Position numbers and translations under genes: made by a program
Origin: Haladaptatus sp. QDMS2
Lineage (GTDB): Archaea; Halobacteriota; Halobacteria; Halobacteriales; Halococcaceae
DNA: 64,000 nt
Reading direction: 5' to 3'
Assembly (NCBI RefSeq): GCF_029338295.1
Contig: NZ_CP119791.1
Location: 2,232,001 to 2,296,000 of the forward strand
Notes under the pieces: generated by a model
Seen by the model: only the letters and a program-made list of their open reading frames with translations
Databases searched by the model: none
What the model was told of the DNA's origin: nothing
Part shown: positions 1 to 64,000 of the stretch, piece after piece
How the letters are laid out: each line of letters opens with the position of its first letter
Numbering within the stretch: the stretch's first letter is position 1

Positions 1-1
1 G

Positions 2-997
2 GGCCTCGTGCAGGTCAGTTTTGGCGCGTACTCGATGAGTCTCGGGGAGGCGTGGCGGGCGGTGTTCAACCCGAACGTCATCTTCAACGTCCAGACGTGG
101 CAGGCGTTCCTCCTCGGCGGCGAAGTGCCCGAGATGACGAAACAGAGCCTCATCGTCTGGAACATCCGCCTGCCGCGGGTGTTCGTCGCGATGCTCGTCG
201 GGATGAACCTCGCTGTCTCAGGAGCCATCTTCCAGGCGGTCACCCGCAACGAACTCGCGAGTCCGTTCGTCCTCGGCGTCTCCTCGGGTGCAGGACTGCT
301 CATCCTGCTCACGCTCGTCGTGTTTTCGGGACTTACCGCCTTCCTCCCGCTCATCGCCTCCGTCGGCGGGGCGCTCGCGTTCCTCGTCGTCTACGTCATC
401 GCGTGGAAGAACGGGACCTCGCCCGTGCGACTGGTGCTCGCAGGCGTCATCGTCGGCACCGTCTTCGGGAGCCTCCAGACGGCGCTGTTCTTCTTCGCAG
501 ACGACATCGGCGTCGTCCAGTCGGCCATCGCGTGGACCACCGGGTCGCTCACCGGAACCGACTGGGAGCAAGTCCGTATGGCCCTCCCGTGGACGCTCGT
601 CGCCATGTTCCTCGCGCTACTCGGCTCTCGCCAACTCAACCTCCTCATGCTCGGAGAGACCACGGCGAAGTCGCTCGGGATGCGCGTCGAGAAGGTTCGC
701 TTCGCGCTGTCGGGCGTTGCCGTCCTCGCGGCGGCGGCGAGCATCGCCGTCGCGGGTATCGTCGGCTTCGTCGGCCTCATCGTCCCGCACATGGTGCGAA
801 CCATCGTCGGCAGCGACTCGCGGAAACTCGTCGTCGGCTGCATCTTCGCGGGGCCGGCGCTGATGGTCGCCGCAGACGTCGGGGCGCGCCTCGTGTTGAA
901 CCCCGTCCAGATTCCAGTCGGCATCGTCACCGGCCTCGTCGGCGGTCCGTACTTCCTCTATCTGATGCGAAAACAGGATTCGATGGGTGAACTCTGA
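2..997 (+). CDS. FecCD-family iron/siderophore ABC transporter permease (5' end cut)
   Basis: This is the membrane permease of a type II ABC importer of the FecCD/BtuC family, which moves iron-siderophore, heme or cobalamin across the membrane. Visible family features are the early segment ending LRPRVFVAML-type (here IRLPRVFVAMLVG), the ASPFVLGVSSGAG region, and GFVGLIVPHMVR, which contacts the ATPase. The reading frame is open to the window edge and the usual first transmembrane helix is missing, so the true start lies upstream; the GTG at 8 is probably internal. Its stop overlaps the start of the ATPase gene, so the two are translationally coupled. The substrate cannot be read from the permease; the iron-type operators downstream at 1876-1931 point to iron. 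Confidence 0.9.
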   Translation, partial: GLVQVSFGAYSMSLGEAWRAVFNPNVIFNVQTWQAFLLGGEVPEMTKQSLIVWNIRLPRVFVAMLVGMNLAVSGAIFQAVTRNELASPFVLGVSSGAGLLILLTLVVFSGLTAFLPLIASVGGALAFLVVYVIAWKNGTSPVRLVLAGVIVGTVFGSLQTALFFFADDIGVVQSAIAWTTGSLTGTDWEQVRMALPWTLVAMFLALLGSRQLNLLMLGETTAKSLGMRVEKVRFALSGVAVLAAAASIAVAGIVGFVGLIVPHMVRTIVGSDSRKLVVGCIFAGPALMVAADVGARLVLNPVQIPVGIVTGLVGGPYFLYLMRKQDSMGEL

Positions 998-1851
998 TGA
1001 GCGACAGCCACCACATCACCGAGCGAATCGACGCGGAAGCTGAAGCGGACGAGCGACCGCCGAGTGAACTCGTCGGCGAGGCGCTCGAAATTGGCTATCC
1101 CACCACGGACGAACCGGTCGTCGAGTGCGACACGGTCGTCCTGCCGGCGGGTGAGGTGACGGCGCTGGTCGGGCCGAACGGCAGTGGCAAGAGCACGCTG
1201 CTGAAGACGATGGCCAACCAGCTCGCCCCCGACGGCGGACACATCCTGCTCGACGGCGAGCGCATCCAGTCGTTCGACTCGAAGCAACTCGCCCAGCACC
1301 TCGGCTTGCTCTCGCAGGAGAACGACTCGCCGGGGACGCTCACCGTCGAAGAACTCGTCTATCACGGCCGGTATCCCCACCGGAGTTTCTTCGATTCGCT
1401 CTCCGCGGCGGACCGCGAGGCAGTAGACCGCGCAATCGACTTGGCTGGCGTCGAGAATCTCCGCGACGCCGAGATGGGAAATCTGAGCGGCGGGCAAAAG
1501 CAACTCGCGTGGATCGCGATGGTGCTCGCCCAGGACACGGACGTTCTCCTGCTCGACGAGCCGACCACGTACTTGGACCTCCACCACCAGCTTCGCGTGA
1601 TGGAGGTCGTGCGGACGCTCAACCGCGAGAAGGGCGTCACCGTCGGCATCGTGCTCCACGACATCGGACAGGCAGCGCGGTTCGCGGACAACCTCATCGC
1701 GATGAAGGACGGCGCGTTGTACGACTGGGGACCGCCGCGCGAAGTCGTGACGGAGGAACTGCTCGCAGACGTGTTCCGCGTCGACGCGGACGTGGACGGC
1801 GAGAGCCCCACCGGCCCCCACATCGCCCCCCACCGCGCCATCGAACGGTGA
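997..1851 (+). CDS. ABC transporter ATP-binding protein (FecE-like)
   Basis: ATPase subunit that drives the FecCD permease encoded just upstream. It has a Walker A GPNGSGKST near residues 64-72, the ABC signature LSGGQKQLAWIAMVLA, Walker B VLLLDEPTTYLD and the switch histidine in IVLHDIGQAARFAD. Length (284 residues) is a little above the family norm because of an acidic N-terminal extension of about 28 residues before the ATPase fold, a common haloarchaeal feature. The start codon overlaps the permease stop. The receptor genes follow after an 82-bp gap with its own promoter, so receptors can be made separately from the membrane complex. Confidence 0.93.
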   Translation: MSDSHHITERIDAEAEADERPPSELVGEALEIGYPTTDEPVVECDTVVLPAGEVTALVGPNGSGKSTLLKTMANQLAPDGGHILLDGERIQSFDSKQLAQHLGLLSQENDSPGTLTVEELVYHGRYPHRSFFDSLSAADREAVDRAIDLAGVENLRDAEMGNLSGGQKQLAWIAMVLAQDTDVLLLDEPTTYLDLHHQLRVMEVVRTLNREKGVTVGIVLHDIGQAARFADNLIAMKDGALYDWGPPREVVTEELLADVFRVDADVDGESPTGPHIAPHRAIER

Positions 1852-1875
1852 GTTCAGGGCGCGAGCACAGACCGT

Positions 1876-1897
1876 ATTTTTAGGCCGACCTAAAAAT
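1876..1897. promoter_or_regulatory. Upstream palindromic operator, DtxR/IdeR-like
   Basis: Perfect inverted repeat with 9-bp arms ATTTTTAGG and CCTAAAAAT around a 4-bp spacer. The core TTAGG-N4-CCTAA resembles the known DtxR/IdeR iron-box half-sites. Its centre is 36 bp from the centre of the second palindrome. It lies upstream of the TATA box of the first receptor gene. Binding by an iron-dependent repressor is inference. Confidence 0.75.
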
Positions 1898-1905
1898 CGG
1901 AGCTG

Positions 1906-1913
1906 TTATATAT
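1906..1913 (+). promoter_or_regulatory. TATA box of the receptor operon
   Basis: TTATATAT sits 21-28 bp before the ATG at 1934, the distance expected for a leaderless haloarchaeal transcript. It lies between the two iron-box-like palindromes and touches the second. Confidence 0.7.
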
Positions 1914-1931
1914 TTTTAGGCTAGCCTAAAA
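1914..1931. promoter_or_regulatory. Start-site palindromic operator, DtxR/IdeR-like
   Basis: Perfect 18-bp palindrome TTTTAGGCTAGCCTAAAA ending 3 bases before the start codon at 1934. It shares the core TTTTAGG-N4-CCTAAAA with the palindrome at 1876-1897. A protein bound here would cover the space between TATA box and transcription start, a classic repressor position. Confidence 0.8.
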
Positions 1932-1933
1932 CT

Positions 1934-3121
1934 ATGCGAGATTCACAGACGGGCACGGACGGCGTGACGAGACGGACCTACCTGAAATACGGGAGCGCGG
2001 CACTCGGAAGCGCGTTCGTCGCTGGGTGTACGGGCGGCGCAGACGAAGCGCCGGGCACGGAGGGGTCGGACGACAAACCGACCGCAGAAGGTGGAGACAG
2101 CACCTACTCGATCACCATGGAACCGATGGGCGAGGTCACATTCGAGTCGGTCCCCGAGCGGTGGGTCGCCTACGACGGCGGCTACGCCGACATGGGCGTC
2201 GCCCTCGGGAAGGGAGACGGCATGGCCGGAATCGGCAGTTCAGACCGCTACTACACGCAGGTGTACGACGAACTGCCGGGCGTGAGCGTCGACCGCGAAT
2301 CGCTCGAAGCCAACGACCTGGGAGAGGCGGGCATGTCCAAGGAATTGTTCTACGAACTCGACTGCGACGTCCACGTGATGGACCCGCAGATGCTCGTAAA
2401 CTGGTTCGACTGGAAGGAATCCGATGTCGAGGAAATCGAGACGGGCGTCGGACCATTCGTCGGCAACCTCATCTTCCGCCGGGAAGACGAGTGGCACGAC
2501 TACCGCTACTACACCCTCTACGAGGCCTTCGAGAAGGTCGCTCAGCTGTTCGGCGAAGTCGAACGGTACGAGGCCTTCGAGACGCTCCACGACGAGTTCA
2601 TCGCCGACGTGCAGGCGAAGCTTCCGCCAGCAGACGAGCGCCCGAACGTCCTCCTCGTCTACGCGGGAAGCGACCAGCCCGAGGAGTTCTCCCCCTACCG
2701 GCTGAACGACAAGGGGACGAGCAAGAAACAGTGGCACGACCTCGGCGTGAGTGACGCGCTCGCGGGAACGGACGTCGACGGCCTGAGCACGACCGACCGC
2801 GGGAAGATTGACTACGAGACGATGCTCGAAATCGACCCCGACGTCATCATGCTCCGGGCCCACGAGCGCAAGTCGGCCGCCGAGTTCCAGGAGACGGTGC
2901 TCTCGTTCATGCAAGACCACCCCGTCGCGCGCGAACTCACGGCCGTCCAGAACGGCCGGGTCTATCGCGGTGGCTACCTCTTTCAGGGACCGATTCATAA
3001 CCTGTTTCTCACCGAACGGGGCGCACAACAACTCTATCCCGACGTGTTCGGCGAAGTTACGGGCGACGACCAGTTGTTCGACCGCCAGCGCGTCGCAGAC
3101 ATCGTGAACGGGGAGTTCTGA
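1934..3121 (+). CDS. Iron-type ABC substrate-binding lipoprotein 1
   Basis: Extracytoplasmic receptor for the FecCD importer. The N-terminus has a Tat motif (TRRTYLKYG) and a lipobox ending AGC near residue 32, so it should be exported folded and lipid-anchored. The mature part has the two-lobed periplasmic-binding-protein form of this family: early EVTFESVPERWVAYDG, and a late DPDVIMLRAHER segment followed by AVQNGRVYRGG. It is 395 residues, longer than most siderophore receptors. Transcription is predicted from the TATA box at 1906 under two iron-box-like palindromes. A related receptor gene follows one base after its stop. The ligand could be a siderophore, heme or another chelate. Confidence 0.87.
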   Translation: MRDSQTGTDGVTRRTYLKYGSAALGSAFVAGCTGGADEAPGTEGSDDKPTAEGGDSTYSITMEPMGEVTFESVPERWVAYDGGYADMGVALGKGDGMAGIGSSDRYYTQVYDELPGVSVDRESLEANDLGEAGMSKELFYELDCDVHVMDPQMLVNWFDWKESDVEEIETGVGPFVGNLIFRREDEWHDYRYYTLYEAFEKVAQLFGEVERYEAFETLHDEFIADVQAKLPPADERPNVLLVYAGSDQPEEFSPYRLNDKGTSKKQWHDLGVSDALAGTDVDGLSTTDRGKIDYETMLEIDPDVIMLRAHERKSAAEFQETVLSFMQDHPVARELTAVQNGRVYRGGYLFQGPIHNLFLTERGAQQLYPDVFGEVTGDDQLFDRQRVADIVNGEF

Positions 3122-3122
3122 C

Positions 3123-4337
3123 GTGAGCGAGACGGGAAGCGACCGCACGACTGGCCCGACTCGACGCCAATATCTTGTCTCCGGCGGAGCAGTCGTCGCC
3201 GGCGGCCTCCTCGCCGGGTGCACCTCGTCGAAGTCGCCTGACGAGACGACGGGAACGGCAATGAGTGGCCCGGATTCGTCGGTGAAACCATACACGGCAA
3301 CCATCTCTCCCGTCGGCGAGGTGACGGTCGACGGTGTCCCGGAACGCGTGTTCACCGTCTTCCCGCAGTACCTCGACATGGCCGTCGCACTCGGCCACGG
3401 CGACGCGGTCAACGCGGTGTACGTCCCGGAGATGTCCGGGACGACGATGAACCACTACTACCACCACTTAGACGGCGTCTCTCTCGACTGGGAGGGACTT
3501 CACGACCCGCTGGCCGACGGGCTCTCGAAGGAACTCCTGTACGAACTCAACAGCGACGTCCACCTCGCCGACCCTACGTGGGTGGCCACTCAGGACAGCT
3601 GGACCGAATCCGACGTTTCCGAGGTGGCGACCCAACTTGCCCCCTGGTTCGGCAACTTCTACAGCGGGACGCAGGCCGCGCCGCCGTCGGGGGCCGACGA
3701 GTACGAGTATTACACGCTCTGGGAACTGTTCGAGAGGATGGCGGCGGTGTTCGACGAACGAGAGCGATACGAGGCGCTCGAACAGGTCCACGCTGACCTC
3801 GTCTCGCACATCCAGGAGAATCTCCCACCGAAAGTCGAGCGACCGACCGCGGTCCGCGCCACACTTTCTGCCGACGGGACGAAATTCTGGACGTACCACC
3901 TCAACGAACCGGGGTACTGGCTGGCCGACACCCGCCCCCTCGGCGCGAACGACGCGTTCGAATCGGCAGACTGGGGCGGTCTGTGGGGCACGGTCGATTA
4001 CGAGGCCATGCTCGAAGCAGACCCGGACGTCATCCTCCACCTGTGGGGGCTGACGCCGAGTTACAGCATGTCCGAGACGCGCGCGACACTCTCGAACGAC
4101 CCGGCAGGCAAGCAGTTGCGGGCGGTCAAAAACGACCGCGTCTACGCCGCTGGGATGCGCTATCAGGGGCCGATAATGAACCTCTTTCAGCTCGAGATGG
4201 GCGCAAAACAGCTCTACCCCGACGTGTTCGGCCCGTGGCCAGGGTACGAAGACGGCGACCACTACCCGGAGATACAAGAGGATGAACACCTGTTCGACCG
4301 CCAGCGCGTCGCCGATATCGTGACCGGCGAGTTCTGA
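3123..4337 (+). CDS. Iron-type ABC substrate-binding lipoprotein 2 (paralog)
   Basis: Second receptor of the same family as the protein encoded just upstream. It also has a Tat motif (TRRQYLVSGG), a lipobox ending AGC and a shared ending (LYPDVFG, then LFDRQRVADIV-GEF in both). Shared segments such as GLSKELLYELNSDVHLADP against GMSKELFYELDCDVHVMDP show that the pair arose by duplication. The GTG start lies one base after the previous stop. Divergence in the middle and an insert near the C-terminus (WPGYEDGDHYPEI) suggest different ligand specificity while the two share one permease and ATPase. Confidence 0.87.
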   Translation: MSETGSDRTTGPTRRQYLVSGGAVVAGGLLAGCTSSKSPDETTGTAMSGPDSSVKPYTATISPVGEVTVDGVPERVFTVFPQYLDMAVALGHGDAVNAVYVPEMSGTTMNHYYHHLDGVSLDWEGLHDPLADGLSKELLYELNSDVHLADPTWVATQDSWTESDVSEVATQLAPWFGNFYSGTQAAPPSGADEYEYYTLWELFERMAAVFDERERYEALEQVHADLVSHIQENLPPKVERPTAVRATLSADGTKFWTYHLNEPGYWLADTRPLGANDAFESADWGGLWGTVDYEAMLEADPDVILHLWGLTPSYSMSETRATLSNDPAGKQLRAVKNDRVYAAGMRYQGPIMNLFQLEMGAKQLYPDVFGPWPGYEDGDHYPEIQEDEHLFDRQRVADIVTGEF

Positions 4338-4350
4338 AGAAGGAACCGAT

Positions 4351-5001
4351 TCAATCGACCAGACCGGAGACGAGTTCCCGGACGGCGTCGATTTCGTCGT
4401 CGTTCACCGTGTGGCCCATGCCGCGGTAGATGCGTTCGTCGACTTCTGCGCCGAGTTCGGAGAGGACTTTGGTGGTTTCCTGGACTCGGTCGAGCGGAAT
4501 GTGTGGGTCGGAGTCGGAGCAGCCGAGGAACACTGGCGTCTCTTCTAAGTCACCCTCGTAGTTGCGCGGCGTCCCCCGCGGGCCGATGAGGCCGGCGCTC
4601 AGCCCCGCGACGCCGCCGTAGCGTTTCGCGTTGCGAGCGATGTACTCGGTGGCCAGACAGCCACCCTGTGAGAAGCCGACGAGTGCGGTATTTTCGGCCG
4701 GGATGCCGGCCTCCTCGATTTCCGCGAGCAGGTCGGCGACGAGTTCGAGCGCAGAGGAGAGGTGGGGCTCGTTCGTCGAGATGTGGTTCATGAACGAGTA
4801 GGGATACCACGTGTTGTTCGCCGCCTGCGGGGCGAGATACGCGACGCCGTCGACGGCCAGTTGGTCGCCGAGCGCGAGGATGCCGGTGGCCATCGCGCCG
4901 CGCCCGTGGAGCAGGATGACGGCCGCCTCGGCTTCTTCGAGGGGCGTCCCGCCGCGGGAGACGTGCTGGCCCTGGTGGGGATGTTCGTCCGTCGTGCTCA
5001 T
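4351..5001 (-). CDS. mhqD: Phospholipase/carboxylesterase family hydrolase (MhqD-like)
   Basis: Alpha/beta hydrolase of the phospholipase/carboxylesterase family. The nucleophile elbow is GFSQGG, the acid is in CSDSDPHIP and the catalytic histidine is in YRGMGHTVND. HGRGA forms the oxyanion region. Length (216 residues) fits the family. Its start overlaps the stop of the MhqO-like dioxygenase gene by 4 bases, so the two are one operon. In Bacillus, MhqO and MhqD are induced by quinones and hydroquinones; the same pairing here suggests a shared role. The natural substrate of MhqD-type hydrolases is not settled. Confidence 0.85.
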   Translation of the reverse strand: MSTTDEHPHQGQHVSRGGTPLEEAEAAVILLHGRGAMATGILALGDQLAVDGVAYLAPQAANNTWYPYSFMNHISTNEPHLSSALELVADLLAEIEEAGIPAENTALVGFSQGGCLATEYIARNAKRYGGVAGLSAGLIGPRGTPRNYEGDLEETPVFLGCSDSDPHIPLDRVQETTKVLSELGAEVDERIYRGMGHTVNDDEIDAVRELVSGLVD

Positions 5002-5972
5002 TGTTCGGCCTCCATCGTGGCCGGGCGAGAGACGTCGAGCGGCGGCAGGTTCGCTTCGATTTCCTCACGGCGACCTTCGAGCCATTCGGGAAGCACGAGG
5101 CTCGTGCCGAGGGCGTCGAGTTCCTCGTCTACGGTGTAGCCGGGGTTCTCGGTCGCGATTTCGAACAGCACGCCGCCGGGTTCGCGGAAGTAAATCGAGT
5201 GGAACCACTTGCGGTCGATGATGTCGGTCACGTTCAACTGCCGGGCGACGAGCGCCTTGCGCCACGATTCGTGAACCTCGTCGTTCGGGACGCGGAAGGC
5301 GACGTGGTGGACCGTCCCCGCACCGGGAACGCCACGCTCACGGTCGGAATCTTCGACGATGTCCACGACGAAGCCGCGGTCACCGGACGACCGGAACCGC
5401 TGGCGTTCTGCGTCCACGTCGCCGACGCGCTCGTAGCCCATCGCCGAGAGCAGGTCGGCCGTCGGGCCGGCGGCTCTGAGCGCGAGCGTCACGCCGAAGA
5501 AACCGCGAATCTGGTTTTCTGCAGGAACCGGACTCTCGTCCCACGGGGTGCCCGCCGGGGCGTCCGGGTGGGCGACGAGTTCGAGTTGTAGGCCGTCCGG
5601 GTCACGGAACGGGACGACCGTCTCGTCTGCACGCTGTTCCGGGTCGCTGTACTCGACGCCCAGGTCTTCGAACCGTTCGACCCAGTAGTCGACCGCGTCC
5701 GGGTCTACGAGAAAGCTCGTCGTCTGCGCCATGCCCGCCCCGGCGCGGCCCGGCCGGGCGTGTTCGATGGGGAAGAAGGTCATCGAGGTGCCCGGAGAGC
5801 CGGCCCCGTCGCCGTAGAACAGGTGGTAGGTGTGAACCTCGTCCTGGTTCACGCTCTGTTTCACGAGACGCAGCCCGAGGGTCTCGGTGTAGAAATCGAC
5901 GTTTCGCTGGGGGTCGCTCGCGAGCGCCGTGACGTGGTGGATGCCTTCCGTAGGGTCGAAATCTGATGTCAC
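4998..5972 (-). CDS. mhqO: MhqO-like ring-cleaving dioxygenase (glyoxalase fold)
   Basis: Vicinal-oxygen-chelate protein with two glyoxalase domains, matching the MhqO/LinE family that opens hydroquinone rings using a ferrous ion. Likely metal ligands are the histidine of GIHHVTAL, one in GTVHHVAFRV and the glutamate of GGVLFEIATENPG. The frame stays open to 6026, but the GTG at 5972 is preferred: it gives the family-like N-terminus before GIHHVTALASDP, and a TATA-like ATTTTC stretch near 5997-6005 sits at leaderless distance. It overlaps the hydrolase gene downstream by 4 bases. Role in quinone detoxification is inferred from family and pairing. Confidence 0.87.
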   Translation of the reverse strand: MTSDFDPTEGIHHVTALASDPQRNVDFYTETLGLRLVKQSVNQDEVHTYHLFYGDGAGSPGTSMTFFPIEHARPGRAGAGMAQTTSFLVDPDAVDYWVERFEDLGVEYSDPEQRADETVVPFRDPDGLQLELVAHPDAPAGTPWDESPVPAENQIRGFFGVTLALRAAGPTADLLSAMGYERVGDVDAERQRFRSSGDRGFVVDIVEDSDRERGVPGAGTVHHVAFRVPNDEVHESWRKALVARQLNVTDIIDRKWFHSIYFREPGGVLFEIATENPGYTVDEELDALGTSLVLPEWLEGRREEIEANLPPLDVSRPATMEAEQ

Positions 5973-6064
5973 GTTACTCGCACTAAGCGATGGGCACGAA
6001 AATACCTTCGCAGACACCACAGCCACCAGGTGACGCCGATGTTAGCTGCAGCCCCCAACGGGGT

Positions 6065-7639
6065 CTACGGATCGAGGGCGGCAAGTCGGGGATTCTCCCC
6101 CGGCAGCGGATGCGGGTCGAAACCGTCGATGCCTGCGGCGAGGCCAAAGGAGTTGTCGAGCGTGAACACCGGGAGCGCCACCCGCTCTTCGAGCAGGGTA
6201 CGCGTCGCCGACTCGTACAGGTCGCGGCGACGCGCCTCGTCGGTGGTTTTGCGTGCGTCATCGAGGGTCTGCATCACCGATTCGTTCTGGTAGAACGTCC
6301 CGTTGGTTCGCCCCTCCGCGTTCTCGTGGAACAATGGGTAGAGGTACGTGTCGGGGTCCGGCCCGCCGGCCCACGCGTCCACGAAGATGTTGTACTCGCT
6401 CGGCGACCCTGAGACGATCTTCTCGCGGAACTCGTCCCACGGGTACTTCTCGGTCCGAGCGCGGTAGAACCCGACCGCAGAGAGGCCGTGGACGAGTTCC
6501 TCCGCGATTTTCTCTCGCAGGAGGTCGTGTTTCGGCACGGCGATAGTCGGGGCCCACGACCCCACGTCGGCCTCGATGAACAACTGCTTCGCTTTCTCTT
6601 TGTTCTTCGCGCGCGGAATCGACCGCCACGCGTCGACCGGCAGTTCCCACTCGCTCGCGAGCTGCGGCGGGAGCAGACCGTACTGGCGTCTGCCAACCGG
6701 CCCGATGAACTGTTCGGTCACCTCGTCCAGGTTCACGAGGTAGTCGATAGCCAGCCGAACCCTCGGGTCGGCGGTCGGCCCCTCGTTGCAGTTGAAGCCG
6801 ATGTAGTGAGAGAGATAGCCCTCTTGAAGAGCCGTTTTCGCGTTCGAGAAGTCCTTCGTCACGTCCCACAACCGCGGATTCACACGTTCGACGATGTCGT
6901 TTTGCCCCGTCTTGAGGCTGGTCGTGCGAGCGAGGTCTGAGTGGTTCTGGACGAACCGGGCGTGCGTGATTGTCGGGGCTGCGTCACCCCAATACTCCGG
7001 CCAGTGGGTGAGCGAGACGTGCTCGCCGAGCGTGGCCGTCTCCACCTCGTAGGGGCCGGAGCCGACGGGTTTCTTGTGGGCGAACTTCTCGGGGTTCGAC
7101 TCTCGGACGCCTTTCGGCACGATGCCCCGAGTGAGCGCGTGGCCCATCGCCGGATACGGGTGCGAGAGGTGGAACGCGACCGTCGTTTCGTCGCGAACCT
7201 CGATGTGGTCGAGTGGCCGCACCTGCCACATATCGGGACGTTCCTCCTCGCGGACCGCGCGGTAGGAGTAAGCCACGTCCGCGGCAGTCACCGCGGCTCC
7301 GTCGTGGAACCGTGCGTCCGTTTCGAGCGTCACGACGTGGGTTTTCCCGTCGTTCTCGACGGTGGGTTCGCCCGCGGCGAGTTGCGGGACGAGGGTCATG
7401 TCGTGGTCGTAGCGGTACAATCCCTCGAACACGTTCGTCGCCACCGACTGCGACCACGGGTCGGCCATCCGAACGGGGTCGAGCGTCTTCGGCGCGAGTG
7501 CCTGGGCGTACCGGACTGAGGGCGCGGAGTCCCGCCCGAGGACGCTCGAACAACCGGCGAGTGCGGCGGTGCTCGCAAGGCCGCCGAGTCCCTTGAGCAC
7601 GCTTCGTCTGCTGAAATCAGTGGTGTCATTCATGGTCAT
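6065..7639 (-). CDS. Peptide/nickel-type ABC substrate-binding protein (SBP_bac_5), solo
   Basis: Family-5 extracellular solute-binding protein, the class that receives oligopeptides, nickel chelates or related ligands. It has a Tat motif (SRRSVLKGLGG) and a lipobox ending AGC, so it is a lipid-anchored exported receptor. Family segments include NVFEGLYRYD, ARFHDGAAVTAADVAYSY and GSGPYEVE. Length 524 residues is typical. Its ATG overlaps the TGA of the APC permease gene by 4 bases, so it belongs to that operon. No DppB/C permease or DppD/F ATPase is nearby, so it either serves a remote ABC complex or helps capture substrate for the neighbouring secondary transporter. Confidence 0.88.
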   Translation of the reverse strand: MTMNDTTDFSRRSVLKGLGGLASTAALAGCSSVLGRDSAPSVRYAQALAPKTLDPVRMADPWSQSVATNVFEGLYRYDHDMTLVPQLAAGEPTVENDGKTHVVTLETDARFHDGAAVTAADVAYSYRAVREEERPDMWQVRPLDHIEVRDETTVAFHLSHPYPAMGHALTRGIVPKGVRESNPEKFAHKKPVGSGPYEVETATLGEHVSLTHWPEYWGDAAPTITHARFVQNHSDLARTTSLKTGQNDIVERVNPRLWDVTKDFSNAKTALQEGYLSHYIGFNCNEGPTADPRVRLAIDYLVNLDEVTEQFIGPVGRRQYGLLPPQLASEWELPVDAWRSIPRAKNKEKAKQLFIEADVGSWAPTIAVPKHDLLREKIAEELVHGLSAVGFYRARTEKYPWDEFREKIVSGSPSEYNIFVDAWAGGPDPDTYLYPLFHENAEGRTNGTFYQNESVMQTLDDARKTTDEARRRDLYESATRTLLEERVALPVFTLDNSFGLAAGIDGFDPHPLPGENPRLAALDP

Positions 7640-8943
7640 TCACCCGACATCCACGGCAGCACGTCTTCGATTGGTTCTCGTTCGAAGTACAGCAGTTCGA
7701 CGCCGATGACCGCCGCGCCGATGAGCAGGACGGTCACAAACATCTCCGGACTGTTGAGATAGAGGTCGTAGAGCAACAGCGGGAAAAACGCCGCCGTGCC
7801 GAGGAGTCCGACCACCGGAATCGGCGTGATGAGGTCCAGCTGGTCGCGCTGTTTCAGGGCGAGATAGCTCATCCCCCCGAACACCGCGATGAAGGCGAGC
7901 GAGGCGAAGGAGGTGATGCTCTTCAGACTGCCCACCACGGCGAAACCGGCAGAAAGCGCCCCCAACACGACGACGATTCGTTTCGGTATCTCGCCGTCGC
8001 TGCTCCCGCCGATTTTTTCGGGGAGGAGACCCCGGTCGATGAGGTTCTGTGAGAATAGGGCGCTCGAAAATAGCGTGGCGTTCACCGCGCTCGCCGTCGA
8101 GAACAGCGCAGAGATGCCGATGATGAGCGCACCGATAATCCCCATGAACTGGAGACCGGCGTAAAGCAGCGACACCTCCGGGGAGACGGCGATGACCGAA
8201 ATCTTGAGCAGGCTCACCGTCGTCAGCGCGACGAGTATGTAGAGCACCGTTGCAGCCGGAATCGAGATGTAAATCGCTTTCTTGATGTCTGTTTTCGGGT
8301 TGTCGAACTTGTCCTGGTCGTACATCAGGAGTTGCCATCCCTGGAAGGCAACGAACGACATCGCCGCGCCGAGGATGGGGTCGCGAATCGACATCGACGA
8401 GAGCCCGAACGTCAACTTCTGGACGGTGAATGCGTGGTACACTCCCCAGATGCCGAACACCCCGATGACGACGACTTTGATGAAGGTGAGCACGTCCTCT
8501 GCCTGCCCCGTCTCCGCGGCCCCAACGAGGTTGAGCGCGACGAACGCGCCGATGAGGAGGATTGAAACGGCGTTTGCAACGGGAATCCCGTAGAAGTGGA
8601 GGCGACCGAGCAGTTCCGAGAAGAACGAGGAGAAGGCGTAAGCGTAGAGCGCCATCGACCCAACGTACCCGAACAGTAGGGTCCAGCCGGTCATCCCCGC
8701 GAGCGTCGAGTTGCCGACGAGTTCCTCGATGTAGGTCGGTGCGCCTCCCTTAGCGTCCACGAAGGTGTTCAGTTTCACGTAGCTGTACCCCGCACACATC
8801 GCGACGATGCCCGCGACGAGCCACGCGAGCCACGATGCGTCACCGGAGATGGCGACGACGATGCCGAAGGCCGAGTAAATCCCCCCGCCAATCATGCCAC
8901 CGAGCGCCATTGCAACGGCTTCTTTGAGTGAAAGCTGTCCCAT
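7636..8943 (-). CDS. APC-superfamily amino acid permease
   Basis: Secondary amino acid transporter with about 12 membrane segments over 435 residues. The first helix carries the APC signature MALGGMIGGGIYSAFG, and a conserved loop reads DPILGAAMSFVAFQGWQ. It is followed with a 4-base overlap by the solute-binding lipoprotein and preceded, 124 bp away, by kynureninase on the same strand. The context suggests import of tryptophan or kynurenine, or export of the products anthranilate or alanine. Substrate assignment is inference only. Confidence 0.85.
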   Translation of the reverse strand: MGQLSLKEAVAMALGGMIGGGIYSAFGIVVAISGDASWLAWLVAGIVAMCAGYSYVKLNTFVDAKGGAPTYIEELVGNSTLAGMTGWTLLFGYVGSMALYAYAFSSFFSELLGRLHFYGIPVANAVSILLIGAFVALNLVGAAETGQAEDVLTFIKVVVIGVFGIWGVYHAFTVQKLTFGLSSMSIRDPILGAAMSFVAFQGWQLLMYDQDKFDNPKTDIKKAIYISIPAATVLYILVALTTVSLLKISVIAVSPEVSLLYAGLQFMGIIGALIIGISALFSTASAVNATLFSSALFSQNLIDRGLLPEKIGGSSDGEIPKRIVVVLGALSAGFAVVGSLKSITSFASLAFIAVFGGMSYLALKQRDQLDLITPIPVVGLLGTAAFFPLLLYDLYLNSPEMFVTVLLIGAAVIGVELLYFEREPIEDVLPWMSGE

Positions 8944-9067
8944 GTGTCAGTCCGAATTCGAAAACGTCCACTCGTCAATCGGAATACGATACCCACCGTC
9001 CCCAACGCACGTCGTCCTTCTATTGGGCAGGACGGGCGCGGGTACAATAATGGCTACGGCCAACCGG

Positions 9068-10333
9068 TCAGGTCACCCCGCCCTGTCGCAGTTTGAACCT
9101 TTCATATGCAAGGTCATCGACGATTTCCCCGAGCATTTCGACGACGTGCCACACGTCCTCGAAGGTTGAGTAGAGCGGCGCAGGACACACGCGGACGACG
9201 TTCGGCGGGCGGAAATCGACGACGACACCGCGCTCTTTGAGCGCGAGCGAGATGCGGTAGGCTTCCGCGTGTTCGAGCGCGATGTGACCACCGCGGCGGG
9301 CGTGTTCGCGCGGCGTCCCAATCGCGAATCCGCGGTCTGTGAGTTTCGCATTCGCGAGCGCCACGAGGAAGTCGGTGAGCGCGAGCGACTTCTCGCGCAC
9401 GGCCTCGATGCTCGTCTCCTCGAAGATGGAGAGCGACCCGTCGAGGGGGGCCGCGGCGAGAATCGGGATGGTTCCGATTTGCCACGCGCCCGCCGACTCG
9501 GCAGACGTGAACTCGTGGCGCATCTCGAACTGGGTGGCTTTGTCGTGACCCCACCATCCGGCGAGTGCGGGCGTCGTCCCGAAGTGTTTCGAATTGACGT
9601 ACAGACCGGCGATGGCCCCCGGCCCGGCGTTCAGGTACTTGTAGGAACACCAGACGGCGAAATCGACGCCCCACGCAGACAGTTCGTGGGGAACCGCGCC
9701 GACCGAGTGGGCGAGGTCGAATCCGGCGAGTGCGCCGTGGTCGTGGGCCGCCTCCGTGATGCGTTCGACGTCGAGCAACTGCCCGCTTCGGTAAAGCACT
9801 GAGGGCATGAACACGATGGCCGTCTCGTCGTCGATGGCTGCCTCGATGTCGGCCTCGTCGATGGTGCGTCCGTCTCGACTCTCGACGGCGACGAGGTGGT
9901 CGTCCGGGTCGAGTCTGCGCAGACGGAGTTGGGACTTGATGGCGTAGTGGTCGGTCGGAAAGTCGAGGTCGTTGACGATAATTTTGCCCGGGTTGTCCGC
10001 GAGGAAGGTGCCGATGAGCGTGTGAATGTTGACTGTCGTGGAGTTGGCGACGACGACCGCTTCGGGGGCCGCGCCGACGAGCGGGGCGGTGCGCGCGCCG
10101 AGGCGTTCGCCGTAGTGAAACCAGTCCGGGTCTGCGTCCGTCCACCCCCGGATGGCGAGGTCGCGCCACTCGGCGACGGCGTCCGTGAGGGCGGTGTCCG
10201 CGTCTTCGGAGGAGATGCCGAGCGAATTGCCGTCCATGTAGAACTCGTCTTCGCGCGTGTGAAAGCGCGCTCTGAGGTGTGCGAGGCCGTCGGCCGCGTC
10301 GCGCTCGCGGGCGGCGGCGAGTGAAAGGTCCAT
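9068..10333 (-). CDS. kynU: Kynureninase
   Basis: PLP-dependent hydrolase that splits kynurenine into anthranilate and alanine in tryptophan breakdown. The N-terminus has the family motif EFYMDGNSLG. The cofactor lysine lies in WCSYKYLNAGPGA near residue 231, and the aspartate pair region is AGFDLAHSVGAVPHEL. Length (421 residues) matches bacterial kynureninases. No tryptophan dioxygenase or kynurenine formamidase gene is in the window, so only the last step is visible here. The APC permease and binding-protein genes follow on the same strand. Confidence 0.93.
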   Translation of the reverse strand: MDLSLAAARERDAADGLAHLRARFHTREDEFYMDGNSLGISSEDADTALTDAVAEWRDLAIRGWTDADPDWFHYGERLGARTAPLVGAAPEAVVVANSTTVNIHTLIGTFLADNPGKIIVNDLDFPTDHYAIKSQLRLRRLDPDDHLVAVESRDGRTIDEADIEAAIDDETAIVFMPSVLYRSGQLLDVERITEAAHDHGALAGFDLAHSVGAVPHELSAWGVDFAVWCSYKYLNAGPGAIAGLYVNSKHFGTTPALAGWWGHDKATQFEMRHEFTSAESAGAWQIGTIPILAAAPLDGSLSIFEETSIEAVREKSLALTDFLVALANAKLTDRGFAIGTPREHARRGGHIALEHAEAYRISLALKERGVVVDFRPPNVVRVCPAPLYSTFEDVWHVVEMLGEIVDDLAYERFKLRQGGVT

Positions 10334-10427
10334 ATCGGGGGAACGAACCGGGCAGGGAAAGCCCTTGAGTGAAGTGAACGTTTCAGTCTACGGAGTAGTT
10401 ATCCGGACGCCACCCGAAGTGCTACCA

Positions 10428-10856
10428 ATGCGCTTGCACCTGCCCGCGTTCCTCTTCGGCGAGGAACCGGCCCACTTCCTTCCGCTGGTGGTGCTCGCCG
10501 TCCTCCTCGCGGGGGCGACGACGGTTGCGTACGAACTGGTGTTGCACCAGATGCTCGGCGGTGTCGTGTTCTATCCCGGGCCGGTCGCCTTCCTCGGCGT
10601 GCTCGCCGCCGGACTGGCGGGCCTGCGAAACAGCGGGCTCGTGGTAGGCATACTGCTCGGCGCGGCCCCAGCGTTCGGATTCAACGTCTTTCACTACGTG
10701 CTCTCCATCGGCCACCGGTCGGTGCAGTGGGGACTGGTCGAAGCCGCGTTGAGTCCCATGCTGGTCATCGGTGGCGTCATCGGCGTCGTGGGCTTCTTGC
10801 TCGGGCGCGGCCTCGACCGGCTCAGTCCCGAACTCGCGCGAAAAAGTGGCGTGTGA
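10428..10856 (+). CDS. Small four-helix membrane protein of unknown function
   Basis: No family recognised. The 142-residue protein has about four hydrophobic segments: LPLVVLAVLLAGATTVAY, the stretch around VAFLGVLAAGLAGL, GILLGAAPAFGFNVFHYVL and MLVIGGVIGVVGFLLG, and ends in a short basic tail. The ATG at 10428 is preferred over an upstream in-frame codon because GTAGTTATCC near 10393-10402 is a TATA-like element at leaderless distance. The gene ends two bases before the end of the convergent Bat-type regulator. Confidence 0.65.
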   Translation: MRLHLPAFLFGEEPAHFLPLVVLAVLLAGATTVAYELVLHQMLGGVVFYPGPVAFLGVLAAGLAGLRNSGLVVGILLGAAPAFGFNVFHYVLSIGHRSVQWGLVEAALSPMLVIGGVIGVVGFLLGRGLDRLSPELARKSGV

Positions 10857-10858
10857 CT

Positions 10859-11578
10859 TCAGAGACACTCGTTTACGAACCCGCTCGCCAGCCAGGATTC
10901 GGCGCGCTGGAGGCGATACTGGAGCGTCGATTGCGGGACGCCGATTTCGTCTGCAAGTTCGGCGAGCGTCGTCTCGCGGGGGGTCTCGTAGTAGCCGTGC
11001 GAGACGGCGAGTTCCAGCACCTCGCGCTGTTCGAACGGGAGTTCGCAGGCCGTGATGGCCTCGTCCGTCCAGTGGGTCGGATTCGAGAGGTGTGAGAGCG
11101 ACACGCTAACGCCACCAGAGAGGTGCGCCTGCACCGCGTCGAACAGTTCGCCGACGCTGTCGTCAGAGCGCATGAGGATACGCCATTCGTAGGCATTCCC
11201 GCGGCGCTGGGTCTCGTAGAGCAGTCCCGGACCGAGGTGTTCGTGGGCGAGCGAGGGGAGGGTGCGACACTCCTCGATGCCCTGGCGGTAGGTGTAGATG
11301 GTTGCGCTCGTGGTGTCCGCCGCGAGTAGTTCGTGTTCGCGATACGAATCGCAGGTCGGGTCGTTCAGACACTCGTTACAGCGCGAGGGGTCGGTGAGAA
11401 GGTCCGTGAGCGCGGAGACGGCAGGTTCCGGACCGGTGATGCGGTCTAACCGCCACATGTCGTTCCCAGCGACGGCGCAATCGAGTGACTTAGACAGCGC
11501 GGCCGGATATTCGATGAACACGTCTGCGACAGGGTCTACACCCGGTTCGTACGTGAGGCTGAACACGAACTCTCTCAT
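10859..11578 (-). CDS. Bat-type transcriptional regulator (HTH_10)
   Basis: Haloarchaeal regulator of the bacterio-opsin-activator class. The C-terminal third is the HTH_10 domain: QREVLELAVSHGYYETPRETTLAELADE followed by the recognition region GVPQSTLQYRLQRAE. The N-terminal two thirds are a sensor-like domain with a cysteine cluster, CNECLNDPTC plus a later C, at about residues 68-77, which could bind metal or sense redox state. It is transcribed away from the TFB gene across 241 bp, and an inverted repeat at 11588-11601 lies between its likely TATA element (CTTTACTT on the minus strand) and its start codon, which suggests autoregulation. Confidence 0.87.
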   Translation of the reverse strand: MREFVFSLTYEPGVDPVADVFIEYPAALSKSLDCAVAGNDMWRLDRITGPEPAVSALTDLLTDPSRCNECLNDPTCDSYREHELLAADTTSATIYTYRQGIEECRTLPSLAHEHLGPGLLYETQRRGNAYEWRILMRSDDSVGELFDAVQAHLSGGVSVSLSHLSNPTHWTDEAITACELPFEQREVLELAVSHGYYETPRETTLAELADEIGVPQSTLQYRLQRAESWLASGFVNECL

Positions 11579-11587
11579 TGCCCCAAG

Positions 11588-11601
11588 TTGGTGTGTACCA
11601 A
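11588..11601. promoter_or_regulatory. Inverted repeat TTGGT-N4-ACCAA before the Bat-type gene
   Basis: Arms TTGGT and ACCAA around GTGT, 10 bp before the start codon of the Bat-type regulator. The same arms and spacing recur at 11732-11745 on the TFB side of this divergent intergenic region. Such a repeated, precisely spaced pair fits an operator of a dimeric regulator. Confidence 0.6.
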
Positions 11602-11730
11602 GTAAAGAGCGTATCGGTCTGCACAGTTAGGCACAACATTTATAGTAGGTTATGACCGGGGCATGTATGCGGTTTCCCCTAAATTTCGCCGCGTTACTTA
11701 CTGTGACGTAAGCAGGTGACACGAGTGTTA

Positions 11731-11746
11731 TTTGGTCTATACCAAA
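11731..11746. promoter_or_regulatory. Inverted repeat TTTGGT-N4-ACCAAA on the TFB side
   Basis: Perfect 6-bp arms TTTGGT and ACCAAA with spacer CTAT, followed 3 bp later by the self-complementary TATA-like GGTTATAACC (11750-11759). It contains the same TTGGT-N4-ACCAA core as the repeat at 11588-11601, 144 bp away centre to centre. It lies about 75 bp before the TFB start. Confidence 0.6.
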
Positions 11747-11819
11747 CGAGGTTATAACCCCAAACGGTCCCTACAATGTCGTGTATAGAACCGCGTAGCT
11801 ACCCCCATTTCCCACTCCA

Positions 11820-12788
11820 GTGCAACAAGTAACCTCATACAATCAGTCGGAACGGACGAAGCGCACGCAGACTCGCGAACAGCAGGCCGAAGTGACCTGT
11901 CCAGAGTGTGGGAGTCTCCTCACGACTGACCACGAACACGGCGAACGCCACTGTGAAGAGTGTGGCCTCGTCGTCGAAGAGACAGAGCTCGACCACGGCC
12001 CAGAATGGCGAGCGTTCGACTCCGCAGAGCGCGACCAGAAGTCCCGCGTCGGTGCCCCGATGACGAAGATGATGCACGACAAGGGACTGTCCACCACCAT
12101 CGACTGGCAGGACAAGGACGCTCGGGGGAACACCCTGAGCGCGAAAAAGCGAAAGCAACTCGGTCGCCTTCGGATGTGGGACCGCCGGACGAAGACCCGT
12201 AACGCCCGCGACCGCAACCTCAGACAGGCGCTCGGCGAAATCGACCGCATGGCAAGTGCCCTCGGCCTGCCGAAGGCCATCCGCGAGACCGCTTCGGTCA
12301 TCTACCGCCGCGCCCTCGAAGAGGACCTGCTGCCGGGCCGCTCCATCGAAGGGATGGCGACGGCTTCGCTTCACGCCGCCGCTCGGCAGGCCGGGAACCC
12401 CCGAACCGTAGACGAGATGGCATCGGTCACGCGCGTCGGCGAGATGGAATTCCAGCGCGCCTACCGCTACATCGTCCGCGAACTCGACCTCCAGATTGCG
12501 CCCCCGGACCCCGTCAGCTACGTCGGTCGGTTCGCCTCTGGTCTCGACGTGAGCGACGAGACCGAACGCCGCGCCCGCGAGTTGCTCGAAACCGCAAAGC
12601 GCGAGGGCATCCTGAGCGGGAAGTCGCCGGTCGGCCTCGCCGCCGCGTCGATTTACGCCGCTGGCCTGCTCACCAACGCCGAAATCACGCAGGCAGAAGT
12701 GAGTGAGGTCGCAGACATCAGCGAGGTCACCATCCGCAACCGGTACCGCGAGCTTCTGAAGACGGAACAGGAGGCCGCCGCCGCGTGA
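11820..12788 (+). CDS. tfb: Transcription initiation factor TFB
   Basis: Archaeal TFIIB-like factor that joins TBP at the TATA/BRE and recruits RNA polymerase. A zinc ribbon is formed by CPECGS and HCEECG (residues about 24-45), followed by the B-reader segment EWRAFD, and two cyclin-like repeats, the first around IDRMASALGLPKAIRETA and the second around YVGRFASGLDVSDE. Haloarchaea carry several TFBs that steer different regulons; this one sits divergently from a Bat-type regulator. The start is GTG at 11820, preceded by several TATA-like stretches, so the transcription start is uncertain. The next gene overlaps its stop by 4 bases. Confidence 0.95.
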   Translation: MQQVTSYNQSERTKRTQTREQQAEVTCPECGSLLTTDHEHGERHCEECGLVVEETELDHGPEWRAFDSAERDQKSRVGAPMTKMMHDKGLSTTIDWQDKDARGNTLSAKKRKQLGRLRMWDRRTKTRNARDRNLRQALGEIDRMASALGLPKAIRETASVIYRRALEEDLLPGRSIEGMATASLHAAARQAGNPRTVDEMASVTRVGEMEFQRAYRYIVRELDLQIAPPDPVSYVGRFASGLDVSDETERRARELLETAKREGILSGKSPVGLAAASIYAAGLLTNAEITQAEVSEVADISEVTIRNRYRELLKTEQEAAAA

Positions 12789-13165
12789 CGACGCACCGAC
12801 CAGCACTCACGTGCTATCGGTGTGGCCACCAGTACGATTACCTCGGCACGACACCGCATCCGGGTCGCTGCCCAGCGTGCGATTCGCGTGCGGTCACGCC
12901 AGCAGGAAACCTCGTCGTCGTGGGAACTGAGACTGACACGGACGGCGACCCTCCGGTCGTCCGCCTGCAAGCGACCGACGGGAGCGACCGAACCTTCCGG
13001 TTCACGTTCGAAATCACGGGCGAAGGAAAGGTCGCACTCCGGCGGTTGCTCGTGGACAACACCCTCATCCGCAGTCCGGACGGGACGTGGCCGGAGGCCG
13101 TCGTTGCCGAACCGATTCGAGAGACACTCGCGGACGCGGGCTACTCGCTCGCCCCCACCCAGTAA
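12785..13165 (+). CDS. Zinc-ribbon protein of unknown function, coupled to tfb
   Basis: No named family recognised. The N-terminus has two CxxC knuckles, CYRC and CPAC, about 20 residues apart with intervening histidines (GHQYDY, PHPG), a likely zinc ribbon. The rest looks like a compact beta-rich domain (RTFRFTFEITGEGKVALRRLLVDN). The GTG start overlaps the TFB stop by 4 bases, so it should be co-translated with TFB. A role in transcription or as a TFB accessory factor is plausible but unproven. Confidence 0.7.
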   Translation: MTTHRPALTCYRCGHQYDYLGTTPHPGRCPACDSRAVTPAGNLVVVGTETDTDGDPPVVRLQATDGSDRTFRFTFEITGEGKVALRRLLVDNTLIRSPDGTWPEAVVAEPIRETLADAGYSLAPTQ

Positions 13166-13222
13166 GTTTCATTTTGTAACCTGGTTCCAATCCGAACCTC
13201 TATATCGAATGGGACCCCAGGT

Positions 13223-13597
13223 ATGACGAGAACGCCCATGCAAGGCCAGGACGCAGAAATTGACAAGTACTCGGAAAATGCGTGTGTCGTCATCGACTCA
13301 CTCCAGCAAATCGGGTCACAGTGGCGACTCATCGTCCTCCACGACCTCCAGGAGGGCGAAAAGCGGTTCAACGAACTCAAGCGTTCGACCGACGCGAGTT
13401 CGCGCACGCTGTCGCGGGTGCTCGACGACCTCCAGGAAACAGGGTTCGTCGACCGCCGTCTTGAAGAGGACGCACCGGTCGCAACGTACTACAGCCTCAC
13501 CGAGAAGGGAGCCTCGCTGTTTCCCGTCTTCGAAGAGATCGAACGCTGGGCGAACGAGTGGCTCGACACGTCCATCATCGAGCCAACAGCCGACTGA
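13223..13597 (+). CDS. HxlR-family transcriptional regulator
   Basis: Winged-helix regulator of the HxlR class (124 residues). Typical segments are IGSQWRLIVLHDLQEGEKRFNELKRST, the recognition helix SSRTLSRVLDDLQETGFVDRR, and the wing YYSLTEKGASLFPVFEEIERWANEW. The single cysteine, C19 in ENACVVIDSL, is at the position of the redox cysteine found in some HxlR proteins. A CTATATCG TATA element near 13199-13206 lies upstream of the ATG at 13223. The target genes are not evident. Confidence 0.88.
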   Translation: MTRTPMQGQDAEIDKYSENACVVIDSLQQIGSQWRLIVLHDLQEGEKRFNELKRSTDASSRTLSRVLDDLQETGFVDRRLEEDAPVATYYSLTEKGASLFPVFEEIERWANEWLDTSIIEPTAD

Positions 13598-13626
13598 CAG
13601 GGCCGCGTTTTCGTTCCCGATGTGAC

Positions 13627-13644
13627 CGCGTGGCTAGCCACGCG
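13627..13644. repeat. 18-bp perfect palindrome
   Basis: CGCGTGGCTAGCCACGCG is fully self-complementary. It lies 30 bp after the HxlR stop and 94 bp before the next gene. It could be a regulator site for either gene or a transcript-end hairpin; no T-run follows it, which argues against a terminator. Confidence 0.6.
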
Positions 13645-13737
13645 TACCCACGGAAATCGGGCGCATACGGGCCGCTGTCGCCGGAATCGAAACATTTTGC
13701 ATCGACCCGTCCTGACCCTCGACTGGAGGCACCATCG

Positions 13738-14043
13738 ATGCGAGGCACACAGCAATCTCCCACCCATCCCCCGGAATCGACGACCGCCTCGCCCGACATC
13801 GACTACCTCATCGACTGGGACGCAGACACCCAGGGTCGAATCCACGTCACGCTCCCCCGGTGGCGGCGATTCGGCGCGTATCTCGAATCTCACCTGTTCG
13901 AGTGGGGCGAGTCGGTCGGCGACACGGTCGAAGTACACTACGTGAAATCCATCCACCGAAACGGACAGACCACGCGCATCTACCGCGACCCAGACATCGT
14001 CGCCGCGCTGCAGCGCGAGCGGAACGTCGTCGTGAGCTGGTAG
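13738..14043 (+). CDS. Short hypothetical protein
   Basis: Not recognised. The 101-residue protein begins at ATG 13738; the frame is open further upstream, but that part overlaps the HxlR gene and reads like non-coding sequence. The body (DIDYLIDWDADTQGRIHVTLPRWRRFGAYLESHLFEWGESVGD) is acidic with aromatic residues and looks like a compact soluble domain. There is no signal peptide, membrane segment or cysteine motif. Codon third positions are G/C as in its neighbours, which supports it being real. Confidence 0.55.
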   Translation: MRGTQQSPTHPPESTTASPDIDYLIDWDADTQGRIHVTLPRWRRFGAYLESHLFEWGESVGDTVEVHYVKSIHRNGQTTRIYRDPDIVAALQRERNVVVSW

Positions 14044-14118
14044 ACGCGACCCCATCGATAACCCACTGTTCTCGCACCCACCCGGCAGGCTAAGTACGTC
14101 GCGCAAGTACAGTTGTCA

Positions 14119-14460
14119 GTGACAGCCACCACGCCAGCGAAACCAGACCGGCCGGTCCGCCTCGAATCGGCCGCCGAGTTAGACGCCCTCGTCGCGGACC
14201 ACGACCTCGTCCTCGTCGATTTCTACACCAAGGGCTGTACCCTCTGTCAGAGCATCGAACCGGTGCTCGGGAACGTCCACCGCGTCTCGGAAGCCGTCGT
14301 TGCGCTCATCAATCCCGTGAACGACATCGACCTCGTCGAGACGTACAACGTCCGAAGCGTTCCGACTCTGTTACTGTTCAAAGATGGCGACGTGGTGGGT
14401 CGCCTCGCCGAGGGGTTCCAGAGCACAGAACAGATTCTCTCGTTCGTCGAGTCGGCCTGA
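14119..14460 (+). CDS. Thioredoxin-family protein with CTLC active site
   Basis: Thioredoxin fold of about 113 residues. The active site is KGCTLCQS, C-x-x-C at residues 40 and 43, in place of the usual WCGPC, and the cis-proline segment is VRSVPTLLLFKDGDVV. The lack of the tryptophan and the TL pair would shift its redox potential and partner choice. GTG 14119 is chosen because CTAAGTAC near 14090-14097 is a TATA element at leaderless distance; a TTG at 14113 is also in frame. It is not in an obvious operon. Confidence 0.86.
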   Translation: MTATTPAKPDRPVRLESAAELDALVADHDLVLVDFYTKGCTLCQSIEPVLGNVHRVSEAVVALINPVNDIDLVETYNVRSVPTLLLFKDGDVVGRLAEGFQSTEQILSFVESA

Positions 14461-14496
14461 CCTTTTTATCCGAAGACGGGGCCAGGTACCCGTGCC

Positions 14497-14559
14497 GTGT
14501 CCCCAGCGCAGCACCCCCAGCAAGCAGCACAGTCACCCAGCACAGCGGAGCAGTGGTAG
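14497..14559 (+). other. In-frame mini-ORF or interrupted 5' extension upstream of 14563
   Basis: A GTG at 14497 opens a 20-codon frame rich in Q, A, S and P that ends at TAG 14557-14559, followed by one codon and then the ATG of the next gene in the same frame. CTTTTTATC at 14462-14470 lies at the right distance to be the TATA box of a transcript starting at this GTG. It may be a leader peptide or the relic of a longer N-terminus. Confidence 0.35.
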
Positions 14560-14562
14560 CAG

Positions 14563-15069
14563 ATGGGTCACCGTGCCCTCGTCGCCTACGAACAGGCAGA
14601 CGGGACGTTCGACCTCCACTACTCCCAGTGGGGAGCCCTCGGCTTTCGCCTTGCATACACGCTCGCCGAAACTGACCCCTTCGGCCCCGACGAGACGGTC
14701 GAACCCACTCCCCGGGCCACGGGCCTCTCGTTCGACGTCATTCTCACCGATTACCTCGATTTCCTGTTACACGAGGCGTTCTACGTCGTCTCGCCCGGGT
14801 TCGACGTGACGGCCTACGTTCCCGTCTGGTTCGGGCTCGAAACTGACGACGAGGTGGTTGGCAACGGCGCGCTCGTGCCCGTCATCTGGCGGAACGGGAC
14901 TCCCGTCGATGTGGAGTATCTCGAAGGCTGGGTCGACGGCGCAAAGACCAGCCTCCGCGCCCACCACGAGCAGTGTGCGCTCACCCCGGCTGCCATCCAG
15001 GAATTCTTCGCAGAGACACTTCCCGAGTGGTTCGGCAACGACGTGATACTCGCCTCTGAGGTGCGCTGA
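14563..15069 (+). CDS. Conserved haloarchaeal hypothetical protein (DUF6735-like)
   Basis: 168-residue soluble protein that starts MGHRALVAYEQADGTFDLHYSQWG, a beginning I recall from a widespread haloarchaeal family of unknown function (DUF6735, from memory). It is acidic and aromatic-rich with no membrane segment or catalytic motif that I can identify. The C-terminal part (LTPAAIQEFFAETLPEWFG) looks helical. The likely promoter is 90 bp upstream with a short in-frame open frame between. Confidence 0.7.
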   Translation: MGHRALVAYEQADGTFDLHYSQWGALGFRLAYTLAETDPFGPDETVEPTPRATGLSFDVILTDYLDFLLHEAFYVVSPGFDVTAYVPVWFGLETDDEVVGNGALVPVIWRNGTPVDVEYLEGWVDGAKTSLRAHHEQCALTPAAIQEFFAETLPEWFGNDVILASEVR

Positions 15070-15120
15070 GTCCGGCGCTCAGCAGGCGGTTTTTATGCGC
15101 CGAGTGGCAACGCTCACGCA

Positions 15121-15867
15121 GTGACCGCGACAGACGAGGAGCAAGCAGGCCCACCCGCGACGCTCTCCCAGCCGACGCCAGCGGCGGCCACCGACTTCCT
15201 CGAAACCGCACTCGCCCGCGACTCGTTGATAACCCTGTTCGGGCGCTGTACGGTCGAGTACGACGGCCGGGCGGCGAGCTATCTCGGCCCCGGCGACCGC
15301 CACGTCATGCTCAAACCCGACGGGTCGTTGCTCGTCCACACGGGCGAGGGGCAGAAACCGGTCAACTGGCAACCACCGGGCTGTACTCACGAGCCACGGC
15401 TCTGTGAGGGAAGTCTCCAGATTCGAAGCGTACGGTCCAACCCCGCCGAAGAACTCCTCGTGACCTTCGAGTCCGTGGTGCAGGTCGCCGCGTTCGACCC
15501 GACCGACGAGAGTACGCTCGCCGTCGAAGGGACCGAAGCAGACCTGAAACGACGCATCCTCGACGACCCGTCGCTCGTCGAACCGGGCTTCCAGCCACTG
15601 GCTACGGAGCGCGAGACGCCTGCTGGCGCAGTGGACATCTTCGGGCGGGACGCCGCCGGCCGGATCGTCGTCGTGGAGTTGAAACGCCGGCGCGTCGGCC
15701 CGGACGCGGTGGGGCAACTTGGCCGCTACGTCGAGGCGCTTCGGCGGGAGTTACACGCGGACGCCACCGTTCGTGGCATCCTCGTCGCTCCCTCCGTGAC
15801 CGACCGGGCACGCGACTTGCTCGCAGAGAATGGGCTCGAATTCGTCGCGCTCGACCCGACCGCGTAA
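15121..15867 (+). CDS. nucS: Endonuclease NucS (EndoMS)
   Basis: Mismatch/branched-DNA endonuclease of the NucS/EndoMS family, which cuts both strands at mismatches and works with PCNA. The N-terminal domain runs to about residue 130. The C-terminal RecB-like nuclease shows the catalytic set E164, D172 (GAVDIFGRD), E186 and K188 (VVVELKRRR) and the Q199 region GQLGRYVEAL. I see no clear PCNA-interacting motif at the C-terminus. The GTG at 15121 follows a GTTTTTATG TATA element near 15089-15097. Its stop codon directly abuts the last codon of the convergent mutS gene. Confidence 0.93.
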   Translation: MTATDEEQAGPPATLSQPTPAAATDFLETALARDSLITLFGRCTVEYDGRAASYLGPGDRHVMLKPDGSLLVHTGEGQKPVNWQPPGCTHEPRLCEGSLQIRSVRSNPAEELLVTFESVVQVAAFDPTDESTLAVEGTEADLKRRILDDPSLVEPGFQPLATERETPAGAVDIFGRDAAGRIVVVELKRRRVGPDAVGQLGRYVEALRRELHADATVRGILVAPSVTDRARDLLAENGLEFVALDPTA

Positions 15868-18402
15868 TCAGTCGAGGTCGTTTTTCAGCCGGTGGAGGAC
15901 GTTCATCGCTTCGAGTGGCGTCGTGTTCGCGAGGTCGACCTCACGGAGGAGGTCGGCGAGGTCGCCATCGACAGCGGGTGGTTCTTGCTCGGCAACGTCT
16001 GTCTCGGCGAGCAGTTCCTGCGACCGGGTAACGACCGAGGCGGGCAAGCCGGCGGCCTTCGCGACTTCCACGCCGTAGGAGGCGGCGGCCGCGCCGGGCG
16101 AGAGGTCGTGCTGGAACACGACTTCGTCGTCCACCTGCGTCGCTTCGAAGTGGAGGTTGTGGACGCCCGCAAGGCGGTTTGCCATCGCCGTCAGTTCGTG
16201 ATGGTGAGTCGCGAACAGCGTCCGCGCACCGATATCGTCGTGGATGTGTTCGGTTACCGCCCGGGCGATGGCGAGGCCGTCTGTGGTGCTCGTCCCGCGG
16301 CCCACTTCGTCCAAAAGGACGAGCGATTTGTCGGTCGCCTCCCGCAGAATGTCGGCAACCTCAGTCATCTCGACCATGAAGGTTGACCGCCCGCCAGCGA
16401 TGTCGTCGGACGCTCCGACTCGCGTGAAGATGCGGTCGACGAGTTCGATTTCCGCGCTCGCCGCGGGGATGAAACTGCCCACCTGCGTGAGAATCGTGAG
16501 GAGCGCCACCTGTCGCATGTAGGTGGACTTCCCGCTCATGTTCGGCCCGGTGAGGATGGCGAACCGGTCGGTCGCGTCGAGGTGCGTGTCGTTGGGCACG
16601 AACGACTGTTCGGTACGTTCGACGACGGGGTGGCGACCGCCTTCGATGTGGATGCCGTCGGTTCCGATGTCGGGCCGGGTGTAGCCGTGATTCGCCGCGA
16701 CGTCGGCGAGCGAGACGAGCACGTCGAGCGCCGCGAGCGTGTCCGCGACGGCCTGAATCCGCGCGGATTCGGCGGCCACCTCATCGCGGATGTCGCGGAA
16801 CAACTCGTGTTCCAGGTCGTCTGCGCGCTGTTCGGCCCGGAGGATTTCGTCCTCGCGTTCTTTCAGGTCGGGCGTGTAGAATCGCTCTGAGTTCTTGAGC
16901 GTCTGGCGGCGCTGGTAGTCGTCTGGAACCTTCTCGAGGTTCGGGTTCGTCACCTCGATGTAGTAGCCGTGGACCTGGTTGAACCCGACTTTCAGCGACC
17001 CGATGCCGGTGCGTTCGCGCTCGGTTTCTTCGAGGGCGTTTATCCACTCCTTGCCGGAACGCTCGGTATCTCGGAGTTGGTCTAAGTCGTCGTCGTAGCC
17101 GAGTTTGATGACGCGCCCCTCGGTGATTTCGACCGGCGGGTCTTCGCGGATGGACTGGGCGATGAGGTTGCGAATCTCGGGCAGGTCGTCGAGGCCCTCG
17201 TGGAGCGACTGGAGTTGCTCCGAGTCGGCGTCTCGCAGGAGGTCTCGGAGGTTGGGAACCACGTCGAGGGTCTGTTTGAGCGAGCGCAGGTCCCTGGCGT
17301 TCGCCCGCCCACGAGAGACGCGTCCGATGAGTCGCTCGATGTCGTAGACGTCCCGGAGGTGGTCGTGGGCCGCCTCCCGCACCTGGAGGGCGGTCGTGAG
17401 TTCCTCGACCGCGTCGAGCCGGTCGTCGATGCGCGTCGAATCGACGAGCGGGCGGCGAAGCCACGCCTTCAGTTTGCGACTGCCGAGCGCCGAGGCCGTC
17501 TCGTCTAAGATGCCGACGAGGGTTGCGTTTCGCGCCGCGTGGACCGCCCGCGGCTCGAACAGTTCGAGGCTTCGGAGGGCGACGGGGTCGAGCAGGAGGT
17601 ACTCCCGGGGGTCGTAGCGCGTGAGGTGGTTGAGGTAGTCGAGGTGGCCGTCCTCGCCGCCGCGAGTGTATTCGGCGTAGGCGAGCAGCGCCCCACAAGC
17701 CTGAATCTCCGCTTCGCCCGCGAGCAACGCCTCCGGCGGGCCAAAGTAGGTCGAGATGCGGTCGCGGGCCGCGTCTGACTCGAAGATATCGTCAGAGACG
17801 GGCGTTACCATGCAGTCTGCGTCGAACAGGTTGTCGTCCACGCCGGGGCCGACGATGGCTTCGGTGGGGGCGAAGCGACCGAGTTCGTCGCGAATCGAGT
17901 CGAGCGACTGGGCGCTCGTCGCGAGGAACTCACCGGTCGAAACGTCGAGCAGCGCGAGGCCGTACCCGGCGGTCAGGCAGGCGACGTAGTTGTTGTCGTC
18001 AGTCCGAAGAAGTTCGTCTTCGGTGAGCGTCCCCGGCGTGATGATGCGGGTGACCGCGCGGTCGACGATGCCGGAGGTTTCAGACGGGTCCTGCACCTGG
18101 TCTGCGATGGCGACACGAAAGCCCGCGTCGAGCAGTTTCGCGACGTAGGAGGACGCGTTGTCGATAGGGACGCCGGCCATCGGGTAACGGCCCGTACTGT
18201 CCTCGCGGGCGGTGAGCGTGATATCGAGGAGCCGGGAGATGGTCTCTGCGGCGTCGCAGAACGCCTCGTAGAAGTCGCCGACCTGAAACAGCACCAGACA
18301 GTCTTCGTACTGGCCCGTCAACTCGAAGTACTGACTCATCATCGGCGTCAACTCGTCTGCGTTCTCGGCCATCTGTGCGGGTTGCCCAAGCGCCCCTTCC
18401 AT
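15868..18402 (-). CDS. mutS: DNA mismatch repair protein MutS (paralog A)
   Basis: Mismatch-recognition ATPase of the MutS1 class, 844 residues. The mismatch-probing Phe-x-Glu motif is present in VGDFYEAF (residues 44-46). The ATPase has Walker [10 protein letters not shown] near residue 618, Walker [15 protein letters not shown] and FATHHHEL. The frame is open to 18429, but ATG 18402 gives the usual haloarchaeal N-terminus [10 protein letters not shown] and has a CATCTTTTTGAC TATA element about 30 bp upstream. It is encoded tail to tail with nucS. A second MutS lies at 32306 and MutL at 55421. Confidence 0.96.
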
Positions 18403-18462
18403 GTGAAAGGGAGTCGCCTTCAGCGTCAAAAAGATGCTCGGGTTGGGCCGTCGGTCGCCAGG

Positions 18463-19563
18463 TCAGTAGTGGCGCGGTGAGTGATTGAGGCGTTCGTGGC
18501 CGTTTTCGGTGACCACGACGAGGTCCTCGATGCGAATGCCGAATTCGTTCGAGCGGTAGACGCCGGGTTCGACGCTGAACACCATGCCGGGTTCGAGTTC
18601 CATCTCGTTGCCGGCGACGATATAGGGGTCCTCGTGAACGTCGAGGCCGACACCGTGACCCGTCCGGTGGATGAACTGCTCGCCGTATCCCGCTTCCGTG
18701 ATGATGTCGCGGGCAACCTGGTCGATGCGCTCCGCTTTCACACCGGGTTCGACCGCTTGCACGGCGGCTTCCTGGGCCGCGTTCACCGCGTCGAAGGCGT
18801 CCTCGAACCCGTCTGGCGGGTCGCCCGCGAACACGACAGTGCGCGTCTGGTCGCTCGGGTAGTGGTCGCAGAACACGCCGAAGTCGAGGACGACGGGGTC
18901 GCCCGCCTCGATTTCTCGATCGCTGTGGCGGTGGTGGGGCTTCGCCCCGTTCGGTCCCGACCCGACGATGACGTCGAAGGAGAGCGCGTCCGCGCCGGCG
19001 TCGCTACACAGAGTCTCGATGTGTCGGGCGAGTTCGGCCTCGGTCATGCCGATTGCCTCCTCGCCCATGGCCCTGATGCGCTCGCACACGTCGTCCGCGA
19101 TGGCGGCCGCTCTGCGCATCGCGGCCAGTTCGGTCTCGTCTTTGCGTATTCGGAGCGGGGCGAGGGCTTCGCTCGCGAGGCCGAATGTGGCCGTCGGTGC
19201 GGCGGCTTCGAGGTCCTGGGTGAACTGCGCCCACAGCTGGTCGTCCACGAAGAGATTTCCGGCCACGATGTCGAGGTCGATGAGGACGTTCTCGACGAGG
19301 CGGCGCGGGTCGTCGCCGTCGGCCCAGGTTCGCACGTCTTCGACCCACGAGGCGTCTCGAATCTGCGCTTCGTACAGTTCGGGCGCGACGAAGATGGGGT
19401 CGCCCTCGCGGGCTACGAACAAGAAGAGGTGACGCTCCATCGGTTCGTCGTGAAACCCCGAGAGATAGTACATGTTCTCGCCGGGAAAACAGACGACAGC
19501 GTCCGCGTCGGCGGCGGCGAGCGCCTCCTGACAGGCACGGGTGCGTCGCTCGAATGCGTTCAT
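18463..19563 (-). CDS. M24-family aminopeptidase (Xaa-Pro peptidase-like)
   Basis: Creatinase/prolidase-fold metallopeptidase that removes N-terminal residues next to proline. The five metal ligands are visible: D in VVLDFGVF, D in YPSDQTRTVVF, H in HRTGHGVGLDVHEDPY, E in FSVEPGVY and E in GIRIEDLVVV. The N-terminal creatinase-like domain spans about residues 1-140. The length of 366 residues is typical of Xaa-Pro dipeptidases. It precedes mutS on the same strand with a 60-bp gap, with no clear functional link. Confidence 0.92.
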   Translation of the reverse strand: MNAFERRTRACQEALAAADADAVVCFPGENMYYLSGFHDEPMERHLFLFVAREGDPIFVAPELYEAQIRDASWVEDVRTWADGDDPRRLVENVLIDLDIVAGNLFVDDQLWAQFTQDLEAAAPTATFGLASEALAPLRIRKDETELAAMRRAAAIADDVCERIRAMGEEAIGMTEAELARHIETLCSDAGADALSFDVIVGSGPNGAKPHHRHSDREIEAGDPVVLDFGVFCDHYPSDQTRTVVFAGDPPDGFEDAFDAVNAAQEAAVQAVEPGVKAERIDQVARDIITEAGYGEQFIHRTGHGVGLDVHEDPYIVAGNEMELEPGMVFSVEPGVYRSNEFGIRIEDLVVVTENGHERLNHSPRHY

Positions 19564-19604
19564 ACGAACCGTTTTCGCGGCAGGGTCAAAGGGCTATCCA
19601 CCGC

Positions 19605-20657
19605 TCAGGCGAGGATGAGGTGTGAGTCGCCGAATTCGTGCCAGAGGTAGCCCTCGTCTATGGCTTCTCGGTATCCGTCCATGATGCGCTCGCGTCCCGC
19701 AATCGCGTAGAGCATTGCGAGGTGGGTCGTCTGGGGGTCGTGAAGCCCGGTCAGTAGGCCATCGACGACGTGAACCCCGCTATCGGGTGAGATGAACCGA
19801 CGGGTGAATCCACCGGTCGCCCGGACCTGTTCGCCATCCCACGCGGTTTCGACGGCGCGGACGACGGTGGTCCCGACGGCGACGACTCGACCCCCGCGCG
19901 CTTTCGTGGCCGAAATCGCTCGCGCCGTCGCGGCGGGAACCGAGAACGGTTCGGGATAGAGGGGGAGGCAGGCGTCCTCCCGGCAGCCGAGTTCGCACTG
20001 GTCGGCTTCGACCTCCAGACTCGACACGCCGGTGTGGAGAGTGAGCGTCGCGATACCCACCCCGCGGGCGCGGAGACGGTCCACGACGCGGGCGGTGAAC
20101 GGCCGGGCGGCCGAGGGCATCTCCGCGCTCCCCGGCGTCGTGGCGAAGTACGTCTGGTAGGCCGAAAGCGGAAACGCGCGGTCGAGGTAGCCGTACCGGA
20201 TGGGCGAGCCGTGCGTCGCCATCGCCGCTCCCACGTCGCCGGCTATGCGGACGAACGTGAGTCGTGGAATGTTCGGGAATACGGAGACGACCCGACCGTG
20301 GAGGCCCGCAACTTCGAGTCGGTCGCCCGGTGAGAGGGAGAGCGGGCCGGGTTCGCTCGCGCTTCGTCGTGGCTCAGTGAGCCAGAGGCCGTGTCCGTAG
20401 TCGGTACACAGGTTGAGGATGAACGCGCCGTCCGGACCGGTCGCTGGGAGGGTGGCTGGAATCGTCGCACTCTGGTTGACGATGAGCAGGTCGCCCGGAC
20501 GGAGGGCGTCGGCGAGATGAAGGAACCGGTCGTGGTGGTGGCTCCCGCCTTCGCTCACGAGTAAGCGCACTTCGTCGCGTTCGAGCCCTCGTTCCTCTGG
20601 CGGTTCGGTCGCCTGCAAGGCTTGCGGGCGTTCGAACTGCAGGTCGGTCAGTTGCAT
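19605..20657 (-). CDS. QueA-like SAM:tRNA ribosyltransferase-isomerase homolog
   Basis: Homolog of QueA, the enzyme that transfers and isomerises the ribosyl part of SAM onto 7-aminomethyl-deazaguanine in tRNA. Matching segments are RDEVRLLVSEGG, LRPGDLLIVNQSATIPATLPA, LTLHTGVSSLEV, VGTTVVRAVETAW, FISPDSGVHVVDGLLTGLHDP and AMLYAIAGRERIMDGYREAIDEGYLWHEFGD. The usual FITPGY segment is altered to FISPDSG and the early substrate loop differs, so substrate may differ. The frame is open to 20930, but ATG 20657 is chosen because it overlaps the SDR stop as TGATG and starts family-like. Queuosine is not expected in archaea, which make archaeosine instead. Confidence 0.85.
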   Translation of the reverse strand: MQLTDLQFERPQALQATEPPEERGLERDEVRLLVSEGGSHHHDRFLHLADALRPGDLLIVNQSATIPATLPATGPDGAFILNLCTDYGHGLWLTEPRRSASEPGPLSLSPGDRLEVAGLHGRVVSVFPNIPRLTFVRIAGDVGAAMATHGSPIRYGYLDRAFPLSAYQTYFATTPGSAEMPSAARPFTARVVDRLRARGVGIATLTLHTGVSSLEVEADQCELGCREDACLPLYPEPFSVPAATARAISATKARGGRVVAVGTTVVRAVETAWDGEQVRATGGFTRRFISPDSGVHVVDGLLTGLHDPQTTHLAMLYAIAGRERIMDGYREAIDEGYLWHEFGDSHLILA

Positions 20658-21403
20658 CACGGCGCGGCCTCCCAGTAGTCCGCCTGCGCCTGGAAGCGTC
20701 GCCCGTTGATTGCGAGCGGGTCCTGCCCGAGCAACCAGCCCCAGAACGGGAGCGTAATGTCTGGCAGCGGACGGTCCGTGATGTCCTCGCCGGGGTACGC
20801 CTGCTGGTGCATGTCGGTTCGCATATCGCCGGGGTCTACGATGACGACGCCGACCTCGCCTTCGAGTTCCGCGGCCAGTGTCTTGCTCAGGAGTTCGAGC
20901 GCCGCTTTGCTCGCACCGTAGCCACCCCACCCGGGATAGCCCTCCACGCCCGCGTCGCTCGTAATGTTCACGACGAGTCCTGACCGCGCGGCGAGCGCCG
21001 GAAGGAGCGCCTGAATTAGCGCGAGCGGGGCGACCGCGTTCGTCTCGAAGACGGCTTCGAGGTCAGCGAGGGGATACTCGGCGAGCGGCGGAAGCGGAGA
21101 CGGTCCGAGCGTCGAGGCGTTGTTCACGAGCAGGTCGAGGCCGCCGCGTTCGTCTACGTACTTGCGTAACGCGTCGCGGTGGGCGAGGTCGGTCACGTCG
21201 CCGACGACCGTTTCGACTGGTCCCTCGAAACCCATCGCCTCGATGTCGCGGGCCGTCTCGGTCAGGTCGGCCGCCGTCCTCGCGGTGAGCAACAGGTCGT
21301 AGCCATGCCCGGCGAGGAAGGTCGCCACTACCTTGCCAAGACCCTTGCTCGCGCCGGTGACCAGGGCGAGGCGCGCGTCGCCACTCGCTGTCGTCGAATC
21401 CAT
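20657..21403 (-). CDS. Short-chain dehydrogenase/reductase (SDR)
   Basis: Classical NAD(P)-dependent SDR of 248 residues. The cofactor motif is TGASKGLG, the structural NNAS motif is LLVNNASTLGP, and the catalytic residues are serine in NITSDAG and YxxxK in YGASKAALELL. Its stop overlaps the start of the QueA-like gene by one base, so the two are translated together. Substrate is unknown; the coupling may mean a nucleoside-related reduction, though SDRs are often neighbours by chance. Confidence 0.9.
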   Translation of the reverse strand: MDSTTASGDARLALVTGASKGLGKVVATFLAGHGYDLLLTARTAADLTETARDIEAMGFEGPVETVVGDVTDLAHRDALRKYVDERGGLDLLVNNASTLGPSPLPPLAEYPLADLEAVFETNAVAPLALIQALLPALAARSGLVVNITSDAGVEGYPGWGGYGASKAALELLSKTLAAELEGEVGVVIVDPGDMRTDMHQQAYPGEDITDRPLPDITLPFWGWLLGQDPLAINGRRFQAQADYWEAAP

Positions 21404-21449
21404 GCAAGAGATACTCTGTCAATGCGGAAAAGGTGCGCGCAGTGACGAG

Positions 21450-22067
21450 TTACGGGGCGATTTCGACGGCGACCTCGTTTCGCCGCATGAACGGGGGCGT
21501 CCACGGCGCGTCGTACTGGAGGACGTAGGGGTCGCCTTTCACAATAATTTCGTTGTCCGTGAGCGTCCGAAGCAGGGCGCGTTTCTCGCGTTCGATGCGG
21601 TCGTCGGTGGCGTACCAGCCAAACGACCGCACTGCAAGCGTTCGGGGCACCTCCACGACGAGCGAGACGGTCGGGTTCGTGGGTTTCGGCACCGCTGCGG
21701 GGGTGTATTCGCGTGGCAAGAAAAAGCCCATCGTGACCTGCGCTTCGTCGGTGACGGTGCGAACCGGTGCGGTCATCGAAATCTTCCCGCCGTGGGTCCG
21801 CACGGGCGCAGTCATCGAAATCTTCGACGCGCCCTCGTTCTCGCCGGAGATGTACTCAAACAGCCGGCGGAACGCGACGTTTTCGTTTGGGGCTCTCGTC
21901 TCCGCGACGATGACCTCGGGGTACTCCCTGAGTTCTACCCCGTCTACGGTGCTGCGTATGGTGTAGGGGATGCGGTCTGCAGCCCGTTTGTTGTAGAGTC
22001 CCCACGCTGCCCAGATGGCGAGGAGACCGGCCGTCGTGGCCGCCGCGAATTTGGCCGTGCGATTCAC
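21450..22067 (-). CDS. SOUL-family heme-binding protein, membrane-anchored
   Basis: SOUL/HBP domain protein (205 residues). An N-terminal hydrophobic helix (FAAATTAGLLAIWAAWGLY) anchors it or serves as signal. The SOUL fold shows VELREYPEVIVAETRA, then two copies of KISMTAPVRT about 12 residues apart, a doubled motif that is common in the family, and a late RSFGWYATDDRI. These proteins bind heme or porphyrins; the function in archaea is unknown. The start is GTG with TTATCG near 22096-22103 as TATA element. Confidence 0.87.
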   Translation of the reverse strand: MNRTAKFAAATTAGLLAIWAAWGLYNKRAADRIPYTIRSTVDGVELREYPEVIVAETRAPNENVAFRRLFEYISGENEGASKISMTAPVRTHGGKISMTAPVRTVTDEAQVTMGFFLPREYTPAAVPKPTNPTVSLVVEVPRTLAVRSFGWYATDDRIEREKRALLRTLTDNEIIVKGDPYVLQYDAPWTPPFMRRNEVAVEIAP

Positions 22068-22109
22068 GAACGATGTAAGCCCCGAGAGGCGATAAGTACC
22101 GGTGGCGAA

Positions 22110-22739
22110 TCAGACGCCTTCGACGAGTCGGTCGAGTTGCTCGGGCGGCACCGCACCGCGGGCGGCGTAGCCGTCGTAGGCGAACGTCGGGACGCCCGTG
22201 ACGCCGTACTCGTGAGCCTCACTGAACTTTTCGAACACCTGCTCACGGAGCGTTTCGTCGTCGAGCGCGAGTTCGATTTCCTCGGGGTCGATGCCCGAAG
22301 CTTCGGCGAGCTCGAAGAGAACCTCCCGGTCACCGATGTCCCGACCGTCCTGCCAGAGCGCGGTGAAGATGGCCTCGTCGAAGTCCAGCCACTGCTCGGG
22401 ATACTCCTGTTTGACGTAGAAGGAGGCGACTTGTGCATCGAGGGAATCGATGTCCGTCGCGAGGTCGAGGGTCATCTCGACGTCGTACTTTTCCTGCAGG
22501 CGGCGGACGTTCTCCTTGGCCTGGGCGTAGTAGTCTTCGTCCTTGCCGTCGTCGACCGAGAAGTCGATGGTGCCGTCCGGGTTGCGCTTTTGGCTGCGGA
22601 GGTCGAACGGATGCCAGTCGACGTCGAGTGGCTCCTCACGAGTTTCCTGGTACTTCGAGAGGGAGTGTCGGCCGAGGTAGCAAAACGGACAGACGTAGTC
22701 CGAGAACACGGTAATCTGGTCGGATTCGGAATCGCTCAT
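22110..22739 (-). CDS. DsbA/FrnE-family thiol oxidoreductase
   Basis: DsbA-like protein of the FrnE type, 209 residues, cytoplasmic (no signal). The active site is SDYVCPFCYLG (cysteines at about 17 and 20), and the cis-proline segment is YGVTGVPTFAYDGYAARGAVPPEQL. FrnE proteins act as disulfide isomerases in oxidative stress in Deinococcus. The gene is next to the metal-linked permease on the same strand. A GCCTTTTGTTTCG stretch near 22762-22774 is a candidate TATA region. Confidence 0.9.
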   Translation of the reverse strand: MSDSESDQITVFSDYVCPFCYLGRHSLSKYQETREEPLDVDWHPFDLRSQKRNPDGTIDFSVDDGKDEDYYAQAKENVRRLQEKYDVEMTLDLATDIDSLDAQVASFYVKQEYPEQWLDFDEAIFTALWQDGRDIGDREVLFELAEASGIDPEEIELALDDETLREQVFEKFSEAHEYGVTGVPTFAYDGYAARGAVPPEQLDRLVEGV

Positions 22740-22807
22740 ATGGCCTTACTTGGGCGACGAAACAAAAGGCAGTTGGTCGGGTGTGTACTTGCCGCGGACG
22801 ACCGTGT

Positions 22808-24136
22808 TCAGTCCGTGGAGTGCACCATTCCGCCAGGAGCGTCCTCGCCGGCCGATTCGCGGGTATGCAGCCAGTAGAGGGCGATGAAGACGACAGTCGC
22901 CAGGACGTTCAAAACGAGTTTGTAGTTCATCTCGATTTTCACCTCGGCGACCTGTGCGGTCGAGGGGTCTGGGATGAGGCCCAGTCCGAGGAACAGGAAG
23001 TGGATGACCACGCCCACGAGTACCGCCGCGAGGAAGATCATCCCCGAGAGCATGGCGGCGAATTTCGTCCCGTAGTACTCGCGGTAGGCGTCCATAATCG
23101 GCGGGACGATGAGGTCCGCGTAGATGTACGAGAGCACCGACCCGAACGGCAGGCCGTTCGTCCAGAGGACGGTTCCGAACGGCACGTTCCCGACCGAACA
23201 GACGAACGTCGCGACGCCGACGATGGCCCCGAGGGCGGCCGTCCAGACGATGAAGACGGGAGCGCCGCTCGCACCGCCCGAGAAGAGACTCGTCCAGACG
23301 GTCTGTGGGATGAATCCGGCGATGAGGCCGGCGAAGACGAACCCGATAGCGATTTCGTCCCAGAGCATGGCCCACTCCTTCCACTGCTTGTCGGCGAGGG
23401 CTTTCCAGCCCGCTTTCGAGGTGGCCTGTTCGACGATGGTCGTGTTCGCTTCCTCGGGGTCGAAACTTTCCTTGCACGACTGCGAGCAGAAGTGGTAGGT
23501 CGTGCCGTCGTGCTGTATGTGATAATCCGTTTCTTCGGGGTTCACCTCCATACCACAGACGGGGTCCTCTGCGGTGGGCTCGCCGTCGCGCTGGGCGTTC
23601 TCGCGGGCCTGGTCGATGACCTCGTCCGGGACGAGGTAGACGAACCCGACGGTCATCAGGCCGATGAGCAGGAAGCCACCGAGGAAGTCAGCGAGCAGGA
23701 ATTCCCACCCCAGCAGAATCCAGATGACGGCCCCGATTTCGATGACGAGGTTGGTGGAGGCGAACATGAACGCGCCGAGCGCGGCGGCCGCCGAAGCCCC
23801 CTTCTTGAAGAGGTTCTTCGCGGTCGCGATGGCGCTGTAGGAGCACGAAGACGAGACGAACCCGAAGAACGTCGCCGCGCCGATGTCTCGTGGTCCGTGC
23901 CCGGACATGAGGTCGGCGATGTCGTCGGAATCGACCCACGCCTCGACACCGCCAGCGATGGCGAACCCGAGGACGAGCGCCCACCAGGTAATCCACGCCA
24001 TCGCGACGGTGGTCGTGGCGGCCGTCGTCGCGCTCTCGACGAAGAACGTGGAGAGTGGTTGATTCGTGGTCGCAACGCCAATTCCGACCACGGCCAGTGC
24101 GATCGTCGTTAATAGGGCGTACTCCCAGCGGTCCAT
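22808..24136 (-). CDS. DUF318-type permease with internal YHS metal-binding domain
   Basis: Membrane permease of the DUF318/ArsP-like group, 442 residues with about eight helices in two halves. Each half has a proline/cysteine-rich conserved loop: GFVSSSCSYSAIATAKNLFKKG in the first, FVCSVGNVPFGTVLWTNGLPF in the second. Between the halves, at about residues 190-225, lies a YHS domain: DPVCGMEV, then TTYHFCSQSCKESFD, whose cysteines are typical metal ligands. ATG 24136 is chosen; the open frame upstream reads as non-coding. Such permeases are linked to efflux of metals or organo-arsenicals; the actual ion here is unknown. Confidence 0.87.
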   Translation of the reverse strand: MDRWEYALLTTIALAVVGIGVATTNQPLSTFFVESATTAATTTVAMAWITWWALVLGFAIAGGVEAWVDSDDIADLMSGHGPRDIGAATFFGFVSSSCSYSAIATAKNLFKKGASAAAALGAFMFASTNLVIEIGAVIWILLGWEFLLADFLGGFLLIGLMTVGFVYLVPDEVIDQARENAQRDGEPTAEDPVCGMEVNPEETDYHIQHDGTTYHFCSQSCKESFDPEEANTTIVEQATSKAGWKALADKQWKEWAMLWDEIAIGFVFAGLIAGFIPQTVWTSLFSGGASGAPVFIVWTAALGAIVGVATFVCSVGNVPFGTVLWTNGLPFGSVLSYIYADLIVPPIMDAYREYYGTKFAAMLSGMIFLAAVLVGVVIHFLFLGLGLIPDPSTAQVAEVKIEMNYKLVLNVLATVVFIALYWLHTRESAGEDAPGGMVHSTD

Positions 24137-24184
24137 GAGTCTCTCGTCTAAACAAACGGGAGCGGACTCTAATGCGATTGTGGC

Positions 24185-24230
24185 TTGGAAACCGAAACAC
24201 AGGACGGCATTCGGTTTGGTTTCCAAACCG
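24185..24230. promoter_or_regulatory. Nested inverted repeats upstream of the YHS permease
   Basis: TTGGAAACC (24185-24193) pairs with GGTTTCCAA (24218-24226), and the right part is itself a hairpin-like palindrome: CGGTTTGG (24212-24219), TTT, CCAAACCG (24223-24230). The block lies 49-94 bp upstream of the permease ATG at 24136, between it and the SHOCT gene. It is probably a regulator-binding region. Confidence 0.55.
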
Positions 24231-24288
24231 GAGCCGGAGAACAACTGGCGATGGCAAATCCGGTTCGACGAGCGCGAACGCCGTCAAA

Positions 24289-24660
24289 TCACCTCGAATC
24301 GGCTTCGAGGCGGTGTTTTCGCGTCTCGTACTCCTCGTCGGTCAGGTCGCCGCGTGCGTACGCGAGTCGTAATTCGTCGAGCGCGGAATCGGTTCCACTG
24401 TTCGATATCGACCGCACGAGCAGATAGCCGCCGGCGACGATGGCGGCGAGAAACAGGAGTTGACCGACGAACGCTACCGCGAGCATCCATCCGGGAATCG
24501 CCCCGCTTCCCATCCCGAAGCCACCACCCCAGAACCCGCCCATCATCGACCCGAAGCCCATCATGCCGAATCCCACGAAGAGAATCGGGAAGAGGAGGAG
24601 CGCGCCGAGGATGACGAGTACAATCGAGCCCACTCGTCGGTCCGTTGTTGATGTCGTCAT
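24289..24660 (-). CDS. SHOCT-domain membrane protein
   Basis: 123-residue protein with two membrane segments (GSIVLVILGALLLFPILFVGF and LAVAFVGQLLFLAAIVAGGY), separated by a Gly/Met-rich loop with repeated MGG, FWGG and GFGMG, and a C-terminal SHOCT motif (LDELRLAYARGDLTDEEYETRKHRL). The Met-rich loop could bind copper or silver. It is divergent from the CopB ATPase gene, and its promoter is covered by an inverted repeat (24673-24695), so joint metal control is likely. ATG 24660 is taken rather than 24672 because it places the TATA-like element at the right distance. Confidence 0.8.
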   Translation of the reverse strand: MTTSTTDRRVGSIVLVILGALLLFPILFVGFGMMGFGSMMGGFWGGGFGMGSGAIPGWMLAVAFVGQLLFLAAIVAGGYLLVRSISNSGTDSALDELRLAYARGDLTDEEYETRKHRLEADSR

Positions 24661-24672
24661 TATCGCACTCAC

Positions 24673-24695
24673 GTATTGTTAATTGTAGACAATAC
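24673..24695. promoter_or_regulatory. Inverted repeat over the SHOCT gene promoter
   Basis: GTATTGT (24673-24679) and ACAATAC (24689-24695) flank a 9-bp spacer that holds another ATTGT, so ATTGT-AG-ACAAT is also a palindrome. On the minus strand the spacer reads CTACAATTA, a TATA-like element 20-29 bp before the ATG at 24660. The layout fits a repressor site in the divergent region with copB. Confidence 0.6.
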
Positions 24696-24915
24696 CACAC
24701 GTAGAGATATGCGAGACTGCTTGAATACGTTTTTCCCTCAGAAACCACGGTTTTTCGCCCCTTCGGCATTGAAATCGAAAGTCGATACGCGAGACCCGAC
24801 CCACGGTTTCGTGCCGGTTCGTCGTCGCCCGTAGCGTCGGCCGACTTTCCATTGCTGGTTCAGCCCGCAGTGAAGAAGGCGGCAAGGGGATGAAACGACG
24901 CGACAAATATACACC

Positions 24916-27054
24916 ATGGGTAACACTTCGGCACCCGGGACCGATGCGGAGTCGTTCGGCCCCGAGGGGAACGCCAGTCACGGAGCGCACGGGCACAACG
25001 TGGTCGAGCGAGACGGACGGCCTGCCGGCCACGGAGGGCACGCAGGACCGGCCATGCACACTGCCCAGCGTGCCCACACAGACCACACCGGTCACGAGGC
25101 GATGTTCCGCCGCCGATTCCTCGTGTCACTCGTCCTCTCGGTTCCGGTCGTCTTCTGGAGCGAGTTCATCCAGGATACCCTCGGGTACGCGGCGCCAGTG
25201 TTTCTGGGCAGTTCGCTGATAACGCCGGTCCTTTCGGTCGTCGTCTTCGCCTACGGTGGCGTTCCCTTCCTGCGGATGGCCCGGACCGAGGTCGATAATC
25301 GCGAACCGGGGATGATGCTACTCATCTCGCTCGCGATTACGGTCGCGTTCGGTTACTCGATTGTGAGTCTGGTCCTGCCCGGAACCACGCCCTTTTTCTG
25401 GGAACTCGTCACCCTCATCGACATCATGTTGCTCGGTCATTGGCTCGAAATGCGTTCGGTGCGACAGGCCTCGGGCGCGCTCGACGAACTGGCGAAACTC
25501 CTGCCCGATACCGCAGAGCGCGTCACCGCGAACGGTGGGACGGAGGAAGTCCCCGTCGCGACGCTGACAGAAGGCGACGTTGTCCTCGTCAGACCGGGCG
25601 CAAGCATCCCCGCTGACGGGATGGTGGTCGAAGGGGCTTCGTCCGTAGACGAGTCGATGATTACAGGCGAATCGAAACCGGTGGATAAGGAGGCCGAAAG
25701 CGACGTCGTTGCGGGAACCGTCAATCAGGACGGCAGCCTTCGCGTTCGAGTGACGAAGACGGGCGACGACACGGCCCTTGCAGGCATTATGCGCCTCGTC
25801 GACGAAGCCCAACGCTCTACGTCCCAGACACAACTGCTCGCAGACCGGGCGGCGGGGTGGCTGTTTTACATCGCTCTCGCTGTGGCGGCGTTCACCGCCG
25901 TCGCGTGGGTGCTTGCGACTGGATTCTCCATCGACGTGTTAGAGCGGGTAGTGACGGTGCTTGTCATCGCCTGTCCTCACGCCCTCGGCCTCGCCGTGCC
26001 GCTCGTCGTCGCGATCAATACCTCGACCGCCGCCCGAAACGGGATTCTCGTTCGCAATCGCAAGGCGATGGAGGAAGCGCGGAATCTGGATGTCGTGGTC
26101 TTCGACAAGACGGGAACGCTGACGAAGGGTCAACAGGGAGTGGTCGGCGTCAAAACCGAATCGGGGTGGGACGAAACGCGGGCGCTCACTGTTGGGGCGG
26201 GCGTCGAGGGCGACTCAGAACACATGATCGCTCGGGCGATTCGAGCGGCGGCGACCGACCGCGGACTGGTCGGCGTCACCGTCTCCGACTTCGAGAACCT
26301 CCGTGGGCTCGGCGTCCGCGCCACCGTAGACGGGGCAGTCGTCCACCTCGGTGGCCCGAACCTCCTGACACACCTTGGCATCGAACCGTCGGGTTCCATC
26401 CGCGCGTTCGCCGCGGAGGCCGGGGAAAACGCCCAGACCGTCGTCTATCTCGTCGAGAACGAAACGGCTATCGTCGCCGCCTTCGCGCTCGCTGACGTCG
26501 TTCGCGAAGAGAGCAGACGGGCCGTCGATGCCCTCCACGCGATGGACATCGAGGTCGCCATGTTGACCGGCGACAGCGAGGACGTGGCGCGCGCGGTCGC
26601 CACAGACCTCGGCATCGACCAGTATTTTGCGGAGGTACTCCCCGACGAGAAAGACGCAAAAATCGGCCAGTTACAGGCGGCGGGCAAACGCGTCGCGATG
26701 GTCGGCGACGGCGTCAACGACGCACCGGCCCTTGCCCGTGCCGACGTCGGCATCGCCATCGGCTCCGGCACGGACGTGGCAATCGAGTCCGGCGACATCG
26801 TCCTCGTCGAGAACGACCCGGTCGACGTGGTGCGACTCGTCGAGCTCTCGCGTGCGAGTTACCGCAAGATGCAGGAGAACCTCGTCTGGGCGACGGGTTA
26901 CAACGTCGTTGCACTCCCGCTCGCGGCGGGCGTGCTCGCTCCGATTGGAATCTTGCTCTCACCCGCCATCGGCGCGGTGTTCATGTCCGTCTCGACGATT
27001 ATCGTGGCCGTCAACGCTCGCCGGCTCCGTGGGGTCGCGTTGACCCCGTCGTGA
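24916..27054 (+). CDS. copB: CopB-type copper-translocating P1B ATPase
   Basis: P-type ATPase of subgroup P1B-3, which exports copper (or silver). The membrane metal site is CPH (residues 353-355, [13 protein letters not shown]) rather than CPC. The phosphorylated aspartate is D397 in [10 protein letters not shown], the actuator motif is ITGES, and the hinge is [21 protein letters not shown]. Instead of a heavy-metal-associated domain it has a histidine-rich N-tail of about 60 residues ([22 protein letters not shown]). It lies divergent to the SHOCT gene, and its last 44 bp overlap the end of the convergent BASS transporter gene. Confidence 0.95.
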
Positions 27055-28006
27055 CCGACTCTTCACGCGAGAAGTAACTCGCAAGCGCCGGCCCAGTGAC
27101 GTTGTGCCAGACGCTGAACAGCGCCGGGACGAGCGCCGCCGTCGGGCTGAAGAAGGCGGTGGCGAGCGCGACGGCGAGGCCGCTGTTCTGGAGGCCCACT
27201 TCGAAGGTGGTCGTCCGAACCCGGTCTTCAGCCATCCCCGAGAGTCTGCCAACGCCGTACCCTGCGCTGAGACCGATGGCGTTGTGGGCGACGACGGCGA
27301 CGAGCACCGCCGCGCCCGCGGTGAGGATGTTTTCGACGTTCAGGCCGACCACGGCCGCGACGATGGCGACGATGGTGGCGACGCTCACGAGCGGGAACAC
27401 GTCGAGGCCGACCTCGGCGGCGGCCGGCGCGTACTCGTCTAGAAGGAAGCGAACCCAGAACCCGACGACGACGGGGATGAACACGATTTGGACGATGCTC
27501 ACGAAGAGGTCCATGAACGTGACGTTCAGCGTCTCGCCTGCGAGGAAGACGACCCATGCGGGCATGACGATGGGTGCGGCGAGCGTCGTCACCGTCGTGA
27601 TGGCGACCGAGAGCGCGACGTCGCCCTTTCCGAGATAGGCCATCACGTTCGAGGCCGTGCCGCCGGGGGCCGCGCCGACGAGGATGACGCCGATGGCGAG
27701 TTCCGTGGGCAACTGGAGGGCGATGGTCAGGCCATAGGCGGCGAGTGGCATCACAATCCACTGGGCGACTGCGCCGATGGCGACGTCACGCGGTTCTGCG
27801 GCAAGCCGGCGGAAGTCGGCGGGACGAAGCGTGAGACCCATTCCGAGCATGATGAGGCCGAGACCCGGGGAGATGAGGCCGCGCTCTGCAATCCACGTGA
27901 ACAGGCCCGGTTCGAGGAGTGCAATTGCCGAAAACAGGAGCACCCAGACGACGAAGTATCGGCTCGCGAGGTCGCTTACCCGGCGAACCGCGCCGAGGGC
28001 GCTCAT
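27011..28006 (-). CDS. Bile acid:sodium symporter family (BASS) transporter
   Basis: Sodium-coupled transporter of the SBF/BASS family, 331 residues with about nine to ten helices. Recognisable segments are [62 protein letters not shown] and [17 protein letters not shown]. It could carry pantoate, pyruvate, a bile-acid-like organic anion or another organic acid; substrate cannot be assigned. The C-terminus overlaps the end of copB on the opposite strand by 44 bp. A TTGATATAC element near 28055-28063 suggests a short leader. Confidence 0.9.
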
Positions 28007-28142
28007 CGTGACTCGCTCCGGCGTGCCCGAGTAATGTCATGTTCTGTCATGCGCGTATATCAATCGAATCGACAGGTTATGTGTATCGGTTTCGGCAACG
28101 CCATCAGCACGGCTTTTACCCGACACACCCACACTTTTGCGT

Positions 28143-29153
28143 ATGACCGACCTCGGCAAGGTGGACCGCGCCTTCTTCGACGCCCTCATTTACCCGCATC
28201 TGGGGGCAGCCCGCGACGACGTGACTCTCGGCCCGAAACACGGCGTCGATTTCGGCGTGCTCGACGTGGGCGGAGAGGCACTCGTCGTCGCCACCGACCC
28301 CATCTCGATTCTTCCGCAGCTCGGCTTCGAACAGGCCGCTCGCTTCGCCCTCCACATCGTTCTCGCGGACGTGGCCGTGTCCGGAATCGCCCCCTCGCAT
28401 CTCGCCATCTCGTTTTCCCTGCCGCCGGAGATTACCGACGAGCAGTTCGCGACCATCTGGGAGACCATCGACGCCGAGTGTCGCGAACTCGGCATCAGCA
28501 TCGTCACCGGCCACACCGCCCGGTACTCGGGCATCGAGTACCCGTGGGTGGGCGCGGCGACCGTGTTCGGCGTCGGCGACCACACAGACCTCGTCCGGCC
28601 CGACGGAGCGAACCCGGGCGACAACCTCCTCGTCACGAAAGGTCCGGCCGCCGAAGCGGTTGGCCTGCTCACCAGCCTGTTCGGCGACCAGATGAACCTG
28701 GACGACGAGACACTCGAACAGGCGCGAGCACGCCTCGAAGACACGAGCGTCGTTCGGGACGCGCTCGTCGCCGGAGCGGCGGGCGGCGTCACCGCGATGC
28801 ACGACGCCACCGAAGGTGGGATTCACGGTGGTCTCGTGGAACTGGCCCGCGGAGCAGGGGTGCGCATCGACTTCGACCCCGACGCGGTGCCGATGCTCCC
28901 TGGCGTGGCAGAAACCTGCGCGTATCTGGACATGGACCCGTGGGCCTCGACGAGTTGTGGGACGCTCCTCCTGACCGTCGAACCCGGAGCCGTGGCCCGC
29001 GTCGTCGCCGCCCTCGAAGCCGAAGACATCCTCGTCGCGGAGGCCGGAACGGTCACCGAAGGCGAGGGCGTGTACGCAGCCGGCGAGCGTATCGAGCATC
29101 CCGACGTGGACCCGTCGTGGGCCGTCTACGCGAAATACGCCGAAGACCGCTAA
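28143..29153 (+). CDS. AIR-synthase-related protein 1 (PurM/HypE/ThiL superfamily)
   Basis: Member of the AIR-synthase fold that includes PurM, SelD, HypE and ThiL, enzymes that use ATP to activate an oxygen or sulfur atom. Visible elements are GVDFGVLDVGGEALVVATDPIS, VLADVAVSGIAPSHL, SIVTGHTARY, GDNLLVTKGPAAEAVGLL and TAMHDATEGGIHGGLVELA. It lacks the C-terminal PRxC motif needed by HypE, so a hydrogenase role is unlikely. ATG 28143 is preceded by TTTTAC at about -28. A related gene follows at 29203, then thiDN, which suggests a link to cofactor synthesis. Confidence 0.85.
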   Translation: MTDLGKVDRAFFDALIYPHLGAARDDVTLGPKHGVDFGVLDVGGEALVVATDPISILPQLGFEQAARFALHIVLADVAVSGIAPSHLAISFSLPPEITDEQFATIWETIDAECRELGISIVTGHTARYSGIEYPWVGAATVFGVGDHTDLVRPDGANPGDNLLVTKGPAAEAVGLLTSLFGDQMNLDDETLEQARARLEDTSVVRDALVAGAAGGVTAMHDATEGGIHGGLVELARGAGVRIDFDPDAVPMLPGVAETCAYLDMDPWASTSCGTLLLTVEPGAVARVVAALEAEDILVAEAGTVTEGEGVYAAGERIEHPDVDPSWAVYAKYAEDR

Positions 29154-29202
29154 CGTCGCCGACACCACTACCAACTAATAGCACCCAGTTGTAATTCGAG
29201 GT

Positions 29203-30231
29203 ATGGCAGAACTGGGTAAAGTAGACCGGGAGTTCTTCGAGGAGTACATCTATCCGAATCTGGGCGCCACCCGCGACGACGAGACGCTGTCGCCCCAACA
29301 CGGCGTCGACTTCGGCGTCATCGACGTCGGCGGGAAGGCGGTCGCCCTCGCGACTGACCCCGTGTTCCTCATGCCGTCGCTCGGCTTCGAACGCGCGGCG
29401 TGGTTCGCATTCCACATCCTGATGAGCGACGTGGCCGTCTCGGGGATGACCCCGACGCACCTCTCCATCGACTTCAACCTCCCGTCGGAGATTACCGACG
29501 AGCAGTTCGCGACGGTCTGGGAGACGTTCGACGCGGAGGCCAAGGAACTCGGCGTGAGCGTCGTGACCGGGCACACTGCGCGCTACGCCGGATGCAACTA
29601 CCCGATGGTCGGCGGCGCGACCGCCATCGCCGTCGGTGAGTACGACGACCTCGTCCGGCCGGACGGCGCGCAGGTCGGTGACAAAGTCATCGTCACGAAA
29701 GGCCCAGCCGTCGAAGCGACCGGCCTGCTCTCGATTCAATTCGAGTCGCTCATGGTCGACGAGCTGGACGCAGACACAATCGAGGCCGCCAAAGACCGCT
29801 TCTACGACATGAGTCCGGTCCAGGATGCTCTCGTCGCCGCGGCCGCCGGGCCTGTCACCGCGATGCACGATGCAACCGAGTGTGGCATCTTCGGCGGCCT
29901 CTACGAAATCGCCCGTGCCGCCGGCGTCGGCATCGAGATGGAGACCGACGCCGTGCCCATCCTGCCGGGCGTCCGTGAGACCTGCGACTTCTTCGACATC
30001 GAACTGTGGCACTCCATCAGCGAGGGGACGCTGCTCGCAACAGTCCAGCCAGAGGGCGTAGACGACGTGCTCGCCGCGCTCGACGCCGAGGGGATTCCAG
30101 CCGCGGAAGTCGGCGAAGTGGTCGCAGACTCCGGCCTCGTCGTCGACGGCGAACCGACCGACCACCCCGGCGTGGACCCGTTCTGGGGCGCGTTCGAGGA
30201 GTACATGGGCAAACTGCAGGAGGCAGAATGA
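29203..30231 (+). CDS. AIR-synthase-related protein 2 (tandem paralog)
   Basis: Same family and layout as the upstream protein: GVDFGVIDVGGKAVALATDPVFL, LMSDVAVSGMTPTHLS, VTGHTARYAGCNYP, GDKVIVTKGPAVEATGLL and TAMHDATECGIFGGLYEIA. It has a cysteine where its twin has glycine (ATECGI). No PRxC tail is present. It has its own TATA-like CTAATAG near 29175-29181. The start of the ThiD-ThiN gene overlaps its stop by 4 bases, so the two are co-translated. The repeated fold may form a heterodimer, as PurM-fold proteins are dimeric. Confidence 0.85.
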   Translation: MAELGKVDREFFEEYIYPNLGATRDDETLSPQHGVDFGVIDVGGKAVALATDPVFLMPSLGFERAAWFAFHILMSDVAVSGMTPTHLSIDFNLPSEITDEQFATVWETFDAEAKELGVSVVTGHTARYAGCNYPMVGGATAIAVGEYDDLVRPDGAQVGDKVIVTKGPAVEATGLLSIQFESLMVDELDADTIEAAKDRFYDMSPVQDALVAAAAGPVTAMHDATECGIFGGLYEIARAAGVGIEMETDAVPILPGVRETCDFFDIELWHSISEGTLLATVQPEGVDDVLAALDAEGIPAAEVGEVVADSGLVVDGEPTDHPGVDPFWGAFEEYMGKLQEAE

Positions 30232-31586
30232 CCCGGCGAGCTTCCCCCGTCTCGCCACCCGTGTGCCTGACCATCGCGGGGAGCGATTCGGGCGGCGGGG
30301 CAGGGATTCAAGCGGACATCAAAACCATGGAAGCCCACGGCGCATTCGCCACGAGCGTCGTGACGAGCGTAACCGCCCAGAACACACAGGGGGTGACAAG
30401 TTCGTACACCCTCCCCGTCGCAGAAATCGAAGCGCAGTACGACGCCGTCGTTTCGGACTTCGACGTGCGCGTGGTAAAGACGGGAATGCTCGGGACCGCC
30501 GAGGTCGTCGAAGCCGTGGCCGACCGACTGGCCGACTTCGACGCCCCACTCGTCGTGGACCCCGTAATGGTCGCCACCTCTGGGGACCGGCTGCTCGAAT
30601 CTGCGGCGGAGTCGGCCTACGAGCAATTGGTCGCACAGGCGACGCTCGTCACGCCAAACGCGGACGAGGCGACGGTCCTCACCGGCGTCGAAATCGAGAC
30701 AGCAGCAGACGCAATCGAGGCAGGCGAGCGACTGGTCGAGATGGGCGCGGACGCCGCGCTCGTGAAAGGCGGCCACCTCTCGGGAGCCACCGTCGTTGAC
30801 GTGCTCGTGGCAGACGAAGTGACGAGATTCACCCACCCGCGCGTCGAGACGGACGCGACCCACGGTTCGGGGTGCACGCTGTCAAGCGCCATCGCCACCA
30901 GACTCGCCCACGGCGACCCGCTCACCGACGCCGTCGGGGCGGGCGTCTCCTTCATGACGCGAGCGGTGCGGTATCCACTCGATGTTGGGGAGGGTCCGGG
31001 CGCGGTCCACCACCTCGTCGACCTGCGAAACCGCGCCGCCCGCGAGGAGACGGCGGAGGCCGTGGAGGGGATTGTCGAGCAGTTCGTCGCCCGCGACGTG
31101 AGCGCGCTGGTCCCCGAAATCGGCATGAACGTCGTCGGCGCGACGCCCTTCGCGGAGGCCGTCTCCGAGACGGCGGCAGTCGAAGGACGCATCACTCGCA
31201 CGCTCTCGGGCGTGAAACCGAATCGGGGCGTGCGCTTCGGCGCGTCGAGCCACGTCGCCCGGTTCCTGCTTGGCGCGCGGGAAAGCGTCCCGAACCTCAG
31301 ATTCGCGGTCAACTGTCGGTTCGACGACGAGGTGGAAGCCGCACTTTCGGAACTGGAGTGGCCGCTCGCGGAGTTCGACCGGAGCGTCGAACCCGAGGAC
31401 GTGAAAGCACGAGAGGGCAACACGATGGGGTGGGGCGCACGCCGGGCCTTTGGCGGTGCGGGCGAGACCCCGGTAGCGGTCATCGACCGCGGCGAAGTCG
31501 GCAAGGAGCCAATCGTGAAACTGGTTGCAGAAGACGCGGAGACGCTTGCAGAGAGGGCGTTCGAGTTACTGGGTGCGCTCGATTAG
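30228..31586 (+). CDS. thiDN: ThiD-ThiN fusion: HMP(-P) kinase and thiamine-phosphate synthase
   Basis: Bifunctional thiamine enzyme. Residues about 10-265 are ThiD, which phosphorylates hydroxymethylpyrimidine: AGSDSGGGAGIQADIKTM, DPVMVATSGDRLL, and ATHGSGCTLSSAIATRLAHG. The C-terminal part, from about 290, is ThiN, the archaeal thiamine-phosphate synthase: VPEIGMNVVGATPFAE, GVRFGASSHVARFLL and VIDRGEVGKEPIVKLV. ATG 30228 overlaps the AIR-synthase-related stop by 4 bases; the longer upstream frame is the shadow of that gene. It overlaps the convergent phosphatase-like gene by 4 bases. Confidence 0.94.
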   Translation: MTRRASPVSPPVCLTIAGSDSGGGAGIQADIKTMEAHGAFATSVVTSVTAQNTQGVTSSYTLPVAEIEAQYDAVVSDFDVRVVKTGMLGTAEVVEAVADRLADFDAPLVVDPVMVATSGDRLLESAAESAYEQLVAQATLVTPNADEATVLTGVEIETAADAIEAGERLVEMGADAALVKGGHLSGATVVDVLVADEVTRFTHPRVETDATHGSGCTLSSAIATRLAHGDPLTDAVGAGVSFMTRAVRYPLDVGEGPGAVHHLVDLRNRAAREETAEAVEGIVEQFVARDVSALVPEIGMNVVGATPFAEAVSETAAVEGRITRTLSGVKPNRGVRFGASSHVARFLLGARESVPNLRFAVNCRFDDEVEAALSELEWPLAEFDRSVEPEDVKAREGNTMGWGARRAFGGAGETPVAVIDRGEVGKEPIVKLVAEDAETLAERAFELLGALD

Positions 31587-32005
31587 GCGAGTTCGTCGAA
31601 CAGCGCCACGACGCGCCGCTCGATCTCGTCGCGAATCTCGCGGACTTCCTCTGGCGATTTTCCGTGCGGGTCATCTAGGTCCCAGTCGCGACTCTCGCCG
31701 CCCCAGCCGAAGGGGCAGACGTCGTTCGCGTCACAGCCCATCGTGATGACGTAGTCGTACTCGGCCAGGTCGTCGGGCGTGACTTCGTGGGGGTCCCGAC
31801 CCGTGATGTCGATGCCGAGTTCGGCCATCGACTCGGCGACGTTCTCGTGGACGCGCTCTGCGGGGTTCGTGCCGCCGGTGAGCAGGTCGATATGGTCGGC
31901 GTTGCGGCGGCCGCGTTCGCGTTCGGCGAAGGCCATGGCCATCTGGCTGCGCCCGGCGTTCTGGACGCAGACGAAGGCGATTCGGGTGGAGTCGGTGGCG
32001 GTCAT
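31583..32005 (-). CDS. LMW tyrosine phosphatase/arsenate reductase-like protein
   Basis: Low-molecular-weight phosphatase fold, 140 residues. The P-loop is VCVQNAGRSQMA (C13-x5-R19), the general acid region is DWDLDDPHG, and there is a further cysteine pair region TMGCDANDVCPFGW that resembles the redox cysteines of ArsC of the thioredoxin-linked class. It is therefore closer to arsenate reductase than to a plain phosphatase. ATG 32005 is used; upstream codons read like non-coding sequence. No other ars gene is adjacent, though the YHS permease and a BASS-type carrier lie about 4-8 kb away. Confidence 0.86.
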   Translation of the reverse strand: MTATDSTRIAFVCVQNAGRSQMAMAFAERERGRRNADHIDLLTGGTNPAERVHENVAESMAELGIDITGRDPHEVTPDDLAEYDYVITMGCDANDVCPFGWGGESRDWDLDDPHGKSPEEVREIRDEIERRVVALFDELA

Positions 32006-32305
32006 TGGAAGTTGTGTAGGGACTGCTGGTTGATTATCGTGACTGAAAGCAGGAGGGTGACGTACGCAGCCCCGGTGGGTGACGGATGGTAGTTGGTATG
32101 ACAGCAACTGCCTCTGGATTGACTGGTTCGTGGGCTGTGTCTGATGCCTGTCTGACTCGTACGTCATCTGCACGTTTCGATAACGGGGCTAAATAACTCG
32201 CTATGAAACCTATAGAGTCGTACAGAGCCCGCAATACGACTCCCCGAAACGCGGTGTCCGGGCGAACCCACAGCGTTTTACACTCCCTCGCGGAGAGGTG
32301 AGAGT
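32006..32305. promoter_or_regulatory. 300-bp divergent intergenic region with inverted repeat
   Basis: Region between the arsenate-reductase-like gene (leftward) and the second mutS (rightward). It holds an inverted repeat with perfect 8-bp arms GAGTCGTA (32215-32222) and TACGACTC (32235-32242) around 12 bp, and a CGTTTTACAC TATA element near 32273-32282, followed by GAGGTGA (32294-32300) just before the mutS ATG at 32306. A 32-codon open frame at 32098-32196 exists but has no support. Nothing else is recognisable. Confidence 0.5.
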
Positions 32306-34933
32306 ATGACTGAGGCGACGGGCATCGTCGGCGAATTTCTCTCGCTCAAGGAGTCTACGGATGCCGATATTCTCGCGATGCAGTGTGGCGACTTCTACGA
32401 ATTCTTCGCGGACGACGCCGAACTCGTCGGCGAGGAACTCGACTTAAAAGTCTCACAGAAGTCCAGCCACGGTTCTTCGTATCCGATGGCCGGCGTCCCG
32501 CTCAAAGAACTGACCCCGTACCTCAAAGCCCTCGTCGAACGCGGCTATCGCGTGGCCGTCGCAGACCAGTACGACACCGAAGACGGCGGCCTCGCCCGCG
32601 AAATCGTCCGCGTCGTCACCCCCGGAACGCTCCTCGAAACCACCTCGGCTGACGCCCAGTACCTCGCCGCAGTGGTTCGCGGTGACGACGCCTACGGGCT
32701 GGCGTTCGCGGACGTGACCACGGGTCACTTCCACGCCACGGAAGTCGAAGATGCAGACGCCGCGCTGACCGAACTCTACCGCTTCGCGCCCGCCGAAATT
32801 CTCCCCGGTCCCGAGGTTCGGGGCGACGAGACGTTCCTCTCCGACCTGCGTTCGCGAACCGACGCTTCCCTCTCGTTGCACGCGGCAGACGCGTTCGCGC
32901 CGGGCCGCGCCCGCCACACCGTCGCCGCGCAGTTCGGCGACGAAGCACTCGCGAGCGTCGGCTTGGAAGAGGCAGAAGCCGCGATTCAGGCGGCCGGAGC
33001 GGTGCTCGCTTACGTCGACGAATCTGGCGTCGGCGTCCTCCAGTCGATGACGCGACTGCACCCCTACCGGGCCGACGACCACGTCGAACTCGACTCGACA
33101 ACCCAGCGCAACCTCGAACTCGCGGAGACGATGGGTCGGGGCGGCCAGTCGCTGTTCGAGACGCTGGACCACACCGTAACCAGTCCGGGCGGTCGCCTGC
33201 TCAAATCGTGGCTCCAGCGCCCGCGACGCTCGACGCAGGTCCTCGAAGTCCGCCAGCAGAGCGTCGCCGCGCTCGCCGAAACCGCTCTCGCGCGCGAAGA
33301 GATTCGAGACGTGCTCGGCGATGCCTACGACGTCGAACGCCTCGCAAGTCGCGCCGCGTCCGGGAGTGTTGGTGCGAGTCAACTGTTGCAGGTGCGGGAT
33401 ACGCTCGCGTTGCTCCCCGACCTCGCAGACGCAATCGACGCCGACCCGACGCTCTCCGACTCGCCACTGGCGAGCATCGTGGCGAACCCCGACCGCGAGG
33501 CCGCAGCGGGCCTCCACGACGCCCTCGACGACGCACTCGCAGACGACCCACCGGCGACGGTAACGCAGGGCGGCCTGTTCCGGTACGGCTACGACGACGA
33601 ACTCGACCGGCTCATCGAGCGCCACGACGACGCCTTAGACTGGATCGAGACGCTCGCCGGGCGGGAGAAGTCGAAGTACGGCATCTCTCACTTGCAGGTA
33701 GACCGCAACCGGACGGACGGCTACTACATTCAGGTCGGCAAGTCACAGGTCGAGAAGGTGCCAGACGCGTACCGCGAAATCAAGACGCTCAAGAACTCGA
33801 AACGGTACACGATTCCCGAGTTAGAGGAGAAAGAGCGCGACATCTTGCAGGTCGAAGAACAGCGCGGCGAACTGGAGTACGAACTGTTTCAGGACCTTCG
33901 CGCTGAAGTTGCCGCCGAGGCCGCCCTGTTGCAGGACGTGGGTCGCGCCCTCGCCGAGGTGGACGTGCTCGCGAGTTTCGCCGCCCACGCCGCGAAGCAT
34001 CGCTGGGTGCGCCCCGAACTTGCTGACCACGGGCCGGTGGACATCGAGGCGGGTCGCCACCCCGTCGTCGAACAGACCACGGAGTTCGTGCCAAACGACG
34101 CGATGTTGGACGACGAGCGGTCGTTCCTCATCGTCACCGGACCGAACATGAGCGGGAAATCCACCTACATGCGACAGGTGGCGCTCATCGTCCTACTGGC
34201 GCAGGTGGGGAGTTACGTACCCGCGAAAGCCGCCCGCATCGGTCTCGTCGATGCCATCTTCACCCGCGTCGGGGCGCTCGACGAACTCGCGCAAGGGCGT
34301 TCGACGTTCATGGTCGAGATGCAGGAGTTGGCCAATATTCTCCACTCCGCGTCCGAAAATTCGCTGGTCATCCTGGACGAAGTGGGTCGCGGAACTGCAA
34401 CCTACGACGGCATCTCCATCGCGTGGGCGGCCACGGAATACCTCGTGAACGAGATCTCGGCCAAGACGCTCTTTGCGACCCACTACCACGAACTCACGAG
34501 TCTCGCGGGTCGGCTTCCGGGCGTCCACAACGTCCACATGGGGGCGGACGAGCGCGACGGCGATGTGACCTTCCTCCGGACGATACGCGAGGGGGCCGCA
34601 GACCGCTCCTACGGGGTTCACGTCGCGGAACTGGCCGGCGTCCCGCGCCCCGTCGTGAGCAGGGCGGACGACGTGCTCTCCCGACTGCGGACGGACAGGG
34701 CCATCGACGTTCGCGGGAGTGCGAGCGGGACGAAACAGGTCGTCTTCGACCTCGGGTCGGGGCAGTTGCGCGAGTCCGACGACAACTCGGGGAGTGACGT
34801 GCCGGACCAGGAATCGCTCGACCCCGCCGCGAAAGCAGTGCTCGACGAACTGGGTGGAATCGACGTGAACTCGATTTCGCCGGTCGAACTGATGGCGAAG
34901 GTCCAGCAGTGGCAGGATTCACTCGAAAAATGA
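32306..34933 (+). CDS. mutS: DNA mismatch repair protein MutS (paralog B)
   Basis: Second MutS1-type mismatch-recognition ATPase, 875 residues. The Phe-x-Glu motif is intact in QCGDFYEFF (residues 30-32). Walker A is GPNMSGKST near residue 612, Walker B is [17 protein letters not shown], then FATHYHEL. The N-terminus TGIVGEFLSLKES is that of the haloarchaeal MutS1b type, which in Haloferax neighbours mutL; here mutL is 20 kb away. The C-terminus has the usual dimerisation region and ends in ELMAKVQQWQ. Both copies look functional, so they may form homo- or heterodimers. Confidence 0.96.
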   Translation: MTEATGIVGEFLSLKESTDADILAMQCGDFYEFFADDAELVGEELDLKVSQKSSHGSSYPMAGVPLKELTPYLKALVERGYRVAVADQYDTEDGGLAREIVRVVTPGTLLETTSADAQYLAAVVRGDDAYGLAFADVTTGHFHATEVEDADAALTELYRFAPAEILPGPEVRGDETFLSDLRSRTDASLSLHAADAFAPGRARHTVAAQFGDEALASVGLEEAEAAIQAAGAVLAYVDESGVGVLQSMTRLHPYRADDHVELDSTTQRNLELAETMGRGGQSLFETLDHTVTSPGGRLLKSWLQRPRRSTQVLEVRQQSVAALAETALAREEIRDVLGDAYDVERLASRAASGSVGASQLLQVRDTLALLPDLADAIDADPTLSDSPLASIVANPDREAAAGLHDALDDALADDPPATVTQGGLFRYGYDDELDRLIERHDDALDWIETLAGREKSKYGISHLQVDRNRTDGYYIQVGKSQVEKVPDAYREIKTLKNSKRYTIPELEEKERDILQVEEQRGELEYELFQDLRAEVAAEAALLQDVGRALAEVDVLASFAAHAAKHRWVRPELADHGPVDIEAGRHPVVEQTTEFVPNDAMLDDERSFLIVTGPNMSGKSTYMRQVALIVLLAQVGSYVPAKAARIGLVDAIFTRVGALDELAQGRSTFMVEMQELANILHSASENSLVILDEVGRGTATYDGISIAWAATEYLVNEISAKTLFATHYHELTSLAGRLPGVHNVHMGADERDGDVTFLRTIREGAADRSYGVHVAELAGVPRPVVSRADDVLSRLRTDRAIDVRGSASGTKQVVFDLGSGQLRESDDNSGSDVPDQESLDPAAKAVLDELGGIDVNSISPVELMAKVQQWQDSLEK

Positions 34934-34943
34934 ACAGCGGGAG

Positions 34944-36698
34944 TTAGAAGTAGAGCGACGCGATTTTGTCGGCGGTGCGCAGGGCGAGCGCCTGCCCCGA
35001 ATTCGTCGGGTTCGGGCCACCGAGGCCGTTGGCGAGCGCCGAGTGGTCCGCGACGAACAGGCGGTCTACGTTCTTCGCCTCTGCGTTCGAGTCGAGCACC
35101 TTGCCCATCCGCATCGACGACTGCATGTGGAGGAGCAGCGGCGGCCAATCACAGCGGTGGACGTGCTCTGCGCCGGCTTCCCGGTGGATGCGAGCGGCGA
35201 TGCGACAGAGTTCGTCGCGCTTCGCGTCGTCGTCCGGATGTGGCGACCATTTGATTTTCGGCACGGCACCGTGTTCGTCCGAGAACGTGTTGTCGAGCGA
35301 GACGCCGTTGTCCTGGCGTGGCAGGTCGTCGGTGAGGATGAGTAGTGCCTTCGTCTGGCGGTAATCCGACATCCGCCGCTTGAGTTCTTCGCCGACGACG
35401 TAGCCGCGGGTGTCCCACGGTTCGTCCGGGTCCACGGGCGTGTCGAAACTGTAGCCCGCCTGGCTGAACAGGTAGTCGGCGTAGGAGACGAGGCCGGGTG
35501 ACATTCCGATGTCCTCCATCCCGCCGACGCCCGGCTTGTCGAAGCGGACGGCGGAGTTCTGGCCGATGTAGGGGTCCATGTGCTCGCCGTCGGGGTTGAT
35601 TTCGGCGATAGTGTCGTCGTCGTAGACGCCGACAACCCAGTCGAACCAGTGGGTGGTGAGGCCCTTGCCGACCCAGCCGTCGTCCGGCAGGCCGGAGTTG
35701 AGCCAGAGGCGTGGCGACTCGATACAGCCGCCTGCGAGGACGACGGTGTCCGCCTCGACGGTTTGGGTCATGCCGGACCAGCTATCGCGGAAGGTGACGC
35801 CGCTCGCCTCGATGCTGCCCGGCCCGCCCGTCGTCTCGATGTTCGTGACGTAGGCGTTCGGCCGGATGGCGACGTTCCCCTTCTCTGCGTCCTTGTTCGT
35901 GTCGAGCGCGGGTGGCACGTAGCTCACGTTACTCGACTTACGGGCTTTGTCGCGGACCGGCGCGTCCACCGGCGTCGAAGAGCCCTGGAAGTGGTCGCCG
36001 ACGAGCGTGTCGCCGCGGAAGCCGTCGTCGTAGCTAAAGGAGCCCTCGTAATCAGCGTCGAGTGGCTGGCCGTTCGAGGTTTCGCGGCCCGGCACCTCGA
36101 CGGCGTTGGCCTGTGGCCGCCACCCCGTCTCGGTGACGTTTTTGCTGTCGATGAGTGGGTAGCCCGCGTTCGTCGCCCCCTCGATGAAGACCTCTTCTTT
36201 GCCCGTCATGGGTGCCTGCTGGGTGCTGGTCATCTCCTCGTTTAGCTGGTAGTAGGGAACGAGTTCCTCGTAGGAGATGGGCCAGTGGTCCTGCGTGTCG
36301 ATGGCGTAGGGGTACGCCCGGGGGTGGTTCGCGAAGTAGTGCAGCGACGTGCCGCCCACGGCGCTGATTTGCCAGATGAACGCGTTCTGGTGGAGGTTGC
36401 GGAACCACGGGGCCCGGGAGTGGTCCGCAGGGCCGACCCGGAGGTACCCCCAAGTCGGGTCGTTCGCATCCGCCTCGAGGTGGGTGAACTGTTCGTCTAA
36501 GAGCTTACCGTCCAGGTCAGCGGGGTCGGTGCTGACGGTGCCGCCTGCGTCGGCGTGTGGTTTCGGCCACTGCTTGTTGCCGTGGAACGCCCCACCTTCG
36601 AGAATGAGCACGTCGAGACCGTGGTCGTCTGCGAGTTTCCACGCCGCCGCCGGGCCGTCGGCACCCGCGCCGACGATGATGACGTCTGGATTTTTCAT
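34944..36698 (-). CDS. GMC-family FAD oxidoreductase (large catalytic subunit)
   Basis: FAD-dependent dehydrogenase of the glucose-methanol-choline family, 584 residues, like the large subunit of gluconate or sorbitol dehydrogenase. The ADP-binding motif at the N-terminus is VIIVGAGADGPAAAWKLA; a late FAD segment reads VADHSALANGLGGPNPTNSGQALALRTA; the catalytic His/Asn pair lies in this region. It has no signal peptide. Its start overlaps by 4 bases the stop of the Tat-signal partner gene, so it may be exported as a folded complex with it. The sugar or polyol substrate is unknown. Confidence 0.9.
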   Translation of the reverse strand: MKNPDVIIVGAGADGPAAAWKLADDHGLDVLILEGGAFHGNKQWPKPHADAGGTVSTDPADLDGKLLDEQFTHLEADANDPTWGYLRVGPADHSRAPWFRNLHQNAFIWQISAVGGTSLHYFANHPRAYPYAIDTQDHWPISYEELVPYYQLNEEMTSTQQAPMTGKEEVFIEGATNAGYPLIDSKNVTETGWRPQANAVEVPGRETSNGQPLDADYEGSFSYDDGFRGDTLVGDHFQGSSTPVDAPVRDKARKSSNVSYVPPALDTNKDAEKGNVAIRPNAYVTNIETTGGPGSIEASGVTFRDSWSGMTQTVEADTVVLAGGCIESPRLWLNSGLPDDGWVGKGLTTHWFDWVVGVYDDDTIAEINPDGEHMDPYIGQNSAVRFDKPGVGGMEDIGMSPGLVSYADYLFSQAGYSFDTPVDPDEPWDTRGYVVGEELKRRMSDYRQTKALLILTDDLPRQDNGVSLDNTFSDEHGAVPKIKWSPHPDDDAKRDELCRIAARIHREAGAEHVHRCDWPPLLLHMQSSMRMGKVLDSNAEAKNVDRLFVADHSALANGLGGPNPTNSGQALALRTADKIASLYF

Positions 36699-37825
36699 TG
36701 GGAGCCACCTCCGAGACCGTCGATGACGTCATCGCCAGCGAGGTCGTCGGGTAAGTTCAGATTCTTCGCTTTCGGGTCTTTGAAGCCGCCGGGAACCGCG
36801 TGCCGCCAGTTTGCGGCGTAGCCGGGTGCGGGGCCTGGGTAGTCGGTCTGGGTTCTGCTCTGTACCTCGCCTGCGGGAACTTCCATCTCGCGGTCGTTTG
36901 GCATCTCTGCCTTCGTGCTGCCGTAGCCAGACCACTCGGTGTAGTAGCCAAAGCCGTGGAGGCCGTTTACGGCCATCACGACGTACTTGAGAATGCCTAC
37001 GTCCGGAAGCATCGGTGAGAGCAATTCGTCGAGGTCGTCCACGGCGCCGCCATCGACGATGGTCCAGAGACAGCGCAGTCGGTCTTCGGGTGCGAGGCGG
37101 GTGAACGTCCCGCCAGCCGGGAACTTCTCGTTTGGTGCGGGCGGCTCCTCGTTTTTCCCCTTCGCGAGGAACTCTGCGGCCACGACGTCGAACGCGAACG
37201 TGAACACCGGCGCGTATGGGTAGTTCTGGAGCACCTGGTGGTACTGTTCGCCGTCGGAATCGACGGTAATCTCGAAGTTAGCGATGCCTTCGGTCGAGGT
37301 GTCGAGGTCCGCGAATCCGACGTCGATGGAATCGACCGCGCCGAAATCGAGGTGGTCTTCGAGGGCGTCGGGGTTGAGGCCCAGGTCGAGTAGGTCGAGC
37401 AACGTGAGGTCGGCGAGGTCGAGGAGCGCGTCAAGCGGGGAGCCGAGGCCGCCGAGGTCGAGGTCGAACTCGAACAGCGCGGTCGGCATGGAGAGTCCCG
37501 TCTCCGATTCGACCTTCTCGGTCACCATCTCGGAGCGAATCTCCTGGAAGTGGTTGAAGTCCCAGATGAGGAATTTCTCGAGTTCGGCGTCGAGGCCGCC
37601 AGGAACGTGTTCCGGGCCGAGTTCAGCTTCGAGCTGCGGGGTCCGCGGAATAATCGCGTCCACGATTGAGCGGTAGGTGTCCGCCGTGTGCGGGTCGCTC
37701 GGAAGCGGGTCGGTCAACGCTGCCTGTGCGTCAGCGATGGTCGCGTTCGACATCGAGAGGGCGGCGATGCCACTGATGCCTTTCATGACGCCTCTGCGCG
37801 TCATGGAGCTGTTGTTTTTGTCCAT
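36695..37825 (-). CDS. Gluconate 2-dehydrogenase subunit 3-like, Tat-exported
   Basis: Partner protein of the GMC enzyme. The N-terminus has a Tat signal (MTRRGVMKGISGIAALSM, with cleavage likely after IADAQA), then a domain similar to subunit 3 of gluconate dehydrogenase: TYRSIVDAIIPRTPQ, WFN-like FLIWDFNHFQEIR, and a late FGYYTEWSGYGST. It is 376 residues, longer than the usual 200-240, with an internal Asp/Leu-rich insert (LDLGGLGSPLDALLDLADL). ATG 37825 is preferred over an upstream GTG-type start because the Tat motif is then near the N-terminus. It is transcribed from the AT-rich region to its right. Confidence 0.82.
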   Translation of the reverse strand: MDKNNSSMTRRGVMKGISGIAALSMSNATIADAQAALTDPLPSDPHTADTYRSIVDAIIPRTPQLEAELGPEHVPGGLDAELEKFLIWDFNHFQEIRSEMVTEKVESETGLSMPTALFEFDLDLGGLGSPLDALLDLADLTLLDLLDLGLNPDALEDHLDFGAVDSIDVGFADLDTSTEGIANFEITVDSDGEQYHQVLQNYPYAPVFTFAFDVVAAEFLAKGKNEEPPAPNEKFPAGGTFTRLAPEDRLRCLWTIVDGGAVDDLDELLSPMLPDVGILKYVVMAVNGLHGFGYYTEWSGYGSTKAEMPNDREMEVPAGEVQSRTQTDYPGPAPGYAANWRHAVPGGFKDPKAKNLNLPDDLAGDDVIDGLGGGSQ

Positions 37826-38117
37826 GGTTGTCACTGAATGAGGGCGATACCAACAACCGTCAGCCAACTGCTGGCGGCCCGTATTGCAGCCAATATAACC
37901 GTGGTTAAATAAATCTTGGTATTGATTGATAACTTATAGATGTGCGCGATACCTTCGCATCCACCGTAGAGGGGAAGAGAACTTCCGTGCTTCAGAAGTC
38001 GAAAATGAGGTGATTTAGCGTTTCGGACACGTCTCGAAAACGAGCCAAATTTAATGCGTGTTTTTTGGTAATTTCGGGTGTGAAGTTGTCTCACTATCCG
38101 GCTCGAACGCACGTCTG
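37826..38117. other. AT-rich intergenic region between GMC operon and iclR
   Basis: About 290 bp with low G+C and no open frame of note. It contains several candidate TATA elements for the leftward GMC operon (GGTTATATTGG and TTTATTTAACC on the minus strand, about 37894-37916) and a T-run GTTTTTTGG near 38060-38068. The long distance from TATA to the ATG at 37825 implies a leader of about 50 nt or more. Confidence 0.4.
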
Positions 38118-38133
38118 TCCCACATCGTCGAAC
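38118..38133 (+). promoter_or_regulatory. Direct-repeat element upstream of iclR (copy 1)
   Basis: TCCCACATCGTCGAAC sits just upstream of the AACTAAGTG TATA-like element of the IclR gene. An identical 16-bp copy lies at 38952-38967, after the gene and upstream of the acyl-CoA synthetase promoter. This is a candidate IclR binding site. Confidence 0.6.
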
Positions 38134-38165
38134 AGAACTAAGTGTGGACCGCCCGAGCGAGAGGC

Positions 38166-38939
38166 ATGGACGAGCCAGTTGTTCCCATCAATTCGATAAA
38201 ACGGTCGTACGAAATCGTCGGTGAGATTCGCGACCGGGAAGGGTCGGGCGCGACCGAACTCTCGGGCGCGCTCGACCTTCCGAAGAGCACCGTCCACAAT
38301 CATCTGAAGTCGCTCGAAGCGCTCGGCTACCTCGTCAAACGCGGCGGGGAGTATCGGCTGAGCACCCAGTTTCTCCACCTCGGTCGGGAGTCGCGCAACA
38401 GCAACGAACTGTTCATCCACGGCCGACAAGCGTCGAAGGCGCTCGCCGACGAGACGAACACCTACAGCCAACTCGTCGTCGAAGAAAACGGTCGCGGAGC
38501 CATCCTGCTCGCGACGCGCTGGGAGTACGAGGACCTCCCACCCTCCGCCCGCCACGTCTACCCCACGCACGAACACCTCCACACGAATGCGCCGGGGAAG
38601 GCGATTCTCTCCGCGTTCACCACCGACCGCGTCGAGAAAATCGTCGCACGCCACGGCCTGCCGGGGAGAACCGAGAAGACGCTGACAGCCCTTCCAGCCC
38701 TACGCGAAGAGCTCTCGACTGTCCGCGAACAGGGGTACGCCGTCGATACGGGCGAGATGATTCCGGGCATCGTCGGCGTGGCCGCGCCCGTGGCGACCGA
38801 CGACCGGGTGTACGGCGCACTCGCCGCCTACGGCCCCGCGAGCGACCTTCGAGGGTCACTCGACGGCGACCTCTCGACCGTCGTCCGTGAGAAGGCCGCC
38901 CACGTCCGCGACGAGATCGTCTTCGCCACGATGGACTGA
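38166..38939 (+). CDS. IclR-family transcriptional regulator
   Basis: Regulator of 257 residues. The N-terminal winged helix is SIKRSYEIVGEIRDREGSGATELSGALDLPKSTVHNHLKSLEALGYLVKRGGEYRLS; the C-terminal IclR ligand domain shows HLHTNAPGKAILSAF, VREQGYAVDTGEMIPGIVGVAAPV and a late DLRGSLDGDL. These proteins usually bind a small organic acid or aromatic compound. Identical 16-bp elements on each side of the gene suggest control of itself and of the acyl-CoA synthetase gene downstream. ATG 38166 is used. Confidence 0.92.
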   Translation: MDEPVVPINSIKRSYEIVGEIRDREGSGATELSGALDLPKSTVHNHLKSLEALGYLVKRGGEYRLSTQFLHLGRESRNSNELFIHGRQASKALADETNTYSQLVVEENGRGAILLATRWEYEDLPPSARHVYPTHEHLHTNAPGKAILSAFTTDRVEKIVARHGLPGRTEKTLTALPALREELSTVREQGYAVDTGEMIPGIVGVAAPVATDDRVYGALAAYGPASDLRGSLDGDLSTVVREKAAHVRDEIVFATMD

Positions 38940-38951
38940 GCGGGCCTCGTT

Positions 38952-38967
38952 TCCCACATCGTCGAAC
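38952..38967 (+). promoter_or_regulatory. Direct-repeat element upstream of the acyl-CoA synthetase (copy 2)
   Basis: Identical to 38118-38133 and in the same orientation. It lies about 80 bp upstream of the AT-rich promoter region GCTGATAATTATTATTC (39043-39059) of the acyl-CoA synthetase gene. Confidence 0.6.
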
Positions 38968-39098
38968 GGCATTTGGCCGCTTTGCCCGTGCCCCGCCCGC
39001 CCATCGGAACGACCGTGAATACCCGTCCGTTCGTTATTCATTGCTGATAATTATTATTCGTGGGAAACACGCATTGTCGAGCAGGCGTATCGTGAGCC

Positions 39099-40595
39099 AT
39101 GAACTTCGCGAACGTCCTCGACCTCGCCGCCGGGAACGCGCCGGTCAAGCCGGCGGTGAGCGACACGGACATCCTCCACACCTACCGGGCACTGAAAGCG
39201 CGGACGAACGCCGCGGCGAACGCGTTCACCGATATTGGCGTCGAGTCAGACGAGCGCGTAGGTATCTGCCTCACCAACAGCCTCGAACTGCTGACCGCAC
39301 ACCTCGGCGCGATGAAGCGCGGGGCCGTCCCCGTCCCGCTGAACACGCAGTTCTCGCCGTCGCAGATTCGTCACACCCTCGACGCGAGCGACGTGTCGGT
39401 CCTCGTCACGGACGACTCGTTCGCAGAAGTCGCGGGCGACGTCGAGGTTCCGATTACGGTAGACGGAAGCGTCGGCGAGGACTTCCACGACCTGCTCGCC
39501 GCGGCAGACGACGATTACGAGGTCTGCCCACGCCGGAGCGACGAACTCGCCGAAGTGTTCTACACATCGGGGACCACCGGCCAGCCGAAGGGCGTGCGCC
39601 ACACCCACGGGAATCTCCTCTCTAACGCCCTCGGCATCGTGAACTACCTGAACCTCACCCGCCAGGACGTGGGCCTCACCGTCTGTCAGTGCTTCCACGT
39701 CACCGGTCTCAACGTCACGACCACGCCGCTGCTCTACACGGGAGCCGCGAATCACCTCCTGCCGGCGTTCGACCCCGAAACGGTGTTCGCGACCGTCGAA
39801 AACCACCGGGTGACCTACGCCTTCCTCACACCGAGCATGCTCATCGACCTGCTCGACCACCCAGCACGCGACCACTACGACCTCTCGTCGCTCGAAACGG
39901 TGGGCGTCGGCGGCGCACCGCTCCCGAAGGGCCGGTTCCACGAGGCCGAAGAAACCCTCGACTGTGCCGTCCTCGAAGGCTACGGGATGACCGAGACCAC
40001 GCCGCTCGCCGCGTTCAACCGCCCGGACCCGACCCCGCGCAAACCCGGAAGCGTCGGCCCAGTCGCCCGGGAAGTGGTGGCACTTCGGGTGGAGCACCTT
40101 GAGACGGGAGAGTCTGTATCCCCCGGCGAGCGCGGAGAGTTGCTCTGGCGAGGCGACACCGTGACCCCCGGGTACGAACGCCCGCAAAACGACCGGAAGG
40201 CGTTCGTCGAGCGTGACGGCGTCCGCTGGCTGCGTTCGGGAGACATCGGCTGGGTGGACGACGACGACCACCTGTTCATTGTCGACCGCCGCGAGGACAT
40301 GTTCACGACGGGGTGTGCGAACGTCTATCCACGAGAAATCGAGGACGTGCTCTACGACATCGAGGGCGTCGAGAGCGCCGCCGTCATCGACGCCCGAGAC
40401 GACCTTCGCGGGGCGGTCGTGACGGCCATCATCACCCGGTCGGGAGACCTCTCTCGTGAACGCATTCGGGAGGTTTGCGCCGCCGCGCTGGACGAACACG
40501 AGGTTCCCCAGCGAATCGAGTTCGTGGACGAGATTCCACAGACGGTGACGGGAAAAGTGAACCGGGTTGCCCTGCGCGAGTCCTACGGCGGGTAG
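39099..40595 (+). CDS. AMP-forming acyl-CoA synthetase
   Basis: ANL-superfamily enzyme of 498 residues that makes acyl-CoA from an acid, ATP and CoA. The P-loop motif is YTSGTTGQPKGVRHTH, followed by GYGMTETTPL, then RSGDIGWVDDDDHLFIVDRREDMFTTG and the C-terminal lysine region IPQTVTGKVNRVALRE. The likely substrates are fatty, aryl or other carboxylic acids; the sequence alone does not decide. It lies 160 bp after iclR with a shared 16-bp element, so it is probably a target of that regulator. Confidence 0.9.
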   Translation: MNFANVLDLAAGNAPVKPAVSDTDILHTYRALKARTNAAANAFTDIGVESDERVGICLTNSLELLTAHLGAMKRGAVPVPLNTQFSPSQIRHTLDASDVSVLVTDDSFAEVAGDVEVPITVDGSVGEDFHDLLAAADDDYEVCPRRSDELAEVFYTSGTTGQPKGVRHTHGNLLSNALGIVNYLNLTRQDVGLTVCQCFHVTGLNVTTTPLLYTGAANHLLPAFDPETVFATVENHRVTYAFLTPSMLIDLLDHPARDHYDLSSLETVGVGGAPLPKGRFHEAEETLDCAVLEGYGMTETTPLAAFNRPDPTPRKPGSVGPVAREVVALRVEHLETGESVSPGERGELLWRGDTVTPGYERPQNDRKAFVERDGVRWLRSGDIGWVDDDDHLFIVDRREDMFTTGCANVYPREIEDVLYDIEGVESAAVIDARDDLRGAVVTAIITRSGDLSRERIREVCAAALDEHEVPQRIEFVDEIPQTVTGKVNRVALRESYGG

Positions 40596-40613
40596 TCGAA
40601 ACGCGCCCGCGAA

Positions 40614-41729
40614 TCAGAGCAAGCCAAGCGTCGGAACCCACCCGGCCTGCGGGAGGACGCCGACGATAGCGAGCACCGCGATGAAGAACGAATTCACGAC
40701 GATTGCCGCCGCGGGCGGGTCGAAGTGCGTGTCGCTGTGGGCGTAGAAGACGCGCTGGATGACCTCACCGGTGAGGGCCCCGCTTACGCCGAACAGCGCA
40801 CCAATTGCGAGCGCGGGCAGAATCGGAACTGTCGTCACCGTCTCCGGAACGATGGCCAGTGCGGCCGTGCTCGCCGGCAGCGCGATGTGGTGGGTGACCG
40901 GAATCTGCTCGATGCCGAGTGCGAGAAACACGAGCGAAGCGGCGCTGATGCCGAAGGCGAGGAAGAAACTCCCCGTCTTGACCGCGGTGTAGGCGGCGAG
41001 CAGGCCGACGACGAGGCCAATCATGGCGACGTTCGCCCACTCGTACTGGTGGGGGAGCCACGGTTCAACCTTGAATCGAGTCGCTGTCGCACCGCCGTCT
41101 GCAATCGGCTTTCCGCCGTCGGCGACGACTTTGCCGCCCTCTGCGGTCTGGCGCATCTCCTCGCGCTCGAACGGCGACATGTCGAGGATGCTGCGGCCCC
41201 GCACGTCCCCGATGACCGGGAAGCCGAGGACGATTCGGTGGAAGATGGCAGAGAGAACAACACCCATCGCGATGGGGTCCCACGGAAGTGCGAATGCGCC
41301 CGAGAACTGGCGGATGAACATCCCGAGGATGCCGAACAGGCCACCGACGACGAGCACGTCGGGTTTCGTGCCGAGCGCGTGGGCAATGTTCTTCGCCTCG
41401 AAGTAGTCGAAGCCGGTGTCCATGTAGCCCTTCCGGGCGGCGTAGGCGGCCGCCGCCGCACCGCCGGCGAAGGAGATGTGCGGGCCGAACACCGGACCAA
41501 AGGCGATGCTCCCAGTGATACCGACGTTGATGGCGTCGGCGGAGGCGACGCCCGCGGCACCGAGTTCGCTCTTGATGATGTTCGCGCCCTCACCGACGAT
41601 GACCATGAGGCCGGTGAAGACGAAGGCTGGAAGTGCGCCGATGGCTGCGCCGAACGCGCCGCCCGCGAACGCCGCGACGACGAGGACGAGCCACGCTTCG
41701 AGCGTATTGCCGAAGAATTCGACGGCCAC
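40614..41729 (-). CDS. Candidate glycerol transporter, membrane protein paired with glpK
   Basis: Multi-pass protein (371 residues, about nine helices) with no link to aquaporin-type GlpF. Conserved-looking segments include VVAAFAGGAFGAAIGALPAFVFTGL, GSIAFGPVFGPHISFAGG and LPWDPIAMGVVLSAIFHRIVLGFPV; a cytoplasmic loop holds GGKVVADGGKPIADGG. It starts 3 bases after the glycerol kinase stop. A membrane protein at this place in Haloferax (called GlpX there, from memory) has been proposed to take up glycerol; the role is not proven. Confidence 0.72.
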   Translation of the reverse strand: MAVEFFGNTLEAWLVLVVAAFAGGAFGAAIGALPAFVFTGLMVIVGEGANIIKSELGAAGVASADAINVGITGSIAFGPVFGPHISFAGGAAAAAYAARKGYMDTGFDYFEAKNIAHALGTKPDVLVVGGLFGILGMFIRQFSGAFALPWDPIAMGVVLSAIFHRIVLGFPVIGDVRGRSILDMSPFEREEMRQTAEGGKVVADGGKPIADGGATATRFKVEPWLPHQYEWANVAMIGLVVGLLAAYTAVKTGSFFLAFGISAASLVFLALGIEQIPVTHHIALPASTAALAIVPETVTTVPILPALAIGALFGVSGALTGEVIQRVFYAHSDTHFDPPAAAIVVNSFFIAVLAIVGVLPQAGWVPTLGLL

Positions 41730-41731
41730 GC

Positions 41732-43273
41732 TCAGTCACCTCCGTCGCGCGCCCAGTCGAGCGAGCGGTCGACTGCCTCGTGCCAGCGGTCGAACCGCGA
41801 ATCGGCCTCTGTGGGCTCCATCTCCGGGGTGAACTTGCGGTCTACGTGCCAGTTGTTCCGCAGTTCGTCTACCGTCTCCCAGTAGCCAACCGCGAGGCCG
41901 GCGGCGTAGGCCGCGCCGAGAGCCGTGGTCTCGTCGACTTCGGGGCGGACGATGTCCGTCTGGATGATGTCAGATTGGAGTTGACAGAGGAAGTTGTTCT
42001 TGACCGCGCCGCCGTCGACGCGCAGGTAGTTCATCTCGATGCCCGAATCGCTCTCCATGGCTTCCGCGACGTCGCGGGTCTGGTAGGCGATGGATTCGAG
42101 CGTCGCCCGCACGAGGTGTTCGCGCTTCGTCCCGCGGGTGATGCCGACGATGGTGCCACGAGCGCGGCCGTCCCAGTGGGGTGCGCCGAGACCCGTGAAG
42201 GCGGGGACGACGTACACGTCGTCGGTCGAATCGACCGCCCGGGCGAGTTCTGCGGTCTGGGCCGGGTCGGCGATGAGTTCGACGTCCTCTAACCACTCGA
42301 TGGCCGCGCCGGTGATGAAGATGGAGCCTTCGAGGGCGTACTGGACCGGTTCGCCGGAGCGCTGGAAGCCGATAGTCGTGAGCAGGCCGTGGTCGCTCGC
42401 GACGGCCTCCTCGCCGGTGTTCATCAGGAAGAACGACCCCGTGCCGTAGGTGTTCTTCGCGTCGCCTTCGTCAAAACACGTCTGGCCGAACAGGGCCGCC
42501 TGCTGGTCGCCGAGCGCGCCGGCGACGGGGACGCGCGCCCCGAGGAAGCCCTCGGGGTCGGTGTATCCGTAATAGTCGTCGTCGCTGGACGGGCGGACTT
42601 CCGGCAGGAGTTCCTGAGGGATGTCGAACTCGGCGAGGAGTTCTGTGTCCCACGTCAGGTCGCGGATGTTGTAGAGCATCGTCCGCGAGGCGTTGGTCAC
42701 GTCGGTGACGTGCTGGCCCGTGAGTTTGTAAATGAGCCATGTGTCGATGGTCCCCATGCGCAGTTCGCCCGCCTCAGCGCGGTCACGCACGTCCTCGGGG
42801 CGACTTCGCTGAATCTTGATGGGGTCTGCGTTGTCGAGCAACCACTCGGCTTTCGTCGCGGAGAAGTAGGCGTCGGCTTCGAGGCCCGTCTTCTCGCGAA
42901 TCCACTCGACTTTCTCGTCGGCTTCAAGTTCCTCGACGCGGTCGGTGGTCCGCCGGTCCTGCCAGACGAGGGCGTTGTGGACCGGCGTACCCGTCTGGGC
43001 GTCCCAGATGAGCGTCGTCTCGCGCTGATTCGTGATGCCGAGCGCCTCCAGCTGGGCCGGGTCGATGTCCGCTTCCCGCAGCGCCCGCGAGACCACAAGT
43101 TTGGTGTTCTCCCAGATTTCGACGGGGTCGTGTTCGACCCAGCCGGGTTCGGGGTAAATCTGTTCGTGCGTTTCGTAGGCGTTGGCGACGACCTGCCCGG
43201 CGTGGTCGAAGACCATGAACCGTGTGCCGGTCGTGCCCTGGTCTATCGCACCGATGTAGGTGTTCGTTGTCAT
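41732..43273 (-). CDS. glpK: Glycerol kinase
   Basis: FGGY-family kinase that phosphorylates glycerol to sn-glycerol-3-phosphate, 513 residues. Motifs are the N-terminal IGAIDQGTTGTRFMVFD, GITNQRETTLIWD, VWQDRRT, AGALGDQQAALFGQTCF and the C-terminal NNFLCQLQSDI. It is divergent from glpABC across a 275-bp region with inverted repeats. Glycerol is a main carbon source for haloarchaea, released from Dunaliella. Confidence 0.96.
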   Translation of the reverse strand: MTTNTYIGAIDQGTTGTRFMVFDHAGQVVANAYETHEQIYPEPGWVEHDPVEIWENTKLVVSRALREADIDPAQLEALGITNQRETTLIWDAQTGTPVHNALVWQDRRTTDRVEELEADEKVEWIREKTGLEADAYFSATKAEWLLDNADPIKIQRSRPEDVRDRAEAGELRMGTIDTWLIYKLTGQHVTDVTNASRTMLYNIRDLTWDTELLAEFDIPQELLPEVRPSSDDDYYGYTDPEGFLGARVPVAGALGDQQAALFGQTCFDEGDAKNTYGTGSFFLMNTGEEAVASDHGLLTTIGFQRSGEPVQYALEGSIFITGAAIEWLEDVELIADPAQTAELARAVDSTDDVYVVPAFTGLGAPHWDGRARGTIVGITRGTKREHLVRATLESIAYQTRDVAEAMESDSGIEMNYLRVDGGAVKNNFLCQLQSDIIQTDIVRPEVDETTALGAAYAAGLAVGYWETVDELRNNWHVDRKFTPEMEPTEADSRFDRWHEAVDRSLDWARDGGD

Positions 43274-43328
43274 TGGTGGAAGTGGGGGAGAGACGACGTG
43301 CCCGTCGATTCGTGCCCGCCGCCTGCAG

Positions 43329-43360
43329 AGACCAACCGAATTGTAATCATCGTTTGGTCT
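43329..43360. promoter_or_regulatory. Inverted repeat around the glpK promoter
   Basis: AGACCAA (43329-43335) and TTGGTCT (43354-43360) flank an 18-bp spacer that holds, on the minus strand, ATGATTACAATTC, a TATA-like element for glpK. This suits an operator for a glycerol regulator; which protein binds is unknown. Confidence 0.5.
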
Positions 43361-43458
43361 GTTGGCGTAGTCTGGTCTAGAATTGCCGATAAATCTTCGG
43401 GCCGCTCATCGGTTGTAATACAGCAATTGTCCAGAAATCCGGGGATACCCCCCATGGT

Positions 43459-43472
43459 TCGTGTGAACACGA
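43459..43472. promoter_or_regulatory. Palindrome upstream of glpA
   Basis: TCGTGT-GA-ACACGA is a perfect 14-bp palindrome with a 2-bp centre, about 80 bp before the glpA start at 43549. It is a separate sequence from the repeat at 43329-43360. Candidate regulatory site. Confidence 0.45.
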
Positions 43473-43548
43473 CGCGCGAGAGGCGGCAGAAATCACCCCA
43501 GCGCGGCGGTAAACATGAAGTACTCTCACCCGACAGGTGTACCATTGG

Positions 43549-45213
43549 ATGGAGTCGAGAACTGAAGTCCTCGTCATCGGCGGGGGCTCTACGGGCTGTG
43601 GTATCACCCGGGACCTCGCGATGCGTGGGGTGGACGTCACCCTCGTAGAGCAGGGCAATCTGACCCATGGAACCACCGGGCGGATGCACGGGTTGCTCCA
43701 CAGCGGCGGTCGCTACGCCGTTTCTGACCAGAAATCAGCCCGCGAATGTATCGAAGAGAACCGCGTCCTCCGGGACATCGCCGCCCACTGCGTCGAGGAG
43801 ACGGGCGGCCTGTTCGTGAAGCGCCCGGAGGACACAGACGATTACTTCGAGGAGAAACTCGCAGGCTGTGAGGCCTGTGACATTCCCACGGAGATTCTGA
43901 GTAACGAAGAAGCCCGCGAAGTCGAGCCTTTCCTCGCCCCGGACATCGAGAAGGCCATCTGGGTTCCGGACGGGGCGGTCGACCCCTTCCGGCTGTGCGT
44001 CGCGAACGCCGCGAGCGCGGAGCAACACGGCGGACGAGTCCTGACTCACGCGCCCGTCACCGACCTCATCGTGGAGGCGGGCGAAGTGGTCGGCGCGAAA
44101 ATTCGCCACGAACCGGGCCCGCGAAACGCGGCGACCGTCGGCAAAACCGAGACCATCTACGCAGACCACGTCGTGAACGCGACGGGCGCGTGGGCCGGGC
44201 GTCTCGGCGAGATGGCGGGCGTCGACATCGAGGTGCGCCCCTCGAAAGGCGTCATGACCATCATGAACGTCCGGCAGGTGGACACCGTTATCAACCGCTG
44301 TCGCCCCAAAGGTGACGCGGACATCATCGTCCCCCACGAAACCACCTGCATCCTCGGAACCACCGACGAGGAGGTTTCTGACCCGGAGGATTACCCCGAA
44401 GAACAGTGGGAAGTCGACCTGGTCATCGACGAACTCACGAAACTCGTCCCGATTCTCGGAGACGCCCGCACGATTCGCTCGTTCTGGGGGGTGCGCCCGC
44501 TGTACGAACCGCCGGAAGTCGGCAGCGCAGACCCCACCGACATCACGCGGGACTTCTTTCTGCTCGACCACGCAGACCGCGACGAACTGCCGGGCATGAC
44601 GAGCATCGTCGGCGGGAAGTTCACCACCTACCGGATGATGGCCGAGTCGATTGCCGACCACGTCTGCCAGAAACTCGGCACCTGCGCCCGCTGTGAGACG
44701 GCCGACGTTCCACTTCCCGGCAGCGAGGATTTCAGCGTCCTTCGCGACTACATGGACGAGTTCAGTCTTCGCTCGCCGGTCGGTCGACGGTCGGTCCAAC
44801 GCCTCGGCTCTCGCGCCGACGACGTGCTGAAAACGGACGCCCCGAATCCGGTTCTCTGTGAGTGCGAGGGCGTCACCCGCGCCGAGGTTCAGGACGCACT
44901 CTCCCAATCGGGAACCGACCTGAACGCCGTCCGCATCCGCACTCGGGCGTCGATGGGCAACTGTCAGGGTGGGTTTTGCTGTCAACGACTGGCGGCCGAA
45001 CTCCACCCGGACCACGACGAGCAGACCGCTCGTGCCTCCCTCGACGACCTGTATCAGGAACGCTGGAAGGGCGAGCGCCACGCGCTGTGGGGCGAACAAC
45101 TCTCGCAGGCCGCGCTCAACCATGCCCTCCACGCGGCGACGATGAATCGGGACACGGACCCCGCCAAAACGGGTACACCCGACTGGACCGACTTCGACGG
45201 AGGCCAGCCGTGA
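43549..45213 (+). CDS. glpA: Anaerobic-type glycerol-3-phosphate dehydrogenase subunit A
   Basis: Catalytic FAD subunit of the GlpABC complex that oxidises glycerol-3-phosphate to dihydroxyacetone phosphate and passes electrons to the membrane quinone pool. FAD motif: [21 protein letters not shown]; other matches are [19 protein letters not shown] and [12 protein letters not shown]-terminal BFD-like iron-sulfur domain holds CECEG and NCQGGFCC cysteines. ATG 43549 is chosen over the in-frame GTG at 43537. It is coupled to glpB by 4-base overlap. Confidence 0.95.
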
Positions 45214-46448
45214 TAGAGAGCGACGTCCTCGTCGTCGGCGGCGGGCTTGCGGGCGGGACGGCGGCGCTCTCGGCCGCCCGCGAAGGCGCAGACGTGCGCC
45301 TCGTCTCGCACAAGGAATCGACGCTTCGCCACGCGTCCGGCCTCATCGACGTGCTCGGCTACCACGACGGTACTCTACTCGCGGACCCCTTTTCCGCGGT
45401 CGGCGACATGCCAGAAGGGCATCCCTACGAGCGCGTCGGCTCGGCGGCCGTCGAAGCGGGCCTCGACCTGTTCGACGAGGTGGCAGGCGACCTGTACGCG
45501 GGCAGTCACACGACGAAGAACGCGCTCGTGCCGACCCACGGCGGGACAGTCAAACCGACCGCTCGCTACCCCGCGAGCGTCGCGCCGGGACTTGCGAGCG
45601 ACGACGGCGAGATGCTCCTCGTCGGGTTCGAAACGCTCACCGACTTCGACGCACCACTCGCCGCAGACCACCTGCAAAATGCGGGCGTCCCGTTCGAAGT
45701 TCGAGGGGTCACGGCGCGCTTCCCGATGCTCCGGGCGGATGCGAAAATTACGCGGTATGCGAAGGTGCTCGACACCGACGAGAAGGGCATTCGCAGCCAA
45801 CTCGTCGAGGCGATCGAACCGCACCTCGGCGACGCGACACGCGTGGGTTTCCCGGCCGTCCTCGGCCACGACCACCCGGCGCGTGTTCGTGAGGCACTCG
45901 CCGACGCACTCGGCGCGGACGTGTTCGAGGTCCCGAGCGGCCCGCCCTCGCTGCCCGGAATGCGCCTCGAAGACGTCCTGTTCGCGGTCCTCCGCGAGGC
46001 GGGCGTCACCATCGAGACTGGCAATCCAGTCGTCGGCTTCGAAGCCAGCGACGGACGCATCGACCACGTTGCCGTGAAACGCACCCACCAGCGCGTGCCG
46101 TATTTCGCAGATGAGTTCGTGCTGGCAACCGGCGGCCTCGTCGGGAAAGGAATCACCACCTCGCGCGAGGGTGTGCGCGAACCGGTGTTCGACCTGCACG
46201 TCCCACACCCGGAGAACCGATACGACTGGTTCGAAGACGAGGCCTTCGGCGACCACCCCTTCGCCCGATTCGGCGTGGCCGTCGATACGGACCTCCGACC
46301 TCTCGACGGGTCGGGTGCGGTCGAGTACGCAAACCTCCGGGCCGCAGGCGGCGTTCTCGGCGGCGCGGACTTCGCAGCAGAGAAATCGGGTAGCGGCATC
46401 TCGCTCGCAACCGGGCGGGTCGCCGGGAGGCGAGCAGCACAATCATGA
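45210..46448 (+). CDS. glpB: Anaerobic-type glycerol-3-phosphate dehydrogenase subunit B
   Basis: FAD/FMN-like subunit of the GlpABC complex, 412 residues. N-terminal cofactor motif [23 protein letters not shown]; later [25 protein letters not shown] and [14 protein letters not shown]. The GTG start at 45210 overlaps the glpA stop as GTGA; an upstream open frame is the shadow of glpA. The end overlaps the glpC start by 4 bases. Confidence 0.93.
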
Positions 46449-47713
46449 GTGACTCTGAAAACTTCCCCATCGACGTATTTCCCGAGACGGAGGAGATGGA
46501 CCTCCGGCCCGGGGCGGACAGTTGCTACAAATGCTCGGCCTGCGACACCTCGTGTCCCGTCGCCGAGGTGGATGACGACTTCCCCGGCCCGAAGTTCCAG
46601 GGGCCGGAACAGTGGCGGTTGAAACGAAAGGAGGACACGAGCGTCGACGAGTCGGTGATGAAGTGTTCGAACTGCATGCGTTGTGACGGGGCCTGTCCCT
46701 CCGGTGTCCCCCTCTCGCAGATGCACAACACCGCTCGCGCCGAGTACGTCTCTGAGGAGATGTCCATGCTCAGCACCGAATACTGGCGCAATCGCATCCT
46801 CGCGAACTACGGCACGCTCGCCCGGATTGGGTCGAAAGTCCCGCGACTCACCAACTTCGTGATGGGCAACTCGCTTGTCCAGCAGGTAAACGAGAAATTC
46901 CTCGGCATCACCGCAGAGCGCGAGTTCCCCGAGTTCGCCACGGAGACGTTCGTCGAGTGGTTCGAGAAACGTGGGGGGTCCACGGTCCAGTCCGAGGACA
47001 AACGCGTCGCCTACTTCCACGGCGACTACGCGAACTACAACACCCCCGAGGTGGCGAAGGCGCTCGTCCGCGTGTTCGAACACTACGGCTACGAAGTGGC
47101 CGTCCCCGACCAGCGGTGTTCCGGCACGCCGATGTTCGCCAACGGCATGATGGACGACGCGCGCCGCGCCGCGAAGTTCAACGTCGAAACGTTCCACAAC
47201 CTCGTCGAAGATGGCTACGACATCGTCTGTTCGTGTACCTCGTGTTCGATGGCGCTCCGCCAGGAGTACCCCGAACTGTTCACCTTCGACGGAACCGCCG
47301 AAGTCGCCGCCCACACCTACGAGGCGCTCGAATACCTGCGCATCTACGAGGACGTCGAAGGTGACCTGAAAGGGGCGAAACCGAACTTCCCCAACCTCGC
47401 CTACCACGCGCCGTGTCACGCCCGCAATCAGGGCCTCGACGGACAGGCCGTGAACCTGTTCTCGGAACTCGACGGCCTCGAAGTCACGGACGTCGGCGAC
47501 TCCTGTTCGGGGATTTCGGGGACCTACGGCTGGAAGGAGGAGAACTACGACACCTCCATGAAAATCGGCGAGGAGATGTTCGAGCACATGGAAGACGCGC
47601 CCGGCGAAACCGGCCTGACCGAGTGTCCGACCTGCGCGATGCAGATGGGCCACGGCTCTGGCTACGAGATACGCCACCCGCTCGAAGTCGTCGAGTCGGC
47701 GCTGGTGAACTGA
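46445..47713 (+). CDS. glpC: Anaerobic-type glycerol-3-phosphate dehydrogenase subunit C
   Basis: Iron-sulfur membrane-associated subunit, 422 residues. Two 4Fe-4S ligand sets are CYKCSACDTSCPV and CSNCMRCDGACPSG near residues 24-95. The C-terminal half has two CCG-type domains (CSCTSCSMALRQEYPELF region and YHAPCHARNQG ... DSCSGISGTYGW) that bind further clusters. It completes the glpABC operon and carries electrons to the respiratory chain. The operon has no further gene; a small membrane protein follows at a separate promoter. Confidence 0.94.
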   Translation: MSDSENFPIDVFPETEEMDLRPGADSCYKCSACDTSCPVAEVDDDFPGPKFQGPEQWRLKRKEDTSVDESVMKCSNCMRCDGACPSGVPLSQMHNTARAEYVSEEMSMLSTEYWRNRILANYGTLARIGSKVPRLTNFVMGNSLVQQVNEKFLGITAEREFPEFATETFVEWFEKRGGSTVQSEDKRVAYFHGDYANYNTPEVAKALVRVFEHYGYEVAVPDQRCSGTPMFANGMMDDARRAAKFNVETFHNLVEDGYDIVCSCTSCSMALRQEYPELFTFDGTAEVAAHTYEALEYLRIYEDVEGDLKGAKPNFPNLAYHAPCHARNQGLDGQAVNLFSELDGLEVTDVGDSCSGISGTYGWKEENYDTSMKIGEEMFEHMEDAPGETGLTECPTCAMQMGHGSGYEIRHPLEVVESALVN

Positions 47714-47832
47714 CGGAGAGAGCAGTTCACTGACTTCTGCCAGTGTGAGTGCAATCCCCCACCGGCCAGCGTGTGAAGTTTCTGAACCGTCTGCTGCGGT
47801 CATTTTATGAGAATGAAGAACAGTTGACACAC

Positions 47833-48003
47833 ATGGAGCCGTACGAACAGCTGTTTGCGATAGGTATGGTGATACTGATAGCCCCCTTCATCCATCCACT
47901 CCTCGTCGTGTTCGCTGATTTTCTCCAGGTCATCGTCCCTATTGGATTCGTTACGATATTTCTCGGCGTGCAATTGCGAATCTCAGAGAAATATTCTGCG
48001 TGA
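47833..48003 (+). CDS. Small two-helix membrane protein
   Basis: 56-residue hydrophobic protein: MEPYEQLFAIGMVILIAPF, LLVVFADFLQVIVPIGFVTIFLGV and a short polar tail. The frame is open back to a GTG at 47749, but TCATTTTATG at 47799-47808 is a TATA element 25-34 bp before ATG 47833, so the leaderless short form is preferred. Function unknown. It lies in an AT-richer stretch after glpC. Confidence 0.6.
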   Translation: MEPYEQLFAIGMVILIAPFIHPLLVVFADFLQVIVPIGFVTIFLGVQLRISEKYSA

Positions 48004-48065
48004 ATGCGCAGCTCATGGAGCACCAGCGAAGTGGTAGAGTTCGAACCGACGAATTGTCGTCTCAA

Positions 48066-48090
48066 TTTCACGATTCACGGAGTTTCACGG
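48066..48090 (+). repeat. Short TTTCACG direct repeats
   Basis: TTTCACG (48066), TTCACGG (48074) and TTTCACGG (48083) occur close together, with ATTTCAC again near 48107. They are spaced by about 8-9 bp and lie 100 bp upstream of the 51-residue gene at 48190. Possibly regulator half-sites, but this may be chance in AT-richer DNA. Confidence 0.3.
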
Positions 48091-48189
48091 CCGATTAGGT
48101 AACGAGATTTCACTCGAAAATCCGATAGAAATGTTTTTCAGCTAACATATATTGCCGCCCCAGAAGTAGGCTTACCTGGGGAAAAGTCA

Positions 48190-48345
48190 ATGAGACAAAC
48201 CTACCACGCTGGGGGAATCGCGGTCGAATCGCTACTGAACACGGCTGTGGGCCGACGCCTCGTCTTCATCCTACTCGTGGCGCTCGCGTTGCTCGTCGTA
48301 GCGACCGGGAGTGCTGCGGCAATGGAGACGTTCCACGTCATCTAG
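48190..48345 (+). CDS. 51-residue single-helix membrane protein
   Basis: Short protein with a basic N-terminal part (MRQTYHAGGIAVES ... GRR), one hydrophobic segment LVFILLVALALLVVATGSAAA and a short tail. AACATATATTG at 48144-48154 is a strong TATA element, which suggests a leader of about 10-15 nt. It is followed after 17 bp by another small membrane protein with a GGAGG ribosome-binding site that overlaps this stop codon. No family recognised. Confidence 0.55.
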   Translation: MRQTYHAGGIAVESLLNTAVGRRLVFILLVALALLVVATGSAAAMETFHVI

Positions 48346-48362
48346 GAGGCGCAGCCGAATCG

Positions 48363-48587
48363 ATGCCACTCGAAGTGCTGGTGACGCTGGTCGCGTGGGT
48401 GGCGATACTCGGGCTGTTGGTCCTGCTTCCGTGGCTCGCCATTTCGGCGGTCGGCGGCGCGATAGACGCCTTCGAACCACGACCGAAGCCACTGCCCGTT
48501 GATCGCGTCGAACCGATAGACAAGCCGGCTATCGCGGACGGGTCCGGGTCGGCGTTCGACCCGAGTGACCCACACCCGCACCGGTGA
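48363..48587 (+). CDS. 74-residue membrane protein, coupled to 48190 gene
   Basis: One N-terminal hydrophobic helix (VLVTLVAWVAILGLLVLLPWLAISAVGG) followed by a proline-rich polar tail (PRPKPLPVDRVEP ... DPSDPHPHR). GGAGG at 48346-48350 lies 12 bp before the ATG, right at the stop of the previous gene, which indicates translational coupling. Together with the 51-residue protein it forms a two-gene unit of unknown function. Confidence 0.6.
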   Translation: MPLEVLVTLVAWVAILGLLVLLPWLAISAVGGAIDAFEPRPKPLPVDRVEPIDKPAIADGSGSAFDPSDPHPHR

Positions 48588-48589
48588 CG

Positions 48590-48595
48590 TTTTTT
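48590..48595 (+). terminator. T-run after the small-protein unit
   Basis: Six T in a row between the convergent ends of the genes at 48587 and 48611. Archaeal termination commonly uses such T-stretches. Confidence 0.45.
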
Positions 48596-48610
48596 AGAGA
48601 CGCGATGCGC

Positions 48611-49654
48611 TCAGCATTCGCGGTCAAGCAGGTCGTCCACGAGCGCAGACCCGACGCGATAGACGTTCTCGACGCTCGGCGCGAAGCCGCCGGAGTCCGC
48701 GGCGAGGCTCTCTTCTATCGTCTGACCGGGATGTGGCTGGTCGAAGTTCGAGACGCTGCGGATGCTCACGTAGCGGTCGAGCAGCCCGTAGCGTTTGAGG
48801 ACGGTCGCCGTCGCGAAGTCCTCCATCTCCGTCGTGGCGTAGGTGCCGACGTCGTACTCGTCGACGATGTGCTGTGCTTGCTCTGAGAACGTCTCCCCGT
48901 GCCAGTAGGTGTCTCCACAGAGGGTCGTCCCGACGCCGACGAACGGTTCCGACTGAGCGACCTCCTCGTCGTAGAGTGCGCGGTACTCCTTCGCTCGCTC
49001 GCTGTCGGTGAGCGTCACGTCCTCGGCGAGCGTGCTGGCGCGTTCGACGAGGTCGTTGTTCAGTTCGAAGGCGTGGTCCGGGCGGTGCGGGCGGAGCATC
49101 ATCGCGTGAGGGTCTGCCGGGCCGTCTGCACGCGACCAGCGGTGGAGCAGGTCCCAGTCGGCGACGGCCTCGCTGACGAACACGGAGCCGAGCGTGCCAA
49201 CCGACGGCGGTGACCCAGAGATTCCCGCCGTGACGAAGTAGGTGTCTTCGAAGTCGAATTTCGGCGACCTGAGAATGGCCGAAAGCGACCCGGCAGTGTT
49301 GCTCTTTCCGATGCCCGTGATGGTCCCCGCGACGCCCTCGTCGTTGTAGTAAACGGGCGCGAACGCACCGGGAACGTCAGCCTCGGTCGTCAGGTCGTAG
49401 CCGTCGTACCAGAGCTGGAACTCACCGGGTGCGTCGTCGTCCTCTCGCTTCTTGAGCTTCGCGACTTCGAACGCCGCGAGGACGAACACCTTCACGTCCA
49501 CAGGGTCCTCGACTGCGTCGGTGTCTCCAGCGAGGCTGGCCTGGGCCTCCTGCGACCCGGCACTCGACAGACAGCCGGCGAGTCCGGCGAGGGCGGTTGC
49601 ACCACTGGCTTTCAGGAACTGGCGGCGGACGAGCGCGTTGCGCTTTCCAGACAT
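48611..49654 (-). CDS. Exported purine nucleoside permease-family (NUP) lipoprotein
   Basis: Protein of the NUP family (PF06516), which is related in fold to nucleoside phosphorylases. It begins with a Tat signal (VRRQFLKASGATAL) and lipobox ending AGC, so it acts outside the cell, not as an integral permease. Family segments are VKVFVLAAFEV, PGEFQLWYDGYDL, FDFEDTYFVTAGISGSPP, VGVGTTLCGDTYWHG and VSNFDQPHPGQ. ATG 49654 is preferred since a TTTATTTAAG TATA element lies near 49678-49687. It may bind or cleave nucleosides for uptake. Confidence 0.85.
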   Translation of the reverse strand: MSGKRNALVRRQFLKASGATALAGLAGCLSSAGSQEAQASLAGDTDAVEDPVDVKVFVLAAFEVAKLKKREDDDAPGEFQLWYDGYDLTTEADVPGAFAPVYYNDEGVAGTITGIGKSNTAGSLSAILRSPKFDFEDTYFVTAGISGSPPSVGTLGSVFVSEAVADWDLLHRWSRADGPADPHAMMLRPHRPDHAFELNNDLVERASTLAEDVTLTDSERAKEYRALYDEEVAQSEPFVGVGTTLCGDTYWHGETFSEQAQHIVDEYDVGTYATTEMEDFATATVLKRYGLLDRYVSIRSVSNFDQPHPGQTIEESLAADSGGFAPSVENVYRVGSALVDDLLDREC

Positions 49655-49876
49655 GTGCAAATGTGTGCCCATGTAACTTAAATAAATTCTGGAATTCGCC
49701 AGTTTCTTGGGCACAGACTTGTATATTTTCGAGAAATGTATGTGGCGCGAAACATCAACACTTCCACACGCGATTTCCGGTTCGAGGGTCCCACAGCGGG
49801 AGCCGACATGTGCTGTTTACTCCCGACGTGCAAGAATAACTACTAAATTGGTCGTGTTCGAAAGATAACACTCGAA

Positions 49877-50734
49877 ATGCCCTCCTTCATCACTCGCGTG
49901 CAAACCGGTCTGAGTCTCGCGCAATCGTACCTGGCGTTGGCGGTCGTCCCCCTGCTCACCGCTCTCGTGGAAGTTGAAAAGCTGGAGCGAATCGTCGCCC
50001 ATCAGGGATTCCACATCGGCTTCAGATTCAGTGTTCCCGCAGACGTGGTGAACCTCTGGACCTTCGTTGACGTGCCGAATCAGGGGTTCCACGTCGAATC
50101 GGTCGCCCCAGCCATCGGTCCTATCTTCCTCACGCTTCCGGCGACACTCCTGCTCTCCACAGTCCTTTCCGCAGGCTACTTCGGCAGCATCGCAGAGGCA
50201 CTCGAAACTGGGGAGTATCGGTTCGTCTCGAACGTCAAGAAACACTTCGTGGCGTTCCTCGTCTACGCAATCGTCCCTGTCGTCCTCGTCGCACCCCTGC
50301 TGCTGTTGGGTGGACAACCGCTCAGTCCGTCGATTATCCCCGTCGTTTTGCTTCTCGGGATCGCCTTCCTCGTCCTCGGATACCTGTTCTACGCGACGCC
50401 GTATCTCGTCGTCCTGCGCGACACCGGACTCGTCGCAGCTGCGCGCGGTGCGTACGGCATCGCGGTCGATGGCGGCGCGTTCTTTCGCTACACGGTCGGC
50501 TTCGTGTTGTTCTCGGTGCTCCTCTCCGCGTTCGCGTCAGCGTTCGTCGTGAACCTCGGCGTCGTCGGCCTGCTCGTTGGCATCCTCGTGCTCGCGCCTG
50601 TGGGACTCGGCCTCAACATCGCCACGATGCAACTGATTGCCGACGTCGACCCGCACTCGCCAGCGAGCGTCAGCCTGCAGGACGCGGTTGACGGGAGCGC
50701 CGGGACAGACTCGTCTACGGATTCTGCAGCCTGA
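49877..50734 (+). CDS. Multi-pass membrane protein of unknown function
   Basis: 285 residues with about six hydrophobic segments, for example YLALAVVPLLTAL, GPIFLTLPATLLLSTVLSAGYFG, HFVAFLVYAIVPVVLVAPLLLL, IIPVVLLLGIAFLVLGYLF, YTVGFVLFSVLLSAFASAFV and VGLLVGILVLAPVGLGL, ending in a Ser/Asp-rich tail. A motif SIAEALETGEYRFVSNVKKH is found in the large loop between helices, resembling DUF-type haloarchaeal membrane proteins. CTACTAAATTG near 49841-49851 is a TATA element at leaderless distance to ATG 49877. Confidence 0.7.
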   Translation: MPSFITRVQTGLSLAQSYLALAVVPLLTALVEVEKLERIVAHQGFHIGFRFSVPADVVNLWTFVDVPNQGFHVESVAPAIGPIFLTLPATLLLSTVLSAGYFGSIAEALETGEYRFVSNVKKHFVAFLVYAIVPVVLVAPLLLLGGQPLSPSIIPVVLLLGIAFLVLGYLFYATPYLVVLRDTGLVAAARGAYGIAVDGGAFFRYTVGFVLFSVLLSAFASAFVVNLGVVGLLVGILVLAPVGLGLNIATMQLIADVDPHSPASVSLQDAVDGSAGTDSSTDSAA

Positions 50735-50821
50735 TTCACGATTGGACGACTCTCTACGAAACTATCAAATTACATACGGTTTCATCTCCTCAATCGTCGT
50801 AGTTCATGCAGGTGAGGTGAA

Positions 50822-52228
50822 ATGGCACTTACAACCAGAAAACTGGACGGAGACGCCGTCACGGCGCTCCGAGGGATGGTGAGGGGGATGGTACTGCTTC
50901 CGGACGAACCCGGGTACGACGATTCGAGACACATCTGGAACGCGATGTACGACCGGCATCCGGCGGTCATCGTCCAGGCCCGCGGGGCGAGCGACGTGAT
51001 GCAGGCGGTCCGATTCGCCAGGGAGCACGGCCTCGAAATCGCCATCAAAGGCGGCGGGCACAACGTCGCCGGCAACGCGGTGTGCGACGACGGGCTGGTA
51101 ATCGACCTCTCCGAGATGCGATCGGTTCACATCGACCCCGAAGCGAAGACTGCCCGCGTGGAACCCGGCTGCAAACTTCACGACTTCGACGTCGAGGCGC
51201 AGGCCCACGGCCTCGTGACGCCAGCAGGATTCATCTCGACGACCGGCGTGGCGGGACTCACGCTCGGCGGTGGCTTTGGCTACCTCTCGCGCAAGTGGGG
51301 GCTGACTATCGACAACTTGCGGTCGGTGGACCTCGTGACCGCGACCGGCGAGTACGTCACCGCGAGCGGGACCGAGCACTCGGACCTGTTCTGGGCGATT
51401 CGCGGCGGCGGCGGCAATTTCGGTGTCGTTACGTCCTTCGAATTCGACCTCCACGAACTCGCGAGTCCGATACTCTGTGGACCTATCGTCCACGCGTTCG
51501 ACGACGCGCCCGCTGTGATGCGCGAGGTGGCAGCATTCATCCGCGACGCACCGGACGAAGTGAGTTGCCTCGTCGGCATCCGCAACTCGCCACCGGCACC
51601 GTTCATTCCACAGGAGTGGCACGGAAAGTTGATTCTGCTCGTCGCACCGATGTACGCCGGATCGGTCGAGGCGGGTGAACAGGCGCTCGCGCCGCTGCGG
51701 GCAATCGGCGAACCAATCGTCGACGCCGTCGCCCCCCGACCGTACACGGTGTTCCAGACGTTGTTCGACGCGGCCGGCCTTCCCGGCAGCAGAAACTACT
51801 GGAAGGCACACTACCTCGCAGACCTGACCGACGAGGCGATAGCCGTCATCTGCGACCACGCGGCGACCATCTCGACGCCGGAGACGACTATCGGTATGCT
51901 GTCACTCGGCGGCGAGATTGCGCGGGTTCCAGAAGACGAGACACCCTACCCCCACCGCGATGCGGGGTGGGTGCTGAACGTCCAGTCACGGTGGGTGAAC
52001 GAGGCCGAAGACGACGCCCACATCGCCTGGGCGAGAGACCTCTTTACCGACATGATTCCCCACTCGACCGGCGGGGTGTACGTGAACTTCCTCAGCGAAG
52101 GAGAAGGTGAAGACCGAATTCGTGCGGCGTACGGTCCAGAAGACTACGACCGCCTCGCCGAGGTGAAGGCGGCGTGGGACCCGGACAACGTGTTCCACAT
52201 GAACCAGAACATCAAGCCCCGGACCTGA
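50822..52228 (+). CDS. FAD-linked oxidase, berberine-bridge-enzyme type
   Basis: Flavoprotein of the PCMH/BBE class, 468 residues. The FAD domain has KGGGHNVAGNAV with H80 as the probable covalent flavin link. The region after it is GLTLGGGFGYLSRKWGLTIDNL; the cysteine that gives a second covalent bond in some members is replaced (GLTIDNL), so one linkage is expected. The C-terminal BBE segment is AAYGPEDYDRLAEVKAAWDPDNVFHMNQNI. GGTGAGGTGA just before the ATG acts as ribosome-binding site, so this gene seems to have a leader. The oxidised sugar or alcohol is unknown. Confidence 0.9.
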   Translation: MALTTRKLDGDAVTALRGMVRGMVLLPDEPGYDDSRHIWNAMYDRHPAVIVQARGASDVMQAVRFAREHGLEIAIKGGGHNVAGNAVCDDGLVIDLSEMRSVHIDPEAKTARVEPGCKLHDFDVEAQAHGLVTPAGFISTTGVAGLTLGGGFGYLSRKWGLTIDNLRSVDLVTATGEYVTASGTEHSDLFWAIRGGGGNFGVVTSFEFDLHELASPILCGPIVHAFDDAPAVMREVAAFIRDAPDEVSCLVGIRNSPPAPFIPQEWHGKLILLVAPMYAGSVEAGEQALAPLRAIGEPIVDAVAPRPYTVFQTLFDAAGLPGSRNYWKAHYLADLTDEAIAVICDHAATISTPETTIGMLSLGGEIARVPEDETPYPHRDAGWVLNVQSRWVNEAEDDAHIAWARDLFTDMIPHSTGGVYVNFLSEGEGEDRIRAAYGPEDYDRLAEVKAAWDPDNVFHMNQNIKPRT

Positions 52229-52239
52229 GCCGGTTCTGA

Positions 52240-52245
52240 TTTTTT
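52240..52245 (+). terminator. T-run after FAD oxidase gene
   Basis: Six T immediately after the FAD oxidase gene and overlapping the stop codon of the convergent transporter. Candidate termination signal. Confidence 0.4.
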
Positions 52246-53548
52246 AGAGCCCGAAGTACTTCGCGAAGCTCAACACGAGCGTCATGATGACGGCGGCGAG
52301 CAGGCCGATGCGGACGTGCCAGAGCCACAGCCGTGAGAGCCCCTCCTGTGCGCCGCGGCTGAGTTCGGTGATGGCGTCGCGGCCGTACACCCAGCCGACG
52401 TAGAGCGTAGCGAAGAAGACGCCGAGCGGGAGGAGGATGTTGCTCGCGATGCCGTCGTACAGCCCGAGCGTGTTCGTGTCGAGTGCCGTCGGGATGCCGA
52501 CGAGGAAACTCGTGAGGCCGAGGCCAGCGGCGAGGATGCGTCGGTCGATGTCGTAGTTGTCCACGAAGTAGGCGACGACGACTTCGAGCAGGCTGATGGC
52601 AGAGGAGATGGCTGCGATGAGCACGACGGCGTAGAACAGCACGCCGAGCAGGCGGCCCGCGGGCAGCGACTCGAACGCGGTTGCGACGCTGATGAAGATT
52701 GCCCCCGCTCCGGGGTCACCCGGGTCGATGCCCTGTGCGAACAGCAGCGGGAAGACGACGAGGCCCGCGAGGACGCCGATGAACGTGTTCACCGTGACGA
52801 TGGCGAGACCGTCGGTGACGAGGCTCTCGTCGCCCTCGATGTACGAAGAGTAGGTAATCATCGCGCCCATCCCGAGCGAGAGAGTGAACAGCACCTCGCC
52901 GACGGCAGCGGGGACGATGGTCTGCCAGTTTGCCGCGAGGTGGGCGAAGTCCGGCTGGAGGAAGAACTCGTAGCCAGCACCCGCACCCGGCAGCGTGGCC
53001 GCCCAGATGGCAAGCCCGACCATCATCAACACGACGGAGGGGACCATGACGCGATTCCCGATTTCGATACCGCGCTCGACGCCGAGCGCGACGATGCCGA
53101 TGGTCACGGCGAGGAACAGACCAGCGAAGGCGAGCGCCTCAGGCCCGGCGGACACGGTTCCGAAGTAGCCCTCCGGGTTACCGAAGTACGCGCCCGTCGC
53201 GCTCCCGACGATGTAGCGTATCACCCACCCGCCGACCACGGAGTAATACGAAAGAATCCAGAACCCGGTGAACAGCGCGAGGACGCCCGCCAGTTTCCAG
53301 GCCTTGTGGCCGTCGAAGCCGTAGGCATCGACCACGTTCTTCCGCGCCCGCCGCCCGATGGAAAACTCCACCAGCATCGCGGGGAGGCCAATGGCGAGTA
53401 TCGCGATGATGTCCACGAGAAGGAACGCCGCCCCGCCATTCGCGGCCGCTTCGTAGGGGAACCGCCAGATGTTACCTAGTCCGACCGCACTGCCGACCGC
53501 CGCAAGAATGAATCCGATTCGTGACTTCCAGTGCTCTCGTTGTGCCAT
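52244..53548 (-). CDS. Neurotransmitter:sodium symporter (NSS/SNF) family transporter
   Basis: Sodium-dependent transporter with the LeuT fold, 434 residues and about 11 helices. TM1 carries the family signature GSAVGLGNIWRFPYEAAANGGAAF; others are GWVIRYIVGS and SLGMGAMITYSSYIE. LeuT-type members carry amino acids or related amines. ATG 53548 is used; the longer open frame upstream is AT-rich promoter DNA. An inverted repeat covers its start. Confidence 0.93.
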   Translation of the reverse strand: MAQREHWKSRIGFILAAVGSAVGLGNIWRFPYEAAANGGAAFLLVDIIAILAIGLPAMLVEFSIGRRARKNVVDAYGFDGHKAWKLAGVLALFTGFWILSYYSVVGGWVIRYIVGSATGAYFGNPEGYFGTVSAGPEALAFAGLFLAVTIGIVALGVERGIEIGNRVMVPSVVLMMVGLAIWAATLPGAGAGYEFFLQPDFAHLAANWQTIVPAAVGEVLFTLSLGMGAMITYSSYIEGDESLVTDGLAIVTVNTFIGVLAGLVVFPLLFAQGIDPGDPGAGAIFISVATAFESLPAGRLLGVLFYAVVLIAAISSAISLLEVVVAYFVDNYDIDRRILAAGLGLTSFLVGIPTALDTNTLGLYDGIASNILLPLGVFFATLYVGWVYGRDAITELSRGAQEGLSRLWLWHVRIGLLAAVIMTLVLSFAKYFGL

Positions 53549-53572
53549 ATTTGGCGGTGCTTCGGCAAATAT
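53547..53572. promoter_or_regulatory. Inverted repeat at the NSS transporter start
   Basis: ATATTTG (53547-53553) and CAAATAT (53566-53572) flank a 12-bp spacer. On the minus strand the outer arm lies in a TATA-like region (GCAATATTTG) and the inner arm touches the start codon. A third copy, CCAAATATC, is near 53613-53621. A regulator bound here would block initiation. Confidence 0.45.
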
Positions 53573-53786
53573 TGCAATAAAGATATTGGCCCTGATATAG
53601 ACACTCACACCAAATATCATTTCTTGACACGGCAACCCCGCTATGAGATAGACAAGTGTCTAGTAAAGTCGACGTCTGGGGGTGTTTATTCAGTTTCGTC
53701 TGGAAGAACTACCATCCCTCATAGTGTTAGCGAGGGCACAAGACTATTACCCGAATATTCTGAATCCACTAACGGAACTTTCCTCT

Positions 53787-55292
53787 ATGACGCAACACAG
53801 TCGCCGCGATGTCCTGAAAGCAGCAGGCGTCGCAACAGGAATTGGGCTCTCCGGGTACGGCCTTTCGACGCTCGACGACGGAACAGTTCGCGCAGCAGAA
53901 ACGGAAGCAACTCCCTACTGGCCGATGGCCAGGCAGAACGCTCAGGGGACGAGTCACAATGTCGAGGCCGTGAGTCCGGTCAATGAATTTGAAACGGCGT
54001 GGGCGTGGGAAGCAGATCAACACGGCCTACAATCGACTCCAGTCGTCTCCGAAGACACGGTGTACGTCGTCGAACACGAATTCGACATGGAAAACGGACG
54101 GATAACACTTCGAGCTCTCGATGAAGAAGATGGCTCTGAGCGATGGTCAGTAACAACGGAGGGCTACACCCAGTCTCCAGCAGTTGCCGGCGACCTTGTC
54201 TATCTACAAACGCAATTGGAAACGCAAGCACTCAATGTAGAAGATGGAGCTGTCGTCTGGAAACGAGAAGACATTGGTAATAGACGAGTATCTCCGACGA
54301 TCGTCGGTGACACCCTGTACGTGAATAATTCAGGAACCATCGTGGCCCTTGACCGAAAAACCGGAGAAACCGAGCAGAAATTTGAGTTGGGTACAGAAAA
54401 GTCGGTCAGGAGCGACCCCGTCGTTGCGAACGGAACGCTGTACGCCGGGACGTACAACACCCTCTATGCAGTCGATATCGAAACAGGAAGTACACAGTGG
54501 TCCGTCGAAACGACGAACGAGATTGAAACCATTGCCGTCTCTAATGAGACGGTTTACTACACAGATAGTAGACTCGTAGCGGTCGATACATCGGGTACTC
54601 AACGATGGACAAACACGGATGTTGGTGGAGAGTTTGCCGTTGGTGGTGAGCACATTTTCGCCATGGGAAGCGACTCAACCAACGAGGCTGCGCTCGTCGC
54701 AATCGACAGAGAATCTGGCGAGGAAGTGTGGTCGTTCGATACGCTAAATGAGATTCACGCCACTCCGTCGGTTGCAAACGGAGCAGTGTACGTGACCGGC
54801 ATGATCGATTCGATTCGAAGATATCAGGACCACCTTCATCTCTTCGTTCTCGATGCCCAGACAGGGATCCAGCACAGTCACGTGGAACGAGGCGACAATG
54901 AGTGGTTCGCAGAGCAGGCACTTCCTGTCGATGGACGTGTCTACTTTGGAGCGTTCACCATCTCTGGGAGTGAGAAGGAAAACTTCCTCTGGGCCCTCGA
55001 CGGCCCAGTCGCCGAGAACAACCACGCCATCGAAATCGACAGCACACCGGACCTCGATTCGACGGACTTCGACGAAGGCGATTCCGTGGCCCTCGACGCC
55101 TCCGGGTCCGTAGACCCGAACGGCGAAATCGTCGAGTTCGAGTGGGACACCACCGGCGACGGGAATTACGACGAAACGGGCCCGCAAATCCAGATGGACC
55201 TCTCGTTCTGTGGCGTCCAAGACGTGACCGTCAAGACGACGGACGACGAGGGCGATACCACGACCAAGACAATTCAGGTCGACACGACGTAG
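53787..55292 (+). CDS. Tat-exported PQQ-type beta-propeller protein with PKD domain
   Basis: 501-residue exported protein. The N-terminus has a Tat motif (SRRDVLKAAGVATGIGLSG) without a lipobox cysteine. Residues about 45-410 hold repeated PQQ/BamB-like blades, seen as TVYVVEHEF, LVYLQTQLETQALNVEDGAVVWKRED, TLYAGTYNTLYAVDIETGSTQWSVE and EEVWSFDT. The last 80 residues are a PKD domain (SVALDASGSVDPNGEIVEFEWDTTGDG). The propeller part is clearly lower in G+C than the PKD part and neighbours. ATG 53787 has CGAATATTCTG upstream at leaderless distance. It may bind ligands at the cell surface or in the cell wall. Confidence 0.85.
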   Translation: MTQHSRRDVLKAAGVATGIGLSGYGLSTLDDGTVRAAETEATPYWPMARQNAQGTSHNVEAVSPVNEFETAWAWEADQHGLQSTPVVSEDTVYVVEHEFDMENGRITLRALDEEDGSERWSVTTEGYTQSPAVAGDLVYLQTQLETQALNVEDGAVVWKREDIGNRRVSPTIVGDTLYVNNSGTIVALDRKTGETEQKFELGTEKSVRSDPVVANGTLYAGTYNTLYAVDIETGSTQWSVETTNEIETIAVSNETVYYTDSRLVAVDTSGTQRWTNTDVGGEFAVGGEHIFAMGSDSTNEAALVAIDRESGEEVWSFDTLNEIHATPSVANGAVYVTGMIDSIRRYQDHLHLFVLDAQTGIQHSHVERGDNEWFAEQALPVDGRVYFGAFTISGSEKENFLWALDGPVAENNHAIEIDSTPDLDSTDFDEGDSVALDASGSVDPNGEIVEFEWDTTGDGNYDETGPQIQMDLSFCGVQDVTVKTTDDEGDTTTKTIQVDTT

Positions 55293-55420
55293 AACTCTAA
55301 AATTGACCGAATCCGAACAGCATCGGATTGATAGGGGTCTACCCCGTCGGTGTGGACGATGACCGACTGTCCACGCGTTCTCTCTCTTCGTACAGTCACC
55401 ACACACGCGGAGGCGGGCCG

Positions 55421-57457
55421 ATGACCGACCGCCCCGAAATCCGCCACCTCGACGCCACGACCATCGAGCGAATCGCCGCCGGGGAAGTAGTCGAGCGCCC
55501 GGCCTCCGTCGTCAAGGAACTCGTCGAGAACAGCATCGACGCGGACGCCTCGCGCATCACCGTCGCCGTCGAGCAGGGCGGGAAGGCGGGCATCCGCATC
55601 AGCGACGACGGGGTCGGGATGACCCGCGAAGCTGTCGAACTGGCCGTCCAGAAGCACACCACGAGCAAGATTCGCGACAGTTCGGATTTGGAGGCGGGCA
55701 TCGGGACGCTCGGTTTCCGGGGGGAGGCCCTCCACGTCATCGGCGCAGTGGCGCGGCTGACCATCCGCACGAAACCTCGCGGAGGCGAGACGGGCACGGA
55801 ACTCGCCTACGAAGGTGGGAGCGTCGAACACGTGAAACCTGCCGGGTGTCCCGAAGGGACGACCATCGACGTCGCGGACCTGTTCTACAACACGCCTGCC
55901 CGGAAGAAATATCTCAAGCAGGAGTCGACGGAGTTCGCGCATGTGAACACCGTCGTCACGCAATACGCCCTCGCCAACCCGGACATCGCGGTAACCCTCG
56001 AACACAACGAACGCGAGGTGTTCTCAACCACCGGACAGGGGTCGCTCGAAGCGACGCTACTCTCGGTGTACGGCCGCGAAGTGGCGAAAGCGATGCTACC
56101 TGTCGAGCAGGTTCCACCGGGGCCGCTCGCCGACCTCTCGGGCGTCGTGAGCCACCCCGAAACCACCCGGAGCAGTGCCGAATACGTCTCGACCTACGTG
56201 AACGGGCGATACGTCACCTCGAAACCCGTCCGCGACGCCGTCGTCGAAGCCTATGGGTCGCAAATCGCTCCCGACCGCTACCCCTTCGCCGTGCTGTTCC
56301 TCGACGTGCCGCCAGAGACCGTAGACGTAAACGTCCATCCGCGGAAGATGGAGGTCCGGTTCGGCGACGACGCGGCGGTTCGCGAGCAAGTGAAAAACGC
56401 CGTCGAGGGCGCGCTGATGCGCGAAGGCCTCGTTCGGACGGCGGCCCCGCGAGGCCGGTCTGCCCCCGAACAGACAGAAATCGTCCCCGAGACGAGCGGG
56501 CAAGAAGACACCGAATCACCCGGCGTCTCGCATCCGGCGACCCGCAAACGCACCCGGACACGCCCTACGCCGTCTCGCCCCGAGAAACGCCGTCGGGCGC
56601 GTCCAGCGGCCGCCTCGCGTCCAGCCACCGACGAGAGCAGCGCGGACGAGGACGGTAACGAGGGAGGCGAACCCGAAACGGCAGACAGCAGCGACGAATC
56701 GACGCGGACAGCACCGGCCCGGCGTGAGTCGGCGGACCCGACAGCCGAGACGCCCACCGACACCACCTCGAACCGGAAGTTCCGCGACCGACCGACACAA
56801 CAGACGCTTTCTGGCGAGCGGACGACGGGCGAGCGCGAGTTCGACCGCCTGCCCGCGCTGCGCGTCCTCGGCCAGCTCGACGACACCTACATCGTCGCGG
56901 AGACGGCAGAGGGAATGGTCCTCGTAGACCAGCACGCGGCGGACGAACGGGTGAACTACGAGCGCCTCCGCGAGCAGTTCCTCGGCGACGTGCCCGCACA
57001 GGCGCTCGCGTCGCCAGTTTCGCTCGAACTCACCGCACGCGAAGCCGAGTTGTTCGCAGACTACGAAGCGACGCTCGCGGAACTGGGATTCGAAGCGACC
57101 CTTGCGGACGACCGGACTGTTCGGCTGACGGCGGTTCCCTCGGTCGTTGCGGGGGCGGCAGACCCGGCGTTGCTCAGGGACGTGCTCTCAGAGTTCGTCG
57201 ACACAGAACGGCCCGCAGAGACGGTGGACGCCGTGCGCGACCACCTCCTTGCCGACCTCGCGTGCTACCCGTCGATTACGGGGAACACGTCGCTCACGGA
57301 GGGGTCGGTGGTTGACCTGCTCGCCGCGCTCGACGCCTGCGAGAACCCCTACGCCTGCCCGCATGGCCGACCGGTCGTCATCGAGATCTCGAGCGCTGAA
57401 ATCGAGAACCGCTTCGAGCGCGATTACCCCGGCCACGCCGGCCGCCGTGAAGAGTGA
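55421..57457 (+). CDS. mutL: DNA mismatch repair protein MutL
   Basis: MutL ATPase/endonuclease, 678 residues. N-terminal GHKL motifs are IAAGEVVERPASVVKELVENSIDADA, DDGVGM and GFRGEAL. After an acidic, low-complexity linker of about 120 residues, the C-terminal domain shows the endonuclease motif DQHA-x2-E-x4-E (DQHAADERVNYE, near residue 503) and CPHGRP near 646, so nicking activity is expected, as in MutL proteins of species without MutH. ATG 55421 follows GGAGG; an upstream in-frame TTG is rejected. Partner MutS genes lie at 15868 and 32306. Confidence 0.96.
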   Translation: MTDRPEIRHLDATTIERIAAGEVVERPASVVKELVENSIDADASRITVAVEQGGKAGIRISDDGVGMTREAVELAVQKHTTSKIRDSSDLEAGIGTLGFRGEALHVIGAVARLTIRTKPRGGETGTELAYEGGSVEHVKPAGCPEGTTIDVADLFYNTPARKKYLKQESTEFAHVNTVVTQYALANPDIAVTLEHNEREVFSTTGQGSLEATLLSVYGREVAKAMLPVEQVPPGPLADLSGVVSHPETTRSSAEYVSTYVNGRYVTSKPVRDAVVEAYGSQIAPDRYPFAVLFLDVPPETVDVNVHPRKMEVRFGDDAAVREQVKNAVEGALMREGLVRTAAPRGRSAPEQTEIVPETSGQEDTESPGVSHPATRKRTRTRPTPSRPEKRRRARPAAASRPATDESSADEDGNEGGEPETADSSDESTRTAPARRESADPTAETPTDTTSNRKFRDRPTQQTLSGERTTGEREFDRLPALRVLGQLDDTYIVAETAEGMVLVDQHAADERVNYERLREQFLGDVPAQALASPVSLELTAREAELFADYEATLAELGFEATLADDRTVRLTAVPSVVAGAADPALLRDVLSEFVDTERPAETVDAVRDHLLADLACYPSITGNTSLTEGSVVDLLAALDACENPYACPHGRPVVIEISSAEIENRFERDYPGHAGRREE

Positions 57458-57550
57458 ATCGAGCGACACGACCCCGGGAAACGCGAATCTCTGCTTTTCC
57501 AGACAGTCTCACCCCACTGAATTAAGTCGGTAGAAAGTGTCAATAGATTC

Positions 57551-58504
57551 ATGGCTGACCTGGTTACCTTTGGGGAAGCACTGCTCCGACTCAAACCGGA
57601 GGCGAACGACCGACTCGAGACCGCCTCGGGGTTTACCGCCTGTGTTACCGGCCCGGAGTGTAACGTCGCCATCGCGGCCCAGCGACTCGGTACGAACACG
57701 TCGTGGCTCTCAAAATTGCCGGACACGCCGATTGGCCACCACGTCGCGCGGTCGATTCGCCAGCACGGCATCGACACGGAAATCGTCTGGACCGACGAGG
57801 GCAGGCAGGGAGTCGTCTACGTCGAACAGGCGACCGCGCCGCGAAAGGCGACCCGCACGCCCGACCGAATGGGAATTTCGATTGGCACGCTCACACCGGA
57901 CGAACTACCCCAGGAGTACGTCGAAAATGCAGCCTGTTTCTTCGTCAGCGGGGTGACGCCGGGAATCTCTGACACGCTCGCCGAGACGACGGCCCGCCTG
58001 CTCAGGCAGGCGAAGGACGCGGAGGTGAAGACCGTGTTCAGTCTGGACTACCAGCAGGACTGCTGGACACCCGAGGAGGCCCGCGAGACGCTCACCGAGT
58101 ACTTCTCCGCGGTAGACATCTTCATCGGACGCGAGCGCGACGCCCGGACGGTGTTCGACCTCGAAGGGCAACCGGCGGCGCTCGCCCACCGAATCGCGAC
58201 GGAGTACGATCTCGAGACCGTCGTCCTCTCTCGTGGCGAACAGGGTGCAATCGCTCTCGACGGGACGACCATCCACGAGCAGAAGCCAATCCACACGGAG
58301 ACCGTCGACCCAGAAGGGACCTACGACGCGTTCTGCGGGGCATTCGTGGCTCGCCATCTCGCCGGAAATTCCTTCGACGACGCGATTCGATACGGGGTCG
58401 CAACGGCGGCCCTCGCCCGGACGATTCCCGGTGCGGCGGCGACCATCTCTCTGCCGGAGGTCGAACGGGTTCTCACGGAGCAATCGGACGCAAACCGCCG
58501 GTAA
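57551..58504 (+). CDS. PfkB-family carbohydrate kinase (KDG kinase-like)
   Basis: Ribokinase/PfkB kinase, 317 residues, closest in feel to 2-keto-3-deoxygluconate or fructose kinases: early FGEALLRLKPE, PECNVAIAAQRLG, and a late anion-hole region. The usual GAGD motif is altered to GTYDAFCGAF, keeping the catalytic aspartate but not the GAG glycines. A GAATTAAGT TATA element at 57518-57526 is at leaderless distance to ATG 57551. The substrate cannot be fixed; the altered motif makes a sugar acid of the KDG type only a guess. Confidence 0.83.
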   Translation: MADLVTFGEALLRLKPEANDRLETASGFTACVTGPECNVAIAAQRLGTNTSWLSKLPDTPIGHHVARSIRQHGIDTEIVWTDEGRQGVVYVEQATAPRKATRTPDRMGISIGTLTPDELPQEYVENAACFFVSGVTPGISDTLAETTARLLRQAKDAEVKTVFSLDYQQDCWTPEEARETLTEYFSAVDIFIGRERDARTVFDLEGQPAALAHRIATEYDLETVVLSRGEQGAIALDGTTIHEQKPIHTETVDPEGTYDAFCGAFVARHLAGNSFDDAIRYGVATAALARTIPGAAATISLPEVERVLTEQSDANRR

Positions 58505-58573
58505 CCACCGGGCGGACTGGAATCGCACAACCGGGCCAAACGGCTAACAGGCACGCCCGCAACATCTTATCGT

Positions 58574-59959
58574 ATGACGCACGTCGCAATCATCGGCGCG
58601 TACGGCAGCGCCGGTGTCGCCGTCGCCCAGTCGCTCGCCGAGGAGGACGTGGACCTCACGCTCGTAGACGACGGAGAGCCGGGCGGCGGCCTCTGTATCC
58701 TCCGGGGCTGTATGCCCTCGAAAGAGGTGCTCTCGGCGGCAGCCCACCGCTTTCACGTCCGCCACGACGAGCGGGTCACGGGAACCCCCGAGGTGGACCT
58801 GCAGGCGGTCGTCGAGACGAAAGACGAGCACATCTCGAACTTTGCGAAACACCGACGGGCGGCAGTTCACCGCCTCGCCGAACGAGATAACGTGACCTTC
58901 CACCACGAAACGGCGACGTTCGTCGGGGACCGAGAACTGGCGGTCTCCGACCGGACCATCGAACCAGACTACCTCGTCATCGCAACCGGGTCTACGGTTT
59001 CGATTCCCGACCTTCCGGGTATCGACGACGTGGAGTTTTGGACGAGCGACGACGTGCTCGACGCCACGACCCTCCCCGACTCGGCCATCGTGATGGGCTT
59101 TGGCGTCATCGGCCTCGAACTGGCTCCCTATCTCAGCGAGTGTGGCGTGGACGTAACCGTCATCGAGCACGACGCTCGCCCGCTCGACGACGCCCCGGAC
59201 GAGTACGGGGACTGGGTTCTGGACATCTACCGCGACGAGTTCGACATTGAGGTTCTAACGCGCACCCGCGAGCAGGCAGTGAAAAGCACCGACGATGGCG
59301 GCGTTCGCATGACTGTCGACCGAGACGGTTCGACCGAGACCCTCGACGCTGACGACCTGTTCGTGTTCACCGGTCGCCGACCGAACGTGGACAGTCTCGG
59401 CCTCGAAAACACGAACATCGAAGCCGAATCGGGGTGGGTCAGAGACACGATGCAGACGACGACCGACGACCGGACCTACGTCGTCGGCGACGCAAACGGA
59501 AAGGAACCGCTGTTGCACGTCGCGAAAGAACAGGGATTCACCGCCGCGGATAACATTCTCGCGGACATCGCAGGCGACCCACTCGACCCCTACGAGAACT
59601 ACCGCCATCTCGTCGTATTCTCGGGACTCGGCGTCTACCCCTACGCTCGCGTCGGCCACACGCCCGAGGCCGCACGAGACGCGGGCTACGACCCGATAGT
59701 GGTGACCCGCGAAGCGGCGACCGACGGCGTGTTCAAGACGAAACACCACGACGAGGGGATGGCTACGCTGGTGGTCGCACGCGACGGGACGCTACTTGGC
59801 TATCAGGGATTACATCTCCACGCGGACGTGATGGCGAAGACGATGCACGTGGCGGTTGCGCTCGGCCAGGACGTGCGCACGCTTCCGGACCGCGCCTACC
59901 ACCCGACGACCCCCGAAATCCTCGATGGATTGTTCCGCGCCGCGAAGGACGAATTGTAA
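58574..59959 (+). CDS. Dihydrolipoamide dehydrogenase-like flavoprotein
   Basis: Class I pyridine-nucleotide disulfide oxidoreductase, 461 residues. N-terminal FAD motif IIGAYGSAG is slightly changed from GxGxxG; redox-active cysteines are in GLCILRGCMPSK (C-x4-C). The NAD site is VMGFGVIGLELAPYLSE, the second FAD site TYVVGDANG, and the C-terminal His-Glu dyad is YHPTTPEIL. No 2-oxoacid dehydrogenase E1/E2 genes are nearby, so it could act on another disulfide (lipoamide, bis-gamma-glutamylcystine, or mercury-like substrate). Confidence 0.87.
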   Translation: MTHVAIIGAYGSAGVAVAQSLAEEDVDLTLVDDGEPGGGLCILRGCMPSKEVLSAAAHRFHVRHDERVTGTPEVDLQAVVETKDEHISNFAKHRRAAVHRLAERDNVTFHHETATFVGDRELAVSDRTIEPDYLVIATGSTVSIPDLPGIDDVEFWTSDDVLDATTLPDSAIVMGFGVIGLELAPYLSECGVDVTVIEHDARPLDDAPDEYGDWVLDIYRDEFDIEVLTRTREQAVKSTDDGGVRMTVDRDGSTETLDADDLFVFTGRRPNVDSLGLENTNIEAESGWVRDTMQTTTDDRTYVVGDANGKEPLLHVAKEQGFTAADNILADIAGDPLDPYENYRHLVVFSGLGVYPYARVGHTPEAARDAGYDPIVVTREAATDGVFKTKHHDEGMATLVVARDGTLLGYQGLHLHADVMAKTMHVAVALGQDVRTLPDRAYHPTTPEILDGLFRAAKDEL

Positions 59960-60026
59960 GGGCGTCAGACACCTCTTCACGTTCAAACAGGTCACGCGAT
60001 TTCGGAGGGGGACAAGCCAGTATTCG

Positions 60027-60069
60027 CATAGAATTTTCGCTACACAGCACACCGTCTGACGATTCTATG
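60027..60069. promoter_or_regulatory. Inverted repeat upstream of the PGF-CTERM gene
   Basis: CATAGAAT (60027-60034) and ATTCTATG (60062-60069) are perfect 8-bp arms separated by 27 bp. The right arm ends 18 bp before the TATA box. Possible activator or repressor site. Confidence 0.4.
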
Positions 60070-60086
60070 AGACAGGATGACAGAGA

Positions 60087-60095
60087 TTTATATTC
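60087..60095 (+). promoter_or_regulatory. TATA box of the PGF-CTERM gene
   Basis: TTTATATTC ends 21 bp before ATG 60116, the usual distance for a leaderless transcript. Confidence 0.7.
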
Positions 60096-60115
60096 TTTGG
60101 ACATGAAGTAGACGT

Positions 60116-61339
60116 ATGAGATTTCGTGCGCTCGCCGTCACACTGGTCGTGATTTTTTCCGTATTCGCCGGACCAGTCGCCGCACAGGAAACCGTGACGC
60201 TCACCGCGAGCGTCGTCGACCGAGCAGGCTCCCCCGTCTCCGGCGCCGAACTCACGGCGTCGTGGGACGGCGGCGAGCTCACCCGCACGACCGCTGGCAA
60301 CGGCAAGGCGTTCCTCGACGTGCCCGAGGGAGCAGACGTGACGATAACCGTCTCCCACCCCACCTACGTGAGAAATCGCCCGCTCGTCGTTGAAGATGCG
60401 AGCGAACAGGAGATTACCGTCAACGTGGCTCAGCGAGGGTCGGTCGACCTCGTCGTGAGCGACGAAGACGGACCGCTCGCAGACGCCAGCGTCATCCTTT
60501 CGAAGGACAACCAGGAAATCGTCCGCGAGACCACAGACAGCGACGGGTCGGTCGAGACGGGAATCATCGAGCGCGGGGAGTACAGCATCACCGTGCTCAA
60601 ATCGGGCTACTTCACCCATCGGGGCCCGCTCTCGGTCACGGGCGACATCAACCGACAGGTCGACTTAGAGCGCGGGTCGGTGACCGTTCAGTTCTCCGTG
60701 CGAGACGACCACTTCGACCCCGCACGGCCGGTTCAGGACGCCCGCGTGACCGTCGGCGGGTCGACAGTGACGACCCTCGGAAACGGTGAGGCGACGCTCC
60801 AGATCCCGGTGAACACGCGCGTCAGTGCGGAGGTTACCAAAGAAGGCTACGACGGACAGACCGTCGAGTTCAACGTCGCCGAACGTGCTCGAACCGTGGA
60901 CGCCACCATCCAGCGAACGCCGTCGGTGACCATCGAATCCGCACAGAGCCGCATCGTCGTCGGTGAGAGCGTCAGGCTCGAAGTCACAGACGAGTACGGC
61001 GACCCTGTAAGCGGAGCCACCATCACGGTAGACGGCTCTGCGGTCGGCGAGACGAACGACCAGGGCGTCCTCGTGGCGACCATCGAATCTGCGGGTGAAC
61101 AAGAACTCGTCGCAAGTATCGACTCGCTCCAGTCAGAACCGCTCGTCGTTGAGGGTATCGAGGCCAGCCAGCAGACGACGACCACGGAAGCGCCGACGAC
61201 GACGGCGACGACTACCGAACCGACCACCGTCGCTGACGACGAGACCACCACCAACGTTGGCCTGCCGGGCTTTACCGCCATCACAGCCGTCCTCGCGCTG
61301 GTCGTCGTAGCGTTCCTCGCCCGGCGGCGGCTGAGATAA
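60116..61339 (+). CDS. PGF-CTERM surface protein with Ig-like/carboxypeptidase-regulatory repeats
   Basis: 407-residue cell-surface protein. Sec signal MRFRALAVTLVVIFSVFAG, mature start near QETV. At least three carboxypeptidase-regulatory-like or Ig-like modules follow (VVDRAGSPVSGAELTASWDG, VSDEDGPLADASVILSKDN, VTDEYGDPVSGATITVDG). A Thr/Glu-rich stalk (TTTTEAPTTTATTTEPTT) leads to the archaeosortase tripartite signal: LPGF, hydrophobic ITAVLALVVVAFLA, and RRR. In haloarchaea archaeosortase A processes this tail and attaches the protein to lipid. The stalk is probably glycosylated. Confidence 0.88.
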   Translation: MRFRALAVTLVVIFSVFAGPVAAQETVTLTASVVDRAGSPVSGAELTASWDGGELTRTTAGNGKAFLDVPEGADVTITVSHPTYVRNRPLVVEDASEQEITVNVAQRGSVDLVVSDEDGPLADASVILSKDNQEIVRETTDSDGSVETGIIERGEYSITVLKSGYFTHRGPLSVTGDINRQVDLERGSVTVQFSVRDDHFDPARPVQDARVTVGGSTVTTLGNGEATLQIPVNTRVSAEVTKEGYDGQTVEFNVAERARTVDATIQRTPSVTIESAQSRIVVGESVRLEVTDEYGDPVSGATITVDGSAVGETNDQGVLVATIESAGEQELVASIDSLQSEPLVVEGIEASQQTTTTEAPTTTATTTEPTTVADDETTTNVGLPGFTAITAVLALVVVAFLARRRLR

Positions 61340-61369
61340 GGTTAGGTCGATTCAACACCAATTGTTCGT

Positions 61370-61510
61370 ATGGATCTGAGCCTGCTGGTCATCGGGGCGT
61401 TTTTCGCCGTTCTCGCCGTCCACCAGTGGCTTCGCTGGCGGTGGCGGGCTGCGTGGTTCGACCGTATCTGGCTCGAAGCGGAGGAAGAACAGCGGGTAAA
61501 ACGTCAGTGA
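61370..61510 (+). CDS. 46-residue single-helix protein
   Basis: Very short gene between the surface protein and the MFS transporter. The protein has one membrane helix (LSLLVIGAFFAVLAVHQWL) followed by a Trp/Arg-rich segment (RWRWRAAWFDRIWLEAEEEQ). GATAAGGTTAGG upstream is a possible promoter. Codon usage looks coding (G/C third positions). Function unknown. Confidence 0.5.
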   Translation: MDLSLLVIGAFFAVLAVHQWLRWRWRAAWFDRIWLEAEEEQRVKRQ

Positions 61511-61547
61511 CACCTAGTGCTATTTTGGTCGGCATCTGACACCACGT

Positions 61548-62816
61548 ATGGCAGGTGACGGCGTCCGCCGGACGCTTAGAGAGGTGGCCGGACTCGAACG
61601 CGACGTGCTCGTCCTCTCCGTCGCGATGCTCGCGTTCAGCCTCTCCTACCAGATGACAGACCGGTACGTCGCCGCCTACATGCAGGCGCTGGGGGCCGGC
61701 GCGGGCGTCATCGGGATCTTCGGCAGTTTCAAGCAGTTCATCGCGGCCATCTACCCCTACCCGGGCGGGGCGATTTCTGACCGCATCGGCACGCGGCGAG
61801 CGCTCACGCTGTTCGGCCTGCTCTCTGTCGTCGGGTTCGTTGTCTGGCTGGCCGCGCCTGGCCTCGGCGGGCCGCTCCCGGCGTGGGCGTGGCTGTTCGT
61901 CGGCCTCGTCCTGGTCCAGGCGTGGAACTCGCTCGGCCTCGGCGCGACGTTCGCGCTCGTCAAACAGAGCGTGGATGCCGCCCATCTCGCACGCGGATTC
62001 GCCGCCACGGAGGTCGTCCGCCGGGTCGGCTTCCTGCTCGGCCCGCTGTTCGCGACGGCCATCTTCGCGCTCACCGCCGGGTTCCTCGACGGCTTTCAGT
62101 TCGTGCTTGTCGTCGCGATTGGCTTCGCCGTGGTCGCGACGGTCGCCCAGCGCCTCCTCTACGACCCGATCGGCGACACGCTTGGGAAAGCGTGGGCCGG
62201 ACTCGCGTCGGTGCGCGAGGACCTCGCCGCGCTCCCCCGGCCGCTGCGCCCGTTGCTCGTCGCGGACACTCTCGTCCGGTTCGCCAACGGGATGGTGTAC
62301 GTCTTCTTCGTCCTCGTCGTGGTCGACCGCTTACAGGTGAGCGCGACCCTGCCAGTCGTTGGCCTCCTGCGCCCGGAGGCGTATTTCGGGGTGTTGCTCG
62401 CCGTGGAGATGGTGGTCGCGTTGCTTGTCATGCTCCCGAGCGCGTGGGTGGCCGACAACTGGGGGCTCAAACCCGTCGTTGCCGCCGGGTTTTCGGTGTA
62501 CGCGCTCACCCCCATTCTCCTCATATCCGCACCACCGGAGGCACTCGTGGTCGCGCTCGTCTTCGCGTTCTCGGGCCTGCGCTTTGCGGGCCTTCCCGCA
62601 CACAAGGCGCTCATCGTCGGCCCCGCAGAGAAAGGGGCTGGCGGGCGAGTCACGGGAGCGTACTACCTGCTCAGGAACGCACTCACTGTGCCGGGGGCGG
62701 CCGTGGGCGGCTTTCTCTACGCCCAATCACCGACGATCGCGTTCACCGTGGCTACCGTCGTTGGCCTCGTCGGGACGCTCGTGTTCGTGGTGTTCGGGGT
62801 CGAGCCGACAACATAA
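61548..62816 (+). CDS. Major facilitator superfamily transporter
   Basis: MFS permease of 422 residues and about 12 helices. The loop 2-3 motif is YPGGAISDRIGTRRAL, and the N-terminal half has MTDRYVAAYMQALGAGAGVIG. The second half contains SAWVADNWGLKPVVAAGF, matching the repeat of motif A. Substrate is unknown; similar proteins are annotated as drug or sugar exporters. It is followed 31 bp later by a peroxiredoxin gene. Confidence 0.88.
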   Translation: MAGDGVRRTLREVAGLERDVLVLSVAMLAFSLSYQMTDRYVAAYMQALGAGAGVIGIFGSFKQFIAAIYPYPGGAISDRIGTRRALTLFGLLSVVGFVVWLAAPGLGGPLPAWAWLFVGLVLVQAWNSLGLGATFALVKQSVDAAHLARGFAATEVVRRVGFLLGPLFATAIFALTAGFLDGFQFVLVVAIGFAVVATVAQRLLYDPIGDTLGKAWAGLASVREDLAALPRPLRPLLVADTLVRFANGMVYVFFVLVVVDRLQVSATLPVVGLLRPEAYFGVLLAVEMVVALLVMLPSAWVADNWGLKPVVAAGFSVYALTPILLISAPPEALVVALVFAFSGLRFAGLPAHKALIVGPAEKGAGGRVTGAYYLLRNALTVPGAAVGGFLYAQSPTIAFTVATVVGLVGTLVFVVFGVEPTT

Positions 62817-62847
62817 CGGGTTTCGTCGTGGGGTCCCAAGCAAGGGT

Positions 62848-63303
62848 ATGCTCGAAGTCGGAGACGAGGCTCCCTCGTTCACACTCACGAATCAGGACGG
62901 CGAGGACGTTTCACTCGCGGACTACGCTGGCAGACACGTCGTCGTTTACTTCTACCCGCGGGCCGACACGCCCGGCTGTACCACCGAAGCCTGCGAGTTT
63001 CGCGACCTCTGGAAGCAGTACGAAGCGCGCGACATCGCGGTGCTCGCCATCAGTGACGACCCTGTTGGCGACCTACAGGACTTCGCTGAAAAGTACGACC
63101 TGCCCATCGAACTTCTGAGCGACGAGTCGGGTGCGGTCGCCGCAGCTTACGACTCCTACGGCGAGAAGAACATGTTCGGCAAGACGTTCGACGGCGTGTT
63201 CCGGAACACCTACCTCGTCGGGCCTGACGGCACCGTCGTCGACGTCTACCGGAACGTCACACCGGAGGGCCACGCAGCGACCGTCCTCAAAGCGCTCGAC
63301 TAG
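62848..63303 (+). CDS. bcp: Peroxiredoxin, BCP/PrxQ type
   Basis: Thiol peroxidase of 151 residues. The peroxidatic cysteine is C44 in PRADTPGCTTEACEFRD and the resolving cysteine C49 lies five residues on, the C-x4-C layout of PrxQ/BCP. The arginine of GVFRNTYLVGPDG completes the active site. It reduces hydroperoxides with thioredoxin. ATG 62848 is used; an open frame upstream is the shadow of the MFS gene. Its stop overlaps that of the convergent regulator by 3 bases (CTAG). Confidence 0.94.
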   Translation: MLEVGDEAPSFTLTNQDGEDVSLADYAGRHVVVYFYPRADTPGCTTEACEFRDLWKQYEARDIAVLAISDDPVGDLQDFAEKYDLPIELLSDESGAVAAAYDSYGEKNMFGKTFDGVFRNTYLVGPDGTVVDVYRNVTPEGHAATVLKALD

Positions 63304-63998
63304 TCGGTCACGCACTCGGCCAATTCACGGTACGATTCGAACTGCGCTCTGCCCCACGCGATGGCGTCTGCGTCGTGGTTAGTGACGAACGCCCGCATGT
63401 TCTGGCGGCTGTCGTAGAGGCTTATTCCCACGAACGGTTCCGGTTCCTCGACCACGATAAGTTCGTACGGGAGCGGTTCCTCGGTCGTGAAAAAGCGGAA
63501 ATTTTCGAGCGCGAACACGTCCTCCATCACGTCCGCGTACTCGGAGACGAGGTAGGTGACGACGGAGGTCGTCGTGAGTAACTCGGCCTCGAGCGACCCC
63601 GAGCGCAACTCGTTTGCGAACAGTTCGACGTACCGAGACCGGGTAATCGGGGAAAACCCCTGGAGGCGCGAGGCCTCTCTGACCGCCTGCTCGAAGGCAT
63701 CGACCGGGCGGTCCGGGTCGTGGGAGACGGCGTGGACCACCTCGCCGCCACAGAACACGTCGGCAGGGAGGTTCGCTTCGCGAGGGAGGTCAGAGAGGGG
63801 CGTTTCGAGTTCACAGAGCGTTTTTAGATTCTCGTAAAACGAGTCGTACAGTTCGACTACGAGTCGCCCAAACGTCGTCAGATGGTACTTGCCACCGTCC
63901 TGTTCGACGAGTCTGAGCGCCTCGAGTTCACGCGTCCCCCGGTAGACGGTCGAGCGTGACGCCCCGAGTGCGTCTACGAGGTCTCGCGTGTCCTGTGG
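63300..63998 (-). CDS. Winged-helix regulator with FilR1-type (DUF1724) domain (5' end cut)
   Basis: The reading frame continues past the window edge. The visible N-terminal part is a DNA-binding winged helix (TRDLVDALGASRSTVYRGTRELEALRLVEQDGG), followed by a C-terminal domain resembling FilR1/DUF1724, seen as FRFFTTEEPLPYELIVVEEP, GISLYDSRQNMRAFVTNHDADAIAWGRAQFESYREL. Such regulators are common in haloarchaea and methanogens; ligand and targets are unknown. An internal GTG at 63758 could be mistaken for the start, but the upstream 80 codons are clearly coding. Confidence 0.82.
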   Translation of the reverse strand, partial: PQDTRDLVDALGASRSTVYRGTRELEALRLVEQDGGKYHLTTFGRLVVELYDSFYENLKTLCELETPLSDLPREANLPADVFCGGEVVHAVSHDPDRPVDAFEQAVREASRLQGFSPITRSRYVELFANELRSGSLEAELLTTTSVVTYLVSEYADVMEDVFALENFRFFTTEEPLPYELIVVEEPEPFVGISLYDSRQNMRAFVTNHDADAIAWGRAQFESYRELAECVTD

Positions 63999-64000
63999 GC

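Follow-up and report, generated by a model that had tools for sequence, protein, structure and literature searches.

As far as we are aware, no enzyme other than QueA has been found to donate the ribose of SAM in this fashion, and QueA has been tied to queuosine. What, then, does a divergent QueA homologue do in a haloarchaeon, and what is the dehydrogenase gene that it overlaps doing beside it? The question is raised by a gene pair of Haladaptatus sp. QDMS2, analyzed within a window of 64,000 nucleotides (contig NZ_CP119791.1, positions 2,232,001 to 2,296,000), whose features are as follows:

19605-20657, minus strand: QueA-like protein, 350 aa, divergent paralogue within PF02547 (244 bits)
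20655-20659, minus strand: TGATG overlap, in which the stop codon of the upstream gene (TGA, 20659-20657) and the QueA-like start codon (ATG, 20657-20655) have one base in common
20657-21403, minus strand: short-chain dehydrogenase/reductase (SDR), 248 aa, first gene of the pair (PF00106, 143.7 bits)
21450-22067, minus strand: SOUL haem-binding protein gene (PF04832, 148 bits)

The original prediction of a QueA-like gene whose start overlaps an SDR stop was borne out by the Pfam match and by the overlap itself, where the shared base is the A of both codons (...CCG-TGATG-CAA..., as read from the sequence); near-zero spacing between the two genes is frequent among relatives too. A longer QueA-like reading frame, from a GTG at 20930, was discarded as an over-extended mechanical call, and the ATG at 20657 was adopted. 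The SOUL gene lies upstream of the pair on its strand, 46 nt from the SDR, and is possibly co-transcribed with it; no SOUL gene was found beside the pair in the other haloarchaeon (genome G100, locus L165), i.e. the linkage is not conserved. The genes that precede the SDR on its strand (21450-24244, minus) encode the SOUL protein, a DsbA/FrnE-like thioredoxin-fold protein and an ArsP-type permease with a YHS domain, and a P-type (E1-E2) ATPase gene is located nearby (24916-27054, plus strand). The window also holds two adjacent mismatch-repair systems: a NucS/EndoMS endonuclease gene (15121-15867, plus strand; domains PF01939/PF21003) placed tail to tail with a complete MutS gene (15868-18429, minus strand; domains I-V).

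A separate QueA paralogue subfamily

The QueA-like protein scored far above the gathering cut-off of PF02547 (Queuosine_synth; E 2.4e-72, cut-off 25), and fell far short of each of the three QueA equivalog cut-offs of NCBIfam (176.1 vs. 324, 139 vs. 267.45 and 103.9 vs. 588). Its closest PDB sequences were the QueA structures 1wdi, 1vky and 1yy3. The same three were the only significant Foldseek matches (E about 1e-24, TM-score 0.55-0.59 by query length; next match, E 0.09) of an AF2 model that was built with a 41-sequence alignment as input and reached a mean pLDDT of 90.5. In a tree containing 79 relatives together with 13 QueAs, canonical or other, QueA-like and canonical rows were split by a branch with an SH-aLRT value of 99, so that the protein did not group with canonical QueA. 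Based on these sequence comparisons, it is a member of a separate QueA paralogue subfamily. No paper on this subfamily, or on QueA in connection with SoxR, was found in the non-subscription literature.

When set against the canonical QueAs that occur in the same bacteria, the subfamily has kept the fold-wide motifs RD, N, YQT, LH.G, VGTT.R..E and GD, while the segments most conserved in QueA have been consistently switched: AAPTAGLHFT to EMPSAxRPFT, GTFxP to SSxE, TNFHLP to TGxHxP, which gains a His, and FFSFGDAM to LWHEFGDSH. The QueA signature segments APTAGLHFT, TNFHLP and FFSFGDAM are therefore absent from the subfamily, and the substitutions that replace them are conserved. The altered FITPGY-type segment pointed out in the original prediction is real (FISPDSG at residues ~287-293, against FIYPGY or FIRPPY in QueA); it is a subfamily-wide change that belongs to the same pattern of switched segments, and not the biggest difference. 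The T. maritima and B. subtilis QueA structures have no bound substrate, hence the switched segments cannot be placed against ligands, and since no SAM-bound QueA structure is known, retention of the SAM-binding residues is not demonstrable (PMC10491745).

It is conceivable that these substitutions eliminate ribosyl transfer entirely, which is a point against the explanation favored below. A related reading is that the QueA-like protein is no longer catalytic and regulates the SDR by binding SAM or a ligand, in keeping with the replacement of several QueA-invariant residues. This we consider hardly probable, given that 46 columns are invariant across 41 diverse subfamily members, including polar residues that only this subfamily has, a pattern that indicates a maintained active site. 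A Cys-containing insert (CELGCREDAC, residues 217-231) was present, among the copies inspected, only in the two haloarchaeal ones and was modeled with low confidence, as a disordered loop; it was dropped as a candidate central feature.

The SDR partner and the spread of the pair

At least 521 relatives were confirmed, and in 79 of the best 80 the QueA-like gene was immediately preceded by an SDR gene in the same orientation, the contig of the 80th ending before that position. The linked SDRs of these relatives were 45-66% identical to that of the window. In order to avoid the bias of motif scans, 37 additional QueA-like genes were retrieved by a Pfam search of 198 Actinomycetota genomes, and an SDR was found beside the QueA-like gene in every one of these loci, picked without the search motifs. 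The TGxxxGxG motif and the catalytic N-S-Y-K residues (N122, S149, Y162 and K166) of classical SDRs were invariant in 33 linked SDRs, which moreover have a signature of their own (VDPGDMRTxMHQxAFPGEDISDRPLP); the AF2 model of the window SDR had a pLDDT of 95.5. Five loci showed a fusion of the SDR to a glyoxalase/bleomycin-resistance (VOC) domain, and one of them (L153) carried an extra, separate VOC gene between the SDR and the QueA-like gene.

The subfamily was distributed over Thermoplasmatota, Bathyarchaeota, Chloroflexota, Actinomycetota, Gemmatimonadota, Deinococcota, Acidobacteriota and Alphaproteobacteria, its carriers being mostly MAGs, plus numerous Streptosporangiaceae isolates. It was detected in only two of 292 Halobacteria and in one of 18 genomes of the family to which the window belongs, a sparse occurrence indicating that the haloarchaeal copies were probably acquired horizontally; their nearest relatives in the tree are from Chloroflexota. 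The pair is best viewed as a two-gene module that is mobile and whose members are obligate partners.

No confirmed relative was found in viral contigs. A viral origin was rejected on this ground and because phage matches were at most 38% identical and looked like ordinary QueA. An anti-phage or DNA-modification role was likewise set aside, as PADLOC matched 0 families and viral contigs held no relative. The queA-like gene of Geobacillus thermodenitrificans plasmid pGeo12a (L004) was excluded from the subfamily as a different, long-branch sequence in the tree. It lies in a gene cluster (4701-12476) that looks like one for a nucleoside natural product and that includes two thymidylate synthase genes as well as genes for PqqD-like proteins, a diaminopimelate decarboxylase, a NUDIX hydrolase and an aminoglycoside phosphotransferase-like protein.

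Independence from queuosine

Across the 198 Actinomycetota genomes, a TGT-family gene was present in all 104 with canonical QueA and in none of the 33 with the QueA-like gene only (Fisher p 2.8e-29, counted on 28 full-length of the 33). Many carriers are MAGs, where a missing gene says little; the TGT result draws its strength from this within-sample contrast and from large isolate genomes. In a set of 50 carrier genomes, QueC above the PP-loop background was missing from 12 of the 16 that were TGT-less, and QueH was found in none of the 50. At least a dozen of them (Chloroflexota, alphaproteobacteria and others) also had canonical QueA, the two paralogues thus occurring together in genomes of Q-producing bacteria. 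The absence of TGT from genomes with the QueA-like gene only means that a substrate common to the whole subfamily cannot be a TGT-inserted deazaguanine. This argument would miss the archaeal members if their substrate differed, a less likely situation in view of the conserved pair and residues.

The archaeal carriers had arcTGT, the archaeosine-type TGT, and most of them QueC, as expected for archaeosine; the window genome had both, with only arcTGT-type matches in the TGT family. The original prediction had set QueA, placed at a late step of queuosine synthesis (more precisely, the penultimate one), against the archaeal use of archaeosine. The arcTGT and QueC of the host agree with the latter point, while the absence of queuosine from archaea was too general a premise: a bacterial-type queuosine pathway has been reported from 34 archaeal genomes (DPANN and Methanosarcinales; PMC8204110), so that an archaeal QueA as such would not be the first of its kind. 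In genome G100, two extra distant TGT-family matches (80 and 77 bits) accompany arcTGT (G100:C1:3033044-3038848) and possibly represent DpdA-type DNA-modification genes.

These data bear directly on the target first proposed, a deazaguanine of tRNA or DNA, whether preQ1, preQ0 or archaeosine. The QueA fold speaks for such a target, as do the arcTGT and QueC genes of the archaeal hosts, which imply that 7-deazaguanine is available there. The proposal does not hold against the lack of any TGT-family gene in the Actinomycetota with the QueA-like gene only, the lack of a genuine QueC in most TGT-less carriers, the coexistence with canonical QueA and the switched QueA signature columns, and we regard it as highly improbable. 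The alternative offered alongside it, another SAM-derived ribosyl transfer, fared better and is supported at the level of presumed chemistry.

Redox sensors and a proposed function

A sensor gene adjoined the pair in 59 of the 70 loci with enough flanking sequence, the sensors being either GAF histidine kinases accompanied by a LuxR-type response regulator or SufR-like regulators. The best matches of the GAF domain from one such kinase (L008) were DosT (2vzw; E 9e-31) and DevS (2w3d). The kinases lie upstream, downstream or divergent depending on the phylum, which argues against simple synteny; those of Streptosporangiaceae are close relatives with partly shared synteny and do not count as independent events. 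In several phyla, GAF kinases carry a C-x-C...C motif (L007, L010, L011, L012, L041, L045, L067, L075 and several of L151-L161), and judging from this motif they are possibly Fe-S sensors.

SoxR, with the motif CIGCGCLS, was a neighbor in at least 11 loci, and all four proteins tested passed the SoxR equivalog model TIGR01950 (181-196 bits vs. a cut-off of 116.9). When searched with relaxed arms, the E. coli-type box being too strict as a query, SoxR boxes with up to 2 mismatches numbered 15 in 33.9 kb upstream of the SDR vs. 3 in 1.42 Mb elsewhere, and preceded the SDR at about 14-15 loci or genomes. They lie between a -35-like TTGA(CT) and a -10-like TA...T element, at the 19-bp spacing of MerR-type promoters. 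The SoxR evidence is confined to Actinomycetota, an acidobacterial MAG and one alphaproteobacterium. The sensor types searched first were lacking at the window copy and at 10 other well-flanked loci, some of which have SoxR. The window SDR has neither a SoxR gene or box nor any adjacent regulator, and the role of this copy is extrapolated from its family.

The reading that we favor, at an even chance, is that the pair constitutes a redox-responsive, TGT-independent module for SAM ribosyl transfer and isomerization on some acceptor. In the scheme proposed for QueA, adenine is lost from SAM before the acceptor adds, and a vinyl sulfonium and an epoxycyclopentane are formed with release of methionine (PMC10491745). 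By homology, the QueA-like enzyme would remove adenine from SAM, a nucleophile of the acceptor would attack the resulting vinyl sulfonium, and methionine would leave as the ribosyl carbons cyclize to an epoxy-cyclopentane. The SDR, with NAD(P)H, would oxidize or reduce this same carbocyclic product, or else prepare the acceptor, and redox, O2 or NO sensors would switch the module in most lineages. Given such sensor control, the probable role of the module is the synthesis of a protective metabolite or the modification of a redox-active compound. The acceptor would not be a TGT-inserted deazaguanine, and a small molecule appears likelier than tRNA; SoxR control and the VOC fusions favor a small redox-active or protective molecule, with RNA targets still possible.

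If the SAM-derived ribosyl unit were transferred to some other RNA nucleoside, not inserted by TGT, the pair could provide a stress-induced tRNA modification. The sole known substrate of QueA is tRNA, and the isoelectric points of canonical and QueA-like paralogues from the same genomes were not systematically different, a result compatible with RNA binding; protein charge as such was uninformative and was abandoned as a sign of it. Nevertheless, the obligate SDR, the VOC fusions and the SoxR control suit small-molecule chemistry better, and we know of no amine-bearing tRNA base common to all carriers. We consider an RNA target unlikely. A scheme with no acceptor at all appears distinctly more doubtful: the enzyme would split SAM into adenine and a sulfonium or aldehyde, and the SDR would reduce the freed aldehyde or ketone, in a SAM-consuming or signal-making reaction. 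The loss of adenine before acceptor addition in the proposed QueA mechanism is in line with this scheme, and an aldehyde intermediate would fit the universal SDR partner. On the other side, the QueA mechanism is ordered, with the acceptor bound before SAM (PMC10491745), and acceptor-free cleavage is without precedent in the family.

The favored module has implications beyond the window. A paralogue of an enzyme tied to queuosine is widespread where queuosine cannot be made, many actinobacterial and archaeal genes labelled 'queA' are mis-annotated and constitute poor evidence for queuosine, and the fixed dehydrogenase pairing together with the link to redox stress suggests an undiscovered product and stress pathway. 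A bolder reading, which we place somewhat short of an even chance, is that the pair represents a second, TGT-independent branch of QueA chemistry, i.e. a redox-induced, horizontally spread pathway to a new SAM-derived cyclopentane conjugate unrelated to queuosine, which would be a metabolite, a cofactor or a detoxified compound. The actinomycete copies under SoxR control make the question directly testable.

With respect to known systems, the QueA-like protein shares with QueA (PF02547; TIGR00113; NF001140; PDB 1WDI, 1VKY and 1YY3) the Pfam family, length, predicted fold and the motifs RD, YQT, LH.G, VGTT.R.LE and GD, but differs in its separate clade, sub-cut-off scores, switched motifs, TGT independence, constant SDR neighbor and redox-type regulators. 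The linked SDRs have the fold, cofactor motif and catalytic tetrad of classical and YciK-type SDRs (NF006509, PDB 3i1j); the window SDR, however, scored 135 bits against the YciK cut-off of 269, and the linked SDRs carry their separate signature. Among the sensors, the GAF region of one kinase class aligns with that of DosT, one of the DosS/DosT haem-GAF kinases, including the HHP..F.G.P region, but the neighboring kinases are single-GAF proteins whose haem binding is putative and read from motifs, and the SufR-like regulators (89 and 112 bits) fall below the SufR cut-off of 178.8. As in the SoxR regulons of Streptomyces and Pseudomonas, some relatives have a SoxR box and MerR-type promoter before an oxidoreductase gene, with soxR adjacent or divergent (PMC4146615). 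In S. coelicolor, SoxR controls a transporter and oxidoreductases whose presumed task is the processing of antibiotics that are redox-active, and no SAM ribosyltransferase homologue is described among its targets (PMC4146615), whereas in the subfamily analyzed here SoxR, present in only part of the members, is associated with an SDR paired to such a homologue.
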